Below, piece after piece: positions 1 to 64,000 of a DNA stretch of 64,000 nucleotides. The stretch is taken from the NCBI RefSeq assembly GCF_947631635.1, contig NZ_CANRMB010000009.1, forward strand, positions 1 to 64,000, in the 5' to 3' direction. Position numbers and translations under genes: made by a program. The notes under the pieces are model-generated. The model saw only the letters and a list, made by a program, of their open reading frames with translations, was not told the DNA's origin and did no database searches. How positions within the stretch are numbered: the stretch's first letter is position 1; every line of letters starts with the position of its first letter. The stretch comes from an uncultured Dysosmobacter sp. GTDB lineage: Bacteria > Bacillota > Clostridia > Oscillospirales > Oscillospiraceae.

Positions 1-70
1 GAAGACGTCTCTATTGCCGGCTGACTTCATTCAGCCAGAGTCTGCAAACTATTTTGCGCATAACTCTTGA

Positions 71-376
71 CGGCACCCGGCGGCGGGCAGCACCATGGCT
101 TTTGCCACGCTGTGCCTTTCCCGGCTGTTCCACGGGTTCAGCTGTAAGTCCCAGCGGCCCGTGCTGCTGACAAAGCGGTTCTGGAACAACCGCTGGCTGC
201 TGGGGGCCTTTGCCGCCGGAGCGTGCCTGCTGGCGGCGGTGCTGCTGGTCCCGGCCCTGGCGCCGCTGTTCCAGGTGACGGCGCTGCCCGCGGACCTGCT
301 GGGGGCTGTTGTGGGGCTGTCCTTTGGCTCCATGGCAGTTATTCAGGCGCTGAAAGCGGTGCGGGTGAGAGACTAA
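71..376 (+). pseudogene. C-terminal fragment of a P-type cation ATPase
   Basis: The 71-376 frame reads RHPAAGSTMAFATLCLSRLF and on, which matches the last membrane-domain block of Ca2+/cation P-type ATPases (Cation_ATPase_C, typically TMAFATLxLSQLFHAF). About 93 residues remain from the ATG at 95, with two hydrophobic segments. An in-frame TGA at 68-70 cuts it off, and the bases before it do not continue the family in any frame. The phosphorylation, ATP-binding and first eight membrane segments are therefore missing. It is most likely a gene remnant left by a rearrangement just upstream. A frameshifted but complete gene starting before the window cannot be excluded. Confidence 0.6.
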
Positions 377-380
377 GGCA

Positions 381-409
381 AAAGGGCCGTCCCAGCGGGA
401 CGGCCCTTT
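381..409 (+). terminator. Hairpin terminator after the ATPase remnant
   Basis: A 13-bp perfect stem (381-393 with 397-409) with a 3-nt loop directly follows the ATPase stop codon. Confidence 0.7.
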
Positions 410-512
410 GCATGTTTTTCCATTTCCCGCAAGGGCACCCGCCACCTCCCTTTTACCTTTGGTGTTGCTATTGCTTTATTTTTTTTGAATTTCCTGTCAA
501 AATAGCCAAATG

Positions 513-539
513 GGCCGTTATCCACAATGGATAACGGCC
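513..539 (-). terminator. Conserved hairpin at the 3' end of cassette A
   Basis: A perfect 12-bp inverted repeat (513-524 with 528-539) with a 3-nt loop lies 18 bp past the stop of the 558-1034 gene. A diverged version sits at the same distance in copy B. It lacks a strong T-run on the minus strand, so it may protect the transcript rather than terminate it. Confidence 0.55.
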
Positions 540-557
540 TTACAAACAGGAATTGAT

Positions 558-1034
558 TTATTTTTTGAAATGGATAGAATTACTGTATGCTTCATAGGAA
601 GTCGCAAGCGTTCCCTCAACCGTCCACCATACTATTTCATCCATTTCTCTGTTAATGTCTATAAATGTAGAACCCAAATTTTCATATACCGTATCTCCGT
701 AATAAATAATCCTTGGCTCCTCTCTATAGCCGCGCCTTTTTATCCATTGAATCTCCGCATTTGTTCCTGCTTTCTTCGTTTCAGGCAGTTCTGGTAGTGA
801 AAATTCGCCAAAATAGACATCTCTCTTAAATAAATGCGGATAATATGTTCCATTGATTGTAATCGTGGTATCACCCGTTTTTACACCATCTCTATTGTAT
901 ATTTCCACAGGGACGGTTTGGTCTATTTGTCGTTTTATAATATTGCATTTCAAATCAAGTATTACTACGAGCATAAAAGCCGCAATTATACCGCAAATAG
1001 TTTTGATTGCTATACTAGCCTTTTTGTTTTTCAT
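558..1034 (-). CDS. Membrane-anchored protein of unknown function (cassette A passenger)
   Basis: A 158-residue protein starting MKNKKASIAIKT. Residues about 8-28 form one hydrophobic anchor (IAAFMLVVILDL), followed by a soluble, probably extracytoplasmic domain rich in beta-type segments. I do not recognise a family. The open frame extends upstream to 1481, but that part is antisense to the Nudix gene. The start at 1034 is chosen because it is the first ATG after the promoter at 1081-1109; an ATG at 1082 lies inside the -10 box. Base composition is much more AT-rich than the neighbours, indicating foreign origin. It is the only gene of the cassette. Confidence 0.6.
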   Translation of the reverse strand: MKNKKASIAIKTICGIIAAFMLVVILDLKCNIIKRQIDQTVPVEIYNRDGVKTGDTTITINGTYYPHLFKRDVYFGEFSLPELPETKKAGTNAEIQWIKRRGYREEPRIIYYGDTVYENLGSTFIDINREMDEIVWWTVEGTLATSYEAYSNSIHFKK

Positions 1035-1080
1035 AGAAGCTCGCCCCCGACTCCATTTCCAATTATGATTTGTCGTTTCC

Positions 1081-1109
1081 ATTATACCACGGTCAATTTT
1101 GAATTTCAA
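1081..1109 (-). promoter_or_regulatory. Cassette A promoter
   Basis: On the minus strand TTGAAA (1104-1109), 17 bp, TATAAT (1081-1086). The same boxes with the same spacing occur in cassette B, inside the conserved 86-bp end. Confidence 0.8.
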
Positions 1110-1232
1110 ACTGTAGTTGGTGAAATCGCCAAAGCCATTTTCCAGCAACACATAAGGTAAAAGGGAACCCGCCACAAGGGGCTTTTCTTTTTGGACGAAT
1201 ACAGGTATAATAAAAAAAAGGAGAGATGCCCC

Positions 1233-1700
1233 ATGATAAACTCCACCCTGTGCTACCTGGAGCGGGGAGACGAATATTTGATGCTCCACCGGGTGAAAAA
1301 AGCGCATGACATGAACCACGACAAGTGGATCGGCGTAGGCGGCAAGTTTGAGGAGGGGGAGAGCCCCGAGGACTGCATCCTGCGGGAGACCCGGGAGGAG
1401 ACGGGCCTGACGCTGACGGACTACCGCTACCGGGGCCTGGTGACGTTTGTCTCCGACCAATACCCCACGGAGTACATGCACCTCTTCACCGCTGCGAGCT
1501 GGACGGGCACGCCCATCGAGTGCGGCGAGGGGGAGCTGGCCTGGATCAAAAAAGCGGACCTGCTGTCCCTGCCCCTGTGGGAGGGGGACAAGATCTTCCT
1601 CCGGCTTTTGGACACCGACACACCGTTTTTCTCCCTGAAGCTGCGGTATGAGGGGGAGAAGCTGGTGCTGGCGGTGCTGGACGGGAGACGGCTGCTATGA
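1233..1700 (+). CDS. Nudix (MutT-type) hydrolase
   Basis: 155 residues, the usual size of a single Nudix domain. The Nudix box is complete: GGKFEEGESPEDC then ILRETREETGL, with the REXXEE metal-binding core near residues 48-58. It hydrolyses a nucleoside diphosphate linked to another group; the similarity in length and N-terminus is to 8-oxo-dGTP diphosphatases (MutT/YtkD type), but the substrate cannot be fixed from sequence. The start at 1233 follows AAAGGAGAG; an earlier start at 1191 lacks this. Its stop overlaps the next ORF by ATGA. Confidence 0.85.
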   Translation: MINSTLCYLERGDEYLMLHRVKKAHDMNHDKWIGVGGKFEEGESPEDCILRETREETGLTLTDYRYRGLVTFVSDQYPTEYMHLFTAASWTGTPIECGEGELAWIKKADLLSLPLWEGDKIFLRLLDTDTPFFSLKLRYEGEKLVLAVLDGRRLL

Positions 1701-1888
1701 AAACGCATCTGACCCGCGGAAATATCATGGGCACGGCGATCCTCGCCCTGCTCTGCTGTTTCGTATTTATCCTGCCCGCGCTGGCGGAGGAGGCGCCGCC
1801 GGAGCTGATCGGGGCTGGAGTGGCGGTGTTTGCAGGGGGGTACATGGCAGGCACCGCCAAAGGAAGCAGGGGAACGGTGAGGCGGTGA
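1697..1888 (+). CDS. Small exported or membrane protein, 63 aa
   Basis: Starts by ATGA overlap with the Nudix gene, suggesting translational coupling. Residues about 11-29 are strongly hydrophobic and end in ALAEE, like a signal peptide, followed by a short glycine/alanine-rich second hydrophobic segment. No family is recognised. It could equally be a non-functional frame crossing the edge of the broken acetyltransferase gene that follows. Confidence 0.4.
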   Translation: MKTHLTRGNIMGTAILALLCCFVFILPALAEEAPPELIGAGVAVFAGGYMAGTAKGSRGTVRR

Positions 1889-2034
1889 CGCTGCGGCCCC
1901 TGTCGGCGGAGAACGCCGCCAGTATTCGCATTCTGGAGAAACTGGGCTTCCGGCGGACCGCTGTCCGGGCCGGAGCCTTTCTGCGGGCCGGACAGGCAAT
2001 GGACATCTGGGCGTATGAAAAGGTCTTGGCATAA
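1885..2034 (+). pseudogene. C-terminal remnant of a GNAT acetyltransferase
   Basis: The frame reads TLRPLSAENAASIRILEKLGF and continues to IWAYEKVLA. This is the last third of a GNAT domain, whose hallmark is N-x-x-S-x-R-x-L-E-K-x-GF. The acetyl-CoA-binding R/Q-x-x-G-x-G/A region is absent, so the fragment cannot be active. It is embedded between the 63-aa ORF and the DUF3783 gene. Confidence 0.55.
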
Positions 2035-2048
2035 AAGGAGGCATTTTG

Positions 2049-2432
2049 ATGAGCGGAAAACTGCTGCTGTTCGGGTTTGATTCCCTCTTGCAGATTCTGG
2101 CGCTGGAGAGCGCCGTGGCGCCCTTTGAGGTGGAATTGGTGCCGGTGGCCCGGACGGATTACAACAAGCCTCTGGCGGCCCTGGCGGGACTGGATACCAG
2201 GTCCGGTCCGATCCAGCCCTATGCCGGCGGGACTTTGGGGGGACGGATGATCGTCCTGTGTGATCTGGAGCCCCAGCTGGATGCGCTGCTGCCGGTCCTG
2301 TCCAAAGCGGGGGCGGGGCCGGACTGCCTGAAAGCGGTGCTGACGCCCCACAACCGCAATTGGAACGCCTTGACGCTCTATACGGAGCTGCTTCGGGAAC
2401 ACCAGGCGCTCCAGGGGGGACGGGGGAGATGA
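2049..2432 (+). CDS. DUF3783 domain protein
   Basis: 127 residues, MSGKLLLFGFDSL and on. The length and the N-terminal strand-turn motif fit the small Clostridia family DUF3783, whose function is unknown. The start at 2049 has AAGGAGG at 2035-2041 with 7-bp spacing. The last codon overlaps the DUF523 gene by ATGA, so the two are probably translated together. I am fairly sure it is a real gene but not of the family assignment. Confidence 0.65.
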   Translation: MSGKLLLFGFDSLLQILALESAVAPFEVELVPVARTDYNKPLAALAGLDTRSGPIQPYAGGTLGGRMIVLCDLEPQLDALLPVLSKAGAGPDCLKAVLTPHNRNWNALTLYTELLREHQALQGGRGR

Positions 2433-2857
2433 GACTGTTGGTTTCGGCCTGCCTTCTGGGGGTCTGCTGCCGGTATGACGGCGCGTCCAAAGCACATCCG
2501 CTGCTGCCGGAATTGGCGGCGCGGCACACGCTGGTGCCCGTCTGTTCGGAGCAGCTGGGCGGCCTGGCAACACCCCGTCCGCCCGCCGAGCGGCGGGGAG
2601 ACCGGGTGGTGACAGGGGCGGGCGACGTGACGGCCCAGTACCGCCGGGGAGCGGAGGAGACGCTGAGATTATGTAAACTTCTTGGCTGCGAGGCGGCGGT
2701 GCTGAAGGAGCGCAGCCCCTCCTGCGGCCATGGACAGATCTACGACGGCACCTTCTCCGGAACACTGACGGCAGGAGACGGCGTGACGGCGGAGCTGCTG
2801 ACCGCAAATGGCATCCCGGTCTATGGGGAGTCCCAGATGGAAGCGCTCCTGAGATGA
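2429..2857 (+). CDS. DUF523 domain protein
   Basis: 142 residues. The N-terminus LLVSACLLGVCCRYDGASK and the later LKERSPSCGHGQIYDGTF are the signature blocks of DUF523 (YbbK-like) proteins, with conserved cysteines CLLGVCCRYDG and the SPSCG motif that suggest metal or cluster binding. The biochemical role is not established. The start overlaps the preceding gene by ATGA. A hairpin terminator begins inside the last codons. Confidence 0.8.
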   Translation: MRLLVSACLLGVCCRYDGASKAHPLLPELAARHTLVPVCSEQLGGLATPRPPAERRGDRVVTGAGDVTAQYRRGAEETLRLCKLLGCEAAVLKERSPSCGHGQIYDGTFSGTLTAGDGVTAELLTANGIPVYGESQMEALLR

Positions 2858-2884
2858 CGGCGGACAGCGTTCGCCGTCATTTTT
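2854..2884 (+). terminator. Rho-independent terminator after DUF523 gene
   Basis: A 9-bp stem, ATGACGGCG (2854-2862) with CGCCGTCAT (2872-2880), is followed by T4. The stop codon is within the stem. Confidence 0.85.
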
Positions 2885-2931
2885 GACAGTTTCCGCCCGA
2901 TTTTTTATCCATGTGTCATGAAAACTCATGC

Positions 2932-2960
2932 TTGCAATGGGGCGACTGGTTTTGTATAAT
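2932..2960 (+). promoter_or_regulatory. uraA promoter
   Basis: TTGCAA (2932-2937), 17 bp, TATAAT (2955-2960). It starts a leader of about 150 nt before uraA. Confidence 0.85.
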
Positions 2961-2989
2961 AAATCAAAATAGCGAAAGGGGAGATCTTG

Positions 2990-3061
2990 ATGCTGGGATT
3001 GGCGAAGAACGCGGGAACGGCGGAGGTCTCTTCTTTTTCTTATTTTCGTTTCCATTTTTGA
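2990..3061 (+). CDS. Leader peptide of the uraA attenuator
   Basis: A 23-codon ORF, MLGLAKNAGTAEVSS ending FRFHF, with AAAGGGGAG 6 nt before its ATG. Its last 11 codons are almost all U-rich (Phe, Ser, Tyr), giving a long pyrimidine/U tract at 3026-3059. The stop codon abuts the terminator hairpin at 3062. This is the architecture of the enteric pyrBI attenuator, where slow transcription of the U tract at low UTP lets the ribosome catch up and block the terminator. The match is by design, not by sequence. Confidence 0.65.
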   Translation: MLGLAKNAGTAEVSSFSYFRFHF

Positions 3062-3088
3062 ACCGGCCAGGGTGCCGGTATTTTTTTT
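3062..3088 (+). terminator. Attenuator terminator upstream of uraA
   Basis: ACCGGC (3062-3067) pairs with GCCGGT (3074-3079) and is followed by a T8 run (3081-3088). It lies 34 bp before the uraA ATG, between promoter and gene, so it must be conditional. Confidence 0.8.
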
Positions 3089-3121
3089 GCCTGTGTCAGA
3101 AAAAATGAGAGGAGAAAACAC

Positions 3122-4501
3122 ATGAAAGAAAAAGCTTCCCCCATTGGGCAGGAACCCATCCGGGACGCCCGGAGCCTGGGCGTGCCCAAGATGCTGGTCC
3201 TGGGCCTGCAGCACATGTTTGCCATGTTCGGCGCCACTGTGCTGGTGCCTATTCTGGTGAATACCTACGGCCTGCCCCTGTCCATCCAGACCACCCTGTT
3301 CTTCGCCGGCATCGGCACCCTGTTCTTCCACGTCTGCACCAAGATGAAGGTCCCCGCGTTCCTGGGGTCCTCCTTTGCCTTCCTGGGCGGCTTTGCCGCT
3401 ATGGGCGCCATGGACAGCGGCATCTACGCCGCCATGGAGCCCGCTGAAAAGCTCCAATACGCCTGCGGCGGCATCGTGGTGGCGGGCCTTTTGTATGTGG
3501 TGCTGGCCGCCATCATTAAGGCCGTGGGCGTCCACCGGGTGATGCACTTCCTGCCTCCCGTGGTCACCGGCCCCATCATCATCCTCATCGGCCTGAACCT
3601 GGCCCCCTCCGCTGTCAACAATGCCTCCACCTGCTGGTGGCTGGCCCTGGTGTCCATCGCAGTCATCGTGGTAGCCAACATCTGGGGCAAGGGCATGATT
3701 AAGATCATCCCCATCCTGCTGGGCGTGGTGATTCCCTACATTGTGGCGCTGGCCGCCGGTATGGTGGACTTTTCCGGCCTGGCGGATACCACCCTGTTCG
3801 CAGGCGCCAATCCGGTTCTCGGCCTTCAGCCCTTCTTCACGGACTTCTCCGGCAGTGTTGCCAAGTTTGATATCTCCGCCATCCTGGTGATGGCCCCCAT
3901 CGCCATTGCCTCCATGATGGAGCACATCGGCGATATGTCCGCCATCTCCGCCACCGTGGGCGAGAACTTCATCGAGGACCCCGGCCTGCACCGGACCCTG
4001 ATGGGCGACGGGATTGCCACCGCTTTGGCGGGATTGTTCGGCGGCCCCGCCAACACCACTTACGGCGAGAACACCGGCGTATTGGTCCTCTCCCGGGTCC
4101 ATGACCCCCGGGTCATCCGCCTGGCCGCGGTCTACGCCTTTATCCTGTCCTTCAGTCCCGCCTTTGCCTATATCGTCAATACCATCCCCGCGGCCATCAT
4201 CGGCGGCGTCAGCTTCATCCTGTACGGCATGATCTCCGCCATCGGCGTACGGAACGTGGTGGAGAACCAGGTGGACTTCACCAACAGCCGGAACCTCATC
4301 ATCGCCGCCGTCATTCTGGTGTGCGGCCTGGGCTTCACCGGCGGCCTGACCTTCCAGGTGGGCGGCGCCTCCATCACCCTGACCTCTCTGGCCATCGCCG
4401 CTATCGCCGGCATCGTCCTCAACGCCATCCTGCCCGGCAACGACTTCCACTTCGGCAAGTCCGCCAACGCGGACACCGCCGCCTCCCTGGGCCGGTATTG
4501 A
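3122..4501 (+). CDS. uraA: Uracil/xanthine:cation symporter (NCS2 family)
   Basis: 459 residues, a normal length for the NCS2/UraA family, with about 14 hydrophobic segments. Typical blocks are LGLQHMFAMFGATVLVPI near the N-terminus, the glutamate-containing GDMSAISATVGENF, and GLFGGPANTTYGENTGVL, the family signature around the substrate site. It imports uracil (or possibly a purine base) with protons across the inner membrane for pyrimidine salvage. The leader-peptide attenuator favours uracil. It is transcribed alone, with a strong terminator at 4519. Confidence 0.9.
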   Translation: MKEKASPIGQEPIRDARSLGVPKMLVLGLQHMFAMFGATVLVPILVNTYGLPLSIQTTLFFAGIGTLFFHVCTKMKVPAFLGSSFAFLGGFAAMGAMDSGIYAAMEPAEKLQYACGGIVVAGLLYVVLAAIIKAVGVHRVMHFLPPVVTGPIIILIGLNLAPSAVNNASTCWWLALVSIAVIVVANIWGKGMIKIIPILLGVVIPYIVALAAGMVDFSGLADTTLFAGANPVLGLQPFFTDFSGSVAKFDISAILVMAPIAIASMMEHIGDMSAISATVGENFIEDPGLHRTLMGDGIATALAGLFGGPANTTYGENTGVLVLSRVHDPRVIRLAAVYAFILSFSPAFAYIVNTIPAAIIGGVSFILYGMISAIGVRNVVENQVDFTNSRNLIIAAVILVCGLGFTGGLTFQVGGASITLTSLAIAAIAGIVLNAILPGNDFHFGKSANADTAASLGRY

Positions 4502-4518
4502 GCACATGTCCTCCCTGC

Positions 4519-4549
4519 AAGAGCGCCGCTTCTGCGGCGCTCTTTTTTT
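4519..4549 (+). terminator. uraA terminator
   Basis: A 10-bp GC-rich stem (4520-4529 with 4534-4543) is followed by T7. Confidence 0.9.
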
Positions 4550-4597
4550 GTGGGACGGAAAATTTTGTAGAAAACCGCAAAAATAAAGAAATTTCAG

Positions 4598-4625
4598 TTG
4601 ACTTTTCTGGAAACTCTTATATAAT
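4598..4625 (+). promoter_or_regulatory. Promoter of the lysine-riboswitch transcript
   Basis: TTGACT (4598-4603), 16 bp, TATAAT (4620-4625), directly before the aptamer. Confidence 0.8.
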
Positions 4626-4632
4626 GAATAGG

Positions 4633-4820
4633 CCAAGCATGATAGAGGCGCGGATGTCAAGAGTAGTCCCTCCCATACGGACAGGTCCGGGGAAGGCGGA
4701 AAGGGGCATTTGCCGAGGTTTTGGCTCTCCGCCTGTGGGGACCGGAGCCGGGCCGTGGGAGAACATCCCACGGACTGTCGTCTCGAAAGGGACGGAGCGC
4801 TGTCGTGGATTCATACATGG
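4633..4820 (+). promoter_or_regulatory. Lysine riboswitch (L box) aptamer
   Basis: The conserved L-box blocks appear in order: GATAGAGGCGCGG (4641-4653), AGTAG (4662-4666), GGCGGAAAGGGG (about 4697-4708), GCCGAGG, then ACTGTCG and GGAGCGCTGTCGTGG. The basal P1 stem is formed by about 4633-4642 with 4811-4820. Lysine binding stabilises P1; without it, 4810-4816 can pair with 4830-4836 as an antiterminator, opening the terminator at 4832. It therefore switches the downstream transporter off when lysine is plentiful. Confidence 0.92.
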
Positions 4821-4831
4821 GGAGCAAGGGT

Positions 4832-4866
4832 ATGAAGTCATGACCGCTGTCATGACTTCATTTTTG
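4832..4866 (+). terminator. Lysine riboswitch expression-platform terminator
   Basis: A perfect 13-bp stem (4832-4844 with 4849-4861), 4-nt loop and T5 run. Its first arm overlaps the antiterminator sequence 4830-4836. Confidence 0.9.
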
Positions 4867-4883
4867 TTTAGGAGAGAGAAACT

Positions 4884-6620
4884 ATGAGAAATCTGAAGCG
4901 ACGGCTGCTGCCCCTGCTGGCAGTCCTGCTGGTCCTCTGCGGCGCCATGACCGTCACGGCGTTTGCCGCAGACCCCACGGAGGAGACCGGCACCAAGATG
5001 ATCGAGTGCCCTGACTGCGGCGCGGTGGGCGTGGTCCTCTCGGATGACGCCGAGGCCGTTCCCTGCGAGAGCTGCGGCGGCACCGGCTATGTGGAGTCTC
5101 CCAGCGGTTTTTTCAACACCGCCTGGTCCCTGCTGCCTCCCATCATCGCCATTGCCCTGGCGCTGATCACCAAGGAGGTGTACAGCTCCCTGTTCATCGG
5201 TATTTTGGTGGGCGGACTGCTGTATTCCAATTTCGCCTTTGAGGGCACCATCCTCCATGTGTTCAACGACGGCATCGTGGCCTCCGTCACGGACAGCTAC
5301 AACATGGGCATCCTGATCTTCCTGGTGATCCTGGGCACCATGGTCTGCCTGATGAACAAGGCCGGCGGCTCAGCCGCCTTCGGCCGCTGGGCCAAGGTCC
5401 ACATCAAGAGCCGGGTGGGCGCGCAGCTGGCCTCCATCCTGCTGGGCGTGCTGATCTTCATCGACGACTATTTCAACTGCCTCACCGTGGGCAGCGTCAT
5501 GCGGCCCATCTCCGACAAGCACAACATCTCCCGGGCAAAGCTGGCCTACATCATCGACGCCACCGCCGCCCCCATCTGCATCATCGCCCCCATCAGCTCC
5601 TGGGCGGCCGCCGTGGCGGCCTTCGCTGAGGACGGACAGGGCTTCAACCTGTTCCTGCGGGCCATCCCCTATAACTACTACGCCCTGCTGACCATCGTGA
5701 TGATGGTGGGCATGGTGCTGATGAAGGTCGAGTACGGCCCCATGGCCAGGTTTGAGAAGAACGCTATGGAGAAGGGCGACCTGTTCTCCGGCTCCAATCC
5801 CTATGCCTCCGCCGAGGAGGAAGTGGACGAGAGCAAGGGCTCCGTGCTGGACCTGGTCCTGCCCGTGGTGGTGCTGGTGGTGTTCTGCGTCATCGGCATG
5901 ATCTACTCCGGCGGGTTCTTCTCCGGCGAGGACTTCATCACCGCCTTCTCCAATTCCGACGCCTCCGTTGGCCTGATGCTGGGCTCCGCCTTTGCCCTGG
6001 TGTTCGCCTTTATCTACTTCCTGATCCGCCGCTCCATGTCCTTCAAGGAGATGATGGGCTGCATCCCCGAGGGCTTCAAGGCCATGGTGCCCGCCATTCT
6101 GATCCTGACCTTCGCCTGGAGCCTGAAGGGCATGACCGATTCCCTGGGCGCCAAGTACTTTGTCCGGGACTTTGTCCGCACCACCGCCGGCGGCGTGCAG
6201 GTGCTGCTGCCGGTCATCGTGTTTGCCATCGGCTGCCTGCTGGCCTTTGCCACCGGCACCAGCTGGGGCACCTTCGGTATCCTGATCCCCATCGTGCAGA
6301 ACGTGTTCTCCATGGATAACCCCATGGCCATCGTCTGCATCTCCGCCTGCATGGCCGGCGCCGTGTGCGGCGACCACTGCTCCCCCATCTCCGACACCAC
6401 CATCATGGCCTCCGCGGGCGCCCAGTGCGACCATGTGAACCATGTGTCCACCCAGCTGCCCTACGCCATCACCTGTGCGGTGATCTCCGGCGTCACCTAT
6501 CTGATCTCCGGCGCGCTGGTGCACTTCGGTGCTCCCGGCATCCTGGGCCTGCCCATCGGCGTCGTTTTGATGCTGGCCGCCCTGGCGGTCATCAAGCAGA
6601 CCGTCGGCAAGCGGGCCTGA
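4884..6620 (+). CDS. lysW: NhaC-family transporter, predicted lysine transporter LysW
   Basis: 578 residues. A signal-like N-terminus (about 1-29, ending AFAAD) is followed by a small four-cysteine module, CPDCG (about 38-42) and CESCGGTGY (about 59-67), like a DnaJ-type zinc ribbon. The rest, from about residue 75, is a polytopic NhaC/antiporter-like domain with FIDDYFNCLTVG, FATGTSWGTFGILIPI and DHCSPISDTTIMASAGA motifs. NhaC-family members under lysine riboswitches are the known LysW candidates, so lysine import is the best prediction; Na+/H+ antiport is the family default. The exported cysteine module is an unusual addition. Confidence 0.85.
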   Translation: MRNLKRRLLPLLAVLLVLCGAMTVTAFAADPTEETGTKMIECPDCGAVGVVLSDDAEAVPCESCGGTGYVESPSGFFNTAWSLLPPIIAIALALITKEVYSSLFIGILVGGLLYSNFAFEGTILHVFNDGIVASVTDSYNMGILIFLVILGTMVCLMNKAGGSAAFGRWAKVHIKSRVGAQLASILLGVLIFIDDYFNCLTVGSVMRPISDKHNISRAKLAYIIDATAAPICIIAPISSWAAAVAAFAEDGQGFNLFLRAIPYNYYALLTIVMMVGMVLMKVEYGPMARFEKNAMEKGDLFSGSNPYASAEEEVDESKGSVLDLVLPVVVLVVFCVIGMIYSGGFFSGEDFITAFSNSDASVGLMLGSAFALVFAFIYFLIRRSMSFKEMMGCIPEGFKAMVPAILILTFAWSLKGMTDSLGAKYFVRDFVRTTAGGVQVLLPVIVFAIGCLLAFATGTSWGTFGILIPIVQNVFSMDNPMAIVCISACMAGAVCGDHCSPISDTTIMASAGAQCDHVNHVSTQLPYAITCAVISGVTYLISGALVHFGAPGILGLPIGVVLMLAALAVIKQTVGKRA

Positions 6621-6639
6621 TCGATAGACGGAACAAGCT

Positions 6640-6662
6640 GCCCGGCCAGTCTGGCCGGGCGG
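6640..6662 (+). terminator. lysW terminator
   Basis: An 8-bp GC-rich stem, GCCCGGCC with GGCCGGGC, with a 5-nt loop. The following T-run is weak. Confidence 0.6.
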
Positions 6663-6723
6663 TTTACTTTTCCAGTGAAACGTGATACACTGTTTGACGA
6701 TTGCAGTAAGGGAGGAAGGACAT

Positions 6724-7725
6724 ATGAGCCGTGAGACTGTTTTGAAACTGCTGCGGGCCAGGGAGGGCCGGTTCCTCTCCGGGGAGGAGCTGAGCCGGCA
6801 GCTGGGGCTGAGCCGCACCGCCATTTGGAAGGCGGTGGACGCCCTGCGGCGGGACGGCTACGGCATCGAGGCGCGGACGGGTCTGGGATACCGCCTGACC
6901 GCCGCGCCGGACGCTCTGACAGAGCCGGAGATCCGGAACTTTCTGGGGGAGACCGCCGTTGTGGGCGGAGCGCTGCGCTGCTTTGACGAACTGGACTCCA
7001 CCAACACCTATGCCAAGCAGATCGCCCTGTCCGGCGCGCCGGACGGCACCGTGGTGGTGGCCAACTGCCAGACGGCGGGGCGGGGGCGCATGGACCGCTC
7101 CTTCCAGTCCCCCAAGGACAAGGGGATCTATCTCACGGCCCTGCTCCGGCCGGATCTGCCGCCGGAGCGGCTGGCGCCGGTGACGGCTCTGGCGGGCGTG
7201 GCGGTGTGCCGGGCAGTGGAGCGGGTCTGCAGCATCCGGCCGGGCCTGAAGTGGCCCAACGACCCGGTGCTGGGAAACCGGAAGCTCTGCGGCATCCTGA
7301 CGGAGCTGGCCCTGGAGGCGGAGACGGGACGGGTGCAGAATCTGGTGCTGGGCATCGGCGTCAATGTTTTGCAGACCCCGGCGGACTTCCCGCCGGAGGT
7401 GGCTGAAATGGCGACCTCCCTCGCCATGGAGCTGGGATGCCCGGTGTCCCGCCCCGCCCTGGCGGCGGCCCTGATCGAAGAGCTGGACAGGCTGTACGCC
7501 GCGCTGAAGGCCGGGGACCTGTCGGGATACCTTGCCGCCTACCGGCGGGACTGTGTGAATCTGGGAAAGACCGTGCAGATCATCGGTCCGGCTGGGCGAA
7601 AGACCGTGGACGCCATCGGCATTGACGGGGAGTTCGGCCTGATCGTGCGCCATCCGGACGGCGCGGAAGAGACGGTCCGCTCAGGCGAGGTCTCTGTCCG
7701 GGGCCTCTATGGATACGTGGAATAA
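6724..7725 (+). CDS. birA: Bifunctional biotin ligase/repressor BirA
   Basis: 333 residues in the classic BirA order: an N-terminal winged-helix (LSRQLGLSRTAIWKAVDALR, about 22-41), the catalytic domain with the biotin loop GRGRMDRSFQSP (about 117-128) and KWPNDPVLGNRKLCGIL (about 176-192), and the C-terminal SH3-like domain. It attaches biotin to carboxylase carrier proteins and can repress biotin genes. The start at 6724 follows GGAGGAAGG. An upstream in-frame start at 6682 lacks a ribosome site. Confidence 0.93.
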   Translation: MSRETVLKLLRAREGRFLSGEELSRQLGLSRTAIWKAVDALRRDGYGIEARTGLGYRLTAAPDALTEPEIRNFLGETAVVGGALRCFDELDSTNTYAKQIALSGAPDGTVVVANCQTAGRGRMDRSFQSPKDKGIYLTALLRPDLPPERLAPVTALAGVAVCRAVERVCSIRPGLKWPNDPVLGNRKLCGILTELALEAETGRVQNLVLGIGVNVLQTPADFPPEVAEMATSLAMELGCPVSRPALAAALIEELDRLYAALKAGDLSGYLAAYRRDCVNLGKTVQIIGPAGRKTVDAIGIDGEFGLIVRHPDGAEETVRSGEVSVRGLYGYVE

Positions 7726-7729
7726 GCAG

Positions 7730-8287
7730 ATGGGAGTGAGTGCTTTGAAAGAACTTTGGGAGCTGTTTTGGACCTTTGCCAAAATGGGGGCCATGACCTT
7801 TGGCGGCGGCATGGCGATGCTGCCCATCCTCCAGCGGGAGGTGGTGGACAGCAAGCACTGGGCCACGGAGGAGGAGCTGATGGACTACTATGCCATCGGC
7901 CAGTGTACGCCGGGCATCATTGCCGTCAACACCGCCACCTTCATCGGGCAGAAATACCGGGGCTGGCTGGGCGGCATTGTGGCGACGCTGGGGGTGGTGT
8001 TCCCCTCCCTGGTCATCATCTCCATCCTGGCCGGACTGATCACCAATTTCTCCCACCTGGCCTGGGTGAAAAACGCCTTCGCGGGCATTCAGGTGTGCGT
8101 CTGCGTACTGATCTTCAACGCCGTGGTGAAGCTGCTGAAAAAATCCGTGGTGGATCGGCGGACCGCCGCCATCTTCCTGCTGGTGCTGGCGGGCGGCGTG
8201 TTTTTGAGCATCTCGCCGGTGTGGTTCGTGATCACCGCCGCCCTGGCCGGCATCGTTTTGAAAAATCTGGAGGTGCGGGGCAAATGA
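7730..8287 (+). CDS. Chromate transporter family protein, first half
   Basis: About 185 residues. LFWTFAKMGAMTFGGGMAMLP and the GQCTPGIIAVNTATFIGQK block are the CHR-domain signature. It is a single-domain (short) CHR protein made as a pair with the next gene. Short CHR pairs in Firmicutes work together as an antiporter; the true substrate is often not chromate. GGGAG at 7732-7736 points to a TTG start at 7745; ATG codons at 7709 and 7730 are alternatives, and the first overlaps birA. Confidence 0.85.
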   Translation: MGVSALKELWELFWTFAKMGAMTFGGGMAMLPILQREVVDSKHWATEEELMDYYAIGQCTPGIIAVNTATFIGQKYRGWLGGIVATLGVVFPSLVIISILAGLITNFSHLAWVKNAFAGIQVCVCVLIFNAVVKLLKKSVVDRRTAAIFLLVLAGGVFLSISPVWFVITAALAGIVLKNLEVRGK

Positions 8288-8901
8288 TGGTATATCTGAA
8301 ACTGTTCTGGGAGTTTTTCAAGACCGGCCTCTTTGCCATCGGCGGCGGCATGGCGACGCTGCCCTTTCTGAAAAATATCGGAGAGACCACCGGCTGGTAC
8401 ACCTACGGCGATCTGATGAACATGCTGGCGGTGTCGGAGTCCACCCCCGGCCCCATCGGCATCAACATGGCCACCTATGTGGGCTATACCGTGAGCGGTA
8501 TCCCCGGGGCATTTATTGCCACCATCGGCGAGGTGACGCCCTCCATCATCGTGATTTTGATCGTGGCCATGATGCTGAAGAAATTCCGGGACAACAAGTA
8601 TGTGAACCAGGCCTTTTACGGCCTGCGGCCCGCCTCCACCGGCCTGATCGGAGCCGCCTGTGTGGCGGTGGTCCTGGAGGTGCTGACCTCCATAGAGTCG
8701 GTGAAGCCCGCGGCGGGGGAGGGCATCGTGAATGCCTTCCGCATCGCGGGGGACTCCCTGCTGAACTGGCGTGGGCTGGCTCTGGCGGCGGTGCTGCTGG
8801 TTCTGACCAACTGGGTGAAGCCGGTGAAAAACTGGCACCCCATCGTCTTTATCGGTATTTCCGCCGTGGTGGGCGTGGCCTTTGGCTTTGCCGGAGTGTG
8901 A
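8284..8901 (+). CDS. Chromate transporter family protein, second half
   Basis: 205 residues. LFWEFFKTGLFAIGGGMATLPFL and the VSESTPGPIGINMATYVGY block repeat the CHR signature seen in the partner. The start overlaps the previous stop by ATGA, so the two subunits are co-translated. Together they equal one long two-domain ChrA. The second half has a longer C-terminal hydrophobic region ending in VVGVAFGFAGV. Confidence 0.88.
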   Translation: MMVYLKLFWEFFKTGLFAIGGGMATLPFLKNIGETTGWYTYGDLMNMLAVSESTPGPIGINMATYVGYTVSGIPGAFIATIGEVTPSIIVILIVAMMLKKFRDNKYVNQAFYGLRPASTGLIGAACVAVVLEVLTSIESVKPAAGEGIVNAFRIAGDSLLNWRGLALAAVLLVLTNWVKPVKNWHPIVFIGISAVVGVAFGFAGV

Positions 8902-8904
8902 GCC

Positions 8905-9390
8905 GTGCTGGCAAAGAAGGAGCTGTATGCCCTGCTGGACAGCCGGGGCATTCCGTACGAGGCAGTGGAGCATCCGGCGGTGTACACCATGGAGGAGATG
9001 GAGTCCCTGGGCCTGCCGGGACAGGACCGGGTGCTGAAAAACCTCTTCCTGCGGGATGACAAGAGGCGAAACTACTATCTGGTCTCCATGGCGGGGCACA
9101 AGACGGCGGATCTGAAGGCCCTGCGGCACAGCCTTTCCAGCCGTCCGCTGAGCTTTGCAAGCCCCCAGGAGCTGGGCCGCCTTCTGCACCTGGAGCCGGG
9201 CCACGTGACGCCGCTGGCGGCCCTGAACGACGAGAGCCGCACCGTCACCGTGGTGCTGGACCGGGACCTTGCGGGCAGGACCGTGGGCGTCCACCCGATG
9301 GAGAATACCGCCACGGTGTTCCTGGCTCTGGAAGCTGTTCAAAGGCTTCTGGAGGACCATGGGACGCCGGTGATCCTGTGTGAGATATGA
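8905..9390 (+). CDS. Prolyl-tRNA editing protein (ProX/YbaK-type deacylase)
   Basis: 161 residues, typical of free-standing YbaK/ProXp editing domains. The N-terminal AVEHPAVYTMEEM and later NLFLRDDKRRNYYLVSMAGHKTADLK match the PrdX subgroup, in which a conserved lysine and the GXXXP-like loop around GVHPMENTATVF shape the site. It probably hydrolyses mischarged Ala-tRNA(Pro). The GTG start at 8905 is 3 bp after the transporter stop, so it may be co-transcribed with it. Confidence 0.85.
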   Translation: MLAKKELYALLDSRGIPYEAVEHPAVYTMEEMESLGLPGQDRVLKNLFLRDDKRRNYYLVSMAGHKTADLKALRHSLSSRPLSFASPQELGRLLHLEPGHVTPLAALNDESRTVTVVLDRDLAGRTVGVHPMENTATVFLALEAVQRLLEDHGTPVILCEI

Positions 9391-9392
9391 AA

Positions 9393-9418
9393 AAGAGACC
9401 GCCGGACGGCGGTCTCTT
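9393..9418. terminator. Convergent terminator
   Basis: AGAGACCGCC pairs with GGCGGTCTCT. It lies between the plus-strand editing gene and the minus-strand gene ending at 9436 and can serve both. Confidence 0.8.
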
Positions 9419-9435
9419 CTGTGTTTCAGCAAAAA

Positions 9436-10251
9436 CTAATATCGTGGGTTCGTAAGGGGAAGAGCGTCATTGGTCTCCTGGGCGTAAAACCAATAGCGGA
9501 GGACCCAGGCCAGGGGATCATAGCTCCGGCCGCTCTCCCGGCTGATCAGCAGGTACGTTGGGATGCGGGGATACCAGTCGGGAAGGTCTTGATCCTGTGG
9601 CGGACGCCAGTCCCAGTGGGCGTCTCCGTGCCCGGGGATTTCGCGCAGGACCAGGCGCTTCAATTCTCCCGCCAGCGCAGTCAGGTCCAGCAGGTCCTCC
9701 TGTTGTTCCAGAAAGGCGGCGCCCCGCAGCGCGGGATCGCTGGGACAGAGCGTCAGGAGTTCCGCCTCCAGCATTTCCTGGGCCTGCCGGGTGGGCTCCA
9801 GGGGGATGTGACGCTCCCGGGCACAGGCGGCGGCCCGCTCTTCTGTGTGCTGGGCCAGCGCATGGCAGAGCACCCATTTGTCGGTCTCCCGGATGGAGGC
9901 CAGTCCGATGACAGATGCGTCCAGATAGGGAAGAATCTTTTCCTCCAGCGCCAGGGCGATCTCTTCCAGGTAGGCGTCCAGCTCCGCCTGAGTGGCATAG
10001 TCCGCGTGCTGGAACCGGCACAGGCCGGATAGATGGGAGAGCTCCAAATGGACGAACGGGCGACTTATTGTAAAATCTCCCCCCAGCCGCGCGCCCCGGC
10101 GTGAGTGGCCGACCGGGGTATCGAAGCGGATAAAGCGGCTCCCGTATTCCGTGCAAAAATCATAGACGCCGCCGCTTTGTCCATACAGGTGATACCCGTG
10201 CCGCTCCAGAACAGGCACGATCTTTTTCATCATGCCGGGCTTGATCCGCAT
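9436..10251 (-). CDS. Conserved protein of unknown function, 271 aa
   Basis: A soluble 271-residue protein without signal or membrane segments. Strong internal features are few: an N-terminal block MMKKIVPVLERHGYHLYGQ, a central acidic helix (AYLEEIALALEEKILPYLD) and aromatic-rich stretches such as HWDWRPPQDQDLPDWYP near the C-terminus. I do not recognise a family with confidence. The gene ends 7 bp after the udk stop region on the same strand, so it is likely the second gene of a udk operon. Confidence 0.6.
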   Translation of the reverse strand: MRIKPGMMKKIVPVLERHGYHLYGQSGGVYDFCTEYGSRFIRFDTPVGHSRRGARLGGDFTISRPFVHLELSHLSGLCRFQHADYATQAELDAYLEEIALALEEKILPYLDASVIGLASIRETDKWVLCHALAQHTEERAAACARERHIPLEPTRQAQEMLEAELLTLCPSDPALRGAAFLEQQEDLLDLTALAGELKRLVLREIPGHGDAHWDWRPPQDQDLPDWYPRIPTYLLISRESGRSYDPLAWVLRYWFYAQETNDALPLTNPRY

Positions 10252-10258
10252 GATGCCC

Positions 10259-10876
10259 TCACTCCCCGTCGATGTGGGTCTGGATGCGCTGCATGATCAT
10301 CTCCAGGGCCACCAGGTTGTGGCCGCCCTCCAGCACCACGATGTCCGCGTACTTCCGGGAGGGCTCCACATACTGCTCATGCATGGGCTTGACGGTGGTG
10401 AGGTACTGCGTCACCACGGATTGGAGGGTCCGGCCCCGCTCCTCCACGTCCCGCAGGGCGCGGCGGAGGATGCGCTCGTCGGCGTCGGTCTCCACAAAGA
10501 TCTTGATGTCGAACATGTCCCGCAGGGTGGGGTTCTGGAAGATCAGGATGCCCTCCACGATGATGACCTTGGTGGGAAAGATCTCCACCGTCTCATCGGT
10601 GCGGTTGTGGTCCGAATAGGAGTACACGGGGCACTGGATGGCGCGGCCCGCCTTCAGCTCCTTCAGATGCTCGATCAGCAGGTCCGTGTCAAAGGCGCTG
10701 GGGTGGTCGTAGTTCACCTGGGCCCGCTCCTCGTAGGTCTTGCCCTCCTGCCGCTTGTAATAGCTGTCATGGCCGATAACCGTGACCTCCGGGCCGAAAT
10801 GCTCCTTCAAATGCCGCGTCAGAGTCGTTTTGCCGGAGCCGGTGCCGCCGGCGATGCCGATCAAAATGGTGCTCAT
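10259..10876 (-). CDS. udk: Uridine kinase
   Basis: 205 residues, normal for Udk. Walker A GIAGGTGSGKTT is at about residues 6-17, HDSYYK and YDHPSAFDTDLL are the nucleoside-binding region, and the lid region holds RRALRDVEERGRT. It phosphorylates uridine or cytidine with ATP or GTP in pyrimidine salvage, and so complements uraA in the same window. The start at 10876 has GGGAGG about 10 bp upstream; an extended start at 10933 is less likely. Confidence 0.9.
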   Translation of the reverse strand: MSTILIGIAGGTGSGKTTLTRHLKEHFGPEVTVIGHDSYYKRQEGKTYEERAQVNYDHPSAFDTDLLIEHLKELKAGRAIQCPVYSYSDHNRTDETVEIFPTKVIIVEGILIFQNPTLRDMFDIKIFVETDADERILRRALRDVEERGRTLQSVVTQYLTTVKPMHEQYVEPSRKYADIVVLEGGHNLVALEMIMQRIQTHIDGE

Positions 10877-11065
10877 ATCCCAGAAACCTCCCATGCTCGC
10901 TGTCCTGCGGTCAATTTTGCCTTTTCCACCCAATTATAAAAGTGAACCGGGATAAAAGCAAGGAAAAGTGTGAATTTCCTGAAAATTCGACGGCCTGGTC
11001 TTGACGGCTGTGGAAAAAGCCGATATTATGTAAATTGTAATTCATAACATGCGGGAGGATCTGTC

Positions 11066-12028
11066 ATGGCGATGAAACGCTGTCCGGTCTGCGGAGAGAA
11101 GTACTCCGATACATATAAAGACTGTCCCTTTTGCGAAGAGGAAGCGGCCCTGATGGAGGGCGAGAAGAACCGCCGGAGCGGCCGGCGCGTATCCCACGGG
11201 CGGCAGTACAGCCTGATCACGCCCACCCTGATCGTTTTGATCCTGATCATGGCAGCGCTGCTGGTATACCTGCTGTACGGCGACGAGCTGGCCCAGAAGC
11301 TGAAAGGCGGGCAGGAGGAGAACACGCCGCCGACAGAGGACATCACACCTGTCAAGCCGGATGTCCCGAACCAGACGGACGAAACGGAGCCCAACGAGGA
11401 ACCCAACGGCGTGATGCCGGAGGGACCGGATGACACCACAGAGCCCTCTGACACAGAAGACCAGCCCACAACCACCCAGCCTGCGGCCCAAACGGATTAT
11501 GAGAAGCTCTCCAAGCTGCCGGGCGGCCTGACGCTCAGCACCACGGACTTCACACTGAAGACCGCGGGAGAGACCCATACCATCCAGGTCAGCGGCGGCA
11601 GCGGCACCTATACCTGGGCCAGTGAGGACGAGGGCGTTGCCTCCGTGGACCAGAACGGCAAGGTCACGGCCATTTCCAGGGGCACGGTGAACATCGTGGT
11701 GTCCGACGGCAGCAAGAAGGGGACCTGCATCGTCCGCTGCAATGTCTCCGGCACCGCAGCCCCGCCGTCCACCACTCCCACCACTGCCCCGAACACATCC
11801 TCCGGCACCTTGAAGGCGGGGGCCGCGACGGTGGTCAACGGCGGCAACGGCGTGCGGGTGCGCTCCGGCCCAGGCACCAACTATGATATCCTGGCCTCCG
11901 TCCCCAACGGCGCGGACATCCAGATCGTGGAGAGCGCGGGAGACGGCTGGTACAAGATCACCTTCTCCGACGTGGGGGGCGCAGCGACGCCTGGCTATAT
12001 GAAGGGCGAGTTCTTACAGAATCAATGA
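11066..12028 (+). CDS. Zinc-ribbon, membrane-anchored protein with Ig-like and SH3b domains
   Basis: 320 residues in clear order: an N-terminal zinc ribbon CPVCGEKY to CPFCEEE (about 6-29), one membrane span (ITPTLIVLILIMAALLVYLLY, about 52-72), a Pro/Thr/Glu-rich linker (about 80-150), a BIG2-like Ig domain with TWASEDEGVASVDQNGKVTA, a second Pro/Thr linker and a C-terminal bacterial SH3 domain (GVRVRSGPGTNYDILASVPNG). The ribbon is cytoplasmic and the SH3b faces the wall, suggesting cell-envelope sensing or peptidoglycan binding. It is monocistronic with its own terminator. Confidence 0.8.
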   Translation: MAMKRCPVCGEKYSDTYKDCPFCEEEAALMEGEKNRRSGRRVSHGRQYSLITPTLIVLILIMAALLVYLLYGDELAQKLKGGQEENTPPTEDITPVKPDVPNQTDETEPNEEPNGVMPEGPDDTTEPSDTEDQPTTTQPAAQTDYEKLSKLPGGLTLSTTDFTLKTAGETHTIQVSGGSGTYTWASEDEGVASVDQNGKVTAISRGTVNIVVSDGSKKGTCIVRCNVSGTAAPPSTTPTTAPNTSSGTLKAGAATVVNGGNGVRVRSGPGTNYDILASVPNGADIQIVESAGDGWYKITFSDVGGAATPGYMKGEFLQNQ

Positions 12029-12033
12029 CCGCA

Positions 12034-12070
12034 ATATCCCCGGATGGACCATCATCCGGGGATATTTTTT
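12034..12070 (+). terminator. Terminator after the SH3b gene
   Basis: A 13-bp perfect stem (12034-12046 with 12053-12065) with a 6-nt loop and T6. Confidence 0.9.
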
Positions 12071-12119
12071 GCACCTTCGACATGCGGGAGGCCGGAGAAA
12101 AGCGATGGGAAAAGCTTGG

Positions 12120-12145
12120 CAATGTGAAGCGCAAAAGCGTGAGAT
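12120..12145 (+). repeat. Left copy of the 26-bp direct repeat flanking the composite insertion
   Basis: Identical over 26 bp to 16946-16971, and abuts the left IS terminus TGTAGGATT. In the uninterrupted chromosome it would be one copy upstream of the ABC transporter at 17046. Confidence 0.85.
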
Positions 12146-12155
12146 TGTAGGATTG

Positions 12156-12697
12156 TCAAACATATTGGACAGCAAAGTCAAGGGGAGAAAGCCAACGGAG
12201 AGGCCTCATAGGGAAGTTGTTGGAGCGGCGGTTATAAACGGCAAGCTGCTTTGCAAAGTCTTCCAGGGAGAAGAAGGAATGGCAGGAATAGAAGCGTTTC
12301 TGGTCCTCCCGGTGGCTGCGCTCCACTTTACCGTTGTGCCGGGGCGTATAGGGACGGATCAGCTTGTGGCAGATCCCCAGATCAGCGGCGGTCCTCTCAA
12401 ATAGAGTGGGCAAGTCCTTCCTGCTGTTGGAAAACCGGTTGGTGAATTCAAAACCATTGTCCGTCTGGACGCATTCCACCCGGATGCCCCTTCTTGCGTA
12501 CCATTTCACCAGCTTTTTCAGGAAATCGGCGGAGGAATAGGTGGACTGTTCTGGATAGGACGCCAGGAAGCGCAGCCGGGTAAATTCGTCAATGGCAGTA
12601 TATTGGAAAAGCCGCAGTTCTGGGTCAGCAATGCAGCGTCGAGGGACGACTTTCACATCCACCTGAATCCGCTGGCCGGGATAGGTCATTTGCTCAT
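12156..12697 (-). pseudogene. DDE transposase remnant, catalytic half (IS copy 1)
   Basis: The frame from MTYPGQ (12689) to the end keeps the integrase-core motifs VDVKVVPRR (first Asp), VQTDNGFEFTNRF (second Asp) and HNGKVERSHREDQKRF (Glu). The N-terminal helix-turn-helix half, about 390 bp relative to copy 2, is deleted just after the start codon at 12695-12697, leaving ATG AGC AAA TGA. The family resembles IS3/IS481-type integrases. It is broken and unlikely to be expressed. Confidence 0.85.
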
Positions 12698-12841
12698 GAA
12701 GGATATGGCCTCCACTCGTCAAGTTGGTGTGTGGTAACTCAACTTTAACCGATGAGGCTCTATCCTTCATCCTTTTTATTCATCTGTCCAATATCTATTG
12801 TAATCCTACACATTCATTAAGCAAAATTTTAACACATAATA

Positions 12842-12870
12842 TTGCATTTTGCACGAACAGGTGCTATAAT
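12842..12870 (+). promoter_or_regulatory. Promoter of the GGDEF/EAL gene
   Basis: TTGCAT (12842-12847), 17 bp, TATAAT (12865-12870), just outside the right end of IS copy 1. Confidence 0.8.
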
Positions 12871-12906
12871 TTCTCGGAACGCAAAACAAGGAGGACAATA
12901 CCCCCC

Positions 12907-15768
12907 ATGTCGATTTTTTACAGTGTAATCGTTCTGGAAGTTATTCTTTTAATGATATATCTCATGATTATGGCGAATGCCAACGATTTACTTCCGCGGA
13001 ATAAACGCAGAATGTTTCTGGTTCTCTTTTTCAGCATCATCGTGTCCATCTCCGCGGAATGGCTCGGCAGTGCGTTCACCCTGCATGATCGGCAGTTTCG
13101 ATGGCTGCACTTCGGGACCAAGATTCTGGAGCTTTCCCTTACGCCTTTTGTCCCGCTGATGTGCGCGGAAATATTGAATCAGCCTTCTTCTGACAAATCC
13201 TGGATATCCAAATGGTCTTACGCTGTTTTGGCCGTTCACACAGGTCTTGAGGTTTTATCTGCCTTTACCACCGGATTTATCGTCTATGTAAGCGAGGATG
13301 ATGTTTTCTGCCACGGTCCCTTTTATTGGATTTATCTTTTGACTTATCTGGGCGCTGCAATTTATGTGCTGCACAGTGGTTATCGTGTATGCCGCAAGTA
13401 TCAGAACAGAAATAAAATTATGTTGCCTTTGATGCTGGCTCTGCTGCTCTTTGGCGTCGCCGTTAATCAGTATGACAAGAGTGTAAAGGTGGCATGGCTT
13501 ACGGTTGCCACCGTAGTAACGCTGTTTTACATATTCTATTGCGGCATGATGCAGCGTATGGACGAAACGACCTCGCTGCTCAACCGCGCCAGCTACAATG
13601 GCAAGCTGACCAGGCTCCATGAATCCGCGGTTATTCAGCTGTTCGATATTGATTTTTTCAAATCGGTCAATGATAAATACGGCCATATCTACGGGGATTC
13701 CTGCCTTCAGACGATCGGCGGTATCATTCGGAACATCTACGGACGATACGGAAAGTGTTACAGAACCGGAGGCGATGAGTTCTGTGTAATTCTTGATTCC
13801 GCGGAATGCCCCATAGAACAGTTGAATAAGGACTTTGTTGCCGAAATGGAAAAGTGCCGTGAGGGCGACAGGCGTTTTCCTTATATTTCCTTTGGATATG
13901 CCAAGTGGAAGGCTGCCAGCGAGACTGTGGATGAAGCGGTGGAGAGAGCAGATTCAATCATGTACCGCGACAAAGACCGAAACAAAATCAAGTATGGTCC
14001 TGTTTATCATCCTGAATCCGAGAAAAAAGACATGCCTTCGATGCAGGCATCGGATGCGGACAGCGCGGAGCTTCCTTCAAAGCTTGATACCAGCGGGCTG
14101 ACAACCAGAGCCTTTAGCGCATTTTCCGCTACTTCTGAAAGCAGCTATATTTTCCTCTGCAACATGCACACGGGCGTATCCCGGTGGTCTCCGGCAGCAG
14201 TGCGTTATTTTAACCTGCCGGGCGAGTACATGTTCAACGCGCAGCAGATATGGGAAACCTACATACACCCACAGGATCGTAAGGCATATCATGAAAGTAT
14301 TGAAGCTGTCTTTTCAGGGAAAGCCATGTTCCACGATCTGGAGTACAGGGTCAAAAACTATCTGGGCGAGTATGTGGTATGCACCTGCCGCGGCGTGGTA
14401 CTGAAGGGAGACGAAAACACACCGGATTTATTTGCCGGAACCATCATCAATCACGGTGTTGAGGTCGATGTGGATCCTGTCACCAATCTTCATACCGATG
14501 CAAAATTTTCCAAGAGCATCTATAGCCTCCTTCAGGAGAGCACCTGCGCCTGCCTGCTCAGCATCGGCATTGAGAATTTCCATCATATCAACATGATGTA
14601 TGGTCAGGAGGGCGGAAACAAGGTGCTCCGGCTTTTCGGAATGGAGCTTTTGGAACTTGTCGAGGGCAATGGACAGGTATTCCGCATGGAAGGAGCAAAA
14701 TTTATCCTGTATCTGCATCATACAGGCGAGGACGAAGCCCGAAGTATCTTCCGCCATGTGCAGACAATCGCAGAAAAAAATATCAAAATCAGCAATATAC
14801 AGATTCCTTTGCGGCTCTGCGGCGGCGCGGTGCTGCTGGACGGCTGCCATTCATACAGCGAGTATATCGTGCGCAGCAGTCTTACCTATGCTATGGAGCA
14901 GTCGCTGAAGGCTTATCGCGGCGAGCTGGTATTTCACGAGGCTATCGGCCAGATCATTAACGTGGAAAATATGCAGATCCATCGGGAAATCCACCGCAGC
15001 GCCGTAGAGAACTGTGAGAATTTCTACCTGTGTTATCAGCCGATCATCTCTTTCGCCACAGGCAAGGTGACCGGCGCGGAAGCGCTGCTGCGGTGGAAAA
15101 AGGAGCCTTATGGCGTGGTGTCTCCTGACCGTTTTATCTTCTGGCTGGAAAACGATCCGTCTTTCATAAAGGTGGGCAGCTGGATTCTGCGTCAGGCTAT
15201 TGAGGAAACCCGCCCGCTGTGGCAGGCCGACCCGAATTTTAAGCTCAATGTGAACGTTGCCGATACTCAGCTGAATTACAGGGGTTTCCGCGATGACATC
15301 ATAAATATCCTGGAGGAGACGGGTTGTCCGCCCCAAAATCTGTGTCTGGAGCTTACGGAGCGTTGTCACAGGCTTGACATCAGCTATCTGGCAGGGGAGT
15401 TGGAATTCTTCCACTCCCTTGGCATAGATATCGCCATTGATGATTATGGAACAGGCTCGTCCTCCCTGATATTGCCGCTGCAGCTTCCTGTCGATGAGAT
15501 AAAGATAGACCGCCTTTTCGTATCAAAGATATTTACGGATAAGAATTACCTTCATATGATGGAAGGTGTTCTTATCACCGCCAAAAAAAGCGGCACCTGC
15601 ACCTGTGTAGAAGGCATAGAAACGAAAGCACAGTACGACCTGATTGCTTCCCTTGGAGGCGACTGCTATCAGGGCTATTATGCCAGCAGGCCTGTTGAAA
15701 TCAGCAATTTTCTGAAGTTCTGCTGTGAAAATACCAAAAAGCAGAAAAATGGATATAAATTTGCTTGA
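12907..15768 (+). CDS. Membrane GGDEF-PAS-GGDEF-EAL cyclic-di-GMP protein
   Basis: 953 residues. The N-terminal about 220 residues contain 6-7 membrane segments. A first GGDEF domain has an intact active site, RTGGDEFCVIL. A PAS-like domain follows (SRWSPAAVRYFNLPGEYMF), then a degenerate GGDEF in which the motif is MEGAKF, then an EAL domain with EALLRW, ELTERC, DDYGTGSSSL, KIDRLFV and CVEGIET, all key metal and general-base positions being present. It can in principle both make and degrade c-di-GMP in response to a membrane or PAS signal. It is cargo of the composite insertion, with its own promoter and GC clearly below the neighbours. Confidence 0.9.
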   Translation: MSIFYSVIVLEVILLMIYLMIMANANDLLPRNKRRMFLVLFFSIIVSISAEWLGSAFTLHDRQFRWLHFGTKILELSLTPFVPLMCAEILNQPSSDKSWISKWSYAVLAVHTGLEVLSAFTTGFIVYVSEDDVFCHGPFYWIYLLTYLGAAIYVLHSGYRVCRKYQNRNKIMLPLMLALLLFGVAVNQYDKSVKVAWLTVATVVTLFYIFYCGMMQRMDETTSLLNRASYNGKLTRLHESAVIQLFDIDFFKSVNDKYGHIYGDSCLQTIGGIIRNIYGRYGKCYRTGGDEFCVILDSAECPIEQLNKDFVAEMEKCREGDRRFPYISFGYAKWKAASETVDEAVERADSIMYRDKDRNKIKYGPVYHPESEKKDMPSMQASDADSAELPSKLDTSGLTTRAFSAFSATSESSYIFLCNMHTGVSRWSPAAVRYFNLPGEYMFNAQQIWETYIHPQDRKAYHESIEAVFSGKAMFHDLEYRVKNYLGEYVVCTCRGVVLKGDENTPDLFAGTIINHGVEVDVDPVTNLHTDAKFSKSIYSLLQESTCACLLSIGIENFHHINMMYGQEGGNKVLRLFGMELLELVEGNGQVFRMEGAKFILYLHHTGEDEARSIFRHVQTIAEKNIKISNIQIPLRLCGGAVLLDGCHSYSEYIVRSSLTYAMEQSLKAYRGELVFHEAIGQIINVENMQIHREIHRSAVENCENFYLCYQPIISFATGKVTGAEALLRWKKEPYGVVSPDRFIFWLENDPSFIKVGSWILRQAIEETRPLWQADPNFKLNVNVADTQLNYRGFRDDIINILEETGCPPQNLCLELTERCHRLDISYLAGELEFFHSLGIDIAIDDYGTGSSSLILPLQLPVDEIKIDRLFVSKIFTDKNYLHMMEGVLITAKKSGTCTCVEGIETKAQYDLIASLGGDCYQGYYASRPVEISNFLKFCCENTKKQKNGYKFA

Positions 15769-15778
15769 TACTTCCCGG

Positions 15779-16125
15779 TTTGCTTCGCCGAAGCGCTGGA
15801 AATGGACGGTCTCCCGGGCCCCCAGGAACCGGATGGCGTCGTTCACGTCCGGGTCGTCGGACAGGCGCAGGATGTTGTCGTAGGTGAGGCGGGCCTTCTG
15901 CTCCGCCGCTAGGTCCTCCGTCAGGTCGGCGATGACGTCGCCGGTGACCTGCATGGTGGAGGCGGACCAGGGGTAGCCGGAGGCGAACTGGGGATACACG
16001 CCGGTGGTGTGGTCCACAAAGTAGGTGTCGAATCCGGCGGTGCGGATCTGCTCCTCCGTGAGATTTCGGGTCAGCTAGTGGACGATGGTTCCCACCATCT
16101 CCAGATGGCCCAGCTCTGCCGGATT
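15779..16125 (-). pseudogene. Manganese catalase (CotJC-like) gene fragment
   Basis: Minus-strand frames read GNPAELGHLEMVGTIVH, a stop, then EEQIRTAGFDTYFVDH and continue to RFLGARETVHFQRFGEA. These are metal-site helices of manganese catalase/CotJC, including the E-x-x-H pairs. The fragment lacks both gene ends and contains a TAG within the first helix, so it is not functional. Its right edge joins the second IS copy at a short identity (CCCAGATCAG), suggesting an illegitimate junction. Confidence 0.7.
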
Positions 16126-16126
16126 C

Positions 16127-16832
16127 CCAGATCAGCGGCGGTCCTCTCAAATAGAGTGGGCAAGTCTTTCCTGCTATTGGAAAACCGGTTGGTGAATTCA
16201 AAACCATTGTCCGTCTGGACGCATTCCACCCGGATGCCCTTTCTGTTATACCATTTCACCAGCTTTTTCAGGAAATCGGCGGAGGAGTAGGTGGACTGCT
16301 CCGGATAGGCCGCCAGGAAACGCAGACGGGTAAATTCGTCAATGGCGGTATACTGGAAAAGCCATAGCTCTGGGTCGGTAATGCAGCGTCGTGGGACTAC
16401 CTTCACGTCTACCTGGACCCGCTGGCCGGGATAGGTCATCTGCTGGTAGGGCTTGGGGATGTATGCCTTTTTCTCCTTTTCCTGCGAGAACATACCCAGC
16501 TTCCGCATAACGCGGAACAGGCTCTCCGGACGGCGGGTATAGCCTCGCAGCCGCAGACGATGCCAGAGTTCGTTCATACCCAGTGTTGGATTTCTGCGGC
16601 GCATATCCCGGATCAGCTTCAGTTCCGCTTCTGTGTGCTGGTTGGGATGACTGTGAGGCCGCCGGGAGTGGCAGGCCAGGGACTCCACACTTCCGTCCCA
16701 GCGTTTCTTCCAGAAGTAGATGTAGGATCGGCTTTTGTTGTACTTCCGGCTGGTGCGGCTGACGCCGTATTTTTCTGTATACTTCATCAGGGATTGCTTA
16801 TATGCCATGTCCTGTGTTATACTTTTGCTCAT
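16127..16832 (-). pseudogene. DDE transposase remnant, N-terminal part (IS copy 2)
   Basis: About 235 residues from MSKSITQDMAYKQSLMKYTE: N-terminal helix-turn-helix (VSRTSRKYNKSRSYIYFWKKR), an HTH_21-like segment (NPTLGMNELWHRLRLRGYTR), and the first two catalytic aspartates (VDVKVVPRR and QTDNGFEF). It breaks off after TAADLGI at about 16127, where the catalase fragment begins, so the catalytic Glu is lost. The sequence is very similar to copy 1 where they overlap. Confidence 0.85.
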
Positions 16833-16945
16833 GAAGGATATGACCTCCTCTCGTCAAGTTGGTGTATGGTAACTCAACTTTAACAGATGAGGCTCTATCC
16901 TTCATCCTTTTTATTCAACTGTCCAATATCTATTGTAATCCTACA

Positions 16946-16971
16946 CAATGTGAAGCGCAAAAGCGTGAGAT
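16946..16971 (+). repeat. Right copy of the 26-bp direct repeat
   Basis: Perfect match to 12120-12145. Follows the right IS terminus ending CCTACA at 16945, about 75 bp before the ABC transporter start. Confidence 0.85.
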
Positions 16972-17045
16972 TTCATTGCGCGGAACGGAAAACCGTGATA
17001 TCATATGTACTTGTATTGATATGTAAACAGACAAGGAGCATCCAT

Positions 17046-18797
17046 ATGACGACCCGAGAATTCCAGCAAAAAACATCCCTGCAGATCTTCCTGTCCTATT
17101 TCAAGCCCCACCGGAAGCTGTTCATCATGGACCTGTGCTGTGCCCTGATGATCTCCGTCATCGACCTGGCGTTCCCGGCGGTATCCCGGTGGTGCATGTA
17201 CCAGCTGCTGCCCCAGAGCGCCTACCGGACCTTTTTCGCCGTGATGCTGGTGGTGCTTGCGGCCTTTGCCCTGCGGGCGGTGCTGACCTATGTCATCTGC
17301 TACTGGGGCCACACCTTCGGCATTCTGGTGGAGGCGGACATCCGCCGGGACCTGTTCCGCCACATGCAGGAGCTGTCCTTCGACTATTTTGACCGCAACC
17401 GCACCGGCCAGCTGATGAGCCGCCTGACGGCGGACCTGTTCGACATCACGGAGCTGGCCCACCACGGCCCGGAGGACGTCTTCATCTCCGGTGTCACCAT
17501 CGTGGGCGCCTTGGCCGTCATGTTCAGCATCCAGTGGCGGCTGGCGCTGGTCATCGCCGTCATCCTGCCCATTTTCTTCCTGGTGGTCTGGTCCTGCCGC
17601 CGCTCCATGAGCGAGGCGTCGGCCAGGGTGAAGCAGAAGACCGCCACCATCAACGCCGACATCGAATCCGGCCTGTCCGGCATCCGCACGGCCAAGGCCT
17701 TTGCCAACGAGGAGACGGAGCTGAAAAAGTTCGAGCACTCCAACGACAGCTTCAAGACCTCCAAGCGCCAGTTCCACAAGGCCATGGGCCGATTCAACGC
17801 CACCATGGAGTTTTTCCTGTGCATCCTGTCCGTGGCGGTCATCGCCGCAGGCGGCTTCTTCATCATGGAGGGGCAGATGGATACCGTGGACCTCATCACC
17901 TTCAGTCTGTATATCACCACCTTCGTCAACCCCATCCGCAAGCTCTCCACCTTCGCGGAGCTGTTTGCCAACGGCACCGCCGGCCTGGGCCGCTTCATCG
18001 AGCTGATGCGGACGGAGCCTGCCATGCAGGACGCCCCGGACGCCAAGATCCTCCAGCGGGTGGAGGGGCGCATCGACGTGGACCACGTCAGCTTTGCCTA
18101 TCAGGATGATCTGGCGGTGCTCCACGAGGTGGACCTCCACATCCGGCCAGGGGAGACCGTGGCGGTGGTGGGTCCCTCCGGCGGCGGAAAGTCCACCCTC
18201 TGCCAGCTGATCCCCCGTTTCTACGATGTCACCAGCGGCGCCATCCGCATCGACGGGGAGGATGTCCGCAAGGTGACCCAGGAATCCCTGCGGCAGAACG
18301 TGGGCGTGGTGCAGCAGGACGTGTTCCTGTTCGCCGCCAGCATTTTGGAGAACATCCGCTATGGCCGTCCCGGCGCCACCGAGGAGGAGGTGGCCCAGGC
18401 GGCGAAGCTGGCGGAGATCTATGACGATATCGTCGCCATGCCGGAGGGCTTCAACACCTATGTGGGAGAGCGGGGCACCCTGCTCTCCGGCGGGCAGAAG
18501 CAGCGCATCTCTATTGCCCGCATCTTCCTGAAAAATCCCCCGGTGCTGATCCTGGACGAGGCCACCTCCGCGCTGGACAGCGTGACGGAGGCAAAGCTCC
18601 AGGAGACCTTTGAAAAGCTCTCCCAGGGCCGCACCACCATCATCATCGCCCACCGGCTGTCCACGGTCCGCAATGCCGACCGCATCGCCGTGGTGGAGGA
18701 TGGCCGCATCGCGGAGCTGGGCAGTCATGAGGAGCTGATGGCAAAGGACGGCGCCTATGCCGCCCTGGTCCGCACCCAGGAGCTGCGCCATGGATAA
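17046..18797 (+). CDS. ABC transporter, fused permease-ATPase (multidrug/lipid exporter type)
   Basis: 583 residues: a six-helix ABC exporter membrane domain (about 15-320) and an ATPase domain with Walker A GPSGGGKST, signature LLSGGQKQRISIARI, Walker B VLILDEATSALD and H-loop IAHRLST, all canonical. It resembles MsbA/BmrA-type homodimeric exporters. AAGGAG is 9 bp before the ATG; the longer frame starting at 16887 crosses the insertion end. The composite insertion lies within 75-100 bp upstream and may have displaced the promoter. The end overlaps ylmH by 8 bp. Confidence 0.9.
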   Translation: MTTREFQQKTSLQIFLSYFKPHRKLFIMDLCCALMISVIDLAFPAVSRWCMYQLLPQSAYRTFFAVMLVVLAAFALRAVLTYVICYWGHTFGILVEADIRRDLFRHMQELSFDYFDRNRTGQLMSRLTADLFDITELAHHGPEDVFISGVTIVGALAVMFSIQWRLALVIAVILPIFFLVVWSCRRSMSEASARVKQKTATINADIESGLSGIRTAKAFANEETELKKFEHSNDSFKTSKRQFHKAMGRFNATMEFFLCILSVAVIAAGGFFIMEGQMDTVDLITFSLYITTFVNPIRKLSTFAELFANGTAGLGRFIELMRTEPAMQDAPDAKILQRVEGRIDVDHVSFAYQDDLAVLHEVDLHIRPGETVAVVGPSGGGKSTLCQLIPRFYDVTSGAIRIDGEDVRKVTQESLRQNVGVVQQDVFLFAASILENIRYGRPGATEEEVAQAAKLAEIYDDIVAMPEGFNTYVGERGTLLSGGQKQRISIARIFLKNPPVLILDEATSALDSVTEAKLQETFEKLSQGRTTIIIAHRLSTVRNADRIAVVEDGRIAELGSHEELMAKDGAYAALVRTQELRHG

Positions 18798-19587
18798 GTC
18801 GAAGCTGCTGGACCGGACGGGGGCCGTAGGCGAGGACCGCCTGCTGCTGGCAAAGGTTTTGGATCGGGCGGAGCAGGCCGGAAACCGCAATGTGCCGGCC
18901 TGCACAGACTTTTTAAGCCCCCAGCAGCAGATGATGACATTAGACCTGCTGCGGCTGGCGGGGATCCCGGAGAGCGGGTACGCACGACTTGGCGGCTACA
19001 GCGGCGCGGAACGGAATCTGTTCCTCTTCCTGCCGGACTGGATGGACCCGGACGACGCGGAGAGCCAGAGCCCCATCCGCTGCCTGCGGGCGTCCTTCCG
19101 GGAGGCGGAAAAGCTGACCCACCGGGATTTTTTGGGCAGTCTCATGGGCATGGGCATCGTTCGGGAGAAGGTGGGGGATATCCTGGTGGCTCCCGGCAGC
19201 GCGGACCTGATGGTGCTGGACACGGTGGCGGATTTTCTGCTCCAAAGCTGGGATTCCGCCGGACGGGCCAAGCTGACCGTCACCGCCATCGAGCCCCGCA
19301 GCATCCATATGCCGGAGGTGCGATGCCAGGAGGTGCGGGATACCGTGTCCTCCCTGCGGCTGGACGCCGTGGCGTCCACGGGCTTTAAAATGGCCCGGGG
19401 CAAGGCGGCGGACCTCATCACCTCGGGCCGGGTCCAGGTGAACTGGCGGGAGTGCACGAAGCCGGATAAGCTTCTTGCGGCGGGGGACACGGTCTCCGCC
19501 CGGGGCTTTGGAAAATTTGAATTGACAGAGGTGGGCGGCGTCACCCGGAAGGGCCGCACATCCATCGTGCTGAAACGGTATGTGTGA
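18790..19587 (+). CDS. ylmH: YlmH family S4 RNA-binding protein
   Basis: 265 residues, the family length. The N-terminal YlmH domain includes AGIPESGYARLGGYSGAERNLFLFLPDW, and the C-terminal S4 domain reads KGRGKAADLITSGRVQVNWRE-like (residues about 205-250). YlmH binds ribosomes and tRNA and helps ribosome-associated quality control; in many Firmicutes it sits near divisome genes, but here it overlaps an ABC transporter. The start at 18790 gives the standard N-terminus; an earlier in-frame start lies inside the transporter. Confidence 0.88.
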   Translation: MDKSKLLDRTGAVGEDRLLLAKVLDRAEQAGNRNVPACTDFLSPQQQMMTLDLLRLAGIPESGYARLGGYSGAERNLFLFLPDWMDPDDAESQSPIRCLRASFREAEKLTHRDFLGSLMGMGIVREKVGDILVAPGSADLMVLDTVADFLLQSWDSAGRAKLTVTAIEPRSIHMPEVRCQEVRDTVSSLRLDAVASTGFKMARGKAADLITSGRVQVNWRECTKPDKLLAAGDTVSARGFGKFELTEVGGVTRKGRTSIVLKRYV

Positions 19588-19599
19588 GGAGGGGGAGCT

Positions 19600-19809
19600 A
19601 TGGATCAGAGATCCATTGACCGCATCAACGAACTGGCCCGAAAGGCCAAAACTGCCGAAGGGCTGACGGAGGCGGAAAAAGCGGAGCAGGCGGTCCTGCG
19701 CCGGGCCTATATCGATTCCGTGCTGGGCAATCTCAAGGGCCAGCTGGACAACACCTATATCATGGACGAAAAAGGCCGCAAGCGGAAGCTGAAAAAGAAG
19801 GGGGAGTAA
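19600..19809 (+). CDS. DUF896 (YnzC-like) small protein
   Basis: 69 residues. IDRINELARKAKTAEGLTEAEKAEQ and the ALRRAYIDSVLGNLKGQLDN-type block are the two-helix DUF896 signature, ending in a basic tail. Members are small soluble helical-hairpin proteins linked to SOS or stress in Bacillus; the role is not firmly known. It sits 12 bp after ylmH and 3 bp before the next gene, so it is part of the same operon. Confidence 0.88.
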   Translation: MDQRSIDRINELARKAKTAEGLTEAEKAEQAVLRRAYIDSVLGNLKGQLDNTYIMDEKGRKRKLKKKGE

Positions 19810-19812
19810 GCC

Positions 19813-20970
19813 ATGGCGGGCAGTGGGCGGAAAAAGAAGGACAATGACATTGGCTCCTGGGCGCTGATCGTGATTTTGTTTGCCCTGGGGATCTGGCCCG
19901 TGGCGCTGTTTCTGCTGTTTGCCAAGCTGTTTGGCAGCGACGAAAAGCAGCGGCAGGAGGCTCCGCCGCCTCTGCGGGCAGAGCCTGTGGTCAAAGAGCA
20001 CAGCGCCCAGGCGGGCAAGGCCAAAAAGGCCGTTGGCAAAGTTACAAAGTCCCCGACCACGAAGAAGTCCAACGCAAGGGTCCTGAAGATCGTGGGCGCC
20101 ATCGTGGCGGCAGTGGGCATCATCGCGGCGGCGGAACCGCTGGGAATGCTCCCGTATTCCTACGACTGGCTGGGCATCTGGCTGGAGGATTTTCTGGCGG
20201 GACTGGCCATCGCCGTGGGCGGCGGGGCCATGTTTTTCAGCGGGATTTCCATGGACCGCCAGCTGAAACGCTACGCCAAGTACCTGGCGGTCATGGGAGA
20301 CCGGGAGGCCATGCCGGTGGAGGAGCTGGCCCGCACCCTGGGTTACCCGGAGCGCCGTGTGGAGAAGGACCTCCAGAAGATGATCGAAAAGGGGTACTTC
20401 GGCGGCAAAGCGTATCTGAACGTGGAACTGGGCTACCTGTTCCGCAGCGGTCAGGCCGACGCGGAGTGGAAGCGCAGACAGCAGGAGGCCCAGGCCGCCC
20501 CCACGCCCAAGGAGGCGGAGGAGGGCTATTCCGGCATCCTGCGGAACATCCGCCGGGTCAACGACGAGATCGCGGACCCCATTCTCTCCGCCAAGATCGA
20601 CCGGCTGGAGGAGATCACGGCCAAGATTTTCCGGGCGGTGGAGGAGGATCCCAAAAAGCGGGGAAAGATCGACACCTTCCTGAACTACTACCTGCCCACC
20701 ACCCAAAAGCTGCTGGACTCCTATGCCCAGTTTGAGGCCGCCGGTGTGGAGGGGGAGAACCTGCGGCAGGCCAAGAGCCGCATCGAGTCCACCATGGATT
20801 CGATCATCAAGGGGTTTGAACACCAGCTGGACGAGCTGTATAAGGCCGACGTGCTGGATGTGGACAGCGATATCCGGGTGATGGAGACCATGCTCCGGCG
20901 GGATACCGCCACCGTGGAGAAAGACTTTGGCCTGGGCGGCACGGCGGTCCAGCGGGAGGAGGATCTGTAA
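19813..20970 (+). CDS. XpaC/HrgC-like membrane protein (PF10112-type)
   Basis: 385 residues. One membrane segment near 13-36, a basic Lys-rich linker, then two more hydrophobic segments (about 92-110 and 118-138), a winged-helix-like stretch (MPVEELARTLGYPERRVEKDLQ split over about 172-195) and a C-terminal helical domain with KIDTFLNYYLPTTQKLLDSY. That last block is typical of the 5-bromo-4-chloroindolyl phosphate hydrolysis (XpaC) family. These proteins often partner with TelA-like tellurite resistance proteins, but none is encoded next to it here. Activity is unproven. Confidence 0.7.
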   Translation: MAGSGRKKKDNDIGSWALIVILFALGIWPVALFLLFAKLFGSDEKQRQEAPPPLRAEPVVKEHSAQAGKAKKAVGKVTKSPTTKKSNARVLKIVGAIVAAVGIIAAAEPLGMLPYSYDWLGIWLEDFLAGLAIAVGGGAMFFSGISMDRQLKRYAKYLAVMGDREAMPVEELARTLGYPERRVEKDLQKMIEKGYFGGKAYLNVELGYLFRSGQADAEWKRRQQEAQAAPTPKEAEEGYSGILRNIRRVNDEIADPILSAKIDRLEEITAKIFRAVEEDPKKRGKIDTFLNYYLPTTQKLLDSYAQFEAAGVEGENLRQAKSRIESTMDSIIKGFEHQLDELYKADVLDVDSDIRVMETMLRRDTATVEKDFGLGGTAVQREEDL

Positions 20971-20975
20971 ATCGG

Positions 20976-21008
20976 GACCGGCACGCTGTCAGGCGTGCCG
21001 GTTTCTCC
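20976..21008 (+). terminator. Terminator after the ylmH operon
   Basis: A 10-bp stem (20977-20986 with 20993-21002) followed by a modest T-run. Confidence 0.7.
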
Positions 21009-21076
21009 CTTTGCAATGGTTTATTGCGTGACTTTTGGACTGCCATGGGGGATACTTGAGCAAGGAGGGTGATCCA

Positions 21077-21751
21077 ATGAACGCTGTTGCAAAGAATCTC
21101 AAACGCCTGCGGAAGCAGGCGGGGGTGACACAGGAGGCGCTGGCGGAGCGGCTCCATGTGACGCGGCAGGCGGTGTCCAATTGGGAGACCGCCAGGACCC
21201 AGCCGGACATCGAGACGCTGAAAGCCCTGGCAGAGGCGCTGGGGACGGATGTGAACGGGCTAATCTGCGGTCCCCGGCCCGCTGTGGACAGCTATGCCCG
21301 GTATCAGAAAAAATACGTCATCTGTGCGGCGGCCTGTGCCGCTTTGGTGTTGGCAGAGCGGCTTCTGCAATGGAAGCTGGTCCCATGGCTCCAGACGCAC
21401 AAGGCGGCGCATTATCTGGTCTGGCCCAGTTTCCTCTATGGGATGACGGTCCAGCTGCTGGCGGCCTTGGCCGCCGGTGCGCTCCTGCCCGCGGCAATCT
21501 CCCTCTGGCGGGATATCCGCATCCGGGTCCGGCTTTGCCGCCGGGGATTTTTGATGGCGGGGCTGCTGCCGCTGGCGTTGCTGCTGCTGGCCGCAGCGGT
21601 CCTTTTCCCTTCGATGATAGGAGCGGGAATGCCGGAACTCCGCTATCCGATATGCCAATATATTAGAGATTTAGTATTATATACTGTCAAAAACAGAGCG
21701 GAACTGGCGTTTTTTGCGGGTCTATGCCTTTTCCTGGGCCTGAACCGCTGA
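21077..21751 (+). CDS. XRE-family regulator fused to a membrane domain
   Basis: 224 residues. The N-terminal Xre helix-turn-helix (LRKQAGVTQEALAERLHVTR then QAVSNWETARTQPD) covers about 8-62; the rest has 4 hydrophobic segments. Such HTH-plus-membrane proteins are common in Clostridia and probably sense envelope signals and regulate nearby genes. GGAGG lies 8 bp before the ATG at 21077. It reads toward pepD with a 64-bp gap. Confidence 0.8.
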   Translation: MNAVAKNLKRLRKQAGVTQEALAERLHVTRQAVSNWETARTQPDIETLKALAEALGTDVNGLICGPRPAVDSYARYQKKYVICAAACAALVLAERLLQWKLVPWLQTHKAAHYLVWPSFLYGMTVQLLAALAAGALLPAAISLWRDIRIRVRLCRRGFLMAGLLPLALLLLAAAVLFPSMIGAGMPELRYPICQYIRDLVLYTVKNRAELAFFAGLCLFLGLNR

Positions 21752-21815
21752 AGGGGTTGCATGGACCCTGTGTGGTGCGGTATACTCTGGATATCACGGA
21801 AAAGGAGCGGACAAC

Positions 21816-23255
21816 ATGGCTGTATTGGAGCATTTGGAACCACAAAGCGTATTCCGGTTTTTTGAAGAGCTGTGCGCCATCCCCCACGGCTCCCGCAACA
21901 CCAAGGCCATCAGCGACTGGTGCGTGGGATTTGCCAAAGCCCGGGGGCTGGAATATCACCAGGATGCGGCCAACAATGTCATCATCATCCAGGAGGCTGC
22001 GCCCGGCTATGAAAACGCGGCGCCCATCATTCTCCAGGGCCACCTGGACATGGTGTGCGAAAAGACGCCCGGCTGTGCCAAGGACATGGAGCGGGAGGGC
22101 CTGGACCTGGCGGTGGACGGCGATTTTGTCAGCGCAAAGGATACGACCCTGGGCGGCGACGACGGCATCGCCGTGGCCATGGCCCTGGCGATTCTGGACG
22201 ATCCCACGATCCCCCACCCCCGGCTGGAGGTGGTGCTGACCACCGAGGAGGAGATCGGCATGCTGGGCGCGGCGGCGCTGGATGTATCGTCCCTGCGCGG
22301 GCGGCAGCTGCTGAATCTGGACTCCGAGGAGGAGGGGATCTTCACGGTCAGCTGCGCGGGAGGCAGTGTGACCACCTGCCGCCTGCCGGTGACGCGGTCG
22401 CCCTTTGCGGGGACCGCGCTGCGGGTCCGGATATCCGGGCTGACCGGGGGACACTCCGGCGCGGAGATCCATAAGGGCCGGGGCAACGCGGACCTTTTGC
22501 TGGGCCGTATCCTGCGGGCCATGGCGGAGGCTGCGGAGCTGCGGCTGGTCTCCTGCACCGGCGGGCTGAAGGACAACGCCATCCCCACGGCGGCTGAGGC
22601 GGTCGTCTCCACGGCGGACGCAGCAACGGCCGGCGGGGCGGCGGAGCGTCTGGCAGGCCTCATCCAGGCGGAGTACCGCGCCGCGGATCCGGCACTGACT
22701 GTCACTGTGGAGGAGACCATGGCAGGGGAAACACCCATGGACGCGGACTCCACCCGGCGGGCGCTGTGCCTGCTGGCCTGCGCGCCTAACGGTGTTCAGG
22801 CGATGAGCCAGGACATTCCCGGACTGGTGCAGACCTCACTGAATCTGGGAATTTTGGAGACCGGCAGAGAAGCCCTGACGGCGGCGTTCTGCGTCCGCAG
22901 CTCTGTGGCCAGCCAGAAGGAGATGCTCCATGACCGGCTCCGCTGCCTGGCGGGCCAGCTGGGCGGCACTGTAGATATCGCCGGAGACTACCCCGCCTGG
23001 GAGTACCGCCGGGACTCCGCCCTGCGGGAGCGGATGGCAGAGGTGTTCCGGGAGCAGTACGGCCGGGAACCCAAGATCGAGGCCATCCATGCCGGTGTGG
23101 AGTGCGGCCTGCTGTGCGGCAAACTGCCGGATCTGGACTGCGTGTCCATCGGGCCGGACCTGCTGGAGATCCACACGCCCCGGGAGCGGATGCGCGTCAG
23201 CTCCGTCCGGCGGGTGTGGGACTTTGTTCTGGAGGTCCTGAAGCGTTCCAAATGA
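21816..23255 (+). CDS. pepD: Aminoacyl-histidine dipeptidase (M20 family)
   Basis: 479 residues, typical for PepD. Metal-site blocks are LQGHLDMVCEK (His and catalytic Asp), GGDDGIAVAMALA, TTEEEIGMLGAA (catalytic Glu pair) and LNLDSEEEG, followed by the GGHSGAEIHKGRGNA dimerisation/lid region. It is a cytoplasmic zinc dipeptidase that splits Xaa-His and other dipeptides, feeding amino-acid fermentation. Start follows AAAGGAGCGG. A strong terminator closes the gene. Confidence 0.93.
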   Translation: MAVLEHLEPQSVFRFFEELCAIPHGSRNTKAISDWCVGFAKARGLEYHQDAANNVIIIQEAAPGYENAAPIILQGHLDMVCEKTPGCAKDMEREGLDLAVDGDFVSAKDTTLGGDDGIAVAMALAILDDPTIPHPRLEVVLTTEEEIGMLGAAALDVSSLRGRQLLNLDSEEEGIFTVSCAGGSVTTCRLPVTRSPFAGTALRVRISGLTGGHSGAEIHKGRGNADLLLGRILRAMAEAAELRLVSCTGGLKDNAIPTAAEAVVSTADAATAGGAAERLAGLIQAEYRAADPALTVTVEETMAGETPMDADSTRRALCLLACAPNGVQAMSQDIPGLVQTSLNLGILETGREALTAAFCVRSSVASQKEMLHDRLRCLAGQLGGTVDIAGDYPAWEYRRDSALRERMAEVFREQYGREPKIEAIHAGVECGLLCGKLPDLDCVSIGPDLLEIHTPRERMRVSSVRRVWDFVLEVLKRSK

Positions 23256-23260
23256 AAAAA

Positions 23261-23286
23261 GGCCGGGGAGCATCGCTCCCCGGCCC
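23261..23286 (+). terminator. pepD terminator
   Basis: A perfect 11-bp stem GGCCGGGGAGC with GCTCCCCGGCC and a 3-nt loop. It is preceded by A6, so it works better on the minus strand. Confidence 0.75.
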
Positions 23287-23558
23287 TTCAGCATGTGTGG
23301 ACTCTGCCGCCGGACTGAAAGCGGACGGAAAGAGATCCCCTTTTTCCGGATCCCCGGAGCGGTCATTTTGCATGAAAGAGCATGGAGGAAACAGTTGGCA
23401 GACAGGGAACGGCATTAAGCGGAATGACGAAAAGACGGTGAAAAAACTGTAAGTAATGACGGACCTGGGCGAAAAATAGAGAATTATGGCACAAAGTTTT
23501 TAAAAAAATCACCAAAGGAAACCGGCAGATTTCTATATGCTTGTTGTTTGTAGTTTAA

Positions 23559-23588
23559 TTGACAAGCTCCCGGCCCACGGGCTATACT
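23559..23588 (+). promoter_or_regulatory. PFOR promoter
   Basis: TTGACA (23559-23564), 18 bp, TATACT (23583-23588). The 270 bp before it (23287-23558) hold no recognisable gene. A 5' leader of about 140 nt follows. Confidence 0.8.
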
Positions 23589-23732
23589 AAATACATGCAA
23601 CGAGCATTTGCAAAAGCGATATTGCGCAAATTTTCCCCCATCTGGGGGGGAGAAACCTGAGGAAATCCCTGAGAAGATACTCCATCTGAACTCGTTTTGC
23701 TTAGACTAAATAATATAGGAGGAATTAAGTTT

Positions 23733-26700
23733 ATGGCAAAGAACAAAGTGTTCAAAACGATGGACGGTAATGAGGCTGCCGCATACGTGTCTTACGCGTT
23801 TACCGAGGTAGCTACCATTTACCCCATCACCCCGTCCAGCCCCATGGCTGACCACGTGGATGCGTGGGCTGCCAACGGCAAGAAGAATCTGTTCGGTCAG
23901 CCCGTGAAGCTGGTCGAGATGCAGGCGGAATCCGGCGCGGCCGGCGCGATGCACGGCTCTCTGGAGACCGGCTCCCTGACCAGCACCTACACCGCTTCCC
24001 AGGGCCTGCTGCTGATGATCCCTCCCATGTACCGGATCGCCGGCTCTCAGCTGCCCGGCGTTATGCATGTCTCCGCCCGTACCGTGGCCACCCACTCCCT
24101 GTCCATCTTCGGTGATCACTCCGACGTCATGGCCTGCCGTCAGACCGGCTGGGCGCAGCTGGCATCCTCCAGCGTGCAGGAGAGCATGGACCTGGGCGCC
24201 GTTGCGCACCTGTCCGCCATCAAGGGTTCCATCCCCTTCCAGCATTTCTTCGACGGCTTCCGGACCTCTCACGAGATCCAGAAGATCGAGGTGCTGGACT
24301 ATGAGGACCTGGGCAAGATGCTGGATTGGGACGCCGTTCAGAGATTCAAGGATCACGCGCTGAGCACTGAGCATCCCACCCTGCGCCACACCCTGCAGAA
24401 CCCCGACACCTTCTTCCAGTCCCGCGAGGCCTGCAACACCGCCTATGATACGCTGCCCGCCATCGTCGAGGAGTGCATGGGCAAGATCAACGAGGTCACC
24501 GGTCGCAACTATCAGCTGTTCAACTACTACGGCGCCCCCGATGCTGAGCGCGTCGTGGTAGCCATGGGCTCCGTCTGCGAGACACTGACCGAGGTCGTTG
24601 ATTATCTGATGGAGCGCGGTGAGAAGGTCGGCTTCATCCAGGTCCACCTGTTCCGTCCCTTCTCCATGGAGCGTCTGCTGGAGAAGATCCCCGCTTCCTG
24701 CAAGTGCCTGACCGTTCTGGACCGCACCAAGGAGCCCGGCGCTCCTGGCGAGCCTCTGTACCTGGACGTGTGCGACGCCCTGTGGGAAGGCAAGCGCACC
24801 AACATCGAGACCCTGTGCGGCCGCTACGGCCTGGGCTCCAAGGATACTACTCCCGCCCAGATGAAGGCCGTGTTCGACAACATGAAGGGTGAGAAGAAGA
24901 ACCACTTCACCGTCGGCATCAACGATGACGTCACCCACCTGTCCCTGCCCGTTGGCGAGAACATTGTCACCGCCGGCAAGTCCATCATCTCCTGCAAGTT
25001 CTGGGGTCTGGGCTCTGACGGCACCGTGGGCGCCAACAAGAACTCCATCAAGATCATCGGCGACAACACCGACCAGTACGCCCAGGCTTACTTCGAGTAT
25101 GACTCCAAGAAGTCCGGCGGCGTCACCAAGTCCCACCTGCGCTTCGGCCATGAGCCCATCCACAGCACCTACTATGTCACCATGGCTGACTTCGTGGCCT
25201 GCCACAAGCCCTCTTACATCAAGGACTTCGACATCGTCTCCGAAATCAAGCCCCACGGCACCTTCCTGCTGAACACCAGCTGGAGCGGCGCTGAGCTGGA
25301 GGAGAACCTGCCCAACCGTGTGAAGCGCCAGATCGCCGAGCGTGAGATCAACTTCTACACCATCGACGCCACCACTATCGCCATGGAGCTGGGCTTGGGC
25401 AACCGCACTAACACCGTGCTGCAGGCTGCCTTCTTCAAGCTCTCCGGCATCATGCCCATCGCTGACGCCGTGGCGTACATGAAGGCCGCTATCGTCAAGT
25501 CCTACTCCAAGAAGGGCCAGAAGATCGTTGACATGAACAGCGCCGCCGTTGACAGGGGTGTTGACGCCGCCGTGAAGATCGATGTTCCCGCGTCCTGGAA
25601 GACCTTGGCTGACGACACCCAGGCTCCCGACGCCAATCTGCCTCACTACATCCGTGAGATCCAGATCCCCGTCAACAAGCAGGCCGGCGATACCATACCC
25701 GTGAGCGTGTTCATGCCTTACGCCGACGGCGTCACCCCCTCTGAGACCTCAAAGTACGAAAAGCGCGGCATCGCTGTGAAGGTGCCCCAGTGGCTCCCTG
25801 AGAACTGCATCGGCTGCAACAAGTGCGCTCTGGTCTGCCCTCACGCCGCCATCCGTCCCTTCCTGCTGAACGCGGAGGAAGAGGCTGCGAAGCCCGCCTC
25901 CTTCGTCACCAAGGAAGCCAAGGGCAAGGGCTTTGAGGGCCTGACCTTCCGCATGCAGGTCGATCCTCTGGACTGCCAGGGCTGCGGCGCCTGTGCCAAC
26001 GCCTGCCCTGCCAAGGATAAGGCTCTGGTCATGGAGCTGCTGGAGACACAGATGCCCGAGCAGGAGAACTGGGACCATGCGCTGACCTTGTCCACCAAGA
26101 CCAACCCCATGGACAAGTTCACCGTCCGCGGCTCTCAGTTCGAGCGTCCTCTGTACGAGTTCAGCGGCGCCTGCGCCGGCTGCGGCGAGGCTCCCTACAT
26201 GAAGCTCATGTCCCAGCTGTTCGGCGATCGGATGTTCGTTACCTCCGCCACCGGCTGCTCTTACGTCGTAGGCTCCTCCACGCCTTCCTTCCCCTACGCG
26301 GCCAACGAGAAGGGCCATGGCCCCGCCAACTCCAACTCCCTGTTCGAAGATAACGCCGAGTATGCGCTGGGTATGAAGCTGTCCATCGACCAGATGCGCC
26401 GTCAAATGGCCACCCACGCCGAGGCTGTGATGGCTGCCACCTCCGACGTCGCACTGAAGAACGCCATCGAGGCCTGGCTGGCCGAGGGCGATAACAGCGA
26501 TAAGACCCGCGCTCTGTCCGAGGCGGTCGTGGCCGCTCTGGACGCCACCACTGAGACCTCCGATGACATCGCCTTCATGAAGGCCAACAAGGATGTTCTG
26601 CCCAAGAAGAGCGTCTGGATGTACGGCGGCGACGGCTGGGCTTACGATATCGGATTCGGCGGTCTAGACCATGTCCTGGCTTCTGGCGCTGACGTGAACA

Positions 26701-27254
26701 TTCTGGTGGTCGATACCGAGGTGTACTCCAACACCGGCGGCCAGGCTTCCAAGGCCACCCAGCTGGGCGCTGTGGCGCAGTTCGCCAACGCCGGTAAGAA
26801 GACCGGCAAGAAGGATCTGGGCGCCATCGCCATGACGTACGGCAACGTCTATGTTGCCCAGGTTGCCATGGGCGCCAACGAGCAGCACCTCATCACGGCT
26901 TTGAAGGAAGCCGAGGCGCATCATGGTCCCTCCCTCATCATCGCTTACGCACCCTGCATCAACCACGGTATCTCCAAGGGCATGGGCCAGGTCCAGCTGG
27001 AGGAGAAGCAGGCCAGCGAGTGCGGCTATTGGCCCCTGTGGCGCTATGTGCCCGAGTTGAAGGACGAGGGTAAGAATCCCTTCATCCTGACCAGCAAGGA
27101 GCCCAACGGCCAGCTGCTGGACTTCATGATGGGCGAGACCCGGTTCGCCTCTCTGACCAGAACCTTCCCCGAGACTGCCAAGGAGCTGTTCGAGGCGGCC
27201 CAGGCGTTCTGCGCTGATCGTTACGCCAGATACAAGAAGCTGGCCGAGGGCTGA
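23733..27254 (+). CDS. nifJ: Pyruvate:ferredoxin (flavodoxin) oxidoreductase
   Basis: 1173 residues, the size of single-chain PFOR. In order: domain I with TIYPITPSSPMADHVD, domain II/III, two 4Fe-4S motifs (CIGCNKCALVCPHAAIRP and CQGCGACANACPAK, about 700-770), then the TPP-binding domain with FSGACAGCGEAPYMK, GGDGWAYDIGFGGLDHVLASG and NTGGQASK. It oxidises pyruvate to acetyl-CoA and CO2 and reduces ferredoxin, the core of anaerobic energy metabolism. GGAGGAATT precedes the ATG. Codon use is strongly biased, suggesting high expression. Confidence 0.97.
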   Translation: MAKNKVFKTMDGNEAAAYVSYAFTEVATIYPITPSSPMADHVDAWAANGKKNLFGQPVKLVEMQAESGAAGAMHGSLETGSLTSTYTASQGLLLMIPPMYRIAGSQLPGVMHVSARTVATHSLSIFGDHSDVMACRQTGWAQLASSSVQESMDLGAVAHLSAIKGSIPFQHFFDGFRTSHEIQKIEVLDYEDLGKMLDWDAVQRFKDHALSTEHPTLRHTLQNPDTFFQSREACNTAYDTLPAIVEECMGKINEVTGRNYQLFNYYGAPDAERVVVAMGSVCETLTEVVDYLMERGEKVGFIQVHLFRPFSMERLLEKIPASCKCLTVLDRTKEPGAPGEPLYLDVCDALWEGKRTNIETLCGRYGLGSKDTTPAQMKAVFDNMKGEKKNHFTVGINDDVTHLSLPVGENIVTAGKSIISCKFWGLGSDGTVGANKNSIKIIGDNTDQYAQAYFEYDSKKSGGVTKSHLRFGHEPIHSTYYVTMADFVACHKPSYIKDFDIVSEIKPHGTFLLNTSWSGAELEENLPNRVKRQIAEREINFYTIDATTIAMELGLGNRTNTVLQAAFFKLSGIMPIADAVAYMKAAIVKSYSKKGQKIVDMNSAAVDRGVDAAVKIDVPASWKTLADDTQAPDANLPHYIREIQIPVNKQAGDTIPVSVFMPYADGVTPSETSKYEKRGIAVKVPQWLPENCIGCNKCALVCPHAAIRPFLLNAEEEAAKPASFVTKEAKGKGFEGLTFRMQVDPLDCQGCGACANACPAKDKALVMELLETQMPEQENWDHALTLSTKTNPMDKFTVRGSQFERPLYEFSGACAGCGEAPYMKLMSQLFGDRMFVTSATGCSYVVGSSTPSFPYAANEKGHGPANSNSLFEDNAEYALGMKLSIDQMRRQMATHAEAVMAATSDVALKNAIEAWLAEGDNSDKTRALSEAVVAALDATTETSDDIAFMKANKDVLPKKSVWMYGGDGWAYDIGFGGLDHVLASGADVNILVVDTEVYSNTGGQASKATQLGAVAQFANAGKKTGKKDLGAIAMTYGNVYVAQVAMGANEQHLITALKEAEAHHGPSLIIAYAPCINHGISKGMGQVQLEEKQASECGYWPLWRYVPELKDEGKNPFILTSKEPNGQLLDFMMGETRFASLTRTFPETAKELFEAAQAFCADRYARYKKLAEG

Positions 27255-27294
27255 GCCCCTGCCTGACGCTTATCTGTGCAGCACAGCATCATAA

Positions 27295-27330
27295 AAAAGA
27301 GCGGTACCCGAGATCGGGTACCGCTCTTTT
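27295..27330. terminator. Bidirectional terminator after PFOR
   Basis: A perfect 14-bp or longer stem from AAAAGAGCGGTACCCG to its complement, with A-run before and T-run after. Confidence 0.9.
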
Positions 27331-27439
27331 CTGTATCGTTTCCAGAAGGGGCGCACCACATCCCGGAAAAACGAGTTCCCCGGACAACCGCCGGGGGGCT
27401 GAGGGGCTCGCGCAAAAGGCGGTTTCCTTCCTCTGCACC

Positions 27440-27883
27440 TCAATACCGCCTGCTCAGCCGGCGGTAGAACCAAATACCAGCGGCATATTGCACGATCAGG
27501 TAAGCAGTCAAAAACAGGACGATGGCAAGGCCGCTCACTTGGATCTCCAAAATGTTCAGGACAGAAAATGCCAGGATCGAAAAACAGCAGAGAACCAGTC
27601 CCAACAGATAGGCATAGCGGCCGGAGCGGTCCCGAAGCATGACCTTGCGCTCGTCCCGCAGGTCGATCTGCTCCTGTTCCAGCCTCTCCTGGTAGAGCGG
27701 CGCGTTTTCAGGGCGTGTCCATTTGGCATACCGCCACAGCTGGATCAGCGAATTGAAAACCAGGCCGCCGCCAAAGCCGCAGAACAGGCTGGACAGCCGC
27801 GTCTCCCACAGCAGAGCGGCGACAAAACACACAAGGCCCGCAGCCATCAGGCCCAGCGCCCACCACAGATTACGCTTTTTCAT
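27440..27883 (-). CDS. Small membrane protein partnered with an Xre regulator
   Basis: 147 residues with four hydrophobic segments: WWALGLMAAGLVCFVAALLW, LFCGFGGGLVFNSLI, YLLGLVLCCFSILAFSVL and LAIVLFLTAYLIVQYAAG. A charged loop (about 50-80) lies between pairs. It is the common partner of short Xre regulators in Firmicutes (YozG/YozF-like arrangement), function unknown. AAGGAG is 9 bp upstream of the ATG at 27883. It overlaps the regulator by 14 bp, so the two are coupled. Confidence 0.75.
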   Translation of the reverse strand: MKKRNLWWALGLMAAGLVCFVAALLWETRLSSLFCGFGGGLVFNSLIQLWRYAKWTRPENAPLYQERLEQEQIDLRDERKVMLRDRSGRYAYLLGLVLCCFSILAFSVLNILEIQVSGLAIVLFLTAYLIVQYAAGIWFYRRLSRRY

Positions 27884-28085
27884 CAGAAGAGCTCCTTTCA
27901 TGGATAAAAATTTCCTCAATGGGCAGGCCAAAGAAGTCCGAGATGGTAAAGGCCAGCTCCAGCGAGGGGTTGTATTTGCCGGTTTCAATGGAACTGACCG
28001 TCTGCCGGGAGACCCGGATGGCTCTGGCGAAGGCCTCCTGGTTCAACCCCATCTCCCGGCGCAGCTGCTCGACGCGGTTTCTCAA
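27870..28085 (-). CDS. Short Xre-family transcriptional regulator
   Basis: 71 residues from a TTG start at 28085 (GGAGGG 7 bp upstream): LRNRVEQLRREMGLNQEAFA, VSRQTVSSIETGKYNPSLEL then FFGLPIEEIFIH. This is the compact YozG-type Xre repressor. A longer frame to 28184 would run through the promoter, so it is rejected. Palindromic GTAAAG sites flank the promoter and suggest autoregulation. Confidence 0.85.
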   Translation of the reverse strand: MRNRVEQLRREMGLNQEAFARAIRVSRQTVSSIETGKYNPSLELAFTISDFFGLPIEEIFIHERSSSDEKA

Positions 28086-28102
28086 AATACTGCCCTCCAC
28101 TT

Positions 28103-28160
28103 GTAAAGGTTCCTTTACGAATAAGATAGCAAATTCCAATGGGATTGTCAAGGTAACTTT
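28103..28160 (-). promoter_or_regulatory. Promoter and operators of the Xre/membrane-protein pair
   Basis: On the minus strand TTGACA (28146-28151), 17 bp, TATCTT (28123-28128). Two palindromes bracket it: GTAAAGGTTCCTTTAC at 28103-28118 and GTAACTTTAC at 28153-28162. They are likely sites for the encoded repressor. Confidence 0.7.
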
Positions 28161-28233
28161 ACAAAAGGATTTTCCATAAATCAAGGAAACGTCTCTTTTT
28201 CAGAACGCCTGTGGGGGAGATATGAAACGGGCA

Positions 28234-28284
28234 TTGCTTTTTTGCCCGGGACGTGCTATATTGTACATCTGAAAATCATTCTCA
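28234..28284 (+). promoter_or_regulatory. znuA promoter with Fur/Zur-type box
   Basis: TTGCTT (28234-28239), 17 bp, TATATT (28257-28262). TGAAAATCATTCTCA at 28270-28284 is a 7-1-7 inverted repeat of the Fur/Zur/PerR family placed on the start region, as expected for metal-dependent repression. Confidence 0.7.
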
Positions 28285-28301
28285 ATTTGGAGGATCGCCC
28301 T

Positions 28302-29270
28302 GTGAAAAGGTTGCTGTCACTGTTTTTATTGTGTGCCCTGCTGCTGGCCGGATGCGGGGGGCAGGAGGCTGCGGAAGCGCCTGCGGACGGAAAGCTGCGG
28401 ATCGTGGCCACGGTATTCCCGGCCTATGACTTCGCCCGGGCCGCGGCTGGGGATTTGGCGGAGGTGGAATTGCTGCTGCCTCCCGGCACGGAGAGCCACT
28501 CCTACGAGCCCACCCCGGCGGACATCCTGAAGGTCCAGAACTGCGACCTGTTCCTGTACCTGGGCGGAGAGTCGGACACGTGGGTGGATATGATCCTGGA
28601 GAACATCGAAACGCACGGCACCGTGATGCGGATGGTGGACTGTGTGGACCTGCTGGAGGAGGAGACCGTGGAGGGGATGCAGGCGGAGCTGGGACATGAC
28701 CACGACGGCCATGAGGACCATGACCACGGCCTTGGTGAAGTGGTGGGCATGGACGAGCATGTGTGGACTTCCCCCCGAAATGCCGCCAAGATCACACAGG
28801 ACATTGGAGCGGCGCTGGCGGCGCTGGACGCGGAGAATGCAGAGATATACCGCGCGAACGCCGGCCGCTATGCCGGGGAGATCGACGGACTGGACCGGGA
28901 TTTCACCTCCTTTTTCCAGAGCCGTCCCGACAGGACCATTGTGTTTGGAGACCGCTTTCCCCTGCGGTATTTTGCGGAGGCATATGATCTGGATTACTAC
29001 GCGGCCTTTCCGGGGTGCAGCACCCAGACGGAGCCCTCTGCGGCGACCATCGCATTTTTGACCGACAAAGTGGAGCGGGACCATATTCCCACAGTCTGGT
29101 ATATCGAATTCTCCAATCACTTGGTGGCGGACAGTATCGCCGAGGCTGCCCGCGTGGAGACGGCCCGGTTCCACACCTGCCATAACGTCTCCCGGGAGGA
29201 GCTGGATAACGGCGCCACCTATGTGTCGCTGATGCGGGAGAATCTGGAGACGCTGAAAACCCATATGTAA
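28302..29270 (+). CDS. znuA: Zinc/manganese ABC transporter substrate-binding lipoprotein
   Basis: 322 residues. A GTG start, then a lipoprotein signal ending LLLAGCGG. The mature protein shows the cluster A-I metal-binding fold: ATVFPAYDFARA, PGTESHSYEPTPADI, a His-rich loop (GHDHDGHEDHDHGLGE, about 150-166) typical of zinc rather than manganese binders, and DEHVWTSPRNA. It captures Zn2+ outside the membrane. The membrane and ATPase partners (ZnuB/ZnuC) are not encoded beside it, so it is an orphan. Regulation by a Fur-family repressor is indicated by the upstream box. Confidence 0.88.
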   Translation: MKRLLSLFLLCALLLAGCGGQEAAEAPADGKLRIVATVFPAYDFARAAAGDLAEVELLLPPGTESHSYEPTPADILKVQNCDLFLYLGGESDTWVDMILENIETHGTVMRMVDCVDLLEEETVEGMQAELGHDHDGHEDHDHGLGEVVGMDEHVWTSPRNAAKITQDIGAALAALDAENAEIYRANAGRYAGEIDGLDRDFTSFFQSRPDRTIVFGDRFPLRYFAEAYDLDYYAAFPGCSTQTEPSAATIAFLTDKVERDHIPTVWYIEFSNHLVADSIAEAARVETARFHTCHNVSREELDNGATYVSLMRENLETLKTHM

Positions 29271-29279
29271 ATATGAAGA

Positions 29280-29312
29280 GCCGCCTGAAAACACGTTTTC
29301 AGGCGGCTTTTC
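29280..29312 (+). terminator. znuA terminator
   Basis: A 12-bp stem (29280-29291 with 29296-29307), 4-nt loop and T4. Confidence 0.9.
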
Positions 29313-29375
29313 TCCATGTGAGGACCGGCGGCCCGGCGCGTTGCCGGTTTTCGCAGAACCGGCAGGGGAGAGAAC

Positions 29376-30188
29376 TCATGGGGCTGCTGGGCCGGACGCC
29401 TGCCGTCCGGTGTATTCCGCGTACTGGGGCGTACCCAGCCCATAGCCTCCGGCCACATCCAGAATGTGTCCCGTGATATAGGAGGAGGCGTCCCCGGCCA
29501 GGAAGAGCACGGCGTCCGCGATGTCCTCCGGCCTTCCGATGCGGTTCAGCGGGACGTGGGAGAGGAAGGAGCGCACGAACGCCTCCGGCATATTTTGAAT
29601 CGCCGCGTCCGTGGCGGTGAGACCCGGCAGAACGGCGTTGCAGCGGATGTTGTTCCGGGCATACTGCAAGGCGATCTGCTGGGTGATGCTGTTGACGGCG
29701 GCCTTGGAGACGCCGTAGCCGATGCGGGTGACATCCGGGATCAGGCCGCCGATGGAGGAGATGTTGACGATGCTCCCGCCGCCGCCGGCGCACATATGGG
29801 GGACCACCAGCTTGGAGATGCGGTAGACGCTGCCCAGATTCAGCTCCAGGATCCTGAAAAAAGCGGCTTCGCTGCCGTTCACCAGGTCCAGGTCCTCGCC
29901 GGGCTGTCCGATCCCGAAATTGTTCACCAGGATATCGATTTTTCCGGCCTGTTGGATAACAGCCTCCACCATGGCGGCATAGCTGTCTGTCTCAGTCGCG
30001 TCAAAATAGATGGGGATCATCCGCAAGCCCTCCGCCCGGTGGGCGCTGCAGATGGACTGTGTGTCCGCAACCCGGCGCACCGCCATAAAGACCTGCGCGC
30101 CCTGTTCCGCCAGCTTCAGGGCACAGGCCAGGCCAATGCCCTTTGTGGCGGATGTGACCAGCGCGGTTTTGCCCTTTAGATCGTTCAT
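29376..30188 (-). CDS. hdhA: NADP-type 7alpha-hydroxysteroid dehydrogenase (SDR)
   Basis: 270 residues. SDR hallmarks: TSATKGIGLACALKLAEQG nucleotide site, NNFGIGQPG, catalytic Ser in NISSIGG, and YGVSK (Tyr and Lys). The match to clostridial 7alpha-HSDH goes beyond the generic SDR fold: TSAT-GIGLA, DLDLVNGSE, CNAVLPGLTATDA, SFLSHVPLNRIG and the C-terminal GGYGLGTPQYAEY block are characteristic of the C. sordellii/C. absonum enzymes. VRR after the second strand favours NADP(H). It interconverts the 7alpha-hydroxyl and 7-keto groups of bile acids in the gut. Monocistronic, AGGAGG upstream. A broader SDR role is possible. Confidence 0.8.
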   Translation of the reverse strand: MNDLKGKTALVTSATKGIGLACALKLAEQGAQVFMAVRRVADTQSICSAHRAEGLRMIPIYFDATETDSYAAMVEAVIQQAGKIDILVNNFGIGQPGEDLDLVNGSEAAFFRILELNLGSVYRISKLVVPHMCAGGGGSIVNISSIGGLIPDVTRIGYGVSKAAVNSITQQIALQYARNNIRCNAVLPGLTATDAAIQNMPEAFVRSFLSHVPLNRIGRPEDIADAVLFLAGDASSYITGHILDVAGGYGLGTPQYAEYTGRQASGPAAP

Positions 30189-30323
30189 AACAGCCTCCTG
30201 TTGTTGATTTCGTTTGGCTCCATCTGCAAGTATGTGCAGCCTTCACGCTTTGTATAAAAACATATTTGAGACGCAAAATAGGGCCAGCGTAAATGACCAA
30301 AAACGATTTATAGGAGGGTATTT

Positions 30324-30887
30324 ATGCCGCTGGTTGGAAAAAAGCTGGAGGATTTCAAGGTTCAGGCCTATCAGAACGGCGCGTTCCGGGAGGTCACCCT
30401 GGAGAGCGTCAAGGGCCACTGGTCGGTATTCGTGTTTTATCCCGCGGACTTCACCTTTGTCTGTCCCACGGAGCTGGGGGACCTGGCGGAGCACTACGGG
30501 GCCTTTCAGGAGATCGGCTGTGAAGTGTATTCCGTCTCCACCGACACGCACTTCGTCCACAAGGCCTGGGCGGATGCGTCGGATACCATTCGCAAGATTC
30601 AATACCCCATGCTGGCCGACCCCACCGGAAAGCTGTCCAGTATGTTCGAGGTGTTGATCGAGGAGGACGGCATGGCCCTGCGAGGGACCTTCATCATCGA
30701 TCCCGAGGGCCGGATCAAAGCCTGCGAGATCAACGACAACAGCATCGGCCGTGATGCGGAGGAGCTGCTGCGCAAGGTGCAGGCGGCACAGTTTGTGGCC
30801 GAACACGGCGACCAGGTGTGCCCCGCCAAGTGGAGACCCGGCGCGGAAACCCTGACTCCCAGCCTGGATCTGATCGGCAAGATCTGA
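30324..30887 (+). CDS. ahpC: Alkyl hydroperoxide reductase subunit C (peroxiredoxin)
   Basis: 187 residues, a typical 2-Cys peroxiredoxin. Peroxidatic Cys in FYPADFTFVCPTELGDLAEH (about 47), resolving Cys in HGDQVCPAKWRPG near 164. It reduces hydrogen peroxide and organic peroxides using the AhpF-like protein encoded 73 bp downstream. TAGGAGGG precedes the ATG. A hairpin between the two genes probably lowers expression of the second. Confidence 0.95.
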   Translation: MPLVGKKLEDFKVQAYQNGAFREVTLESVKGHWSVFVFYPADFTFVCPTELGDLAEHYGAFQEIGCEVYSVSTDTHFVHKAWADASDTIRKIQYPMLADPTGKLSSMFEVLIEEDGMALRGTFIIDPEGRIKACEINDNSIGRDAEELLRKVQAAQFVAEHGDQVCPAKWRPGAETLTPSLDLIGKI

Positions 30888-30898
30888 AAACAGGCGAT

Positions 30899-30942
30899 TT
30901 GCCGCAAACCAGCCGGGACTCCGCTGGTTTGCGGTAATTTTT
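30899..30942 (+). terminator. Intercistronic terminator between ahpC and the reductase
   Basis: A 15-bp stem with one mismatch (30899-30913 with 30923-30937), followed by T5. The reductase gene is downstream on the same strand, so termination is probably partial. Confidence 0.75.
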
Positions 30943-30960
30943 CTACAAGGAGAGAGGAAT

Positions 30961-32598
30961 ATGGAACAGCAGATCTATGATCTGATCATTCTGGGCAGCG
31001 GCTGCGCGGGACTGACCGCAGGGATCTATGCGGGGCGGGCACAGCTCCGCACCCTGATCCTGGAGAACGGCGCGCTGGGCGGGCAGGCGGCCACCACCAA
31101 CGAGATCGGCAACTATCCAGGCGTGCCGGACGCGTCCGGGCCGGAGCTGATGCAGCGGATGCTGGAACAGGCCCGGTCCTTTGGGGCAGAGTTCCAGAGC
31201 TGCACGGTCCACAGCGTTCAATTGGCGGGGGAGCGAAAGCGTGTGGAGACCAGCGCCGGCATATTTGAAGCCTATGCGATTATTTTAGCAACTGGCGCGA
31301 CCCCGCGAAAACTGGGATTTGAGGGAGAGGCGGAATTCCGGGGCCGAGGCGTCGGCTACTGCGCCACCTGCGACGGCTTCTTCTTCCAGGACAAGGATGT
31401 TTTTGTCATCGGCGGCGGCAACAGCGCGGCGGAGGAGGCCCTCTACCTGACCCGCTTTGCCAAAAAGGTGACGGTTTTGGTGAGAAAGGACGCCTTCCGC
31501 TGTGAAAAGGCCGTTGCCCAAAAGGTGCTTTCCCACCCCAAGATCGAAGTGAAGTTCAACACCGAGCTGATCCGGGCCTATGGAGATGAGACGCTGAAGG
31601 GCGCGGAGATGCGGAACAACAGGACCGGGGAGATCACCACTTACACTGTCCCTGAAGAGGACGGGATGTTCGGCATTTTCGTATTCGTGGGCTACCAGCC
31701 CGCCTCCGAACTGTTCCAGGGGCAGGTGGAGCTGGACGGGGACGGATATATCCAGACAGACGATCGGCTGGAAACGAACCTGCCCGGCGTATACGCCGCG
31801 GGAGATGTCCGGCCCAAGGAGCTGCGCCAGCTGGTGACAGCTACTGCCGACGGCGCCATCGCGGCCACACAGGCGGGGACGTATATTCTCCGGAAAAAAG
31901 AAAAGCTGGGCATCGCCCCTGCGCAGGCCCGGAAGGATCTCCGGGAAGAGACGTCCGCCGCGTCCCAGGGCGTCTTAACGGAAGCCCTGCGGAGCCAGAT
32001 CCGCCCGGTCTTCCGCAAGCTGGAACGGGACGTCGTGCTGGTGATGGCCGGAGAACCTGACGATGTCAAAACACAAGAACTCAAGGACCTGCTGGGCCAG
32101 CTGTGTGAAGAGAGTCCGCACCTGTCCCTGCGGGCTTACCCTAAGCATGACCGGGCCTGTCCAGTGGCTTTTGAGCGATGGCCGGCCTTTGCGCTGTGCG
32201 GCGGAGATGGACAGTACAGCGGCGTGAAATTCAGCGGCATCCCAGGCGGACATGAGTTCAACTCCCTGATTTTTGCCATCTATCACTATGGGGGCCCGGG
32301 CCAGGAGATGGACGCCGCGTTAAGGGCACGGATCGCATCCATTCAAAAGCCGGTTCAGGTGCAGATTGCGGTCTCCCTCTCCTGCCACTTCTGCCCGGAG
32401 GTGGTGATCGCCGCCCAGCGCATTGCCATGCTGAATCCCCAGATCGAGGCGGAGATGGTGGATGTGGGACTTTTCCATGAGTTTCAGCGCAAGTACCGCC
32501 TTATGAGCGTGCCGGCGCTGATCGTCCAGGGGAAAAGCATCCATTTTGGACCCCAGAGCATGGCGCAGATCCTGGATGTCATAGAGAGCGCGCAGTGA
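30961..32598 (+). CDS. AhpF-like reductase: thioredoxin reductase with C-terminal thioredoxin folds
   Basis: 545 residues. The N-terminal about 310 residues are a thioredoxin-reductase domain with FAD motif GSGCAGLTAGIYAGRA, redox centre CATCDGFF (about 136-143) and NADPH motif GGGNSAAEEALYL. The C-terminal about 230 residues are two thioredoxin-like folds with SCHFCPEVV, matching the AhpF N-terminal domain. The order is the reverse of E. coli AhpF. It is predicted to pass electrons from NAD(P)H through CHFC to AhpC. The stop overlaps the following MFS gene. Confidence 0.88.
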   Translation: MEQQIYDLIILGSGCAGLTAGIYAGRAQLRTLILENGALGGQAATTNEIGNYPGVPDASGPELMQRMLEQARSFGAEFQSCTVHSVQLAGERKRVETSAGIFEAYAIILATGATPRKLGFEGEAEFRGRGVGYCATCDGFFFQDKDVFVIGGGNSAAEEALYLTRFAKKVTVLVRKDAFRCEKAVAQKVLSHPKIEVKFNTELIRAYGDETLKGAEMRNNRTGEITTYTVPEEDGMFGIFVFVGYQPASELFQGQVELDGDGYIQTDDRLETNLPGVYAAGDVRPKELRQLVTATADGAIAATQAGTYILRKKEKLGIAPAQARKDLREETSAASQGVLTEALRSQIRPVFRKLERDVVLVMAGEPDDVKTQELKDLLGQLCEESPHLSLRAYPKHDRACPVAFERWPAFALCGGDGQYSGVKFSGIPGGHEFNSLIFAIYHYGGPGQEMDAALRARIASIQKPVQVQIAVSLSCHFCPEVVIAAQRIAMLNPQIEAEMVDVGLFHEFQRKYRLMSVPALIVQGKSIHFGPQSMAQILDVIESAQ

Positions 32599-33854
32599 TG
32601 AAGAGACGACAAGCCCTGTGGGTGCTGACAGGCGTCATTTTGATCCGCGGCTTTGCCGCCGGCGGCATCAACATGACAGCCAGCCTGTTTATCGCACCGG
32701 TCTCCCAGGAACTCGGCGTGGGTGTGGGAACGCTGTCACTTTACTTCAGCATCATGTCGGTGGTCACGGTTCTGTGGCTGCCCTGGGCCGGAAGGCTGAT
32801 CGACCGCTGTCCTGTCCGGCTCCTGGCGCTGGCGGCCGCCGCCCTGCAAGGCTTGTCCTTTGCGGGCTTCGGCCTTTTAGACCATGTGTCCGGGTGGTAT
32901 CTGCTCGCCATTCCACAGGCCATGGGCGCGGCGATCCTGGTGAGCCTCTTGGGACCGATTTTGATCAACCGCTGGTTTCCTCAAAATACCGGCCTGATCC
33001 TGGGAATCCAAATGGCCTTTGTATGGCTGTTTGCCGCCGTACTGCAGCCGGTCATATCAAAAATGATTGAGACCGGCGGCTGGCGCGGGGCCTATTTCTT
33101 CGCCGGTCTGGCCGCGTTTTTCGCTGTGGCCGCCGCTGCGCTCCTGCTGCTGCGGGACAGGCCCGCCGCAGAGGACCCCGCTGAGCCGGGAGTGGGGCAG
33201 ACGGCCTCTGCCGCGGGAGGTACAGGCGGTGTTGAGATCCCGGAAAAGACCGCGACGCATTCCGCCTCGTTTGTCCTGCTGCTGCTTTTTATGGTCGCTA
33301 TGACCGGCGCGGCGGTGTTCACCCAGCACATCCCGACTTACGGCGGACTGCTGGGCTACTCTTTGGGGCAGGCGGGCCTCGCCATGTCTCTCGCCTCGCT
33401 GGGCAGCGCCATAGGCTCCATTGCCATTGGCCTGGTATGCGACCGGATCGGCGGACTCAAGACTTGCTATGGGATCATTGCACTCTGGCTTTTGGCCGTC
33501 GCGGGATTTCTATTCAGCAGAACAGGCTTTGCCGTCTTCGCAGCATCCGCGTTTCTGCACGGCGTCGCCAGCTCCAGCATCGCAGTCCTCGCACCGATTT
33601 TGACGCTGACCTTTTATGGGAAAATGGATTATGAAAAGATCTATGCAAAAGTTTCCATGGGTGCTCCGCTGGCCTCCATCCTGCTGGTCCCGGCCTATGG
33701 CTTTATTTACGATGCGACGGGCAGTTATTCCGCCGTACTGGTCCTGCTGGCCGTACTGCTGGGCAGCGCCAGCCTTGGAATTATGCTGGGCTGGCGGATG
33801 CGGTGCACGGCGGCGGAATGCCCCGCCTGGCGCAAAGCAAAACGTCCGCTTTAG
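32598..33854 (+). CDS. Major facilitator superfamily transporter
   Basis: 418 residues with about 12 hydrophobic segments in two halves, separated by a hydrophilic loop rich in Ala/Glu (about 190-215). The loop between helices 2 and 3 reads GRLIDRCPVRLL, an MFS motif A variant, and the second half repeats it as GLVCDRIGGLKT. The overall form is that of the oxalate/formate or monocarboxylate antiporter groups. The substrate is not predictable. TGATG overlaps the reductase stop, so it is the last gene of the ahpC operon. Confidence 0.85.
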   Translation: MKRRQALWVLTGVILIRGFAAGGINMTASLFIAPVSQELGVGVGTLSLYFSIMSVVTVLWLPWAGRLIDRCPVRLLALAAAALQGLSFAGFGLLDHVSGWYLLAIPQAMGAAILVSLLGPILINRWFPQNTGLILGIQMAFVWLFAAVLQPVISKMIETGGWRGAYFFAGLAAFFAVAAAALLLLRDRPAAEDPAEPGVGQTASAAGGTGGVEIPEKTATHSASFVLLLLFMVAMTGAAVFTQHIPTYGGLLGYSLGQAGLAMSLASLGSAIGSIAIGLVCDRIGGLKTCYGIIALWLLAVAGFLFSRTGFAVFAASAFLHGVASSSIAVLAPILTLTFYGKMDYEKIYAKVSMGAPLASILLVPAYGFIYDATGSYSAVLVLLAVLLGSASLGIMLGWRMRCTAAECPAWRKAKRPL

Positions 33855-33858
33855 AGAG

Positions 33859-33888
33859 AAAGCTCCCCACCGGCCGATGGGGAGCTTT
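33859..33888 (+). terminator. Terminator after the MFS gene
   Basis: An 11-bp stem, AAAGCTCCCCA with TGGGGAGCTTT, 8-nt loop. Confidence 0.8.
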
Positions 33889-33889
33889 G

Positions 33890-34210
33890 GCTGGATGGGA
33901 ATTTTGGAAATCGTCCCATAAGACGAAAGGCACAACTCAGTTGAGACAAAACCTGCAAGTTTACGCCCTGATTCCACCCGTGAGCCAGACAAGGCGGGGT
34001 ATGGGTGAAAACAAAGAAAATCCCTGTCCAGTTACGAATCCTCACCGCAAAGAGAGGATTCGTGCCAAATCGGGATTTCCTGAGCTGTATCAAGGGGAGA
34101 AAAGTATTTTTTTCAGCCAAAGGGTTTGTCAAAAACCAAACTGAAGCCCAGCGTAAGCGGGTTCGGTTTGGAGAGGAGGAGCAGCGGAATGAGCGCGCTC
34201 GGACTTTTGC
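33890..34210. other. Non-coding stretch between the MFS gene and tRNA-Ser
   Basis: Open frames here are short, out of step with any ribosome site and have no recognisable content. Apart from a weak hairpin near 34040 I see nothing functional. Confidence 0.5.
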
Positions 34211-34248
34211 AAAAAAGTCGGAGCAAGTGATATGACGCTTGCTCCGAC
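34211..34248 (-). terminator. Minus-strand terminator downstream of tRNA-Ser
   Basis: An 11-bp stem GTCGGAGCAAG with CTTGCTCCGAC. Read on the minus strand it is followed by T6 (34211-34216). Confidence 0.75.
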
Positions 34249-34289
34249 GTGTACCAAGGCAAGAAAAATGCTTTCTTACGCAACCCTGT

Positions 34290-34406
34290 CCATCCCGACC
34301 GCGAATCCAGCGGAGCGAATCGCGGTCGGAAGCGAAGAAAAAGCACGTCCGGCGTATGAAAAGGCCCTAAGGCCTTTTCATCGCCTTAGGGCTTTTTCTG
34401 AGCTGG
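34290..34406 (-). repeat. tRNA-tail repeat, copy 1
   Basis: About 117 bp directly after the 3' end of tRNA-Ser (minus strand). It is closely similar to 44382-44496 and 44547-44660: it starts CAGCTCAGAAAAAGCC, contains the hairpin CCTAAGGC/GCCTTAGG, then CATACGCCGG, and ends in a second hairpin around CCGCGA/TCGCGG. It probably works as a tRNA terminator. Confidence 0.7.
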
Positions 34407-34492
34407 CGGAGCGGGTGGGATTCGAACCCACGTGCCCTTGCGGACAACTTGATTTCGAGTCAAGCTCGTTACGACCACTTCGATACCGCTCC
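34407..34492 (-). tRNA. tRNA-Ser (anticodon CGA)
   Basis: An 86-nt class II tRNA on the minus strand. Acceptor GGAGCGG with CCGCTCC, discriminator G, anticodon stem CTTGA/TCAAG with loop CTCGAAA giving anticodon CGA, a long variable arm and a T-arm with GGTTCGAATCC. CCA is not encoded. Confidence 0.93.
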
Positions 34493-34627
34493 AAAGATAT
34501 GCGGAGTCCCCAATCCAGTCACCAGAAGCTATTATGCCATACTTTCATGGCCGATGCAAGAGCAAAACTGGATGGAACCGGGATAAGATTTTTGCATAGA
34601 ATATGGTTGGGATAGGAGGAATGGCTT

Positions 34628-35260
34628 GTGAAGGGACAAATCTACATCTGGGGCAGTGAAAATCAATATGAGAATTATGCTGAAGCCATAGCAGCAGCAG
34701 GAGGGACAGCGTGCTTTGGCGGAGATCCGAAGGACTGTGATGGGCTGCTGCTGCCCGGTGGGGGAGATCTGGAACCTTGGCGGTATGGACAGGAAAATCG
34801 CGGGTCCAGAGACCTGGACCCGGTTAGGGACCGGGCGGAGTGGGACTTGCTGGACAGGTTCACAGCGGCGGGGAGGCCTGTATTGGGTATCTGCCGAGGG
34901 CTTCAGACCATCAACGTATTCTTTGGAGGAACCCTTTTCCAGGACCTGCCGGGACACTGTGCAGTGGAGGGGACGGACCGGCTCCACAGCGTCCGCACAC
35001 TGCCGTCGCCGTTTTCCGTGTTGTATGGCGAAGAGAATGTTGTGAACAGCGCCCACCACCAGGCGGTGGACCGGCTTGGAAGCGGTCTGCGGGCAGTCCA
35101 GTGGACTGGGGATGGCGTGGTTGAGGCGCTTTGCCACCAGACGCTGCCGGTCTGGGCTGTCCAGTGGCATCCAGAGCGCCTGCGCGGACGGTTTGCAAAA
35201 TGCGGCGCAGCAGATGGAGATCTGCTGTTTGCCTGGTTTTTGGCCCAGTGCCGGCGATAA
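34628..35260 (+). CDS. Class I glutamine amidotransferase-like hydrolase (peptidase C26)
   Basis: 210 residues. The triad is visible: nucleophile Cys in PVLGICRGLQTINVFFGG (about 85-102) and His/Glu in AVQWHPERL (about 177). This is the free-standing gamma-glutamyl-gamma-aminobutyrate hydrolase (PuuD-like) family, which removes glutamyl groups from gamma-glutamyl compounds. It is a little shorter than E. coli PuuD (about 250). A GTG start follows AGGAGG. It is isolated between tRNA genes, with no polyamine genes nearby, so the substrate is uncertain. Confidence 0.8.
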   Translation: MKGQIYIWGSENQYENYAEAIAAAGGTACFGGDPKDCDGLLLPGGGDLEPWRYGQENRGSRDLDPVRDRAEWDLLDRFTAAGRPVLGICRGLQTINVFFGGTLFQDLPGHCAVEGTDRLHSVRTLPSPFSVLYGEENVVNSAHHQAVDRLGSGLRAVQWTGDGVVEALCHQTLPVWAVQWHPERLRGRFAKCGAADGDLLFAWFLAQCRR

Positions 35261-35348
35261 AAATGCAAAAATTTGCGTGAAAACAGCTTGACAGAGATGC
35301 CGGAGTATGGTAATATATCCAAGCTGACATTTTCCATGGAGGGCAAAT

Positions 35349-35423
35349 GCAGGTGTAGCACAATGGTCAGGGCACCAGCCTTCCAAGCTGGGGATGCGAG
35401 TTCGATTCTCGTCACCTGCTCCA
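35349..35423 (+). tRNA. tRNA-Gly (anticodon TCC)
   Basis: Acceptor GCAGGTG with CACCTGC, anticodon loop CTTCCAA (TCC), T-arm GAGTTCGATTCTC, and encoded CCA. First of five plus-strand tRNA genes. Confidence 0.95.
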
Positions 35424-35432
35424 ATGAAATTC

Positions 35433-35509
<77 letters not shown>

Positions 35510-35551
35510 GCTCTCCTTTTGGAGCGAGCGTCAGTATTGTTTTCTATATGT

Positions 35552-35629
<78 letters not shown>

Positions 35630-35638
35630 GACAAAAGT

Positions 35639-35670
35639 AGGGGATCGGGGTTACCCCGATCCCCTATTTT
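35639..35670 (+). terminator. Terminator after tRNA-His
   Basis: A 12-bp perfect stem (35639-35650 with 35654-35665), 3-nt loop and ATTTT. It divides the tRNA cluster into two transcription units. Confidence 0.85.
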
Positions 35671-35680
35671 CCTTCCACAT

Positions 35681-35755
35681 TGGGGCGTCGCCAAGTGGTA
35701 AGGCAAGGGACTTTGACTCCCTCATCCGCTGGTTCGAGTCCAGCCGTCCCAGCCA
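35681..35755 (+). tRNA. tRNA-Gln (anticodon TTG)
   Basis: Acceptor TGGGGCG with CGTCCCA, anticodon loop CTTTGAC (TTG), T-arm CTGGTTCGAGTCCAG, CCA encoded. Confidence 0.94.
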
Positions 35756-35788
35756 GTTGATCTCACCATATTGATGGTGTATATATAT

Positions 35789-35864
35789 GATCCGGTAGCT
35801 CAGCCGGCAGAGCAACTGCCTTTTAAGCAGTGGGTCCGGGGTTCGAATCCCCGCCGGGTCACCA
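35789..35864 (+). tRNA. tRNA-Lys (anticodon TTT), integration target
   Basis: Acceptor GATCCGG with CCGGGTC, anticodon loop CTTTTAA (TTT), T-arm GGGGTTCGAATCCCC, CCA encoded. Its 3' 48 bases are the left att copy of the integrated element and are intact, so the tRNA stays functional. Confidence 0.95.
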
Positions 35865-35865
35865 G
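35817..35865 (+). repeat. att repeat, left copy (within tRNA-Lys)
   Basis: 49 bases identical to 44336-44384. Covers the anticodon loop through the 3' end of tRNA-Lys plus one G. Confidence 0.95.
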
Positions 35866-35867
35866 AG

Positions 35868-35914
35868 AAAAAATCCTCAAAGCCTTGAAAATACAGGGCT
35901 GTGAGGATTTTTCT
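35868..35914. terminator. Bidirectional terminator for tRNA-Lys and integrase
   Basis: AAAATCCTCA paired with TGAGGATTTTT through an interrupted GCC stem. It is supplied by the element and replaces the original tRNA tail, now displaced to 44382. Confidence 0.75.
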
Positions 35915-35977
35915 TTTTCTGGAACCTGAGATATGTTCTCCGAATATGGCCTCAAAAGTACTGGCTTTTTCAAAGTG

Positions 35978-35999
35978 TGCAAGTCAAAATGCAAGTCAA
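35978..35999 (+). promoter_or_regulatory. Left arm-type integrase sites
   Basis: Two direct copies of TGCAAGTCAA at 35978 and 35990 (12-bp period). Similar sites lie near the right att at 44278 and 44289. Confidence 0.6.
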
Positions 36000-37153
36000 G
36001 CTTTCTTTTCCAAATAGGCGTCCAGCTTATCCACGGACTTTCTTTTGTGGATGGCGTCCAGGTGGGTGTATATCCGCAGCGTTGTGGAGACATCGGCGTG
36101 TCCCATTTGGGCACAGGCTTGCACCACGTCCACCCCGGCTAGATACATCAGCGTGCAGAAGGTATGCCGCAGCCAATGCATGGTGATGTTGGGGATGGTC
36201 ATATCAAAGACCTTTGGCCCCGGTTTGCTGGACTTCATGCGTTCCAGGTCGGCGGGGGTCCTGGTGCCGTACTTGATGTTCAGTTCCCGCATATAGGACC
36301 GCCACAGCTTTGCCCAGGCGGATTCTGTCATAACGCCGCCTTTGGCGCTGTGGATCACAAGCAGGTTGTCTCTTGGCAGAGCCGCCATGTAGTCGACAAG
36401 CCGCTGCGGGATATCCACGGTCCGCATACCGGCGTCGGATTTGGTGACGTGCCGGAGGCTGGGAACGCCGTTGGAATCGTACTCAATGACCTTGTTGACA
36501 GAGATGGTCCGCTCCTTTAGGTCCACGTCGTTCCAGGTCAGGGCGGCCAGTTCTCCACGGCGGAGGCCGGACAGCATCATAATGACCGCCACAGGCTGTG
36601 CCCGGTGTGGTGTGTTCCAAATCCATTGCTGTTCTTCTTCCGTCAGGGCGCGGCGCTGTTCCTCCTTGCGGCCAACGGCGGAAAGCTCCACTTGCGACTC
36701 TGGATTGACAGGGATGACCCGGCCCACGGCCCGCCGCATGATCTGGCGAATGGCAGAGCGGTACAGATTGATTGTGCGCTGTGAAAGCCCCTGATCTGTC
36801 AGGGCAATCAGCACCCGTTCGATATCATCCGCCCGCACCTGGCCGATCTCAAAGCCCTGTAATTCCTCTTTCCAGAGCTTCACGGCGCGGCGGTAGTTGT
36901 CCATCTGGCGGCAGGTGATGTTCTCTTTCTCTTTCAAGCGGAGCCAGTCATCCGCCCAGGTGTCGAAGCTGTCCCGCTGGGAAAGCACATCCAGGCCGCG
37001 GCCAAGCTGGAGCCGGACGGCGGTTTCCTTCTCCTTCAGTTCTGCCGGGGACTTGGCGTAGACGCTCTTATACTGCCGCTTGCCGTTCTCGTCCCGGCCC
37101 AGATAGATTTGAGCGCAATAGCGCCCGTCTGCCCGCTTCTTAGCCCTAGCCAA
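35996..37153 (-). CDS. int: Tyrosine recombinase integrase
   Basis: 385 residues from a TTG start at 37153 (GGGAGG 9 bp upstream). N-terminal arm-binding domain (RYCAQIYLGRDENGKRQYKS), SAM-like core-binding domain, and catalytic domain with Arg in SGLRRGELAAL, HxxR in HWLRHTFCTLM and nucleophile Tyr in MGHADVSTTLRIYTHL. It is of the phage/Tn916 type and integrates into the 3' end of tRNA-Lys next to which it sits. The open frame extends to 37216, but without a ribosome site. Confidence 0.95.
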   Translation of the reverse strand: MARAKKRADGRYCAQIYLGRDENGKRQYKSVYAKSPAELKEKETAVRLQLGRGLDVLSQRDSFDTWADDWLRLKEKENITCRQMDNYRRAVKLWKEELQGFEIGQVRADDIERVLIALTDQGLSQRTINLYRSAIRQIMRRAVGRVIPVNPESQVELSAVGRKEEQRRALTEEEQQWIWNTPHRAQPVAVIMMLSGLRRGELAALTWNDVDLKERTISVNKVIEYDSNGVPSLRHVTKSDAGMRTVDIPQRLVDYMAALPRDNLLVIHSAKGGVMTESAWAKLWRSYMRELNIKYGTRTPADLERMKSSKPGPKVFDMTIPNITMHWLRHTFCTLMYLAGVDVVQACAQMGHADVSTTLRIYTHLDAIHKRKSVDKLDAYLEKKA

Positions 37154-37168
37154 ATGGATTCGCCTCCC

Positions 37169-37197
37169 TTGCTTTTTGTCGAAAGCTATGATATATT
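37169..37197 (+). promoter_or_regulatory. Promoter of the structured RNA unit
   Basis: TTGCTT (37169-37174), 17 bp, TATATT (37192-37197), on the plus strand, opposite to int. Confidence 0.65.
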
Positions 37198-37276
37198 GAG
37201 CGCAGGAAAGAATCATCTTTCAGCGCTGCACAAGACGGCGGGCGGTTAGCCACATCCTCCGAAAGGAGGTGAGGCC

Positions 37277-37360
37277 ATGCCAATTACGATAACACTACAT
37301 ATCTTCGGATATACAGTGACGATTCGTATAAAAGGCAGAAACCGCCACCCTGGCCGGTGA
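37277..37360 (+). CDS. 27-residue basic, beta-prone peptide
   Basis: MPITITLHIFGYTVTIRIKG then RNRHPGR. The first 18 residues alternate hydrophobic and Thr/Ile residues; the tail is strongly basic. The ribosome site GGAGG with 7-bp spacing is near-perfect but paired in a hairpin. I do not recognise the family. It is convergent with the int/repressor strand, whose transcript would be antisense to it. A type I toxin is one possible reading; a regulatory leader or an exported basic peptide are others. Confidence 0.5.
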   Translation: MPITITLHIFGYTVTIRIKGRNRHPGR

Positions 37361-37467
37361 CGGTTTCTAGTGCTTTGCATTAGACTACTAAATCCAAGTC
37401 CGGGCTAACCGCTTGCCGCAGCGCCCTTTCTATATTTAGTATAACCGTCACATGATGAATTGTCAAT

Positions 37468-37499
37468 GCCCTGGGCTTCGGCCTGGGGCTTAATTTTTT
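37468..37499 (+). terminator. Terminator of the structured RNA
   Basis: GCCCTGGGC and GCCTGGGGC pair with two G-U pairs around a TTCG tetraloop and are followed by T6. It overlaps the end of the repressor gene on the other strand. Confidence 0.7.
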
Positions 37500-38094
37500 A
37501 CCATACTTCTTCGCCTCTAGGTGGTCCCCAGTCGATTTCTTCGCTCTTTAGCGGTGCTTCTGCCCTCTCTGGCGGCTCTCCTGTGCCCTCTGACGGGCTT
37601 TCTGGTGAGGCGGTATCCGTACCCTCTGGCGGGGCCTCTGTGGGCGGGTCCTGGCGCTGGTATTTGGGTATCTCGGTCAGCTCCTCGACGCGCTCCACGG
37701 CTTTCTGCTGGCCGTCATCGTTGAGCTTGTTAAAAAGAGTGACCAGTGTCTCTTCAGGAGCAGAAAAAGAGTATCCTTTACTTTTGTGTTCACGCTCTGC
37801 GTAATATACAGCTAATTTCGCCGCCTTTTCTATGTGATAGTCTTCCGTAGCAAATACGCGCATTACGTTGTATGCATGTCGCTCTTCTATTGAAAGTTCT
37901 TCTCCCCAAAGTAACCAATAAAAGTCACATTTAAGAGCATCAGCAATGCGTTGGACAGTCTCTTGCTTCGGATTTCGTAAATCGTTTTCCCATTGAGCAA
38001 GCGTTTGGTAAGTAACTCCTAATTTTGCCCCTAATTCTCGTTGAGTTAGACCAGCCTTTTTCCTAGCTGCTTTTATGCGTTGTCCGGTGGTCAT
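37498..38094 (-). CDS. Xre-family repressor of the element
   Basis: 198 residues. N-terminal helix-turn-helix (RIKAARKKAGLTQRELGAKL then GVTYQTLAQWENDLRNPKQE), a central segment with a short helical region, and a Pro/Glu/Ser-rich tail (about 150-198). No ImmA-type peptidase or LexA-type cleavage site is visible, so derepression must occur by another route, for example a helper-phage antirepressor as in SaPI Stl. The start at 38094 has GAGGTG 6 bp upstream. Divergent from the Cro-like gene across a 141-bp operator region. Confidence 0.85.
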   Translation of the reverse strand: MTTGQRIKAARKKAGLTQRELGAKLGVTYQTLAQWENDLRNPKQETVQRIADALKCDFYWLLWGEELSIEERHAYNVMRVFATEDYHIEKAAKLAVYYAEREHKSKGYSFSAPEETLVTLFNKLNDDGQQKAVERVEELTEIPKYQRQDPPTEAPPEGTDTASPESPSEGTGEPPERAEAPLKSEEIDWGPPRGEEVW

Positions 38095-38174
38095 GTGCAT
38101 CACCTCATTATGAGTATAGCATACATTAACAAAAACGCAAGAAAAAATTTTTGCAAAAGACTGTAAATTAGAAT

Positions 38175-38222
38175 TGACTTTTACTTTTGACTGTGATACG
38201 ATAAATGCAGTCAAAAGTAAAA
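38175..38222. promoter_or_regulatory. Lytic promoter overlapped by a 15-bp inverted-repeat operator
   Basis: TTGACT (38175-38180), 16 bp, TACGAT (38197-38202). A perfect 15-bp inverted repeat, 38179-38193 and 38208-38222 (TTTTACTTTTGACTG and complement), spaced by 14 bp, covers the promoter. The repressor's own leftward promoter has TATACT at 38113-38118 (complement). Confidence 0.7.
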
Positions 38223-38235
38223 GCGAGGTGAACAT

Positions 38236-38427
38236 ATGAGAATCAACCGAGAGCGTTTTGCGGCGGCTCTGGTCCGGCTCGATCTGAACGGCAACAAGCT
38301 GGCGGAAAAGGCGGGCGTGTCCCGTGGGACTGTAACGGCAGTTCGGACCGGCAAGAGTTGCAGCAGGGAGACGGCGGACAAGCTGGCCGCAGTCTTAGGA
38401 CAGGACATCATCGAGAAAGGAGACTAG
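38236..38427 (+). CDS. Cro-like HTH protein
   Basis: 63 residues: FAAALVRLDLNGNKLAEKAG then VSRGTVTAVRTGKSCSRETA, a single Xre fold and nothing else. It is the first gene of the rightward operon, facing the repressor. GAGGTG lies 7 bp before the ATG. It probably competes with the repressor for the shared operator. Confidence 0.8.
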   Translation: MRINRERFAAALVRLDLNGNKLAEKAGVSRGTVTAVRTGKSCSRETADKLAAVLGQDIIEKGD

Positions 38428-38430
38428 ACC

Positions 38431-38664
38431 ATGTATAGGCCGCAACGAATCAACAAGCCCCGGAGAGTGATTCACAGTATCGACGAGCTTCCGGTGCTGT
38501 GTGATGTCTGCGACGCCGGATTACTTTTGAGGCGGAATCCAGAGACCATAGCGAAAATGGCAAAGGACGGCATCCTCAAAGGGGCCAAGCAGGGGCAGAG
38601 CTGGTATTTCCGTCGGGATGATCTGGTGGAGTACATGAACAAATTGTTCGGGACAGGAGCGTGA
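38431..38664 (+). CDS. Excisionase-like helix-turn-helix protein
   Basis: 77 residues. LLLRRNPETIAKMAKDGILK then QSWYFRRDDLVEYMNK is the MerR-like winged HTH of the HTH_17/excisionase family. It follows the Cro gene by 3 bp. Likely the recombination directionality factor for the integrase, or a second regulator. Confidence 0.7.
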   Translation: MYRPQRINKPRRVIHSIDELPVLCDVCDAGLLLRRNPETIAKMAKDGILKGAKQGQSWYFRRDDLVEYMNKLFGTGA

Positions 38665-38668
38665 TAAG

Positions 38669-40522
38669 GTGACCGGCGACAAGCTTTTGAAACACGCAAA
38701 ATACTATGCCTCCCCGATGGGGCTGCGCGTATTTCCCTGCTGGCCGATGGAGAAATCCCCGGCTACAGTCCACGGCTGCAAGGATGCAACAGCGGACCTG
38801 GAACAGATCACAAAATGGTGGACAGGCTCCTACCTCTACAATATCGGCATCGCCACCGGCAGTGGTCTTGTGGTGCTGGATGTGGACATCGACCACGACG
38901 CCGGGAAATATGGGGACGAGACACTTGCAGAGCTGGAGCAGCGATATGGATCTCTGCCTGATACCTGGATGTGTCTTACCGGCGGCGGTGGCGTTCACTA
39001 CTACTTCAAGTGTGATGACCCAGCCCTAACCGTGGGGACCAGCTTTGCTCCAAGTCTGGACTATCGGGGGAACGGCGGCTATGTCATAGCGCCTCCCAGC
39101 GTTCACCAGAACGGGCATACATATGAATGGGAGGCAGAGCACACCCCTAGCAATACAGCCCTTGCACCGCTTCCTGAATGGCTTCACAGGCTCATGCTGC
39201 AAGGCAAGCAGAAGGACAAGCCCAGCACCGCAAAGACCGCCACAGAGGCCCCGGATAAGGTCGCAGAGGGGAACCGCAACACGGAGATGTTCAAGCTGGC
39301 GGCATCCCTGCGGGCGAAGGGACTGACGGTGGAGGAGACCACAGCCGCCATCATGGAGGCCAACAAGGCCAGGTGCAGTCCCCCGCTCTCTGACAGCGAG
39401 ATCAAGACAATCTGTAACAGCGTCGGACGGTATGAGCGGGGAGAGAGCAAGACAAAGACGGCACCCGCCGCACTGGTAAAGGCGTCAGAGGTTCCCTATG
39501 AGCCGCCCCGATGGACCATAGCACCTTACTTCCAGATGGGCAAGGGAACGCTGATTCAGGGAGACAACGGCAGCGGCAAGACTGCTTTCATGTGCGCTAT
39601 CGCCGCCCATATCACCACCGGAGAGCCGCTGTTGGGAATCAAGATCGCCACGCCTGGGGATGTGCTGATACTGTCTGTGGAGGATGACCTGCCTGTCCTC
39701 CGTGGCCGCGTCGAGGCCAACGGCGGGGACCTGGACAAGTGCCATTTCCTGACCAATGCCGCCGGGCTGACCTTCAACAGCCCAGAGGTAGAGGCGGCTA
39801 TCAAGCAGATCAACGCCAAAATGGTCATTTTTGACCCCTTCCAGGCGTTTCTAGGAGCGAAGGTCGATATGTTCCGTAGCAACGAGACCCGCCCAGAACT
39901 GGCGAGATTGTTTGAGATGTGTGAGCGCAACAACTGCTCCTGCGCCATCATCGCTCACATGAGTAAGAGCGGCGATAAGTCCCCAGTTAACAGGTCACTG
40001 GGCAGCGTGGACATCCCGGCTTCCATGCGGAGTATTTTGCAGCTTGTCCGCAATCCTGAGAACGAGGACGAGTGTGTCATGGTCCATGTAAAATGCTCCA
40101 ACGCACCGAAGGGGCCAAGCCTCGGCTACACCATCGGCGACCGGGGCGGCGTCCATTGGACCGGCTTCAAGGACATGACCGCCGAGGACCTGACCACCAT
40201 TGTCAGGCGCAAGGAGAAAGGCATCCCTTACGAGAAGGAGCCGCTTGTGCAGGTATTCAATCAGCTTGTGACAGATCGGCCCGGCGGCGGATTCTGGAGC
40301 TATGAGGACGTGAAGAGCGTCGGGGCAAAAATCCTGGGCTTCCCGCCGTTCTATTCAACCGCTGATCTGAAGCAAAAGCTGTCTGGCCCGTTCATCCGAG
40401 AACTACAGGAGAAGGACGGCCTGATTGTGACATGTGGGCATAAGTCGAATGGAGCGAGAGGAATCCGCATTGAGCAATACCAGCATCCACAAGGCTATCA
40501 AACGAGCCTGGGCACAGCGTAG
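38669..40522 (+). CDS. Primase-polymerase fused to RepA-like helicase
   Basis: 617 residues. The N-terminal prim-pol domain (PF09250 type) contains GSGLVVLDVDIDHDAGK (metal-binding DxD), GGGGVHYYFK and SLDYRGNGGYVIAPPS. A PriCT-like helical linker (GNRNTEMFKLAASLRAKG, NKARCSPPLSDSEIK) follows, then an AAA/RecA-type helicase with Walker A GDNGSGKTAF and Walker B MVIFDPFQAFLG. It is predicted to melt and prime the element's own origin, here next to the gene end. GTG start at 38669. This is the replication module seen in satellites and plasmids. Confidence 0.88.
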   Translation: MTGDKLLKHAKYYASPMGLRVFPCWPMEKSPATVHGCKDATADLEQITKWWTGSYLYNIGIATGSGLVVLDVDIDHDAGKYGDETLAELEQRYGSLPDTWMCLTGGGGVHYYFKCDDPALTVGTSFAPSLDYRGNGGYVIAPPSVHQNGHTYEWEAEHTPSNTALAPLPEWLHRLMLQGKQKDKPSTAKTATEAPDKVAEGNRNTEMFKLAASLRAKGLTVEETTAAIMEANKARCSPPLSDSEIKTICNSVGRYERGESKTKTAPAALVKASEVPYEPPRWTIAPYFQMGKGTLIQGDNGSGKTAFMCAIAAHITTGEPLLGIKIATPGDVLILSVEDDLPVLRGRVEANGGDLDKCHFLTNAAGLTFNSPEVEAAIKQINAKMVIFDPFQAFLGAKVDMFRSNETRPELARLFEMCERNNCSCAIIAHMSKSGDKSPVNRSLGSVDIPASMRSILQLVRNPENEDECVMVHVKCSNAPKGPSLGYTIGDRGGVHWTGFKDMTAEDLTTIVRRKEKGIPYEKEPLVQVFNQLVTDRPGGGFWSYEDVKSVGAKILGFPPFYSTADLKQKLSGPFIRELQEKDGLIVTCGHKSNGARGIRIEQYQHPQGYQTSLGTA

Positions 40523-40664
40523 GGACGCTTTCTCTTATACAAAATAATATATATATTTCGTCCCTTACTGACCCTTAACGTCCTATATAGCCCTATGTGT
40601 CACTGATAGCAGGGACGATAAGGGACGAAGTGTACACCGTTTTTTGTACGAGGGTAACGTCCCT
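40520..40664. other. Candidate replication origin with AGGGACG iterons
   Basis: Four full heptamers AGGGACG or complement are at 40521, 40559 (complement), 40611, 40621 and again at 40658 (complement), with a partial copy at 40579. A 25-bp AT-only-type stretch (about 40536-40557) sits between the first two. The location straight after the primase-helicase gene is where satellite and plasmid origins usually lie. No protein-coding frame is supported here. Confidence 0.55.
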
Positions 40665-40688
40665 CTTGAATTTGAAAGGAGAAAAATC

Positions 40689-40979
40689 ATGGAAAACACC
40701 AACAATATCACCGGCATCAAGGCGGAGTGCAGCATGGTCCTCACCATGACCCCGATGGAGGTGGACGCAATCAGTCTGGCCCTGGTGGTGGGCCTGGATG
40801 AATTGAAGTCGATCAACAGCACCGCTATCAAGCAGTTTGAACGGTATGCCCCTGGAAGTGAGGAGCAGCACAAAGCGTGCTCTAACCTGATGAAGTATCT
40901 GATTTATCAGAGCATCATGGAATCCGCGCTGGAGTGCGTTAGCGATTTCCAGAAGCGCCAGGAGGAGGCGGAAGCATGA
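40689..40979 (+). CDS. Small phage-type protein, 96 aa
   Basis: A mostly helical, acidic protein (GIKAECSMVLTMTPMEVDAI; C-terminal FQKRQEEAEA). AAAGGAG precedes the ATG at 40689; the track to 40644 has no ribosome site. Unknown function; it is the first gene after the origin and overlaps the next by ATGA. Confidence 0.65.
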   Translation: MENTNNITGIKAECSMVLTMTPMEVDAISLALVVGLDELKSINSTAIKQFERYAPGSEEQHKACSNLMKYLIYQSIMESALECVSDFQKRQEEAEA

Positions 40980-41281
40980 GCTACTACAAGATCTGTCCCC
41001 GCTGTGGGGCGCACCTGGACCCCGGCGAAGTCTGCGATTGCCAGAAGAATTTAAGGGATCGGCTCAAAGAGGAGGTTTTGAGCCTGACGGAGGAAGAGTG
41101 TGCTATGTTGCTACAAGCATGGAAGCTGCACAGGGCACACCCTGAATTGTCCAATCAAGAGTGTGTAGAAAAAGCCGCCCAGGGCGCTACCAACACCCAG
41201 GACGGCAAGGCGGAACAGGTTCTGACGGGCCTAAATTCCGCCTCCATCATACCAACAACGGGGGAGGTTCGTCAAGTATGA
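40976..41281 (+). CDS. Zinc-ribbon phage protein, 101 aa
   Basis: MSYYKICPRCGAHLDPGEVCDCQ: a four-cysteine ribbon (C7, C10, C20, C22) followed by a helical region (LKEEVLSLTEEECAMLLQA). Similar ribbons are common in clostridial prophage early regions. Starts by ATGA overlap. Role unknown, probably nucleic-acid binding. Confidence 0.7.
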   Translation: MSYYKICPRCGAHLDPGEVCDCQKNLRDRLKEEVLSLTEEECAMLLQAWKLHRAHPELSNQECVEKAAQGATNTQDGKAEQVLTGLNSASIIPTTGEVRQV

Positions 41282-41427
41282 ATTTTGAAGGAATGACCAG
41301 GGAGGAGCTACTGCAAGAGGCGCTACAGTGTATCTTGCTGCTGACCGATGAACAACTCGGCAGAGTCCTTGAACAATGCGAGGAGGAGTTTGACAAAGAA
41401 TGGAAAGATATGAAGATTACTACATAA
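41278..41427 (+). CDS. Small acidic helical protein, 49 aa
   Basis: MNFEGMTREELLQEALQCIL then acidic helices (EQLGRVLEQCEEEFDKEWKD). Starts by ATGA overlap with the zinc-ribbon gene. No family recognised; could be an anti-repressor or a small regulatory protein. Confidence 0.6.
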   Translation: MNFEGMTREELLQEALQCILLLTDEQLGRVLEQCEEEFDKEWKDMKITT

Positions 41428-41555
41428 TAAAGGCTTACAACCAACTCACAGAGAAGAACAAGCGCAAGGTAGACGATCTGATCCGAGCTCTTTTGGACTC
41501 ACAGTTACCCACTTACGCCCCCAGTAGGACGAAGCGGGGGCGGTACCAGTATTGA
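41400..41555 (+). CDS. Small basic phage protein, 51 aa
   Basis: MERYEDYYIIKAYNQLTEKN, then a basic end TKRGRYQY. ATG at 41400 overlaps the preceding gene by 28 bp; the stop at 41553 is just before the ribosome site of the next gene. Consistent phase and packing suggest it is real. Unknown function. Confidence 0.55.
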   Translation: MERYEDYYIIKAYNQLTEKNKRKVDDLIRALLDSQLPTYAPSRTKRGRYQY

Positions 41556-41566
41556 GGAGGTGCCTT

Positions 41567-41749
41567 TTGAAGATCACCGTAGCATACATCCCCGAAGAAG
41601 AGCCGGAGGCTGCCGCTGTCGCGGCGGCTATCCGCTCCATAAATCCCGGCATTACAGCCCGCAAAAGTGAGCGGCATCCCCCATTTAGGCACCTGTATTT
41701 GACCACTAGGAAGCCGAAAAAATGTTGTAATTCCAACGAATCCGCTTGA
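41567..41749 (+). CDS. Small phage protein, 60 aa
   Basis: A TTG start with GAGGAGG 6 bp upstream. LKITVAYIPEEEPEAAAV and the KSERHPPFRHLYLTTRKPKK block resemble a small protein found in clostridial phage early regions. The stop overlaps the -35 box of the next promoter. Function unknown. Confidence 0.65.
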   Translation: MKITVAYIPEEEPEAAAVAAAIRSINPGITARKSERHPPFRHLYLTTRKPKKCCNSNESA

Positions 41750-41775
41750 CATACCCCCGATAGCTATGGTACAAT
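41746..41775 (+). promoter_or_regulatory. Late promoter upstream of the scaffold gene
   Basis: TTGACA (41746-41751), 18 bp, TACAAT (41770-41775). It starts the attenuator RNA and the capsid genes. Confidence 0.75.
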
Positions 41776-41781
41776 TGTTCT

Positions 41782-41872
41782 AGTGAAATAGGCATGAGTA
41801 CCGCCCGCAGGGGTTAGCCGTCAAATGATTGAGGCATGGGAAACGATTTCAACATCGTTCTCATGCCTTTTT
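41782..41872 (+). ncRNA. Attenuator or small RNA before the capsid genes
   Basis: The terminator stem (41832-41838 with 41862-41868, plus 42-47 with 54-59) is followed by T5. Its 3' arm CTCATGCCT (41860-41868) is also perfectly complementary to AGGCATGAG at 41790-41798, so the RNA can fold two ways. This suggests a terminator/antiterminator switch, or an sRNA closed by the longer stem. It contains GGTTAGCC, also found in the closing stem of the 37-kb RNA. No known riboswitch class is recognised. Confidence 0.6.
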
Positions 41873-41987
41873 CTTATCCCTGACGGCGGAGGTCTTTCCG
41901 GGCTTGCGGCCATGCCCTTTCTCCTTTCCGCCTCCGTCATCAGGGAGTCTATCAAGCCGAACTCACGGCGTTAAACGGAGGTACACT

Positions 41988-42440
41988 ATGAGCGAAGAAA
42001 CCAAGACCACAACTACCGAACAGCCCACCACTCCCACCCCGGAGGACAAAGGGGGACAGGGCGAAAAAATGTTTACACAAGATGAAGTAAACCGTATCGT
42101 CTCTGAACGGTTGGCCCGTGAGAGAGCAAAGGCAGAGCCGAAAGAGGACGAACGAGAAACGGCGCTCAGAGAGCGCGAGAAGGCTTTGGAGGCCCGCGAA
42201 TCAAAATACAAATGCGCTGATTATCTGAAAGAGATCAACGTTGCAGCGGAATGTGCAGACGATCTGATGGAGGCTCTGGATACCGCTGATTTTGATAAAT
42301 TCAAGGCGGTCATGGGTAAGCTGGGCAAGTACTTTGTTGTACGAACCACAGAGCATGGCGCACCGCCCCCGGCAAATCCTCCCACTTTCTATAAAAGCGG
42401 AGATGAAGAGATTGCCCGCGCCTTCAAGCCTAAGATTTAA
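41988..42440 (+). CDS. Phage capsid scaffolding protein (DUF4355-like)
   Basis: 150 residues: Thr/Pro-rich start, acidic middle (MFTQDEVNRIVSERLARERA then KAEPKEDERETALREREKAL), a helical region and a C-terminal YFVVRTTEH. The coiled-coil form directly before a major capsid gene is the standard scaffold position. It assembles the procapsid and is absent from mature heads. GGAGG lies 9 bp before the ATG. Confidence 0.8.
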   Translation: MSEETKTTTTEQPTTPTPEDKGGQGEKMFTQDEVNRIVSERLARERAKAEPKEDERETALREREKALEARESKYKCADYLKEINVAAECADDLMEALDTADFDKFKAVMGKLGKYFVVRTTEHGAPPPANPPTFYKSGDEEIARAFKPKI

Positions 42441-42463
42441 TATTTTAGGAGTGATTTTATTTT

Positions 42464-43312
42464 ATGGCTATCAATCTGGTAACCAAATTTCTGCCCCATG
42501 TTGACGAGCAGTTCAAGAATGAATCTAAGCTGTCCATCCTGACCAACAATGACTTTGACTGGACCGGCGCACACACGATCAAGGTTTACAAGGTCAGCAC
42601 CAGCGCCATGAACGACTATGACCGCAACGGCACCGCCCGCCCCGACGAATGCAGTCGTTTCGGCCCTATCAAGGACTTGGACGCCGTTACGGAGGAGTTG
42701 ACCCTGACAAGGGACCGTTCTTTCACCTTCGCCATTGACAAGCTGGACAACGACGAGACCGCCCAGCAGGTGGCCGCCGCTTCTGCTCTGGCCCGCCAGG
42801 ATCGGGAGGTTGTCATCCCCGAAGTGGACAGCTACGTTTACGGCGTGATGGCGGCGAAGGCAGGTACAAAGGCCGCTGCCGTGGCTCTGACTGCGGAGAA
42901 CATCTATGACGAGATTCTGAAAGCCTCCGGTGCTCTGGACGATGCGGAGGTCCCCGAGACTGGCCGCGTGCTGCTGGTGACCCCCGCTACCTATGCCCTG
43001 ATGAAGAAGTCCCCGGATATCACCCTTGATTCCGATGTGGGCCAGGAGATGCGGCTCAAGGGCGTCATTGCCAATCTGGACGGCGCTCAGGTGGTGAAGG
43101 TTCCCGCTGTGCGTCTGCCTGCCGGTTTCGGCTTCATGCTGGCCCATCCTTCCGCAACTGTGGCCCCTGTGAAGCTGGAGGATTACCGGGCACACCAGGA
43201 CCCGCCCGGCATTTCCGGCAGCCTGGTAGAGGGCCGTATCTGCTATGATGCTTTTGTTCTGGACAACAAGGCAAAGGCAATCTACTATCAGCCTGTCAAC
43301 GCTGGCGCGTGA
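42464..43312 (+). CDS. Phage major capsid protein
   Basis: 282 residues. Starts MAINLVTKFLPHVDEQFKNE; the core contains VYKVSTSAMNDYDRNG, the helical EVDSYVYGVMAAKAGT, VLLVTPATYALMKKSPDI and the C-terminal FMLAHPSATVAPVKLEDY. Length and layout are those of HK97-fold capsid proteins of clostridial phages (P22-like class). It lacks a fused delta domain, consistent with the separate scaffold upstream. No protease, portal or terminase gene is present, so it would need a helper to make particles. Confidence 0.85.
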   Translation: MAINLVTKFLPHVDEQFKNESKLSILTNNDFDWTGAHTIKVYKVSTSAMNDYDRNGTARPDECSRFGPIKDLDAVTEELTLTRDRSFTFAIDKLDNDETAQQVAAASALARQDREVVIPEVDSYVYGVMAAKAGTKAAAVALTAENIYDEILKASGALDDAEVPETGRVLLVTPATYALMKKSPDITLDSDVGQEMRLKGVIANLDGAQVVKVPAVRLPAGFGFMLAHPSATVAPVKLEDYRAHQDPPGISGSLVEGRICYDAFVLDNKAKAIYYQPVNAGA

Positions 43313-43325
43313 TGATAGGGCACAA

Positions 43326-43363
43326 GGGGCGTGTGGGCAATAGCTCATACGCCCCGTCTGTTT
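43326..43363 (+). terminator. Terminator after the capsid gene
   Basis: A 10-bp stem GGGGCGTGTG with CATACGCCCC (one G-T pair), followed by a short T-run. Confidence 0.65.
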
Positions 43364-43373
43364 AGGTGATGAT

Positions 43374-43595
43374 ATGCAGAAGAAACGATTAAAAATGACC
43401 ACCAGCCGCGAGGTACGGCGGGCAGTCAACCGGATCACCAATATGTTATTGAATGGAGAGATTGACGCAAAGACCGCCAACGCTATTCTGTACGGATGTA
43501 ACGTCTGCCTGGGCGCTATTCGTGTTGACGATCAACAGGCCAAGCTGGACGAGCTGGAGAAGGTCATCAAGGATTTGGAGGAACATAGACGATGA
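43374..43595 (+). CDS. Small helical phage protein, 73 aa
   Basis: MQKKRLKMTTSREVRRAVNR, then a helical C-terminus ending LEKVIKDLEEHRR. AGGTG precedes the ATG. Overlaps the next gene. Unknown; possibly regulates packaging or late genes. Confidence 0.6.
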   Translation: MQKKRLKMTTSREVRRAVNRITNMLLNGEIDAKTANAILYGCNVCLGAIRVDDQQAKLDELEKVIKDLEEHRR

Positions 43596-43828
43596 ACATA
43601 CAGGACTTGGAACGCCGGGTAAATCTGCTGAAAGAGGAAAATCCTCTGTTCAGGTGTCATTATGCAGATGGCACAGTCATAACCATGACCGGGCATAATG
43701 CGTTGATCGCGGCGATCAAGGGTGAGCGGGACGGGGTGAAACTGCTGCAAGTAGAGCCGGAGGACCCATCGCAGGAAGGCGTGTGCGGCCTTGCAAATGC
43801 GCTGCTGACCGATGAGGAGGGTACATGA
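43592..43828 (+). CDS. Small phage protein, 78 aa
   Basis: MNIQDLERRVNLLKEENPLF, then FRCHYADGTVITMTGHNALIA. Starts by overlap with the previous stop and ends by overlap with the next start. No known domain. Confidence 0.6.
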   Translation: MNIQDLERRVNLLKEENPLFRCHYADGTVITMTGHNALIAAIKGERDGVKLLQVEPEDPSQEGVCGLANALLTDEEGT

Positions 43829-44044
43829 CACTGAAAGAACTAGAGCGCAGGATCAACCAACTGCGGACCCGCCCCCCTGGTGCTCTTGTGCCAGACTCTG
43901 GACGGTCAGGAACGGGAAATGAGTGTGCAGGAGTGCATGGAGACCGGCAGCGCCTTTATCCATGTTGTCAGCGGAAGTGATCTTGATGACCTGGATGAAC
44001 TTCTTGCCTATGAACTGAGAGGAATAAATACTTATGATGAGTAG
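43825..44044 (+). pseudogene. Small phage gene broken by a 1-bp frameshift at a C6 run
   Basis: From ATG 43825 the frame reads MTLKELERRINQLRTR then runs off into junk after a CCCCCC run near 43871-43876. The +1 frame continues sensibly: LVLLCQTLDGQEREMSVQEC and on to ELRGINTYDE, stop at 44042. The intact product would be about 72 residues and would resemble the neighbouring gene. A real mutation, a sequencing error or a programmed slip are all possible. Confidence 0.6.
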
Positions 44045-44267
44045 CTTTACCAATCGAATTGAAGCCTTGAAAGAGCGGATAGAACAGCAGAAGGCCATCT
44101 ATGCGCCGGAGTATATAGACCCCCTCAGTCAAAGTCTGCGGGCATTTTATGACGAGCTTGCAGCACTGGACGAGGAGGGCATCATGCGCCAGGCTCAGAA
44201 GATGGATTGTACTCCGGATATCGTGCGTAAGATGGCGCAGGATCATGCCTCGCCGGTGCGGCTCTAA
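44034..44267 (+). CDS. Small acidic phage protein, 77 aa
   Basis: MMSSFTNRIEALKERIEQQKA and a helical rest ending AQDHASPVRL. Last gene before the right att site; weak ribosome site GAGG. Possibly the accessory end of the capsid operon. Confidence 0.6.
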   Translation: MMSSFTNRIEALKERIEQQKAIYAPEYIDPLSQSLRAFYDELAALDEEGIMRQAQKMDCTPDIVRKMAQDHASPVRL

Positions 44268-44277
44268 TTTTCACAGG

Positions 44278-44298
44278 TGCAAGTCAGATGCACGTCAA
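44278..44298 (+). promoter_or_regulatory. Right arm-type integrase sites
   Basis: TGCAAGTCA at 44278 and TGCACGTCAA at 44289, matching the sites near the left end. They lie 38 bp from the att core. Confidence 0.55.
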
Positions 44299-44335
44299 AA
44301 ACGGCGAAGAACATTGATTTCAAAGGGCTTTACTG

Positions 44336-44384
44336 TGCCTTTTAAGCAGTGGGTCCGGGGTTCGAATCCCCGCCGGGTCACCAG
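44336..44384 (+). repeat. att repeat, right copy (partial tRNA-Lys)
   Basis: 49-bp perfect copy of the tRNA-Lys 3' end. It contains no full tRNA, as expected for attR. Confidence 0.95.
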
Positions 44385-44496
44385 CTCAGAAAAAGCCCTA
44401 AGGCGATGGAAAAAGCCTTAGGGCTTTTCTCATACGCCGGACGTGCTTTTTCTTCGCTTCCGGCCGCGACCCGCTCCGCTGGGCTCGCGGTCGGGG
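44382..44496 (+). repeat. tRNA-tail repeat, copy 2
   Basis: Follows the right att copy directly, so it is the original downstream tail of tRNA-Lys before the element inserted. About 115 bp similar to the tail of tRNA-Ser. Confidence 0.75.
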
Positions 44497-44546
44497 GGAG
44501 GGGGATGCGGCCTATTTGATTGAGAAATTGATTTTGGCCGCTTATT

Positions 44547-44660
44547 GCAGTTCAGAAAAGCTCTAAGGCGCTGAAAAGGCCTTAGGGCCTTTTCATACGC
44601 CGGATGTGCTTTTCCTTCGCTTCTACTGCGACCCGCTTCGCTGGTCTCATGGTTGGGTTT
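44547..44660 (+). repeat. tRNA-tail repeat, copy 3
   Basis: A more diverged third copy of the same repeat, about 50 bp further on, without a tRNA gene in front. Perhaps marks a lost or moved tRNA gene. Confidence 0.65.
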
Positions 44661-44917
44661 AGGCGGACAGGGGCGGTTTTTGAAACAGTTTTATGACTGT
44701 TTTGAACGCAGCAAAGAGACTCCATCGCGGTGCTGCCGTGAGGTGTTCCAACTTTGGAAAAGGATCGTGTGACCTGTAATTTCCTTAACAGCTGCGGGAA
44801 TGGGTAGGAGCTATGAGGACTCCAATGAGAAAATGCGCTTTCACTGCAAAGAACCCTGCGGCAGGACTGGCTTTTTTATGACCCGGGCAGACAGACGATG
44901 ACGGATTTTCCAGGGGA
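44661..44917. other. Non-coding stretch before the CAP gene
   Basis: No supported ORF or RNA. A weak hairpin near 44860 may end the minus-strand CAP gene transcript. Confidence 0.4.
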
Positions 44918-45526
44918 TCAGCCGATGAACATCTGTGTCCAGTAATTGCCTTGGGCGACATAGCCCACGCCGATCTGCGTATATGAGGCGTTCAGGATAT
45001 TGGCGCGGTGTCCGCTGGAATTCATCCATCCGTTGACGACCGCCTGCGGAGTGGAATACCCCATGGCAATATTTTCACCAGCGGTGCGGTAGGACAGGCC
45101 GAAGGCCTTAATCATCTGGAAGGGGGTGCCGTATGTGGGGCTGGTGTGGGAAAAATAGCGCTTATCCAGCATGTCCTGGGACTTATACCGGGCAACCCTG
45201 GAGAGCTCCCAGTTTTCAGCCAGAGGCTTCAGACCGTTTTGCCGCCGGATTTCGTTTACCAAGCGGACGACCTCGGCTTCAAAGCTGGCGGCCTTGCTGT
45301 CGGTTTGGGGAATGTTCAGGACTTGACCGGGATAAATCAGGTCCGGATTGCTGATCTGCGGATTGGCGTGGATGATTTCGCTGGTGCCCACCTGGTACTT
45401 GACAGCCAGCTTCCACATGGTATCGCCCTGAGCGACGGTGTGGGTAAGACCTGCGGCCTGAGCGGCAGGGGTCAAAAGGGCCCCGGTCAGGGCCGCTGTC
45501 AGAAGAAATACACGGAATGGTTTCAT
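44918..45526 (-). CDS. Secreted LysM-CAP domain protein
   Basis: 202 residues. Signal peptide (FLLTAALTGALLTPAAQAAG, cleavage near 24), a LysM peptidoglycan-binding domain (HTVAQGDTMWKLAVKY to YPGQVLNIP, about 28-75), and a CAP/SCP-like domain with VNEIRRQNGLKPLAEN, FSHTSPTYGTPFQM, AGENIAMGY and SGHRANILNASYTQIGVGY. It resembles SafA/YkwD-like envelope or spore-coat proteins. GGAGG lies 10 bp before the ATG. Monocistronic. Confidence 0.9.
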   Translation of the reverse strand: MKPFRVFLLTAALTGALLTPAAQAAGLTHTVAQGDTMWKLAVKYQVGTSEIIHANPQISNPDLIYPGQVLNIPQTDSKAASFEAEVVRLVNEIRRQNGLKPLAENWELSRVARYKSQDMLDKRYFSHTSPTYGTPFQMIKAFGLSYRTAGENIAMGYSTPQAVVNGWMNSSGHRANILNASYTQIGVGYVAQGNYWTQMFIG

Positions 45527-45561
45527 GATATACCTCCTTTTATTCGGGAACGGAAGAAATA

Positions 45562-45590
45562 GAGAGCCCCGCTTCCGCGGGGCTCTCCGA
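45562..45590. terminator. Terminator of the Cys-rich microgene
   Basis: A perfect 11-bp stem (45562-45572 with 45577-45587). Serves the minus-strand microgene that ends 11 bp upstream. Confidence 0.8.
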
Positions 45591-45598
45591 AGTAAAAA

Positions 45599-45673
45599 TC
45601 AGCAGCCCAGGCCGAAGGTCTGGCAGAGCATCTGCAGCAAGGCGCTGCAATCCAAATTGCTGAAACAGAACAT
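45599..45673 (-). CDS. 24-residue cysteine-rich microprotein
   Basis: MFCFSNLDCSALLQMLCQTF then GLGC. Four cysteines in 24 residues, mostly hydrophobic. AAAGGAGG is 9 bp before the ATG, a consensus promoter lies upstream and a strong terminator right after, so it is a complete, independent transcription unit. I do not recognise the family. It could be a membrane-active or metal-binding peptide, or a precursor. Confidence 0.55.
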   Translation of the reverse strand: MFCFSNLDCSALLQMLCQTFGLGC

Positions 45674-45716
45674 GAATATAGCCTCCTTTATGTGTTTCCC
45701 TTGCAAGGATGATACG

Positions 45717-45745
45717 ATTGTAACCGATTTGTAACTATTTTGCAA
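45717..45745 (-). promoter_or_regulatory. Promoter of the microgene
   Basis: On the minus strand TTGCAA (45740-45745), 17 bp, TACAAT (45717-45722). Confidence 0.75.
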
Positions 45746-45899
45746 ATGCAATACCTGGAAAGGGGCTGCCGGATGGATGTCATGAGGTCTCCCTTTTACC
45801 TTTGGTGTTGCGGCTGCTCTATTCTCCAAATTTCCTGTCAAAATGCCTAAAGGAGCCGCTAACCATCGTGGATAACGGCCCCTATAAATGAAAAGTTGT

Positions 45900-46388
45900 C
45901 TAAGCAAGAAAATACAAAACCTCTCTTATCTCTTTTCCGCCGATGTTATCATCCATAAATACTTCCGAATCAATAAATCCGTTTTTTTCATAAAATTTTC
46001 TTGCCCTATGATTATCCGCCAAAACCCATAAAAGCACTTTATTAAATCCACATTGCTTTAATTCCTCCATACATTTGTTAAGCAATAACCTACCATATCC
46101 TTTTCCAATGTAGTCGGGCAGAAAATATATGGAAACAACTTCTCCGTAATCGCTATACTTTTCCCATCTTGATTTACAAAAACTGACGGTACCTATAATT
46201 CTCCCACATTCTATTAGAACAAGGCTGTTCAGACCGACTTTATTGATACTGTTAGCCCATTGTCCCGTTGGAATACTGTCTAGGTAATCTTGAGGAATCA
46301 TGCCCTTATATGCGTATTTCCAACTACTTTCATATATTTTGCTTATTTCAAGAGGATCATCATCTTTAGTGATGTATCTGATCTCCAT
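45900..46388 (-). CDS. GNAT family N-acetyltransferase (cassette B passenger)
   Basis: 162 residues. GNAT motifs: IYESSWKYAYKGMIPQDYLD, VSIYFLPDYIGKGYGRLLLN (acetyl-CoA loop G-K-G-Y-G-R), and NHRARKFYEKNGFIDSE near the C-terminus. It acetylates an amine on an unknown substrate. AAGGAG lies 8 bp before the ATG at 46388; the open frame continues upstream across the promoter and is not used. AT-rich compared with the neighbours. Confidence 0.85.
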   Translation of the reverse strand: MEIRYITKDDDPLEISKIYESSWKYAYKGMIPQDYLDSIPTGQWANSINKVGLNSLVLIECGRIIGTVSFCKSRWEKYSDYGEVVSIYFLPDYIGKGYGRLLLNKCMEELKQCGFNKVLLWVLADNHRARKFYEKNGFIDSEVFMDDNIGGKEIREVLYFLA

Positions 46389-46424
46389 TACAACAACTCC
46401 TTGAATACCGATTTGCTGCTCTGG

Positions 46425-46453
46425 AGTATAGCACGGCAAATTTTAAATTTCAA
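46425..46453 (-). promoter_or_regulatory. Cassette B promoter
   Basis: On the minus strand TTGAAA (46448-46453), 17 bp, TATACT (46425-46430). Same position and spacing as in cassette A. Confidence 0.8.
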
Positions 46454-46587
46454 TCTGTGGTTGGTAAGATCGCCGAAGTTATATCCTAGCAACACTTAAG
46501 ATAAAAGGGAGTATGGGGCAAAAAGATTGTATCCGGCGCTCGAATTGTGATATGATAGAAGCAACTCAGACACGCGAGGTGTTTTCC

Positions 46588-47091
46588 ATGTATGATGAAT
46601 TGACAGAAGTTGATATCAAGAAGATGCAGGAGGAGATCGACCACCGGGTGCGGGTGCTCCGGCCCCAGCTGATCGAGGAAGTTCAGACCGCCCGGGCATT
46701 CGGCGATCTCAGCGAAAACTTTGAATATAAGTGTGCCAAACAGGCCAAAAACCGCAATGAGAGCCGTATCCGGTATCTGGAGCGGATGATCCGGACCGCC
46801 AAGGTCATCGAGGTCAAGCCCCAGGAGGATGTGGTGGGCCTGTTTGATAAGGTGACGATCTTCAATGAGATGGTGAAAAAGGAAATGACCATCCAGATCG
46901 TTACCACGCTCCGGCAGGACGCGCTGAAAGGACTTATCAGCAAGGAGTCCCCGGTGGGCAAGTCTCTGATGGGCCGCAAGGTGGGGGACCGGGTACAGGT
47001 AGAGGTCAATCCGCAGCTGAAATACTTTGTAGAGGTCCGGGCCATTGAAAAGGGCAGGGACGACGAGAATATGGAGATCAGCGCCTATTAA
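46588..47091 (+). CDS. greA: Transcription elongation factor GreA/GreB family
   Basis: 167 residues. The N-terminal coiled coil includes EEIDHRVRVLRPQLIEEVQT and ARAFGDLSENFEYKCAKQAK (acidic DLSEN tip that enters the polymerase channel); the C-terminal FKBP-like domain contains ESPVGKSLMGRKVGDRVQVE. It rescues stalled RNA polymerase by transcript cleavage. ATG at 46588 follows GCGAGGTG; the longer frame crosses cassette B. Confidence 0.9.
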   Translation: MYDELTEVDIKKMQEEIDHRVRVLRPQLIEEVQTARAFGDLSENFEYKCAKQAKNRNESRIRYLERMIRTAKVIEVKPQEDVVGLFDKVTIFNEMVKKEMTIQIVTTLRQDALKGLISKESPVGKSLMGRKVGDRVQVEVNPQLKYFVEVRAIEKGRDDENMEISAY

Positions 47092-47126
47092 AAAACGAGG
47101 AGAGCGATGCTCTCCTCGTTTTTTCA
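47091..47126 (+). terminator. greA terminator, convergent with the liv operon
   Basis: A perfect stem AAAAAACGAGGAGAGC with its complement and a T-run, 3-nt loop. Confidence 0.9.
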
Positions 47127-47136
47127 CAGTATCATG

Positions 47137-47847
47137 TCAACCGCCCAGATAGGCCTTTTTGATAGCGGGGCTTGCCAGCAATTCCTTGCCGGTGCCGCTG
47201 GTGACGATCTTGCCGGTCTCCAGCACATAGCCGCGGTCCGCCACGGAGAGGGCGGCCTGGGCATTCTGCTCCACCAGCAGGATGGTGGTCCCGGCCTTGT
47301 GCAGGTTCTGGATGATCTCAAAGATCTGCTCCACCAAAATGGGCGCCAGGCCCATGGAGGGCTCATCCAGCATCAGCAGCTTAGGCTGGCTCATGAGGGC
47401 ACGGCCCATGGCAAGCATCTGCTGCTCGCCGCCGGACAGCGTACCGGCCACCTGCTTGAAGCGCTCCTTCAGGCGGGGGAACCGGGCGTAGACCTTTTCC
47501 AGATCCTCGTCCACGCCCTTGCCGCTGCGGGTATAGGCGCCCATCTCCAGATTCTCCTGGACGGTCATCTGCAGAAAGACACGGCGGCCCTCCGGCACCA
47601 GGGCCAGGCCCTTGGAGACGACCTTGTGGCAGGGGACCTTGGAGAGAGGCTCGCCCATGAAGGAGATGGAGCCGGTCTTGCTGTGCAGCAGGCCGGAGAT
47701 GGTGTTCAGGGTGGTGGATTTACCGGCGCCGTTGGCGCCGATCAGGGTGACGATCTCCCCCTGGTTGACCTCGAAGGAGATGCCCTTGATGGCGTGGATG
47801 CTGCCGTAATAGACGTTGATATCGTCAACTTTTAAGATCGGTTCCAT
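47137..47847 (-). CDS. livF: Branched-chain amino-acid ABC ATPase LivF
   Basis: 236 residues. Walker A GANGAGKSTTLN, Q-loop LVPEGRRVF, signature TLSGGEQQMLAMGRALM, Walker B LLMLDEPSMGLAP. The ATG at 47847 has AGGAGG 7 bp upstream; a GTG at 47853 overlaps livG. It couples ATP hydrolysis to uptake through LivHM. Last gene of the operon. Confidence 0.93.
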   Translation of the reverse strand: MEPILKVDDINVYYGSIHAIKGISFEVNQGEIVTLIGANGAGKSTTLNTISGLLHSKTGSISFMGEPLSKVPCHKVVSKGLALVPEGRRVFLQMTVQENLEMGAYTRSGKGVDEDLEKVYARFPRLKERFKQVAGTLSGGEQQMLAMGRALMSQPKLLMLDEPSMGLAPILVEQIFEIIQNLHKAGTTILLVEQNAQAALSVADRGYVLETGKIVTSGTGKELLASPAIKKAYLGG

Positions 47848-47849
47848 AC

Positions 47850-48683
47850 TCACGCCTCCTTCTGTTTGCCGAGGTACGCCTCGATGACCGCCGGGTTGGA
47901 CTGGATGTCGGCGGGGCTGCCCTTGGCGATGACGCGGCCGAAGTTCAGCACGCAGATGCCTTCGCAGATATTCATGACCAGATTCATGTCATGCTCGATC
48001 AGCAGGACGGCGATCTGGAAGGTGTCCCGGATCTTGCGGATGTTCTCCATCAGCTCCGCGGTCTCGGAGGGGTTCATACCGGCCGCGGGTTCGTCCAGCA
48101 GCAGGAGGGCGGGGTTCGTCGCCAGGGCGCGGACGATCTCCAGGCGGCGCTGGGCGCCGTAGGGCAGGGAACCGGCCTTGACATTGGCCAGATCGGCCAT
48201 GTTGAAGATGCTCAGCAGCTCCAGCGCACGCTCGTGGGCGACCTTTTCCTCTTTCCAGTACTTGGGCAGACGGAAGATGCCGCTCCACATGTTGTAATGC
48301 ATGTGGGCGTCCATGCCGATCTTGACATTGTCCTCCACAGACAGGTTGGAGAACAGGCGGATGTTCTGGAAGGTGCGGGCGATACCGGCCCGGTTCACCT
48401 GCATGGTGTTCATGCCGTGTGTATCGCGGCCGTCCAGCAGGATGGTGCCCTTGGTGGGCTGATAGACCTTGGTCAGCAGGTTGAACACTGTGGTCTTACC
48501 GGCGCCGTTGGGGCCGATCAGACCGGCGATCTCCGTGCGGCCGATGGTGAGGTTGAAGTCCTCCACCGCCTTCAGGCCGCCGAAGGTGATGCCCAGGTTG
48601 ATGCACTCCAGAATGGGGCGTTTGCCGATGTCACGGTCGGGGATCATGCCGCTGGAGGGAACGGGAACAAGCTTGGAAAACAT
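47850..48683 (-). CDS. livG: Branched-chain amino-acid ABC ATPase LivG
   Basis: 277 residues, slightly longer than usual because of an N-terminal extension (about 1-25). Walker A GPNGAGKTTVFN, signature PYGAQRRLEIVRAL (the LivG variant of LSGGQ), Walker B LLLLDEPAAGMNP and switch His in LLIEHDMNLVM. Pairs with LivF on the LivHM membrane core. Confidence 0.93.
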   Translation of the reverse strand: MFSKLVPVPSSGMIPDRDIGKRPILECINLGITFGGLKAVEDFNLTIGRTEIAGLIGPNGAGKTTVFNLLTKVYQPTKGTILLDGRDTHGMNTMQVNRAGIARTFQNIRLFSNLSVEDNVKIGMDAHMHYNMWSGIFRLPKYWKEEKVAHERALELLSIFNMADLANVKAGSLPYGAQRRLEIVRALATNPALLLLDEPAAGMNPSETAELMENIRKIRDTFQIAVLLIEHDMNLVMNICEGICVLNFGRVIAKGSPADIQSNPAVIEAYLGKQKEA

Positions 48684-48684
48684 A

Positions 48685-49731
48685 TCAGGCCGCCTCCTTT
48701 CCGGAGCGTTTGCCGGGCTTGAACCGGCCGAAGAATGCCTTGAGGGTGGGATTGTTGGTGGCCAGCATCACCAGGATCAGCACGATGGCGTAGACCAGCA
48801 TCCGGTAGTCGGAGAACTGGCGCAGGGCCTCCGGCAGGATGGTGAGGGCCGCGGCGGCGATGATGGAGCCCAGCATATTGCCCAGGCCGCCCAGCACCAC
48901 GAACACCAGCACCAGGATGGAGGTGTTGAAATCGAATTTGTTGGCCACGATGGTGGAGTAGTTCATGGCGAAGAGCACGCCTGCGGCGCCGGCCAGGGCG
49001 GAGGAGGTGACGAAGGCCATCATCTTATACTTGGTGATATTGACGCCCACGCTCTCCGCGGCGATGCGGTTGTCCCGGATGGCCATGATGGCCCGTCCGG
49101 CCCGGCTGTTCACCAGATGGAACACGACGACCAGCGTGACCATCACCAGCAGGAAGCCGGCGGTGAAGGTGGAGATCTTCTGGATGCCGCCGATGCCCAT
49201 GGGGCCGCCGATGATCAGCTTGCCGCCCTCTTCCAAATTTGTATTGTCGCTGAGAAGGCTCATGTGCAGGCCGCTGGAGTCCACGCCCACATAGAGGTTG
49301 TTGAAGATGCTCTTGATGATCTCACCGAAGGCCAGGGTGACGATGGCCAGATAGTCGCCGTTCAGCCGCAGGACGGGGATGCCGATGAGGAAGCCCGCCA
49401 GGGCGGCGAAAGCGGCGCCCACGATCAGGGCCACGATCATGCGCAGCGGCGCGGCGGGAATGAGGTCCTGAAGGGCGACGGCGGCGGTGACGCCGGTAAA
49501 GGCGCCCATGCTCATGAAGCCGGCGTGTCCCAGAGACAGTTCGCCCAGCACGCCCACTGTCAGGTTTAGGGAGACGGCCATGACCACATAGGCGCAGATG
49601 GGGACCAGCATACCTTTTAAAGAGGAGCTGAGGGAGCCGTTCATGATCTGGAGGATGGCATAGGCCAGGATGACCAGCCCGTAGGTCAGATAATTCCGGC
49701 GGGTGGTCTGATTCAACTTCAATTTTTTCAC
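48685..49731 (-). CDS. livM: Branched-chain amino-acid ABC permease LivM
   Basis: 348 residues with 9-10 hydrophobic segments; conserved EAA-like LVTSSALAGAAGVLFAMNYS region and GLGNMLGSI near the C-terminus. GTG start at 49731 (GAGGTGG 5 bp upstream), annotated shorter than the open frame. Forms the channel with LivH. Confidence 0.9.
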   Translation of the reverse strand: MKKLKLNQTTRRNYLTYGLVILAYAILQIMNGSLSSSLKGMLVPICAYVVMAVSLNLTVGVLGELSLGHAGFMSMGAFTGVTAAVALQDLIPAAPLRMIVALIVGAAFAALAGFLIGIPVLRLNGDYLAIVTLAFGEIIKSIFNNLYVGVDSSGLHMSLLSDNTNLEEGGKLIIGGPMGIGGIQKISTFTAGFLLVMVTLVVVFHLVNSRAGRAIMAIRDNRIAAESVGVNITKYKMMAFVTSSALAGAAGVLFAMNYSTIVANKFDFNTSILVLVFVVLGGLGNMLGSIIAAAALTILPEALRQFSDYRMLVYAIVLILVMLATNNPTLKAFFGRFKPGKRSGKEAA

Positions 49732-49741
49732 AGAAACCACC

Positions 49742-50659
49742 TCACACTTTCTCACGGACCTGCTTGCCCAGCAGTCCGGCGGGCTTCACCAGCAGCACCA
49801 CGATCAGCACGGCGAACACCACGGCATCGCTGAGCTGTGTGGAGATGTAGGCCTTGGCGAAGATCTCGATCACGCCCAGCATCAGTCCGCCCAGCAGAGC
49901 GCCGGGAATGGAGCCGATGCCGCCGAACACAGCGGCGGTAAAGGCCTTGATGCCGGGCATGGAGCCGGTGGTGGGCACCAGGGTGGGATAGGCGGAGCAA
50001 AGCAGCACGCCCGCGATGGCCGCCAGGCCGGAGCCGATGGCGAAGGTCATGGAGATGGTGCCGTTGACATTGATGCCCATCAGCTGGGCGGCGCCCTTGT
50101 CCTCGGAGCAGGCCCGCATGGCCTTGCCCATCTTGGTGTGGGCGGTGAACAGGGTCAGGCCCACCATGATGATGATGCAGACCACGATGGTGACGATGGT
50201 CACGTAGGAGATGTTCAGGCGGCCGTCAAACAGCTGGATGCCGTTCTTGGTCACGGTTTTTCCCGCCGCGTCCACGCTCTCGGTGGTGAAGAAAGCGGGG
50301 AACACCTTGGGGTTGGAGGACCACAGCAGCAGGGCGCTGTTCTGGAGGAAGTAGCTGACGCCGATGGCGGTGATCAGTACCGCCAGGGAGGGAGCCTGCC
50401 GCAGGGGCTTGTAGGCCAGACGCTCCACCACGATACCCAGCACCGTGCAGACCAGCATGGCCAGGATCACGCCCACCACGGGAGGCAGGCTGAAGCGGGA
50501 GACTGCGTAGAAGCAGATATACGCACCCACCATGATGACGTCGCCATGGGCGAAGTTCAGCATCTTGGCGATGCCGTACACCATGGTGTAGCCCAGGGCG
50601 ATGATGGCGTAGATACTGCCCAGACTGATCCCGCTGATGAGGAAATTCAGAAAGGTCAT
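49742..50659 (-). CDS. livH: Branched-chain amino-acid ABC permease LivH
   Basis: 305 residues, 8-9 hydrophobic segments, with GISLGSIYAIIALGYTMVYG at the N-terminus and the GLAAIAGVLLCSAYPTLVP permease loop, both LivH hallmarks. First permease of the operon, about 190 bp after livK with a hairpin between. Confidence 0.92.
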   Translation of the reverse strand: MTFLNFLISGISLGSIYAIIALGYTMVYGIAKMLNFAHGDVIMVGAYICFYAVSRFSLPPVVGVILAMLVCTVLGIVVERLAYKPLRQAPSLAVLITAIGVSYFLQNSALLLWSSNPKVFPAFFTTESVDAAGKTVTKNGIQLFDGRLNISYVTIVTIVVCIIIMVGLTLFTAHTKMGKAMRACSEDKGAAQLMGINVNGTISMTFAIGSGLAAIAGVLLCSAYPTLVPTTGSMPGIKAFTAAVFGGIGSIPGALLGGLMLGVIEIFAKAYISTQLSDAVVFAVLIVVLLVKPAGLLGKQVREKV

Positions 50660-50708
50660 TATGGATACACCCCTTGTATATTTCTTTTGAGGAGATGATA
50701 CGTCCAGT

Positions 50709-50754
50709 GCGTATCTGAAAAATACCGGCCTGTGCCAGTGCTTTTCAGATACGC
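50709..50754 (-). promoter_or_regulatory. Intercistronic hairpin between livK and livH
   Basis: A perfect 13-bp stem (50709-50721 with 50742-50754), next to a second GC-rich hairpin at about 50770-50810. Likely stabilises the livK part of the transcript or partially terminates it, giving more binding protein than permease. Confidence 0.65.
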
Positions 50755-50853
50755 GCTGTAATCCGGAGCGGGCCGGAGAGGCGGGAATGGCCTCTCCGGT
50801 CCGCTGCCGGAATGACTTCAGATAGCTCTTATATCGCTTGTGTGATACGGGGA

Positions 50854-52056
50854 TCAGTCAAGACCGACGTAAGCGCCGTTCTCAATGACCATGCCCTTGG
50901 GGCTCTTGCTGACAGCGCCGGTGGCGTCCCAGGTCATGCTCTCGCCGGTCAGGCCGTCGAAGGTCATGGAGGTGAACTGCTCGATCATGGCGGCGCACAG
51001 CTCCTCGGCGCTCATGTCGGGGGTGGCACCGGCGGCTTCCAGAGCCTGCTTGTAGGCGTAGACGCAGTCATAGGCGTCGGCGGCGAACTGGTTGGGGATC
51101 TCGTTGAAACGCTTCTGATACTCGGCGACAAAGGCGGCGGTCTTTTCATCGGTGGAGTCGGCGTTGAAGGGAGTCAGCAGCATGACGCCCTCGGCCAGGG
51201 AGGCATCAAAGCCCTCCATGGTCAGGATGCCGTCCATGCCGTCCACGCCGAACCACTTGGGGGCGTAACCGGCGGCGTTGGCCTGGGCCAGGATCAGGGA
51301 AGCGGGCTGATAATACATGGGCAGGAACACCAGGTCAGCGCCGTTCTTCTGGGCGTCGGCCAGCTGGACGGAGAAGTCGGTGTCGTTGCCGGTGGCGAAG
51401 GTGGTGTCGGAGACGATCTCCAGGCCCAGCTCGGCGGCCTTCTCAGTGAAGGTGTCGCGGATGCCCTTGGAGTAGGGGTCGTCGCTCATCCAGATCACGG
51501 CGATCTTGGTGCCCAGGCCCTTATCGGCGATGTACTGGGCGGAAGCGGAGCCCTGGTTGGGGTCCATGAAGCACATCTGGAACATGTTGTCCTTGCCTTC
51601 GATGGTGCCGGTGGAGGAGGCGGAAGGAGTCAGGGCGAAGATCCGGTCCTCAAAGTTCATCACGGAAGTGGCCTCGCAGGGCTTGGAGGTGACGGAGCCC
51701 AGAGACAGCTGCATGCCCCAGTCCTTCAGAGCGTTGTAGGCGTTGACGGCCTTCTCGGCGTCGTGGGTGTCGTCCTCGTACTTCAGTTCGAACTGGATGC
51801 CGCCCATGGCGTTGATCTCGTCAACAGCGATCTGGGCGCCGTTCTTGGCCGCGTTGCCGTAGATGGCGGCGCCGCCGGTCAGGGGGCCGGTGCCGCCCAG
51901 CTTGAAGGCGGCGCCGGAGGCGCTGTCGTTGGTTTCGGTGGCGGGGGGGGCGTCATTGTTTTCGGGGGCGGGGGCGTCGCTGTCCTTGCCGCCGCAGGCG
52001 GCCAGGCTGAGGACCATGACCATGGCCATCATGAAACTGACAAACTTCTTTTTCAT
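50854..52056 (-). CDS. livK: Branched-chain amino-acid ABC substrate-binding lipoprotein
   Basis: 400 residues. Lipoprotein signal ending LAACGG, an acidic linker (DAPAPENNDAPPATETND), then the two-lobed periplasmic-binding fold with GPLTGGAAIYGNAAKNGAQI, TPSASSTGTIEGKDNMF and YDCVYAYKQAL. It captures Leu/Ile/Val (or related) for LivFGHM. AAGGAGAA precedes the ATG. Confidence 0.92.
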   Translation of the reverse strand: MKKKFVSFMMAMVMVLSLAACGGKDSDAPAPENNDAPPATETNDSASGAAFKLGGTGPLTGGAAIYGNAAKNGAQIAVDEINAMGGIQFELKYEDDTHDAEKAVNAYNALKDWGMQLSLGSVTSKPCEATSVMNFEDRIFALTPSASSTGTIEGKDNMFQMCFMDPNQGSASAQYIADKGLGTKIAVIWMSDDPYSKGIRDTFTEKAAELGLEIVSDTTFATGNDTDFSVQLADAQKNGADLVFLPMYYQPASLILAQANAAGYAPKWFGVDGMDGILTMEGFDASLAEGVMLLTPFNADSTDEKTAAFVAEYQKRFNEIPNQFAADAYDCVYAYKQALEAAGATPDMSAEELCAAMIEQFTSMTFDGLTGESMTWDATGAVSKSPKGMVIENGAYVGLD

Positions 52057-52094
52057 CTTTGTTTTCTCCTTTTGCGATTAAAATATTATACAAA

Positions 52095-52125
52095 AAAGCG
52101 GCTCCGCCATCAGCGAAGCCGCTTT
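52095..52125 (-). terminator. Terminator of the small membrane gene
   Basis: AAAGCGGCT and AGCCGCTTT form a 9-bp stem; on the minus strand it is followed by T6. A TATAAT box for the liv operon lies immediately after. Confidence 0.7.
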
Positions 52126-52140
52126 GCTGTATCAAAACAG

Positions 52141-52413
52141 TTAAGCAAACCTTCTCGCCTTTGGCGCATCAAAACGTCCGCATACCAGCAGTACCAGAAC
52201 CAGCAATACCAGGGAAATGCCCAGAATGGCCAGGGAAATCAGGCCGCAAATAATAATGGACGCCATCACGATGGCGCCCAGAATCATCATGATAGAATTG
52301 TTGGAGGCAGACTGCATCATAGAGGCAGAAGAAGCGCAGGAGCTGGAAGCGTCTGCATAAGCGGACGCACAATGAGACATCATCATATAGGCGTTCATGC
52401 GGGTACCTGTCAT
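52141..52413 (-). CDS. Small membrane protein, 90 aa
   Basis: A Met/Ser/Ala-rich N-terminus (MTGTRMNAYMMMSHCASAYA, SSSCASSASMMQ) and two hydrophobic segments (MMILGAIVMASIIICGLISL and GISLVLLVLVLLVCG). AAAGGAG precedes the ATG. No family recognised. Three cysteines in the N-terminal half. Confidence 0.6.
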   Translation of the reverse strand: MTGTRMNAYMMMSHCASAYADASSSCASSASMMQSASNNSIMMILGAIVMASIIICGLISLAILGISLVLLVLVLLVCGRFDAPKARRFA

Positions 52414-52804
52414 TGTGTCCAGCTCCTTTCCAAAAGTGGGTCTTGCTAAAAGTTGTTCTCATTTTAACGGCTGAGAGGAAGAATGTCAACCACCCTTGTA
52501 ACGTCAAAATCAACATAAATGCAGACAACAAAAAACAAAATCTATGAGAAACAAACAAAACACGGCTGTTTTCCGGAAAGTGACAGGTGTTTTTCCAGGA
52601 AAAACAGCGTGGTAACACAGCGGGAAACGATAGCAAACTTCAGAAATACCGACGACAGTTCGACAGTGCATGACTGCGTCTTTCACCTTGACAGGCGGCA
52701 GCCCGCCTGCGTCGTCATCCTTGTCCTGCGCCGCCTCTACGCGCCTCCTCTGCTGCCATTATTTCTGAAGTTTACTATCGTTGCCGGCCACAACAAATTG
52801 CGGA
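52414..52804. other. Non-coding region with one fold-back repeat
   Basis: No supported gene. Contains the 153-bp fold-back repeat (52628-52780) and ends at the exporter promoter. Confidence 0.5.
52628..52780. repeat. Fold-back (MITE-like) repeat, copy 1
   Basis: 153 bp with a 21-bp terminal inverted repeat differing at one base (CGATAGCAAACTTCAGAAAT and its complement). The 3' half is closely similar to 62692-62852. Could be a MITE or a stable RNA structural unit. Confidence 0.65.
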
Positions 52805-52863
52805 TTGACTTGCGGCCGCGGGATTGGTATTCTTTATATAAAATATAACAATGCAAACGTTTG
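52805..52863 (+). promoter_or_regulatory. Exporter promoter with CAAACGTTTG palindrome
   Basis: TTGACT (52805-52810), 17 bp, TATTCT (52828-52833). The palindrome CAAACGTTTG at 52854-52863 lies just downstream. The same core is in the operator at 56617-56628. Confidence 0.6.
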
Positions 52864-52881
52864 AGCAAAGGAGGGGGGAAC

Positions 52882-54591
52882 ATGCGGACCGTACTGGGCT
52901 ATCTGCGTCCCTTCGTGCGCCGGGTGACGGCTGGCGTTGCCATCAAGTTCACAGCTGCGATCTTGGAATTGGCCCTTCCGCTGCTGCTGGCCCGGATCAT
53001 CGACGTCCATGTTCCGGCGGGGGATATGGACGCGATCTGGCGGACCGGCGGCATGATGACCCTGCTGGCGTTCTCCGCCGCCTTCTGCAATATCACGGCC
53101 AACCGGATGGCTGCCTGGGCCTCCATGGAGATCACCCGGGAGCTGCGGCACGACCTGTACAGCCGGGTGGAACGGCTGTCCTGCGCCCAGATGGACCGGT
53201 TTTCCGTGTCCTCCCTGGTGTCCCGGCTGACCAACGACACCTATCACGTCCACCAGATGTTCGACAAGATCCAGCGGGGCGGCATCCGGGCACCCATGCT
53301 GGTGCTGGGGGGCATGGTGCTGACCTTCCTGCAGGAGCCGGTCCTAGCGCTGGTCCAGCTGGCCGTGTGCGTATTGACCTTTTTCACCATCTGGGCTGTG
53401 ACCCGGCGGGGCATTCCCCGCTACGCGAAGGCCCAAACGGCGGTGGACGCCGTGGTGCGCATCATCCGGGAGAACGCCTCAGGCGTCCGGGTCATTAAGG
53501 CGCTGGCCTGCCAGGAGCAGGAGCGGGCGCGGTTTGAAACGGCCAACGCCTCCGCCCGCCGTGCGGAGGAGGACGCAGGCTGCACCATGGCGGCGGCCAA
53601 TCCCCTGACAGGCTTTTTCCTGAACACCGGCCTGGTGCTGGTGGTGGCCGTCGGCGCGGTGCGGGTGCAGGAGGGGCAGATGGCCGCGGGGCAGATCGTG
53701 GCGTTCCTCTCCTATTTCACCCTGATCCAGAATGCCACCCTGGGCATGGCGAAGATCTTTGTGAAGATCAGCAAGGGAATTGCCTCGGCCCGCCGGATCG
53801 AGGAGATCCTGCAGGCCCCCGCGGACCAGACCGTGCGGCCCTCCGACGCCGTGTCCGAGGCGGAGCTGGGGATGGAGCAGGTGTCTTTTTCCTATTTGGG
53901 GGTGGAGAAGGAGCTGACCGGCGCGGATTTTACCCTGCAAAAAGGGGAGATGCTGGGGATCCTGGGCACCACCGGCAGCGGCAAGACCACGCTGGTCTCC
54001 CTGCTCCTGCGGCTGTATGACGCCGGTGAGGGCGTGGTCTGGGTGGGCGGCAGAGACGCGGCGTCTCTCTCCCGGGAGGACCTGCGGGGCCGCTTTGGCG
54101 TGGTGTTCCAGAACGAGGCGCTCCTGCACGACAGCGTTTATGAAAATATCTCCTTCCTCCGGGGCCTGTCCCGGGAGGAGGTGACCGCCGCGGCCAAGAC
54201 CGCCCAGGCGTGGGACTTTATCCAAGAGCTGCCCGACGGCCTGGACACGCAGCTGGACATCCGGGGCGCGAACCTCTCCGGCGGCCAGCGGCAGCGCCTG
54301 CTGATCGCCCGGGCCCTGGCGGCAAAGCCGGAGATCCTGGTGCTGGACAGCGCGGACAGCGCGCTGGATTACCGCACCGCCGCGGCCCTGCACGAGGCTA
54401 TCCGCAGGGACCATCCCGGTGTGACCCTGGTGGTGATCTCGGAGCGCATCGCCTCTCTGTGGGAGGCGGACCGAATTTTGGTGCTGGAGGACGGCGTGAT
54501 TACCGCCCAGGGGACCCACGCCTATTTGATGGAGTCCTGCGGACGGTACCGCCGCATGGCGGAGCTGCAGATGGGAGGTGCCGCCACATGA
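52882..54591 (+). CDS. ABC exporter half A with degenerate ATPase site
   Basis: 569 residues: six-helix membrane domain then ATPase. Walker A GTTGSGKTT and signature LSGGQRQRLL are canonical, but Walker B is ILVLDSADSALD (catalytic Glu replaced by Ser) and the switch position reads VISERIAS (His replaced by Glu). This half can bind but probably not efficiently hydrolyse ATP. Paired with half B, it forms a heterodimer like TM287/288. GGAGGGGGG precedes the ATG. Ends by ATGA overlap with B. Confidence 0.9.
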   Translation: MRTVLGYLRPFVRRVTAGVAIKFTAAILELALPLLLARIIDVHVPAGDMDAIWRTGGMMTLLAFSAAFCNITANRMAAWASMEITRELRHDLYSRVERLSCAQMDRFSVSSLVSRLTNDTYHVHQMFDKIQRGGIRAPMLVLGGMVLTFLQEPVLALVQLAVCVLTFFTIWAVTRRGIPRYAKAQTAVDAVVRIIRENASGVRVIKALACQEQERARFETANASARRAEEDAGCTMAAANPLTGFFLNTGLVLVVAVGAVRVQEGQMAAGQIVAFLSYFTLIQNATLGMAKIFVKISKGIASARRIEEILQAPADQTVRPSDAVSEAELGMEQVSFSYLGVEKELTGADFTLQKGEMLGILGTTGSGKTTLVSLLLRLYDAGEGVVWVGGRDAASLSREDLRGRFGVVFQNEALLHDSVYENISFLRGLSREEVTAAAKTAQAWDFIQELPDGLDTQLDIRGANLSGGQRQRLLIARALAAKPEILVLDSADSALDYRTAAALHEAIRRDHPGVTLVVISERIASLWEADRILVLEDGVITAQGTHAYLMESCGRYRRMAELQMGGAAT

Positions 54592-56321
54592 GGACAGAGC
54601 TTTTCCGGCGGCTGGCCCGGTTCCTGCGGCCATACGCGGTACAGCTGGCGGTCCTGCCGGTGCTGCTGGTGGTCACCAACCTGCTGGCTCTGGCGGCGCC
54701 GCTGCTGTCCGGATGGGCGGTGGACGCGGTGGGCGTCGAGGCGGGGAAGGTGGACTTTCCCGGCGTGTTCCGCAACTGCGGCGGGATGCTGGCGTGCTAC
54801 GGCCTGTCCGCCCTGCTGAACTATATCGTGGCCACCCGCTTGCTCCGGGTGGGACAGGGGGTGTCCCACGATTTGCGGAAGGCGGCCTTTGACCGCATGA
54901 GCGAGCTGCCGGTGGAGTATTTCGACACCCATCCGGCAGGGGACCTGATCAGCCGCATCTGCTATGACGTGGATACCGTGAACGCTACCATTTCCACGGA
55001 CCTGCTGCAGATCGGAACCAGCGTGCTGACCGTGGCCGGCTCCTTTATGATGCTGCTGCTGATCTCACCGCGGCTGACGCTGGTGTTTTTCGTGACCGTG
55101 CCGCTGTCCGCCGTGCTGACCCGCTTTCAAATGAAGCGGGTCCATCCGCTGTTCCGCCGGCGCTCCAAAAAGCTGGGGGCGCTGAATGGCTTCGCGGAGG
55201 AGCGGATCGACCGCCAGCGGGCCATCCGCACCTATGGCGTGGAGGAGGCGGACCTCCGGCAGTTTGAGACCTACAACCGGGAGGCCTCTGAGGCGTACTA
55301 TCAGGCGGACCGGGCCAGCGCGGCCCTGGGGCCCTCGGTGAACTTTATCAATAATGTATCCCTGGCCGCCATCAGCATGTTCGGGGCGGTGATGTATCTG
55401 GGCGGCGGCTTGAGTCTGGGCAGCCTGTCGTCCTTTGTGCTCTATTCCCGCAAATTCTCCGGTCCCATCCGGGAGGCGGCGAACCTGCTGAGCGAGCTGC
55501 AGGCCAGCGCGGCGGCCGCGGAGCGGGTGCTGGACCTGCTGGACGAGCAGCCGGAGGCGGGGGACCGGCCGGATGCGGTGCCGGCGGATCATTTTCAGGG
55601 GGATATCACCTTTGACCGGGTGGAGTTCGGCTACGACCCGTCCCGGCCGGTGCTGAAGGGCTTCACGGCCCGGATCAAGGCGGGGAGCCTTGCGGCGGTG
55701 GTAGGGCCCACCGGGGCGGGCAAGACCACCCTGGTTTCCCTGCTCCTGCGGTTTTACGAGCCGCAGGGCGGTTCTATCACCATCGACGGCGTGCCGGTGG
55801 GCCGGTACAGCCGGGATGGCCTGCGCCGCCGTCTGGCCCTGGTGCTCCAGGATACCTGGCTCTTCGGCGGGACGATCGCGGAGAACATCGCCTACGGTGC
55901 CCCCGGCGCCACCCGGGAGCAGATCGTGGAGGCGGCGAAGGCCGCCCGCATCCACCGCTTCATCACCTCCCTGCCGGATGGGTACGACACCGTGCTCACC
56001 GACGGCGGCGCGGGGATCTCCAAGGGCCAGCGGCAGCTGCTGGCCATCGCCCGGTGCCTGCTGACAGACGCGGACATCGTGATCCTGGACGAGGCCACCA
56101 GCAATGTGGACACGGAGACAGAGGGGGAGATCAGTCTCGCCATGGAGCATCTGCGGCAGGGGAGGACCTGCTTCGTCATCGCCCACCGGCTGGCCACGGT
56201 CCGCAATGCCGACTGCATCCTGGTGCTGGACCAGGGCGGTGTGGCGGAGCAGGGGACCCACGGGGAGCTGCTGGAGGCGGGCGGGATCTACGCGGCCCTG
56301 TACGCCGCCCAGTGGGGCTGA
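54588..56321 (+). CDS. ABC exporter half B with canonical ATPase site
   Basis: 577 residues. Walker A GPTGAGKTT, Walker B IVILDEATSNVD and H-loop IAHRLAT are canonical; the signature is ISKGQRQL instead of LSGGQ. The degenerate signature here pairs with the degenerate Walker B of half A at the same composite site, the expected mirrored pattern. Substrate unknown (drugs, lipids or peptides). Starts by ATGA overlap. Confidence 0.9.
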   Translation: MRTELFRRLARFLRPYAVQLAVLPVLLVVTNLLALAAPLLSGWAVDAVGVEAGKVDFPGVFRNCGGMLACYGLSALLNYIVATRLLRVGQGVSHDLRKAAFDRMSELPVEYFDTHPAGDLISRICYDVDTVNATISTDLLQIGTSVLTVAGSFMMLLLISPRLTLVFFVTVPLSAVLTRFQMKRVHPLFRRRSKKLGALNGFAEERIDRQRAIRTYGVEEADLRQFETYNREASEAYYQADRASAALGPSVNFINNVSLAAISMFGAVMYLGGGLSLGSLSSFVLYSRKFSGPIREAANLLSELQASAAAAERVLDLLDEQPEAGDRPDAVPADHFQGDITFDRVEFGYDPSRPVLKGFTARIKAGSLAAVVGPTGAGKTTLVSLLLRFYEPQGGSITIDGVPVGRYSRDGLRRRLALVLQDTWLFGGTIAENIAYGAPGATREQIVEAAKAARIHRFITSLPDGYDTVLTDGGAGISKGQRQLLAIARCLLTDADIVILDEATSNVDTETEGEISLAMEHLRQGRTCFVIAHRLATVRNADCILVLDQGGVAEQGTHGELLEAGGIYAALYAAQWG

Positions 56322-56572
56322 TTTTACCGAAGCTTTACAAAAACATGGTGGCGCCGCGGTCCCGCCGCGTGGGATACTGGGACCGCCGGCGAAAAACGCC
56401 GTTGGACCTCCGCGGAAGGGGCGGTAAGTTACGAAAACGTGTTCGTCAAAAGCTGGAAATCCAAAAATTTTAACTAGCAGAATGCTGAAAAAATTGCACA
56501 GAAATTTATGGAATTCAACTAACGATTGTGAATATTCATAAAAAAACTCCTGCGAAATAGCCAACATATCAA
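56322..56572. other. Intergenic region after the exporter
   Basis: No supported gene or clear terminator; the GC content falls markedly toward the next promoter. Confidence 0.4.
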
Positions 56573-56628
56573 TTGACAAAGCAGCAGGAAAAGCATTATA
56601 ATTGGGATAGCAAAACGCAAACGTTTGC
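56573..56628 (+). promoter_or_regulatory. Importer operon promoter with GCAAACGTTTGC operator
   Basis: TTGACA (56573-56578), 18 bp, TATAAT (56597-56602). A perfect 12-bp palindrome GCAAACGTTTGC at 56617-56628 overlaps the expected start, in the style of LacI/CcpA-family operators. Confidence 0.75.
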
Positions 56629-56757
56629 ACAAAAGAGGGGGTTTCTGATCAAAATCTCCCCGGTGCAGATCACTTGTGAGAAATGGATGTGAGGGAAAGA
56701 AAATCTGAAAAATGTCACAGGCAAGGTTCCCGGCAAATGACAGAAAGAGGTGTTACC

Positions 56758-58587
56758 GTGTCCAAGAAAAATCTTCCCAAGAAACCCCTGACGAAGAAAA
56801 GATTGAAAAACTTGATCCTGAACGTGGTGAAGAACCCGTTCAACATGATCGTGCTGGTCAGCCTGATCGTGCTGTTCTGCCTGATCCTGATCCCCCTGCT
56901 GACCATGATCAAGTCCACGTTCACCATGGCCCAGGGCGAGCTTCGGCGGAATCCCGGCGCTCATGTGGGTGATTTTACCCTGTACTATTGGAAGTACATG
57001 CTCTCCGGCGCCATGGCGAAGGCCGTGCTTTGGGAACCTCTGCTGCACTCCCTGTTCTGCGGCGCCATGACCACCCTGATCTCCGTGCCTCTGGGCTCCG
57101 TCCTGGCCTGGCTGATGATCCGCACGGATCTGCCCGGCAAGAAGGTCCTGGGCCTGCTGGTCACCATCCCCTACATGATCCCCTCCTGGACCAAGGCGCT
57201 GGCCTGGCTGGCGGTGTTCCGCAACAAGACCAGCGGCGCTGACGGCTTCCTCTGCGGCCTGGGCATTCCAATCCCCGACTGGCTGGCCTACGGCCCCATC
57301 GCCATCATCCTGTGCATGTCCATGCACTACTACGCATTCTCCTACATTCAGGTGTCCGGCGCGCTCCGCTCCATCAACTCCGAACTGGAGGAGATGGGTG
57401 AGATCCAGGGCGCCAACAAAGCTCAGATCCTGCGCCACATCACCCTGCCCCTGATCATGCCCTCCGTGCTGTCCGCACTGGTCATGACCATCTCCAAGTC
57501 CATCGGTACATACGGCGTTGCCGCCAACCTGGGCAACCGCATCGGCTACTACACCTTAGCCACCAAGATGCGCGTGTTCATCGACCAGGGCCCCCGCGGC
57601 GTGGGTTACGCCATGTCCATTGTCCTGGTGGGCCTGGCCGCTCTGATCCTGATGAGCAACCAGCGCATCATCGGCGTCCGCAAGTCCTATGCCACCGTGG
57701 GCGGCAAGGGCGGCCGCAGCACCCTGATGCCTCTGGGCGCCGCCAAGAAGCCCATGATGATCTTCCTGGGCGTGTTCCTGTTCCTGGCCATGGTGATGCC
57801 CTTCTTCGTGCTGATCATGGAGACCTTCCAGATCACCACCGGCGCCGGCTACGGCCTCGACAACCTGACGCTGTACAACTGGATCGGCAAGTCCGGCGAT
57901 ATCGCCAAGTACACCAACTATCCCGGTATCTTCCGCAATCCCGAGTTCAAGAGCGCCTTCCTGAACACCATCCGCCTGACCCTGATCGCCTCCATCCTGA
58001 CTGCCTTCTGCGGCCAGTTCCTGGGCTACATCAGCTCCCGCGGCCGCGGCAAGTGGTACGGCAACCTCACGGAGCAGCTGGTGTTCGTGCCCTATCTGAT
58101 GAGCGGCGTGGCGTTCTCCACCATGTACTTCTCCATGTTCTCCCGTCCCCATCTGGGCGGCCTGATCCCCTCCTTGTACGGCACTTTCACTCTGATCGTT
58201 CTGACCTCTGTGGTCAAGCACTTCCCCTTCGCCAGCCGGTCCGGTACCGCCAACATGCTGTCCATCAGCGTGGAGCTGGAAGAGGCCGCCGACATTGCCG
58301 GCGCCAGCTTCTGGAAGCGGATGACCTCCATCATCATCCCCCTGGCGAAGAACGGCTTCATCTCCGGCTTCATGCTGGTGTTCATCTCCATCGCCAAGGA
58401 GCTGGACCTGATCATCATCATGATGACCCCCACCACCCGGACCATGTCCTATCTGGCTTTCACCTATTCCCAGGAGGGCTACAACCAGATGTCCGACGCC
58501 ATCTCCGTGTGCGTGCTGCTGTTCATCCTGGTGTGCTACATCGCCGCCAACAAGATCGGCGGTGCCGACATCAGCAAGAGCTGGTAA
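56758..58587 (+). CDS. ABC importer fused permease (two permease domains)
   Basis: 609 residues with about 12 hydrophobic segments. Two EAA loops, ELEEMGEIQGANKAQILRHI and VELEEAADIAGASFWKRMTS, show that two BPD_transp domains are fused, as in iron(III) or spermidine-type (FbpB-like) permeases. GTG start with AGAGGTG 5 bp upstream. Operon with ATPase and binding protein. Confidence 0.85.
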   Translation: MSKKNLPKKPLTKKRLKNLILNVVKNPFNMIVLVSLIVLFCLILIPLLTMIKSTFTMAQGELRRNPGAHVGDFTLYYWKYMLSGAMAKAVLWEPLLHSLFCGAMTTLISVPLGSVLAWLMIRTDLPGKKVLGLLVTIPYMIPSWTKALAWLAVFRNKTSGADGFLCGLGIPIPDWLAYGPIAIILCMSMHYYAFSYIQVSGALRSINSELEEMGEIQGANKAQILRHITLPLIMPSVLSALVMTISKSIGTYGVAANLGNRIGYYTLATKMRVFIDQGPRGVGYAMSIVLVGLAALILMSNQRIIGVRKSYATVGGKGGRSTLMPLGAAKKPMMIFLGVFLFLAMVMPFFVLIMETFQITTGAGYGLDNLTLYNWIGKSGDIAKYTNYPGIFRNPEFKSAFLNTIRLTLIASILTAFCGQFLGYISSRGRGKWYGNLTEQLVFVPYLMSGVAFSTMYFSMFSRPHLGGLIPSLYGTFTLIVLTSVVKHFPFASRSGTANMLSISVELEEAADIAGASFWKRMTSIIIPLAKNGFISGFMLVFISIAKELDLIIIMMTPTTRTMSYLAFTYSQEGYNQMSDAISVCVLLFILVCYIAANKIGGADISKSW

Positions 58588-58628
58588 TCAGCGGGAACTG
58601 TGTTTATTGACAGAAAGGAAAGAATGAT

Positions 58629-59750
58629 ATGAGTCGTATCGAATTAAAGCATATTGATAAATTCTATGGCAGCAACCACGTCCTGCGGGATATCAACCTG
58701 ACCATCGAGGACGGCGACTTCATGACGCTGCTGGGCCCCTCCGGCTGCGGCAAGACCACCACCCTGCGTGTGGTCTCCGGTCTGGAAAAGCCCCAGAACG
58801 GCATTATGACCATCGACGGCGTGGAGATGATCAACGCCAATGACGCCTACTATGCCGAGCCCAGCAAGCGCGGACTGAACCTGGTGTTCCAGTCCTACGC
58901 CCTGTGGCCCCACATGACGGTCTACAACAACGTCGCCTTCGGCCTGAAGATCCAGAAGATGAGTAGCGATGAGATCGAACGCCGCGTCATGGACTCCCTG
59001 AAAATGATGCGGATCGAGATGTACAAGGACCGCTATCCCACCGAGCTGTCCGGCGGCCAGCAGCAGCGCGTTGCCATCGCCCGTGCCGTGGCCTCCAGCC
59101 CCAAGCTGCTGCTCCTCGACGAGCCCCTCTCCAACCTGGACGCCAAGCTGCGGATCGACATGCGCGCCGAGCTGCAGCGCCTGCACAAGGAGCTGGGCAC
59201 CACCATCATCTACGTCACCCATGACCAGACCGAGGCGCTGACCATGTCCACCAAGATCGCCCTGTTCAAGGCCGGCGAGCTGAACCAGGTGGCCACCCCC
59301 ATGGAGCTGTACAACAACCCCATCGACCTGGAGGCCGCCGACTTCATCGGCAACCCCCGCATCAACCTGATCCCCGGCCGGGCCGAGATGAAGAACGGCC
59401 AGCTGGTGGTCAAGAGCGAGCTGGGCGGCCACACCTTCGGCCCCGAGGTCCTGACCGACGAGGAGAAGCCCGCCAGCGGCGAGTTCGACTGCGTGCTGGC
59501 CTGCCGCCCCGAGCAGATCGTCATCGCCCGGGAGAGCGTGGAGGGCGCCCTGCCTGTCACCGTGTACGCCAGCCAGCCCGCCGGTTCCGAGACCATCGTC
59601 ACCCTGAAGGCCGGTGAGGAGGAGTTCCTGGTGAAGGAGCTGGGCCAGGTCCACTACGAGCTGGACCAGAAGGTCTGGGCCATCATCGACCAGGACAAGA
59701 TCAACGTGTACAACAAGGAGACCACCAGACTCATTAAGCGCGCGGTCTGA
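58629..59750 (+). CDS. ABC importer ATPase with TOBE domain
   Basis: 373 residues. Walker A GPSGCGKTTTLR, signature ELSGGQQQRVAIARAV, Walker B LLLLDEPLSNLDAKLR, switch His in YVTHDQTEALTM, and a C-terminal TOBE-type regulatory region (about 240-373) with CRPEQIVIAR. This is the MsmK/UgpC/FbpC class. GAAAGGAAAG precedes the ATG. Energises the fused permease. Confidence 0.92.
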   Translation: MSRIELKHIDKFYGSNHVLRDINLTIEDGDFMTLLGPSGCGKTTTLRVVSGLEKPQNGIMTIDGVEMINANDAYYAEPSKRGLNLVFQSYALWPHMTVYNNVAFGLKIQKMSSDEIERRVMDSLKMMRIEMYKDRYPTELSGGQQQRVAIARAVASSPKLLLLDEPLSNLDAKLRIDMRAELQRLHKELGTTIIYVTHDQTEALTMSTKIALFKAGELNQVATPMELYNNPIDLEAADFIGNPRINLIPGRAEMKNGQLVVKSELGGHTFGPEVLTDEEKPASGEFDCVLACRPEQIVIARESVEGALPVTVYASQPAGSETIVTLKAGEEEFLVKELGQVHYELDQKVWAIIDQDKINVYNKETTRLIKRAV

Positions 59751-59816
59751 TTCCGCGAGTTTATAGAATCCCAGCGGAGAATCCCTACATGTTCAAAAAC
59801 GAAAGGAGAAGACCCG

Positions 59817-61139
59817 ATGAAAAAGAAACTCTTTGCACTTCTGATGGCCGGCGTTATGGTATTCGGCCTGGCTGCCTGCGGCGGCGACAAGGAACCCGCC
59901 GCCACCCCTGACGCTCCCGGCACGGAAGAACCCGCCGCTACCGACGCGGAATGCCCCCTGAACCTGGGCTATGACGTGGAGACCAACACCGAGGCCCACG
60001 GACCCTACTACGACGAGTGGAGCGACATGACCGACGAGGAGCTCTATGAGATGGCGAAGGAAGAGGCCGCCGGCGGCGCCGACACCATCAATGTCTACGC
60101 CACCTCCTCCAAGATGCTGAAGGTCGTGGACACCTGGAACGAGCTCTATCCCGAGTTGAAGCTGGAAGTCTCCGACCTGGACTCCGACGAGGTCCTGAGC
60201 AAGGCCCAGATCGAGAATGAGACCGGCAACATCACCGCCGACGTGCTGCAGACCAAGGACGTGAACGGCAACGTGTTCTTTGAGTACTATTCTCAGGGCA
60301 TCATTGAACCCTTCTATCCCCGCGACATCTGCTCCCACATCGACGAGGAGAACCTGCGGTTCAGCTATCCTCTGTATGCCTCCCAGGCTTTCTGGTATTA
60401 CAACACCGAGGCGTTCCCCGATGGCCAGCCCATCACCAGCTGGTGGCAGATCATCGAGAAGAACGAGGACGGCAGCCAGAAGTACCGCCTGTACACCAAG
60501 GAGATCGGCCAGGAGACCGCATACCTGTCCCTGTTCGCCAGCTTCATCAACTACGCTGACGAGATGGCCCAGTCCTATAAGGACGTTTACGGCGAGGATC
60601 TGGAGTACACCTATGACGCCTCCCAGTTCCCCTTCGAGGTCCCCGAGAACAACGCCGGCGTTGAGTACCTGTGGCGCTTCAGCCAGTCCAAGATGACCTT
60701 CATCGGCGACGGCGACGAGCTGGTGCTGGCCGTTCACAATTCCACCGCTGACGACCCCGCCTTGGCCCTGGCCTCCGCCGGTAAGATCGGCAACCGTGAT
60801 GAGTCCGGCTACAACATCGCCTGGTGCACCAACCTGACTCCCTACAACGCGCTGCTGAACGTGGAATCCATGTTCGCGGTTGCCGGCTGCGACAATCCCG
60901 CCGGTGCCCGTCTGTTCATCCGCTTTGTCACCGGCGGCGCCGATGGCAAGAGCGGCGGTCTGAAGCCCTTCTCCAAGGAAGGCAACTGGATGCTGCGTGA
61001 CGACGTTGAGGACGACTGGAACCCCGAGAAGCTGGCCGACCTGGGCGCCCGCGCCAACAATCTGGACGCCATCTACTGGAACTATCCCAATGTCCAGGAT
61101 ATGTGGACCCTGTGGCTGAACCAGAACCCCAACATGTAA
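59817..61139 (+). CDS. ABC importer substrate-binding lipoprotein
   Basis: 440 residues. Lipobox LAACGGDK, then a mature domain of the extracellular solute-binding type (TINVYATSSKMLKVVDTWNE, LFASFINYADEMAQSY, AVAGCDNPAGARLFI). A long acidic segment precedes the fold. Ligand unknown: iron, a polyamine, a phosphonate or a sugar are all compatible with the permease type, and the LacI-like operator upstream leans toward a sugar. Confidence 0.85.
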   Translation: MKKKLFALLMAGVMVFGLAACGGDKEPAATPDAPGTEEPAATDAECPLNLGYDVETNTEAHGPYYDEWSDMTDEELYEMAKEEAAGGADTINVYATSSKMLKVVDTWNELYPELKLEVSDLDSDEVLSKAQIENETGNITADVLQTKDVNGNVFFEYYSQGIIEPFYPRDICSHIDEENLRFSYPLYASQAFWYYNTEAFPDGQPITSWWQIIEKNEDGSQKYRLYTKEIGQETAYLSLFASFINYADEMAQSYKDVYGEDLEYTYDASQFPFEVPENNAGVEYLWRFSQSKMTFIGDGDELVLAVHNSTADDPALALASAGKIGNRDESGYNIAWCTNLTPYNALLNVESMFAVAGCDNPAGARLFIRFVTGGADGKSGGLKPFSKEGNWMLRDDVEDDWNPEKLADLGARANNLDAIYWNYPNVQDMWTLWLNQNPNM

Positions 61140-61167
61140 TACTGTGCCGCTGAGTGCGGCCCCGCCG

Positions 61168-61198
61168 GGCGGGCGGCCAATCGGCCGCCCGCCTTTTT
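61168..61198 (+). terminator. Terminator after the binding-protein gene
   Basis: A perfect 11-bp stem (61168-61178 with 61183-61193), 4-nt loop, T5. Two genes continue downstream, so it may be partial. Confidence 0.8.
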
Positions 61199-61213
61199 AA
61201 AAGGAGGAACTCC

Positions 61214-61759
61214 ATGCTAGGCAAAGGCAATCCCATTCAAGAACAAGCGTATAACGAAAAGGTCACCAAGGCGGCAGACAGCTTCTGGGGCGCCTTCCAG
61301 ATGACCGAAAACGGAAAGGTGAAGAGCACGCTGCTGCTGTACTCTTTCTGCCTTTGCTGGGTGTTCATCGCCGTTTACGGCGTACTGTTTTTCTTCCTGC
61401 TCGACCCGCTGGATGCTTTGACCACCGGACTGCCGGTTTTTGCCGTGAATCTGGTGGAGTCTCTCGTACCCACTGTGATCGGCGCGGCGGTTTGCAGTCT
61501 GACCTGGTTTTTGTCCAAGACAGAGAAGCGGCTGCTGCCGGCAGCGTATCTCTGGGTATTTTTGCTGATGCTGGCCTGCCTCATTACCCTGCTGATCGAT
61601 ACAGACAGCGAGCAGGCTCATATGATCCTGCAAGTTTTCGGAATGTTCGTGCTGCCGCCTCTTGTCATTGGCGGCGGGTCATCGATATTCCTGTTTTACC
61701 GATATTGGAAAAATAAGCCCCCTGTTGCGCCTGCGGCAGAGCTTAAGAAAAGGCAGTGA
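61214..61759 (+). CDS. Membrane protein of unknown function, 181 aa
   Basis: Four hydrophobic segments: LLLYSFCLCWVFIAVYGVLF, FAVNLVESLVPTVIGAAVCS, LWVFLLMLACLITLL and MFVLPPLVIGGGSSIFLF. The start at 61214 has AAGGAGG 7 bp upstream. Between the ABC importer and the HAD phosphatase; the role is probably linked to them. Confidence 0.65.
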   Translation: MLGKGNPIQEQAYNEKVTKAADSFWGAFQMTENGKVKSTLLLYSFCLCWVFIAVYGVLFFFLLDPLDALTTGLPVFAVNLVESLVPTVIGAAVCSLTWFLSKTEKRLLPAAYLWVFLLMLACLITLLIDTDSEQAHMILQVFGMFVLPPLVIGGGSSIFLFYRYWKNKPPVAPAAELKKRQ

Positions 61760-61764
61760 GACTT

Positions 61765-62529
61765 ATGATCGATACCGTATTGTTTGATATGGGCGGCACG
61801 CTGGAGGATATTTATACCGATGATGCCAGCCGGGAGGAATCCGCCCGTGAAGTCCTCCGCATCCTCGCTGAAAAGGGGATCGAGGTGTCCATGGATGTTC
61901 CCACCGCCGTCAAGAAGCTGGCGGAGGGCTGGGACCGTTATGCCGCCTACCGCGGCCCTACCAACCGCGAATTGAAGCCGGAGGAGATCTGGGGCAACTA
62001 TGTCCTGACGGAATTCGGCCTGGATTTTGAGACCGTCAAGCCCTTCGCGGAAGAGCTTGCCCACATGTGGGAGGTCACCTATTACCACCGCAGCCTTCGC
62101 CCCGGCGTCGCGGAGATGCTGGAGGGCCTGAAGGGCATGGGAATGAAGCTGGGCGTGATCAGCAATACCGCCAGCTTGTACCAAGTGTTTTGGATCTTAA
62201 AGGAGTACGGCATCCGGGATTACTTCCAGGATGTGACACTGTCCTCCGTCACCGGCTACCGGAAGCCGGACCCCAATATCTTCCTGGTCTCCCTGCGCCA
62301 GGTGCAGTCTGATCCGGCCACGTGCGCTTACGTGGGCGATACCTTCTCCCGGGATGTCATTGGCCCGCAGAACGTGGGCTTTGCCGTGACGTTCCATATC
62401 CATTCCCACCTGACGAAGTCCCGGGATAAGGATGTGCCGAAAGATGTGAAGGCTACCTATTCCATCAGCGATATCTCCGAGGTCTACACCATCCTGCGGG
62501 ATCAGGCGGTACAGGACCAGGCAGTATAA
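61765..62529 (+). CDS. HAD superfamily hydrolase
   Basis: 254 residues. Motif I VLFDMGGTLED (nucleophile Asp; the usual second Asp is Gly, a known HAD variant), motif II VISNTASL (Ser/Asn), Lys in TGYRKPDPNIF and motif IV YVGDTFSRDVIG (DxxxD-like). Likely a phosphatase for a small phosphorylated substrate, plausibly connected with the importer. A GTG at 61756 is an alternative start; it overlaps the previous stop. Confidence 0.82.
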   Translation: MIDTVLFDMGGTLEDIYTDDASREESAREVLRILAEKGIEVSMDVPTAVKKLAEGWDRYAAYRGPTNRELKPEEIWGNYVLTEFGLDFETVKPFAEELAHMWEVTYYHRSLRPGVAEMLEGLKGMGMKLGVISNTASLYQVFWILKEYGIRDYFQDVTLSSVTGYRKPDPNIFLVSLRQVQSDPATCAYVGDTFSRDVIGPQNVGFAVTFHIHSHLTKSRDKDVPKDVKATYSISDISEVYTILRDQAVQDQAV

Positions 62530-62691
62530 CAAGTATAACATATGTAAAAAAGGCCGCCGCTGTCCGATGGCGCTCCGGCCTGGACATACATGCAGCGCCG
62601 CACCGCATGACCGCGGAGCGGCCGTATCCAATACCATGACAGTGCAGCAGGGGACCGTTTCCGCCTTCGGCGGGAGCGGTCCTCTGTTATT
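62530..62691. other. Intergenic before the second fold-back repeat
   Basis: Contains a hairpin-rich stretch around 62649-62686 that may be the HAD gene terminator. No gene seen. Confidence 0.4.
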
Positions 62692-62852
62692 TATAGCAGA
62701 CATCGAAAATGCTGACAGCAGTTCGGCGGGTACAGGCGGCGCATAACCGCGTATTCCTCCTTGACGGGCGACAGCCCGCCTGCGTCGTCATCCTTGTTCT
62801 GCACCACCTGTACCCAACTCCTTTGCTGCCATTATTTCTGATGTTTGCTATA
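62692..62852. repeat. Fold-back (MITE-like) repeat, copy 2
   Basis: 161 bp, imperfect terminal inverted repeat (TATAGC... to ...GCTATA). The block around GCCCGCCTGCGTCGTCATCC is shared almost unchanged with copy 1. Confidence 0.65.
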
Positions 62853-62859
62853 GAAAAAG

Positions 62860-62890
62860 AATATCCCCAGGCCGCAGGCCCGGGGATATT
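62860..62890 (-). terminator. Terminator of the feo operon
   Basis: AATATCCCC with GGGGATATT; on the minus strand followed by CTTTTTC. Confidence 0.75.
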
Positions 62891-63031
62891 TTAGCGCTTT
62901 TGACAGTTGGAGCGGCAGTTGAAACAGCAGCCGTCGCAGGCCGACCCGCAGCCGCCCTTTCGGCGGAGGCAGGAGCGGAGCGCCAGGAACAGCCATCCGC
63001 CCAGCAGAGCCAGGATCAAGAATTCCAGCAT
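62891..63031 (-). CDS. FeoB-associated Cys-rich membrane protein
   Basis: 46 residues: one membrane helix (FLILALLGGWLFLALRS) and a Cys-rich tail CGSACDGCCFNCRSNC. This is the small FeoB-associated Cys-rich protein family (sometimes called FeoC-like or P12-like), common after feoB in Clostridia. It may bind iron or stabilise the FeoB complex. Stop at 62891-62893, start at 63031, 12 bp after feoB. Confidence 0.85.
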   Translation of the reverse strand: MLEFLILALLGGWLFLALRSCLRRKGGCGSACDGCCFNCRSNCQKR

Positions 63032-63043
63032 GAAAAGACCTCC

Positions 63044-64000
63044 TTATGCCAATAACAGAAGGATGTGATAGACCAGGAAGGAGACCACCCAGGCCACGCA
63101 GCACTGGCTGACAGCCACGCCCGCCGCCTTCCAGCCGGAGCCCAGCTCCCGCTTCACGGCGGAGATTGCCGCCACGCAGGGAGTATACAGCAGGGTGAAC
63201 ACCAGGAAGCTGGCGGCAGTCACGGTGGAGAACAGGGCGCTGAGGGCCTCCACAGTGACGTCGGTACCGGCGCCGGTGAGGATGCCCAGGGTGGAGATCA
63301 CGGATTCCTTGGCGATGAAGCCGGTGATCAGCGCAGTGGAGACCCGCCAGTCCCCAAAGCCCAGGGGCGCAAACAGGGGCGCGATCCAGGTGCCCACGGT
63401 GGCCAGCAGGCTGTCGGCGCTGTCCGTCACCAGATTCAGCCGGGTGTCGAAGGTCTGAAGGAACCAGACCAGAATGGTGGCCACGAAGATAATGGTGAAG
63501 GCGCGGGTCAAAAAGTCCTTGGCCTTGTCCCAGCACAGCTGCCCCACGCTCTTGGCGGAGGGGAAGCGGTAGTTGGGCAGCTCCATGACAAAGGGGACCG
63601 GATTGCCCCGAAACGCCGTGACGCCCAGGACCTTGGCGGCCAAAATGCCCACCAGGATACCGGCCAGATACAGCGCGATCATCACCAATGCGCCGTTGCG
63701 GGGGAAGAACGCGGCGGTGAACACTGCGTAGATGGGGATCTTGGCGGAGCAGCTCATGAAGGGCGTCAGCAGAATGGTCATCCGCCGGTCCCGCTCGGAG
63801 GCCAGCGTCCGGGTGGACATGATGGCGGGCACCGAGCAGCCAAAGCCGATCAGCATCGGCACGATGCTCCGGCCGGACAGGCCGATCTTCCGCAGCAGCT
63901 GGTCCATGACAAAGGCCACACGGGCCATGTATCCGGTGTCCTCCAGAATGGATAAAAAGAAGAAAAGGACCACGATGATGGGCAAAAAGCTCAATACACT
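63044..64000 (-). CDS. feoB: Ferrous iron transporter FeoB (partial, C-terminal part)
   Basis: Runs off the window end. The visible about 319 residues are the membrane domain: FLPIIVVLFFFLSILEDTGY, VAFVMDQLLRKIGLSGRSI, GFGCSVPAIMSTRTL and the second half LITGFIAKESVISTLGIL, all FeoB hallmarks. The GTP-binding N-terminal domain lies beyond 64000. It imports Fe2+ under anaerobic conditions. No feoA is visible in the window. Confidence 0.95.
   Translation of the reverse strand, partial: SVLSFLPIIVVLFFFLSILEDTGYMARVAFVMDQLLRKIGLSGRSIVPMLIGFGCSVPAIMSTRTLASERDRRMTILLTPFMSCSAKIPIYAVFTAAFFPRNGALVMIALYLAGILVGILAAKVLGVTAFRGNPVPFVMELPNYRFPSAKSVGQLCWDKAKDFLTRAFTIIFVATILVWFLQTFDTRLNLVTDSADSLLATVGTWIAPLFAPLGFGDWRVSTALITGFIAKESVISTLGILTGAGTDVTVEALSALFSTVTAASFLVFTLLYTPCVAAISAVKRELGSGWKAAGVAVSQCCVAWVVSFLVYHILLLLA

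Follow-up and report, generated by a model that had tools for sequence, protein, structure and literature searches.

The 8,519-bp element found in the window (the whole 64,000-nucleotide stretch of contig NZ_CANRMB010000009.1 of an uncultured Dysosmobacter sp. analyzed here) is probably (we give it a probability of about 0.6) a mobile satellite of tailed phages that encodes a scaffold protein and a major capsid protein (MCP), is predicted to assemble small heads of its own from these two and would borrow the remaining virion parts. Its satellite nature, already proposed in the first-pass annotation, is upheld by the recurrence of the same compact gene set in other species and at other sites, by an MCP clade devoid of phage rows and by intact att sites. 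This adds an apparently undescribed and common satellite family, as the leader RNA of the element, named R1, is matched at E<=0.001 by 11 genomes in a sample of 200 from the family of the host (the host genome itself included), in eight cases strongly (E<=4e-7).

Gene content and boundaries of the element

The following features were distinguished (coordinates in the window, strand, description and evidence):

35789..35864, +, tRNA-Lys(ttt), the integration target (ARAGORN)
35817..35865, +, attL, 49 bp, 3' end of tRNA-Lys (exact direct repeat; empty site in G441)
35996..37216, -, tyrosine integrase, 406 aa (PF00589, 7.8e-18; phrog_1, 2.6e-65)
37498..38103, -, CI-type repressor, about 201 aa (HTH_3, 4.3e-19)
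38178..38223, unstranded, perfect 16-bp inverted repeat in the repressor/Cro gap, putatively operator-like (repeat search)
38236..38427, +, Cro-like protein (HTH_3, 9.6e-6; 32-55% identity to relatives)
38431..38664, +, AlpA/excisionase-like HTH_17 protein (PF12728, 4.1e-10)
38669..40522, +, PrimPol-AAA primase-helicase, 617 aa (PF09250 (Prim-Pol), 5.9e-41; PF13481 (AAA_25), 6.1e-24)
40529..40657, unstranded, AT-rich tract with AGGGACG/CGTCCCT repeats, putatively origin-like (inverted repeat, sequence)
40689..40979, 40976..41281, 41278..41427 and 41400..41555, +, four small ORFs, no assigned function (ORF list; Pfam/PHROG comparison)
41567..41749, +, o60, 60-aa protein (family directly 5' of the late leader in many relatives)
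41746..41775, +, sigma-70 promoter TTGACA-18-TACAAT, 11/12 (consensus score)
41790..41872, +, leader RNA R1, AGUACC hairpin and intrinsic terminator (59.4 bits; fold z -3.2; covariation)
41988..42440, +, scaffold protein, about 150 aa (phrog_2303, 4.8e-7; dN/dS 0.22 vs. L002)
42464..43312, +, MCP, 282 aa (phrog_422, 1e-64; PDB chain 8e16_I, 2.2e-12, profile A1)
43374..43595, +, o73, conserved 73-aa protein, no assigned function (686 homologs at E<=1e-3; dN/dS 0.08 vs. L002)
43592..43828, 43880..44044 and 44034..44267, +, three small ORFs, no assigned function (ORF list; PHROG comparison)
44336..44384, +, attR, 49 bp (exact direct repeat of attL)

The perfect att repeats, the intact integrase, the divergent repressor and Cro-like genes and the primase-helicase, all recognized in the first-pass annotation, were confirmed: the repeats are exact copies, the left one lying inside the tRNA-Lys(ttt) gene, the integrase is an uninterrupted open frame, and a PriCT_1 match accompanies the Prim-Pol and AAA_25 domains of the primase-helicase. 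As a small correction, the att repeat unit is 8,519 bp. An empty attB, with one mismatch to the 49-bp sequence, was found in a genome of the same genus (G441, locus L179), and the integrase is 88% identical to that of the L003 element, which likewise occupies a tRNA-Lys gene. The window element sits in its tRNA gene and is not embedded in a prophage late gene. Both an integrase with flanking att sites at a specific position and a divergent repressor/regulator pair, by which Gram-positive PICIs are recognized, are present. Other marks of these PICIs are an own primase and origin, and a TerS gene or a helper cos/pac site; of these, the primase was found here, the origin is putative and no TerS was recognized. 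As for the origin-like repeats noted earlier, the AT-rich tract with its repeats is there, and its role as an origin is a reading of the sequence, because the 47-nt inverted repeat located 3' of the primase gene is only 70% complementary.

The morphogenesis set consists, as stated originally, of the scaffold and MCP genes alone. Among 17 ORFs of the element compared with PHROGs, no match to terminase (including TerS), portal, connector or tail families was obtained; phage-derived packaging profiles gave no match either, i.e., the own terminase, portal and connectors that characterize cfPICIs were not recognized, the terminase result being based on profiles able to miss divergent proteins (the TerL profile missed the TerL of genome G417, which was found by PHROGs). 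The scaffold protein, whose start is likely at 41988 (a correction of the first-pass annotation), matched four further scaffold families in PHROGs at E<0.01, and its Pfam match (0.0067) was below the cut-off. The MCP aligns with a phage MCP from residue 1 and has no N-terminal delta domain, the scaffold being encoded by a separate gene. With dN/dS of about 0.15 against L002 and L003, and of 0.05-0.18 across all pairs tested, the MCP is under purifying selection; the values for the scaffold are uneven (0.22, 0.40 and 0.65 in three pairs, the highest in a close pair). The AlphaFold model of the MCP (pLDDT 52) was too poor for use.

Relatives of the element and the leader RNA

In the first-pass annotation, it was proposed that relatives forming full prophages at the same locus would point to simple decay. 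This comparison was performed, and the nearest MCP relatives turned out to belong to elements of the same compact type, residing in further species and at different insertion sites. All 14 nearest genome loci (L002-L015) encode the scaffold and MCP, with an opposing integrase upstream in 12 of them, and no close relative has terminase, portal and tail genes together at the same locus. The MCP tree comprised 114 rows, including 43 labeled as phages and 29 as satellites, and it was revealed that all 29 satellite rows fall into one 55-row clade (support 97/87; 53 of these rows at 100/96), together with 22 undecided rows, four with terminase genes after the MCP gene and none of the 43 phage rows. 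Eight of the 11 rows in the sister clade are phages. The scaffold-MCP pairing recurs throughout the clade, and the family extends over Bacillota, mainly Clostridia.

The att repeats of the family were found in tRNA-Lys, -Gly, -Pro, -Arg and -Met genes, and 20 of the 21 sized elements, with varied insertion sites, are 7.7-10.4 kb long. The mean for a set of 18 is 8,857 bp (SD 642), with L129 kept although its 17-bp repeat lies outside tRNA genes; without it, the mean for 17 elements is 8,833 bp (SD 654). Sized outside this set were L033 (9,489 bp), L204 (9,981 bp) and L046 (13,007 bp). No att sites were found for L002, L013, L014, L021, L024, L029, L036, L038, L131, L203, L205 and L207; the 13-19-bp repeats of L008, L009, L010, L012, L132, L133 and L208 were not accepted as att, and no use was made of the 31-bp repeat of L144, an element with a broken MCP in which the copies are spaced by 5.5 kb. 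Circle-like forms were indicated by terminal repeats in eight of 26 whole virus contigs tested, and L027 is a tandem with a period of 8,513 bp (100% identity over 4,942 bp). Broken copies also occur, the MCP being split into two in G370 and G349:C272 and partial in G132. Named strains with members of the family are the gut commensals Parablautia intestinalis D8-82 and P. muri D42-62, as well as Lachnospiraceae bacterium A2.

The scaffold-MCP pair is preceded by a promoter, two hairpins and a terminator, which constitute R1, a leader overlooked in the first-pass annotation and matching no Rfam family. R1 was detected (E<=0.01) in 45 of the 55 clade rows and at none of the 59 loci of the remaining rows; six clade members lack it despite sufficient upstream sequence. 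Leader promoters scoring at least 9/12 were present in 33 of 36 cases tested, with 6.3 expected from letter shuffles. Homologs of o60 were found in L003, L018, L021, L022, L027, L032, L034, L129, L131, L132, L135-L137, L144, L203 and L207. A general terminator/antiterminator switch, formed by the leader 5' end and the terminator 3' arm, was considered and rejected: exact pairing of 8-16 nt exists in a part of the family (9 nt in the window, 13 in L027, 16 in L037), and elsewhere the pairing is mostly no better than in shuffles.

In a few relatives R1 precedes other virion parts, i.e., another capsid protein, a terminase small subunit and perhaps a tape measure. Terminase genes follow the MCP gene in five clade members (L028, L035, L043, L044 and L045), own tail genes being shown in none of them; L035, with TerS, TerL and portal 3' of the MCP gene, is the sole one with a portal. 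Tape-measure genes lie near L018, L042 and L131. We consider it an even chance that these elements form a Clostridia satellite superfamily, in which a common late-control RNA, R1, fired by helper late transcription, stands before interchangeable cassettes (scaffold and capsid; a second capsid type; terminase small subunit; terminase and portal; tape measure), each replacing a piece of the helper virion. R1 may serve as a sequence tag for finding such satellites irrespective of the virion part they carry.

Proposed use of the capsid genes and alternatives

Upon induction, the satellite would be excised and use its own PrimPol/origin module to replicate. The leader terminator would hold back the late promoter until read-through is permitted by some factor, which may come from the helper or else be a satellite protein like those encoded after the MCP. 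On the helper portal, scaffold and MCP would then assemble into a shell fitting a genome of about 9 kb, to be filled by the helper terminase; portal, terminase, neck, tail and lysis would all be supplied by the helper phage. We infer that the satellite makes the whole head itself. Since SaPIbov5 Ccm, the best-studied capsid homolog, requires the helper capsid protein (available parts of PMC8569155 and PMC5052747) and the capsid genes of GN-PICIs are reported as not needed for transfer (available parts of PMC10111431), a complete own shell does not follow from carriage of the genes. It thus becomes testable whether a satellite can furnish a whole head, borrowing only portal, motor and tail.

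It is rather unlikely that the satellite MCP and scaffold instead co-assemble with the helper capsid protein and thereby reduce the shell size, in the manner of Ccm, which forms the pentamers. The Gram-positive precedent operates in this way (excerpts of PMC8569155), Ccm is only 19.2% identical to its partner in the modeled fold (excerpts of PMC5052747), and the narrow size range of the elements fits a small shell; however, a separate scaffold gene adjoining the MCP gene suits an independent assembly pathway, and the candidate helpers argue against such co-assembly. In G412, the satellite is inserted in the MCP gene of a complete-looking siphophage-type prophage (TerS, TerL, portal, tape measure), whose MCP shares 25-31% identity with the satellite MCP in the aligned parts and is broken while the satellite is integrated. 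The phage neighboring the G423 satellite has a just distantly related MCP (1.6e-28), and the contractile-tailed phage adjacent to the G417 satellite has none matched by the MCP profile, which is not suggestive of a single dedicated capsid partner. In the genome of the window itself, a search with one TerL family (PF03237) revealed a contractile-tail phage module on contig C31 with no related MCP; no resident helper with a related capsid was found there, the sole MCP match being the element's own.

Own head building is also to be weighed against a role in which the capsid pair disturbs helper assembly or simply rides along, with satellite DNA packaged in ordinary helper capsids. The dispensable capsid genes of GN-PICIs, the other virion parts found after the same leader and the scaffold dN/dS reaching 0.65 in one close pair would agree with it; yet the low dN/dS of the MCP in every tested pair and the recurring scaffold pairing make it distinctly unlikely.

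A decayed prophage that shed its packaging and tail genes is very improbable. Related MCPs do occur in phages (Javan246, 49%) and a few satellite copies are broken, but the same gene set of similar size in many species and differing insertion sites, the intact att, the circle-like forms and the purifying selection speak against it, and simple decay is contradicted by the lack of phage-labeled rows in the MCP clade.

Gene transfer agents encode portal and terminase. A gene transfer agent or an encapsulin-like compartment is hardly credible for an element that has an integrase, att sites and a replication module of its own and occurs in circle-like forms, with neither portal nor terminase recognized and no evident cargo gene, despite GTA-like packaging of 4.6-8.9 kb DNA in Ruminococcaceae and Oscillospiraceae (described in the available parts of PMC12946183) and a weak MCP match to Linocin_M18 (0.0059, below the cut-off).

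Comparison with known systems

As far as the open-access PMC literature searched (without preprints) goes, a satellite family of Bacillota, mainly Clostridia, in which a scaffold-MCP pair follows a conserved leader RNA is new. Its late region resembles the lambda pR'-tR' late control, in which a strong promoter is followed by a short leader, a terminator and the late genes; unlike in lambda, the leader is a conserved two-hairpin RNA and no Q-like protein was identified. P4-like satellites have a psu/sid/delta/alpha gene set. The cfPICIs reportedly encode packaging genes and take only tails, and the clade member nearest to them is L035. As in this family, the capsid genes of cfPICIs form separate clades in the phage capsid tree (consulted part of the review PMC11389934).

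EfCIV583 is, like the element, a small Gram-positive satellite in small heads; it was rejected as a carrier of a capsid gene, as the accessible sections of PMC3675006 and PMC6893505 report no recognizable capsid or scaffold gene. HK97-fold capsids are encoded by 107 of 8,837 CRISPR-targeted circular gut sequences below 20 kb, not described as phage satellites in the sections of PMC8530359 available to us, and some of these may belong to this family. The SaPIbov5-type cos SaPIs share with the element a Gram-positive host, a capsid-protein homolog and dependence on helper packaging; an internal delta domain is present in Ccm, which depends on the helper capsid protein, whereas the MCP and scaffold of the element are separate genes (excerpts of PMC8569155 and PMC5052747).

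The first-pass annotation suggested a distinct strategy here, a claim that holds in part. Capsid genes without a full packaging set were already described in GN-PICIs and 11capE (PMC10111431, in part), in EcCICFT073 and PmCI172 (PMC6092414, in part) and as SaPIbov5 Ccm, and an unprecedented strategy as a settled claim was therefore rejected, considering also PMC8569155 and PMC5052747 (both in part); what is new to the searched literature is the scaffold-MCP pair with its leader. GN-PICIs and 11capE, like the element, are small int/AlpA/primase satellites with an MCP gene and an incomplete packaging set, and 11capE, inserted inside its helper's capsid gene, is the counterpart of the G412 satellite (parts of PMC10111431 and PMC6092414). 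GN-PICIs belong to another phylum, differ in gene order and repressor module and can dispense with the capsid gene, whereas the element has a scaffold gene adjoining the MCP gene and a conserved attenuator-like leader 5' of both.

The tRNA-Lys site and the relatives of the element

The repeat unit of the window element (8,519 bp) is delimited by two exact 49-bp copies, i.e.:
35817-35865, attL, falling within the tRNA-Lys gene
44336-44384, attR

Within the same-genus genome G441 (locus L179) an empty site was found, in which the tRNA-Lys end (one mismatch) directly joins the window right flank (92% match over 106 bp); this was the only empty junction among the 25 compared loci (L175-L199, own locus included). 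The ORF-by-ORF family matches bore out the gene content given in the first-pass annotation, a satellite with its own capsid and scaffold, and none of the 17 element ORFs matched PHROGs families of terminase, portal, connector or tail proteins. To the right of attR there are two 50-bp repeats (80% identical; 44411-44460 and 44574-44623), and a lysine riboswitch (92 bits) is located at 4635-4810. In another genome (G439:C11:33429-44606) the tRNA-Lys end recurs as an exact 47-bp copy some 11 kb away from the tRNA-Lys gene, which hints at a further element in that site.

The genome scan with the major capsid protein (MCP) yielded 15 loci. In all 14 of L002-L015 the scaffold and MCP genes occur together, and 12 have a recognisable opposing integrase upstream (exceptions: L002 and L007, a 3-kb contig). 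In most of them the intervening genes include a repressor, Cro and one of primase or helicase type. L003 also occupies tRNA-Lys (48-bp repeat), while the other sites are tRNA-Arg (L004), tRNA-Gly (L005/L006), tRNA-Pro (L015, L032/L135 and L136) and tRNA-Met (L028). Most members come from Clostridia; L004 is from an Erysipelotrichaceae genome. One genome (G074:C7) carries two satellites, L131 and L132, at separate places, and their MCPs closely resemble each other.

Lengths derived from att sites, terminal repeats or the tandem period average 8,857 bp for 18 elements (SD 642, range 7,671-10,429), or 8,833 bp (SD 654) for the 17 elements without L129, which was sized by a 17-bp repeat not in a tRNA; outside this set are L033 (9,489 bp), L204 (9,981 bp) and L046 (13,007 bp). 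Terminal direct repeats (28-127 bp) were present on 8 of the 26 whole contigs tested. Because the repeat falls inside the MCP gene, the sequences of L050 and L069 are read as circles, whereas the L023 repeat, located beside the integrase, is possibly an att pair. L027 is a head-to-tail tandem: shifted by 8,513 bp, the sequence is 100% identical to itself over 4,942 bp.

Capsid phylogeny, packaging genes and selection

The tree comprised 114 MCP rows (101 different; those below 230 aa, e.g., L050, L069, L144 and L145, were left out), labelled as phage (TerL or portal up to 9.5 kb upstream; 43 rows), satellite (opposing integrase upstream, without terminase; 29), "terminase after MCP" (5) or undecided (37), often because the contig is short or the integrase divergent. 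One clade of 55 rows (support 97/87; 53 of its rows at 100/96) gathered 29/29 satellite and 0/43 phage rows, together with 22 undecided and four terminase-after-MCP ones, although the rows are not independent and some are identical. Its sister clade contains 11 rows, including eight phages.

Packaging-gene profiles built from Streptococcus phage Javan246, which has a related MCP, detected a terminase or portal beside phage MCPs. At the clade loci, a terminase was found only downstream of the MCP (L028, L035, L043, L044 and L045), with the TerL profile having missed a terminase in G417 that PHROGs recognised. The same profiles gave a single isolated connector-type match at L040, helper genes surrounding the satellite at L033, and tape-measure matches near three loci. 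The latter are listed below, together with a sigma-factor-like protein (phrog_351) that takes the position following the capsid or late module in some relatives:
L018 3831-4916, tape measure shortly after the satellite capsid module
L042 3507-5324, tape measure, likewise
L131 5999-7975, tape measure, likewise (the att search at this locus found none)
L002 9265-9927, sigma-factor-like protein
L005 10902-11738, sigma-factor-like protein
L204 7429-8208, sigma-factor-like protein

In other relatives this position is taken by a 114-aa protein with a zinc-ribbon-like protein, or the conserved 73-aa protein o73. The clade member L035 (725-5177) encodes the leader RNA described below, MCP, TerS, TerL, portal and a sigma-like protein, a content tending towards that of cfPICIs.

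The MCP dN/dS (Nei-Gojobori) is 0.15 against L002 and L003, and 0.05-0.18 across all pairs tested. Values for the scaffold are less even (0.22 for window/L002 at dS 1.4, 0.40 for L013/L014, 0.65 for L008/L013), and o73 gave a rough 0.08 against L002 (dS 1.6). Some MCP copies are broken: the gene is split in two in G370 and G349:C272, and G132 has a partial copy. G110 and G151 also gave split matches, which are absent from the tree.

A leader RNA ahead of the capsid genes

Two features precede the window scaffold gene:
Just upstream, strong promoter TTGACA-18-TACAAT (11/12 consensus match)
41790-41872, between promoter and scaffold, conserved two-hairpin leader RNA that contains a hairpin of the AGUACC...AAGC type and an intrinsic terminator

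The window leader folds with z -3.2 (1/200 shuffles folds as well). Across the alignment of 30 leaders, 95% of cells agree with the 14-pair consensus. The covariation score, inflated by the relatedness of the sequences, is 0.481 versus 0.268 in shuffles (0/500 as high) and at most 0.154 in slid alignments; seven pairs changed on both sides versus 4.7 in shuffles (29/500 as many). A sigma-70-like promoter (at least 9/12) lies just upstream in 33 of the 36 leaders tested, where letter shuffles predict 6.3.

At E<=0.01 the model matched 45 of the 55 clade rows (L043 weakly, 0.0044), most hits being rows used to build it or near-copies of them; new hits include L004, L005, L028, L034, L043, L050, L069, L144 and L145. 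Among the ten rows without a match, upstream sequence is missing for L020, L042, L134 and L138; the other six are L002, L019, L029, L044, L045 and L133. At the same threshold the leader was not found at the loci of any of the 59 rows outside the clade. No Rfam family matched the leader at gathering scores; relaxing the threshold to E<=10 brought up a single 12-base stretch, which lies outside the leader.

Among 200 genomes of the host's family, 11 matched at E<=0.001 (eight strongly). Five of these gave no match in the MCP scan, and in a sixth, G132, a TerS-sigma module follows the leader. In L203 (9744-11066) the leader is followed by a 440-aa major head protein from a different family (phrog_10, 8.6e-31), in L208 (7749-8240) by a 181-aa protein, TerS (phrog_51, 3.5e-46) and a sigma factor, and in L204 by a 223-aa protein without family and a sigma factor. 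A weak match (35 bits) in L205 (6407-8374) stands ahead of a tape measure of 655 aa. No known virion gene was found downstream of the weak match in L207, and that in L206, among non-phage genes, is probably due to chance. Because the same leader precedes differing virion genes (L203, L205, L208 and L035), these sequences, though few, support a putative shared late switch ahead of exchangeable virion parts.

Candidate helpers and comparison with known satellites

We propose that the element would excise and replicate by itself, and that late transcription would halt at the leader terminator until some factor allows read-through. On the portal of the helper, scaffold and MCP would then assemble a small shell, with the helper terminase and tail supplying the remaining steps. 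Caution over an independent shell comes mainly from SaPIbov5, in which pentamers derive from Ccm and hexamers from the helper capsid protein (PMC8569155). An independent shell is nevertheless preferred, mainly because the scaffold adjoins the MCP and the capsids of neighbouring phages are unlike that of the satellite.

In G412 (L151/L152) an otherwise complete-looking 49-kb siphophage-type prophage (TerS, TerL, portal (phrog_533, 1.5e-94), MuF, tail tube and a 1,287-aa tape measure) has its MCP gene split by an inserted satellite carrying its own MCP, with the short identity block ATGGACATT at both junctions. The interrupted MCP shows only 25-31% identity, in aligned parts, to the satellite, window or Javan MCPs. 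In G423 a satellite adjoins a siphophage-type phage and in G417 one follows a late gene of a contractile-tailed phage; these may be either embedded in the phages or mere neighbours. The own genome has one MCP match in total. On its contig C31 (L158 8464-19758) TerL, portal, sheath and baseplate hub genes form a contractile-tail phage module, at most a candidate helper.

The first-pass annotation had suggested that a satellite making its own head and borrowing everything else would be a distinct strategy. Novelty would apply to the family and its leader RNA, neither of which was found described in the accessible portions of the open-access literature. PMC8530359 counts HK97 capsids in 107 of 8,837 small circular sequences from the gut, which may include this family. 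The novelty does not extend to the strategy, as satellites bearing capsid genes yet dependent on helper packaging are already known, i.e., SaPIbov5 and the GN-PICIs. PMC10111431 reports an MCP gene in 21 of the 29 reference GN-PICIs, and 11capE of E. coli, described there, is a parallel case to the G412 insertion.
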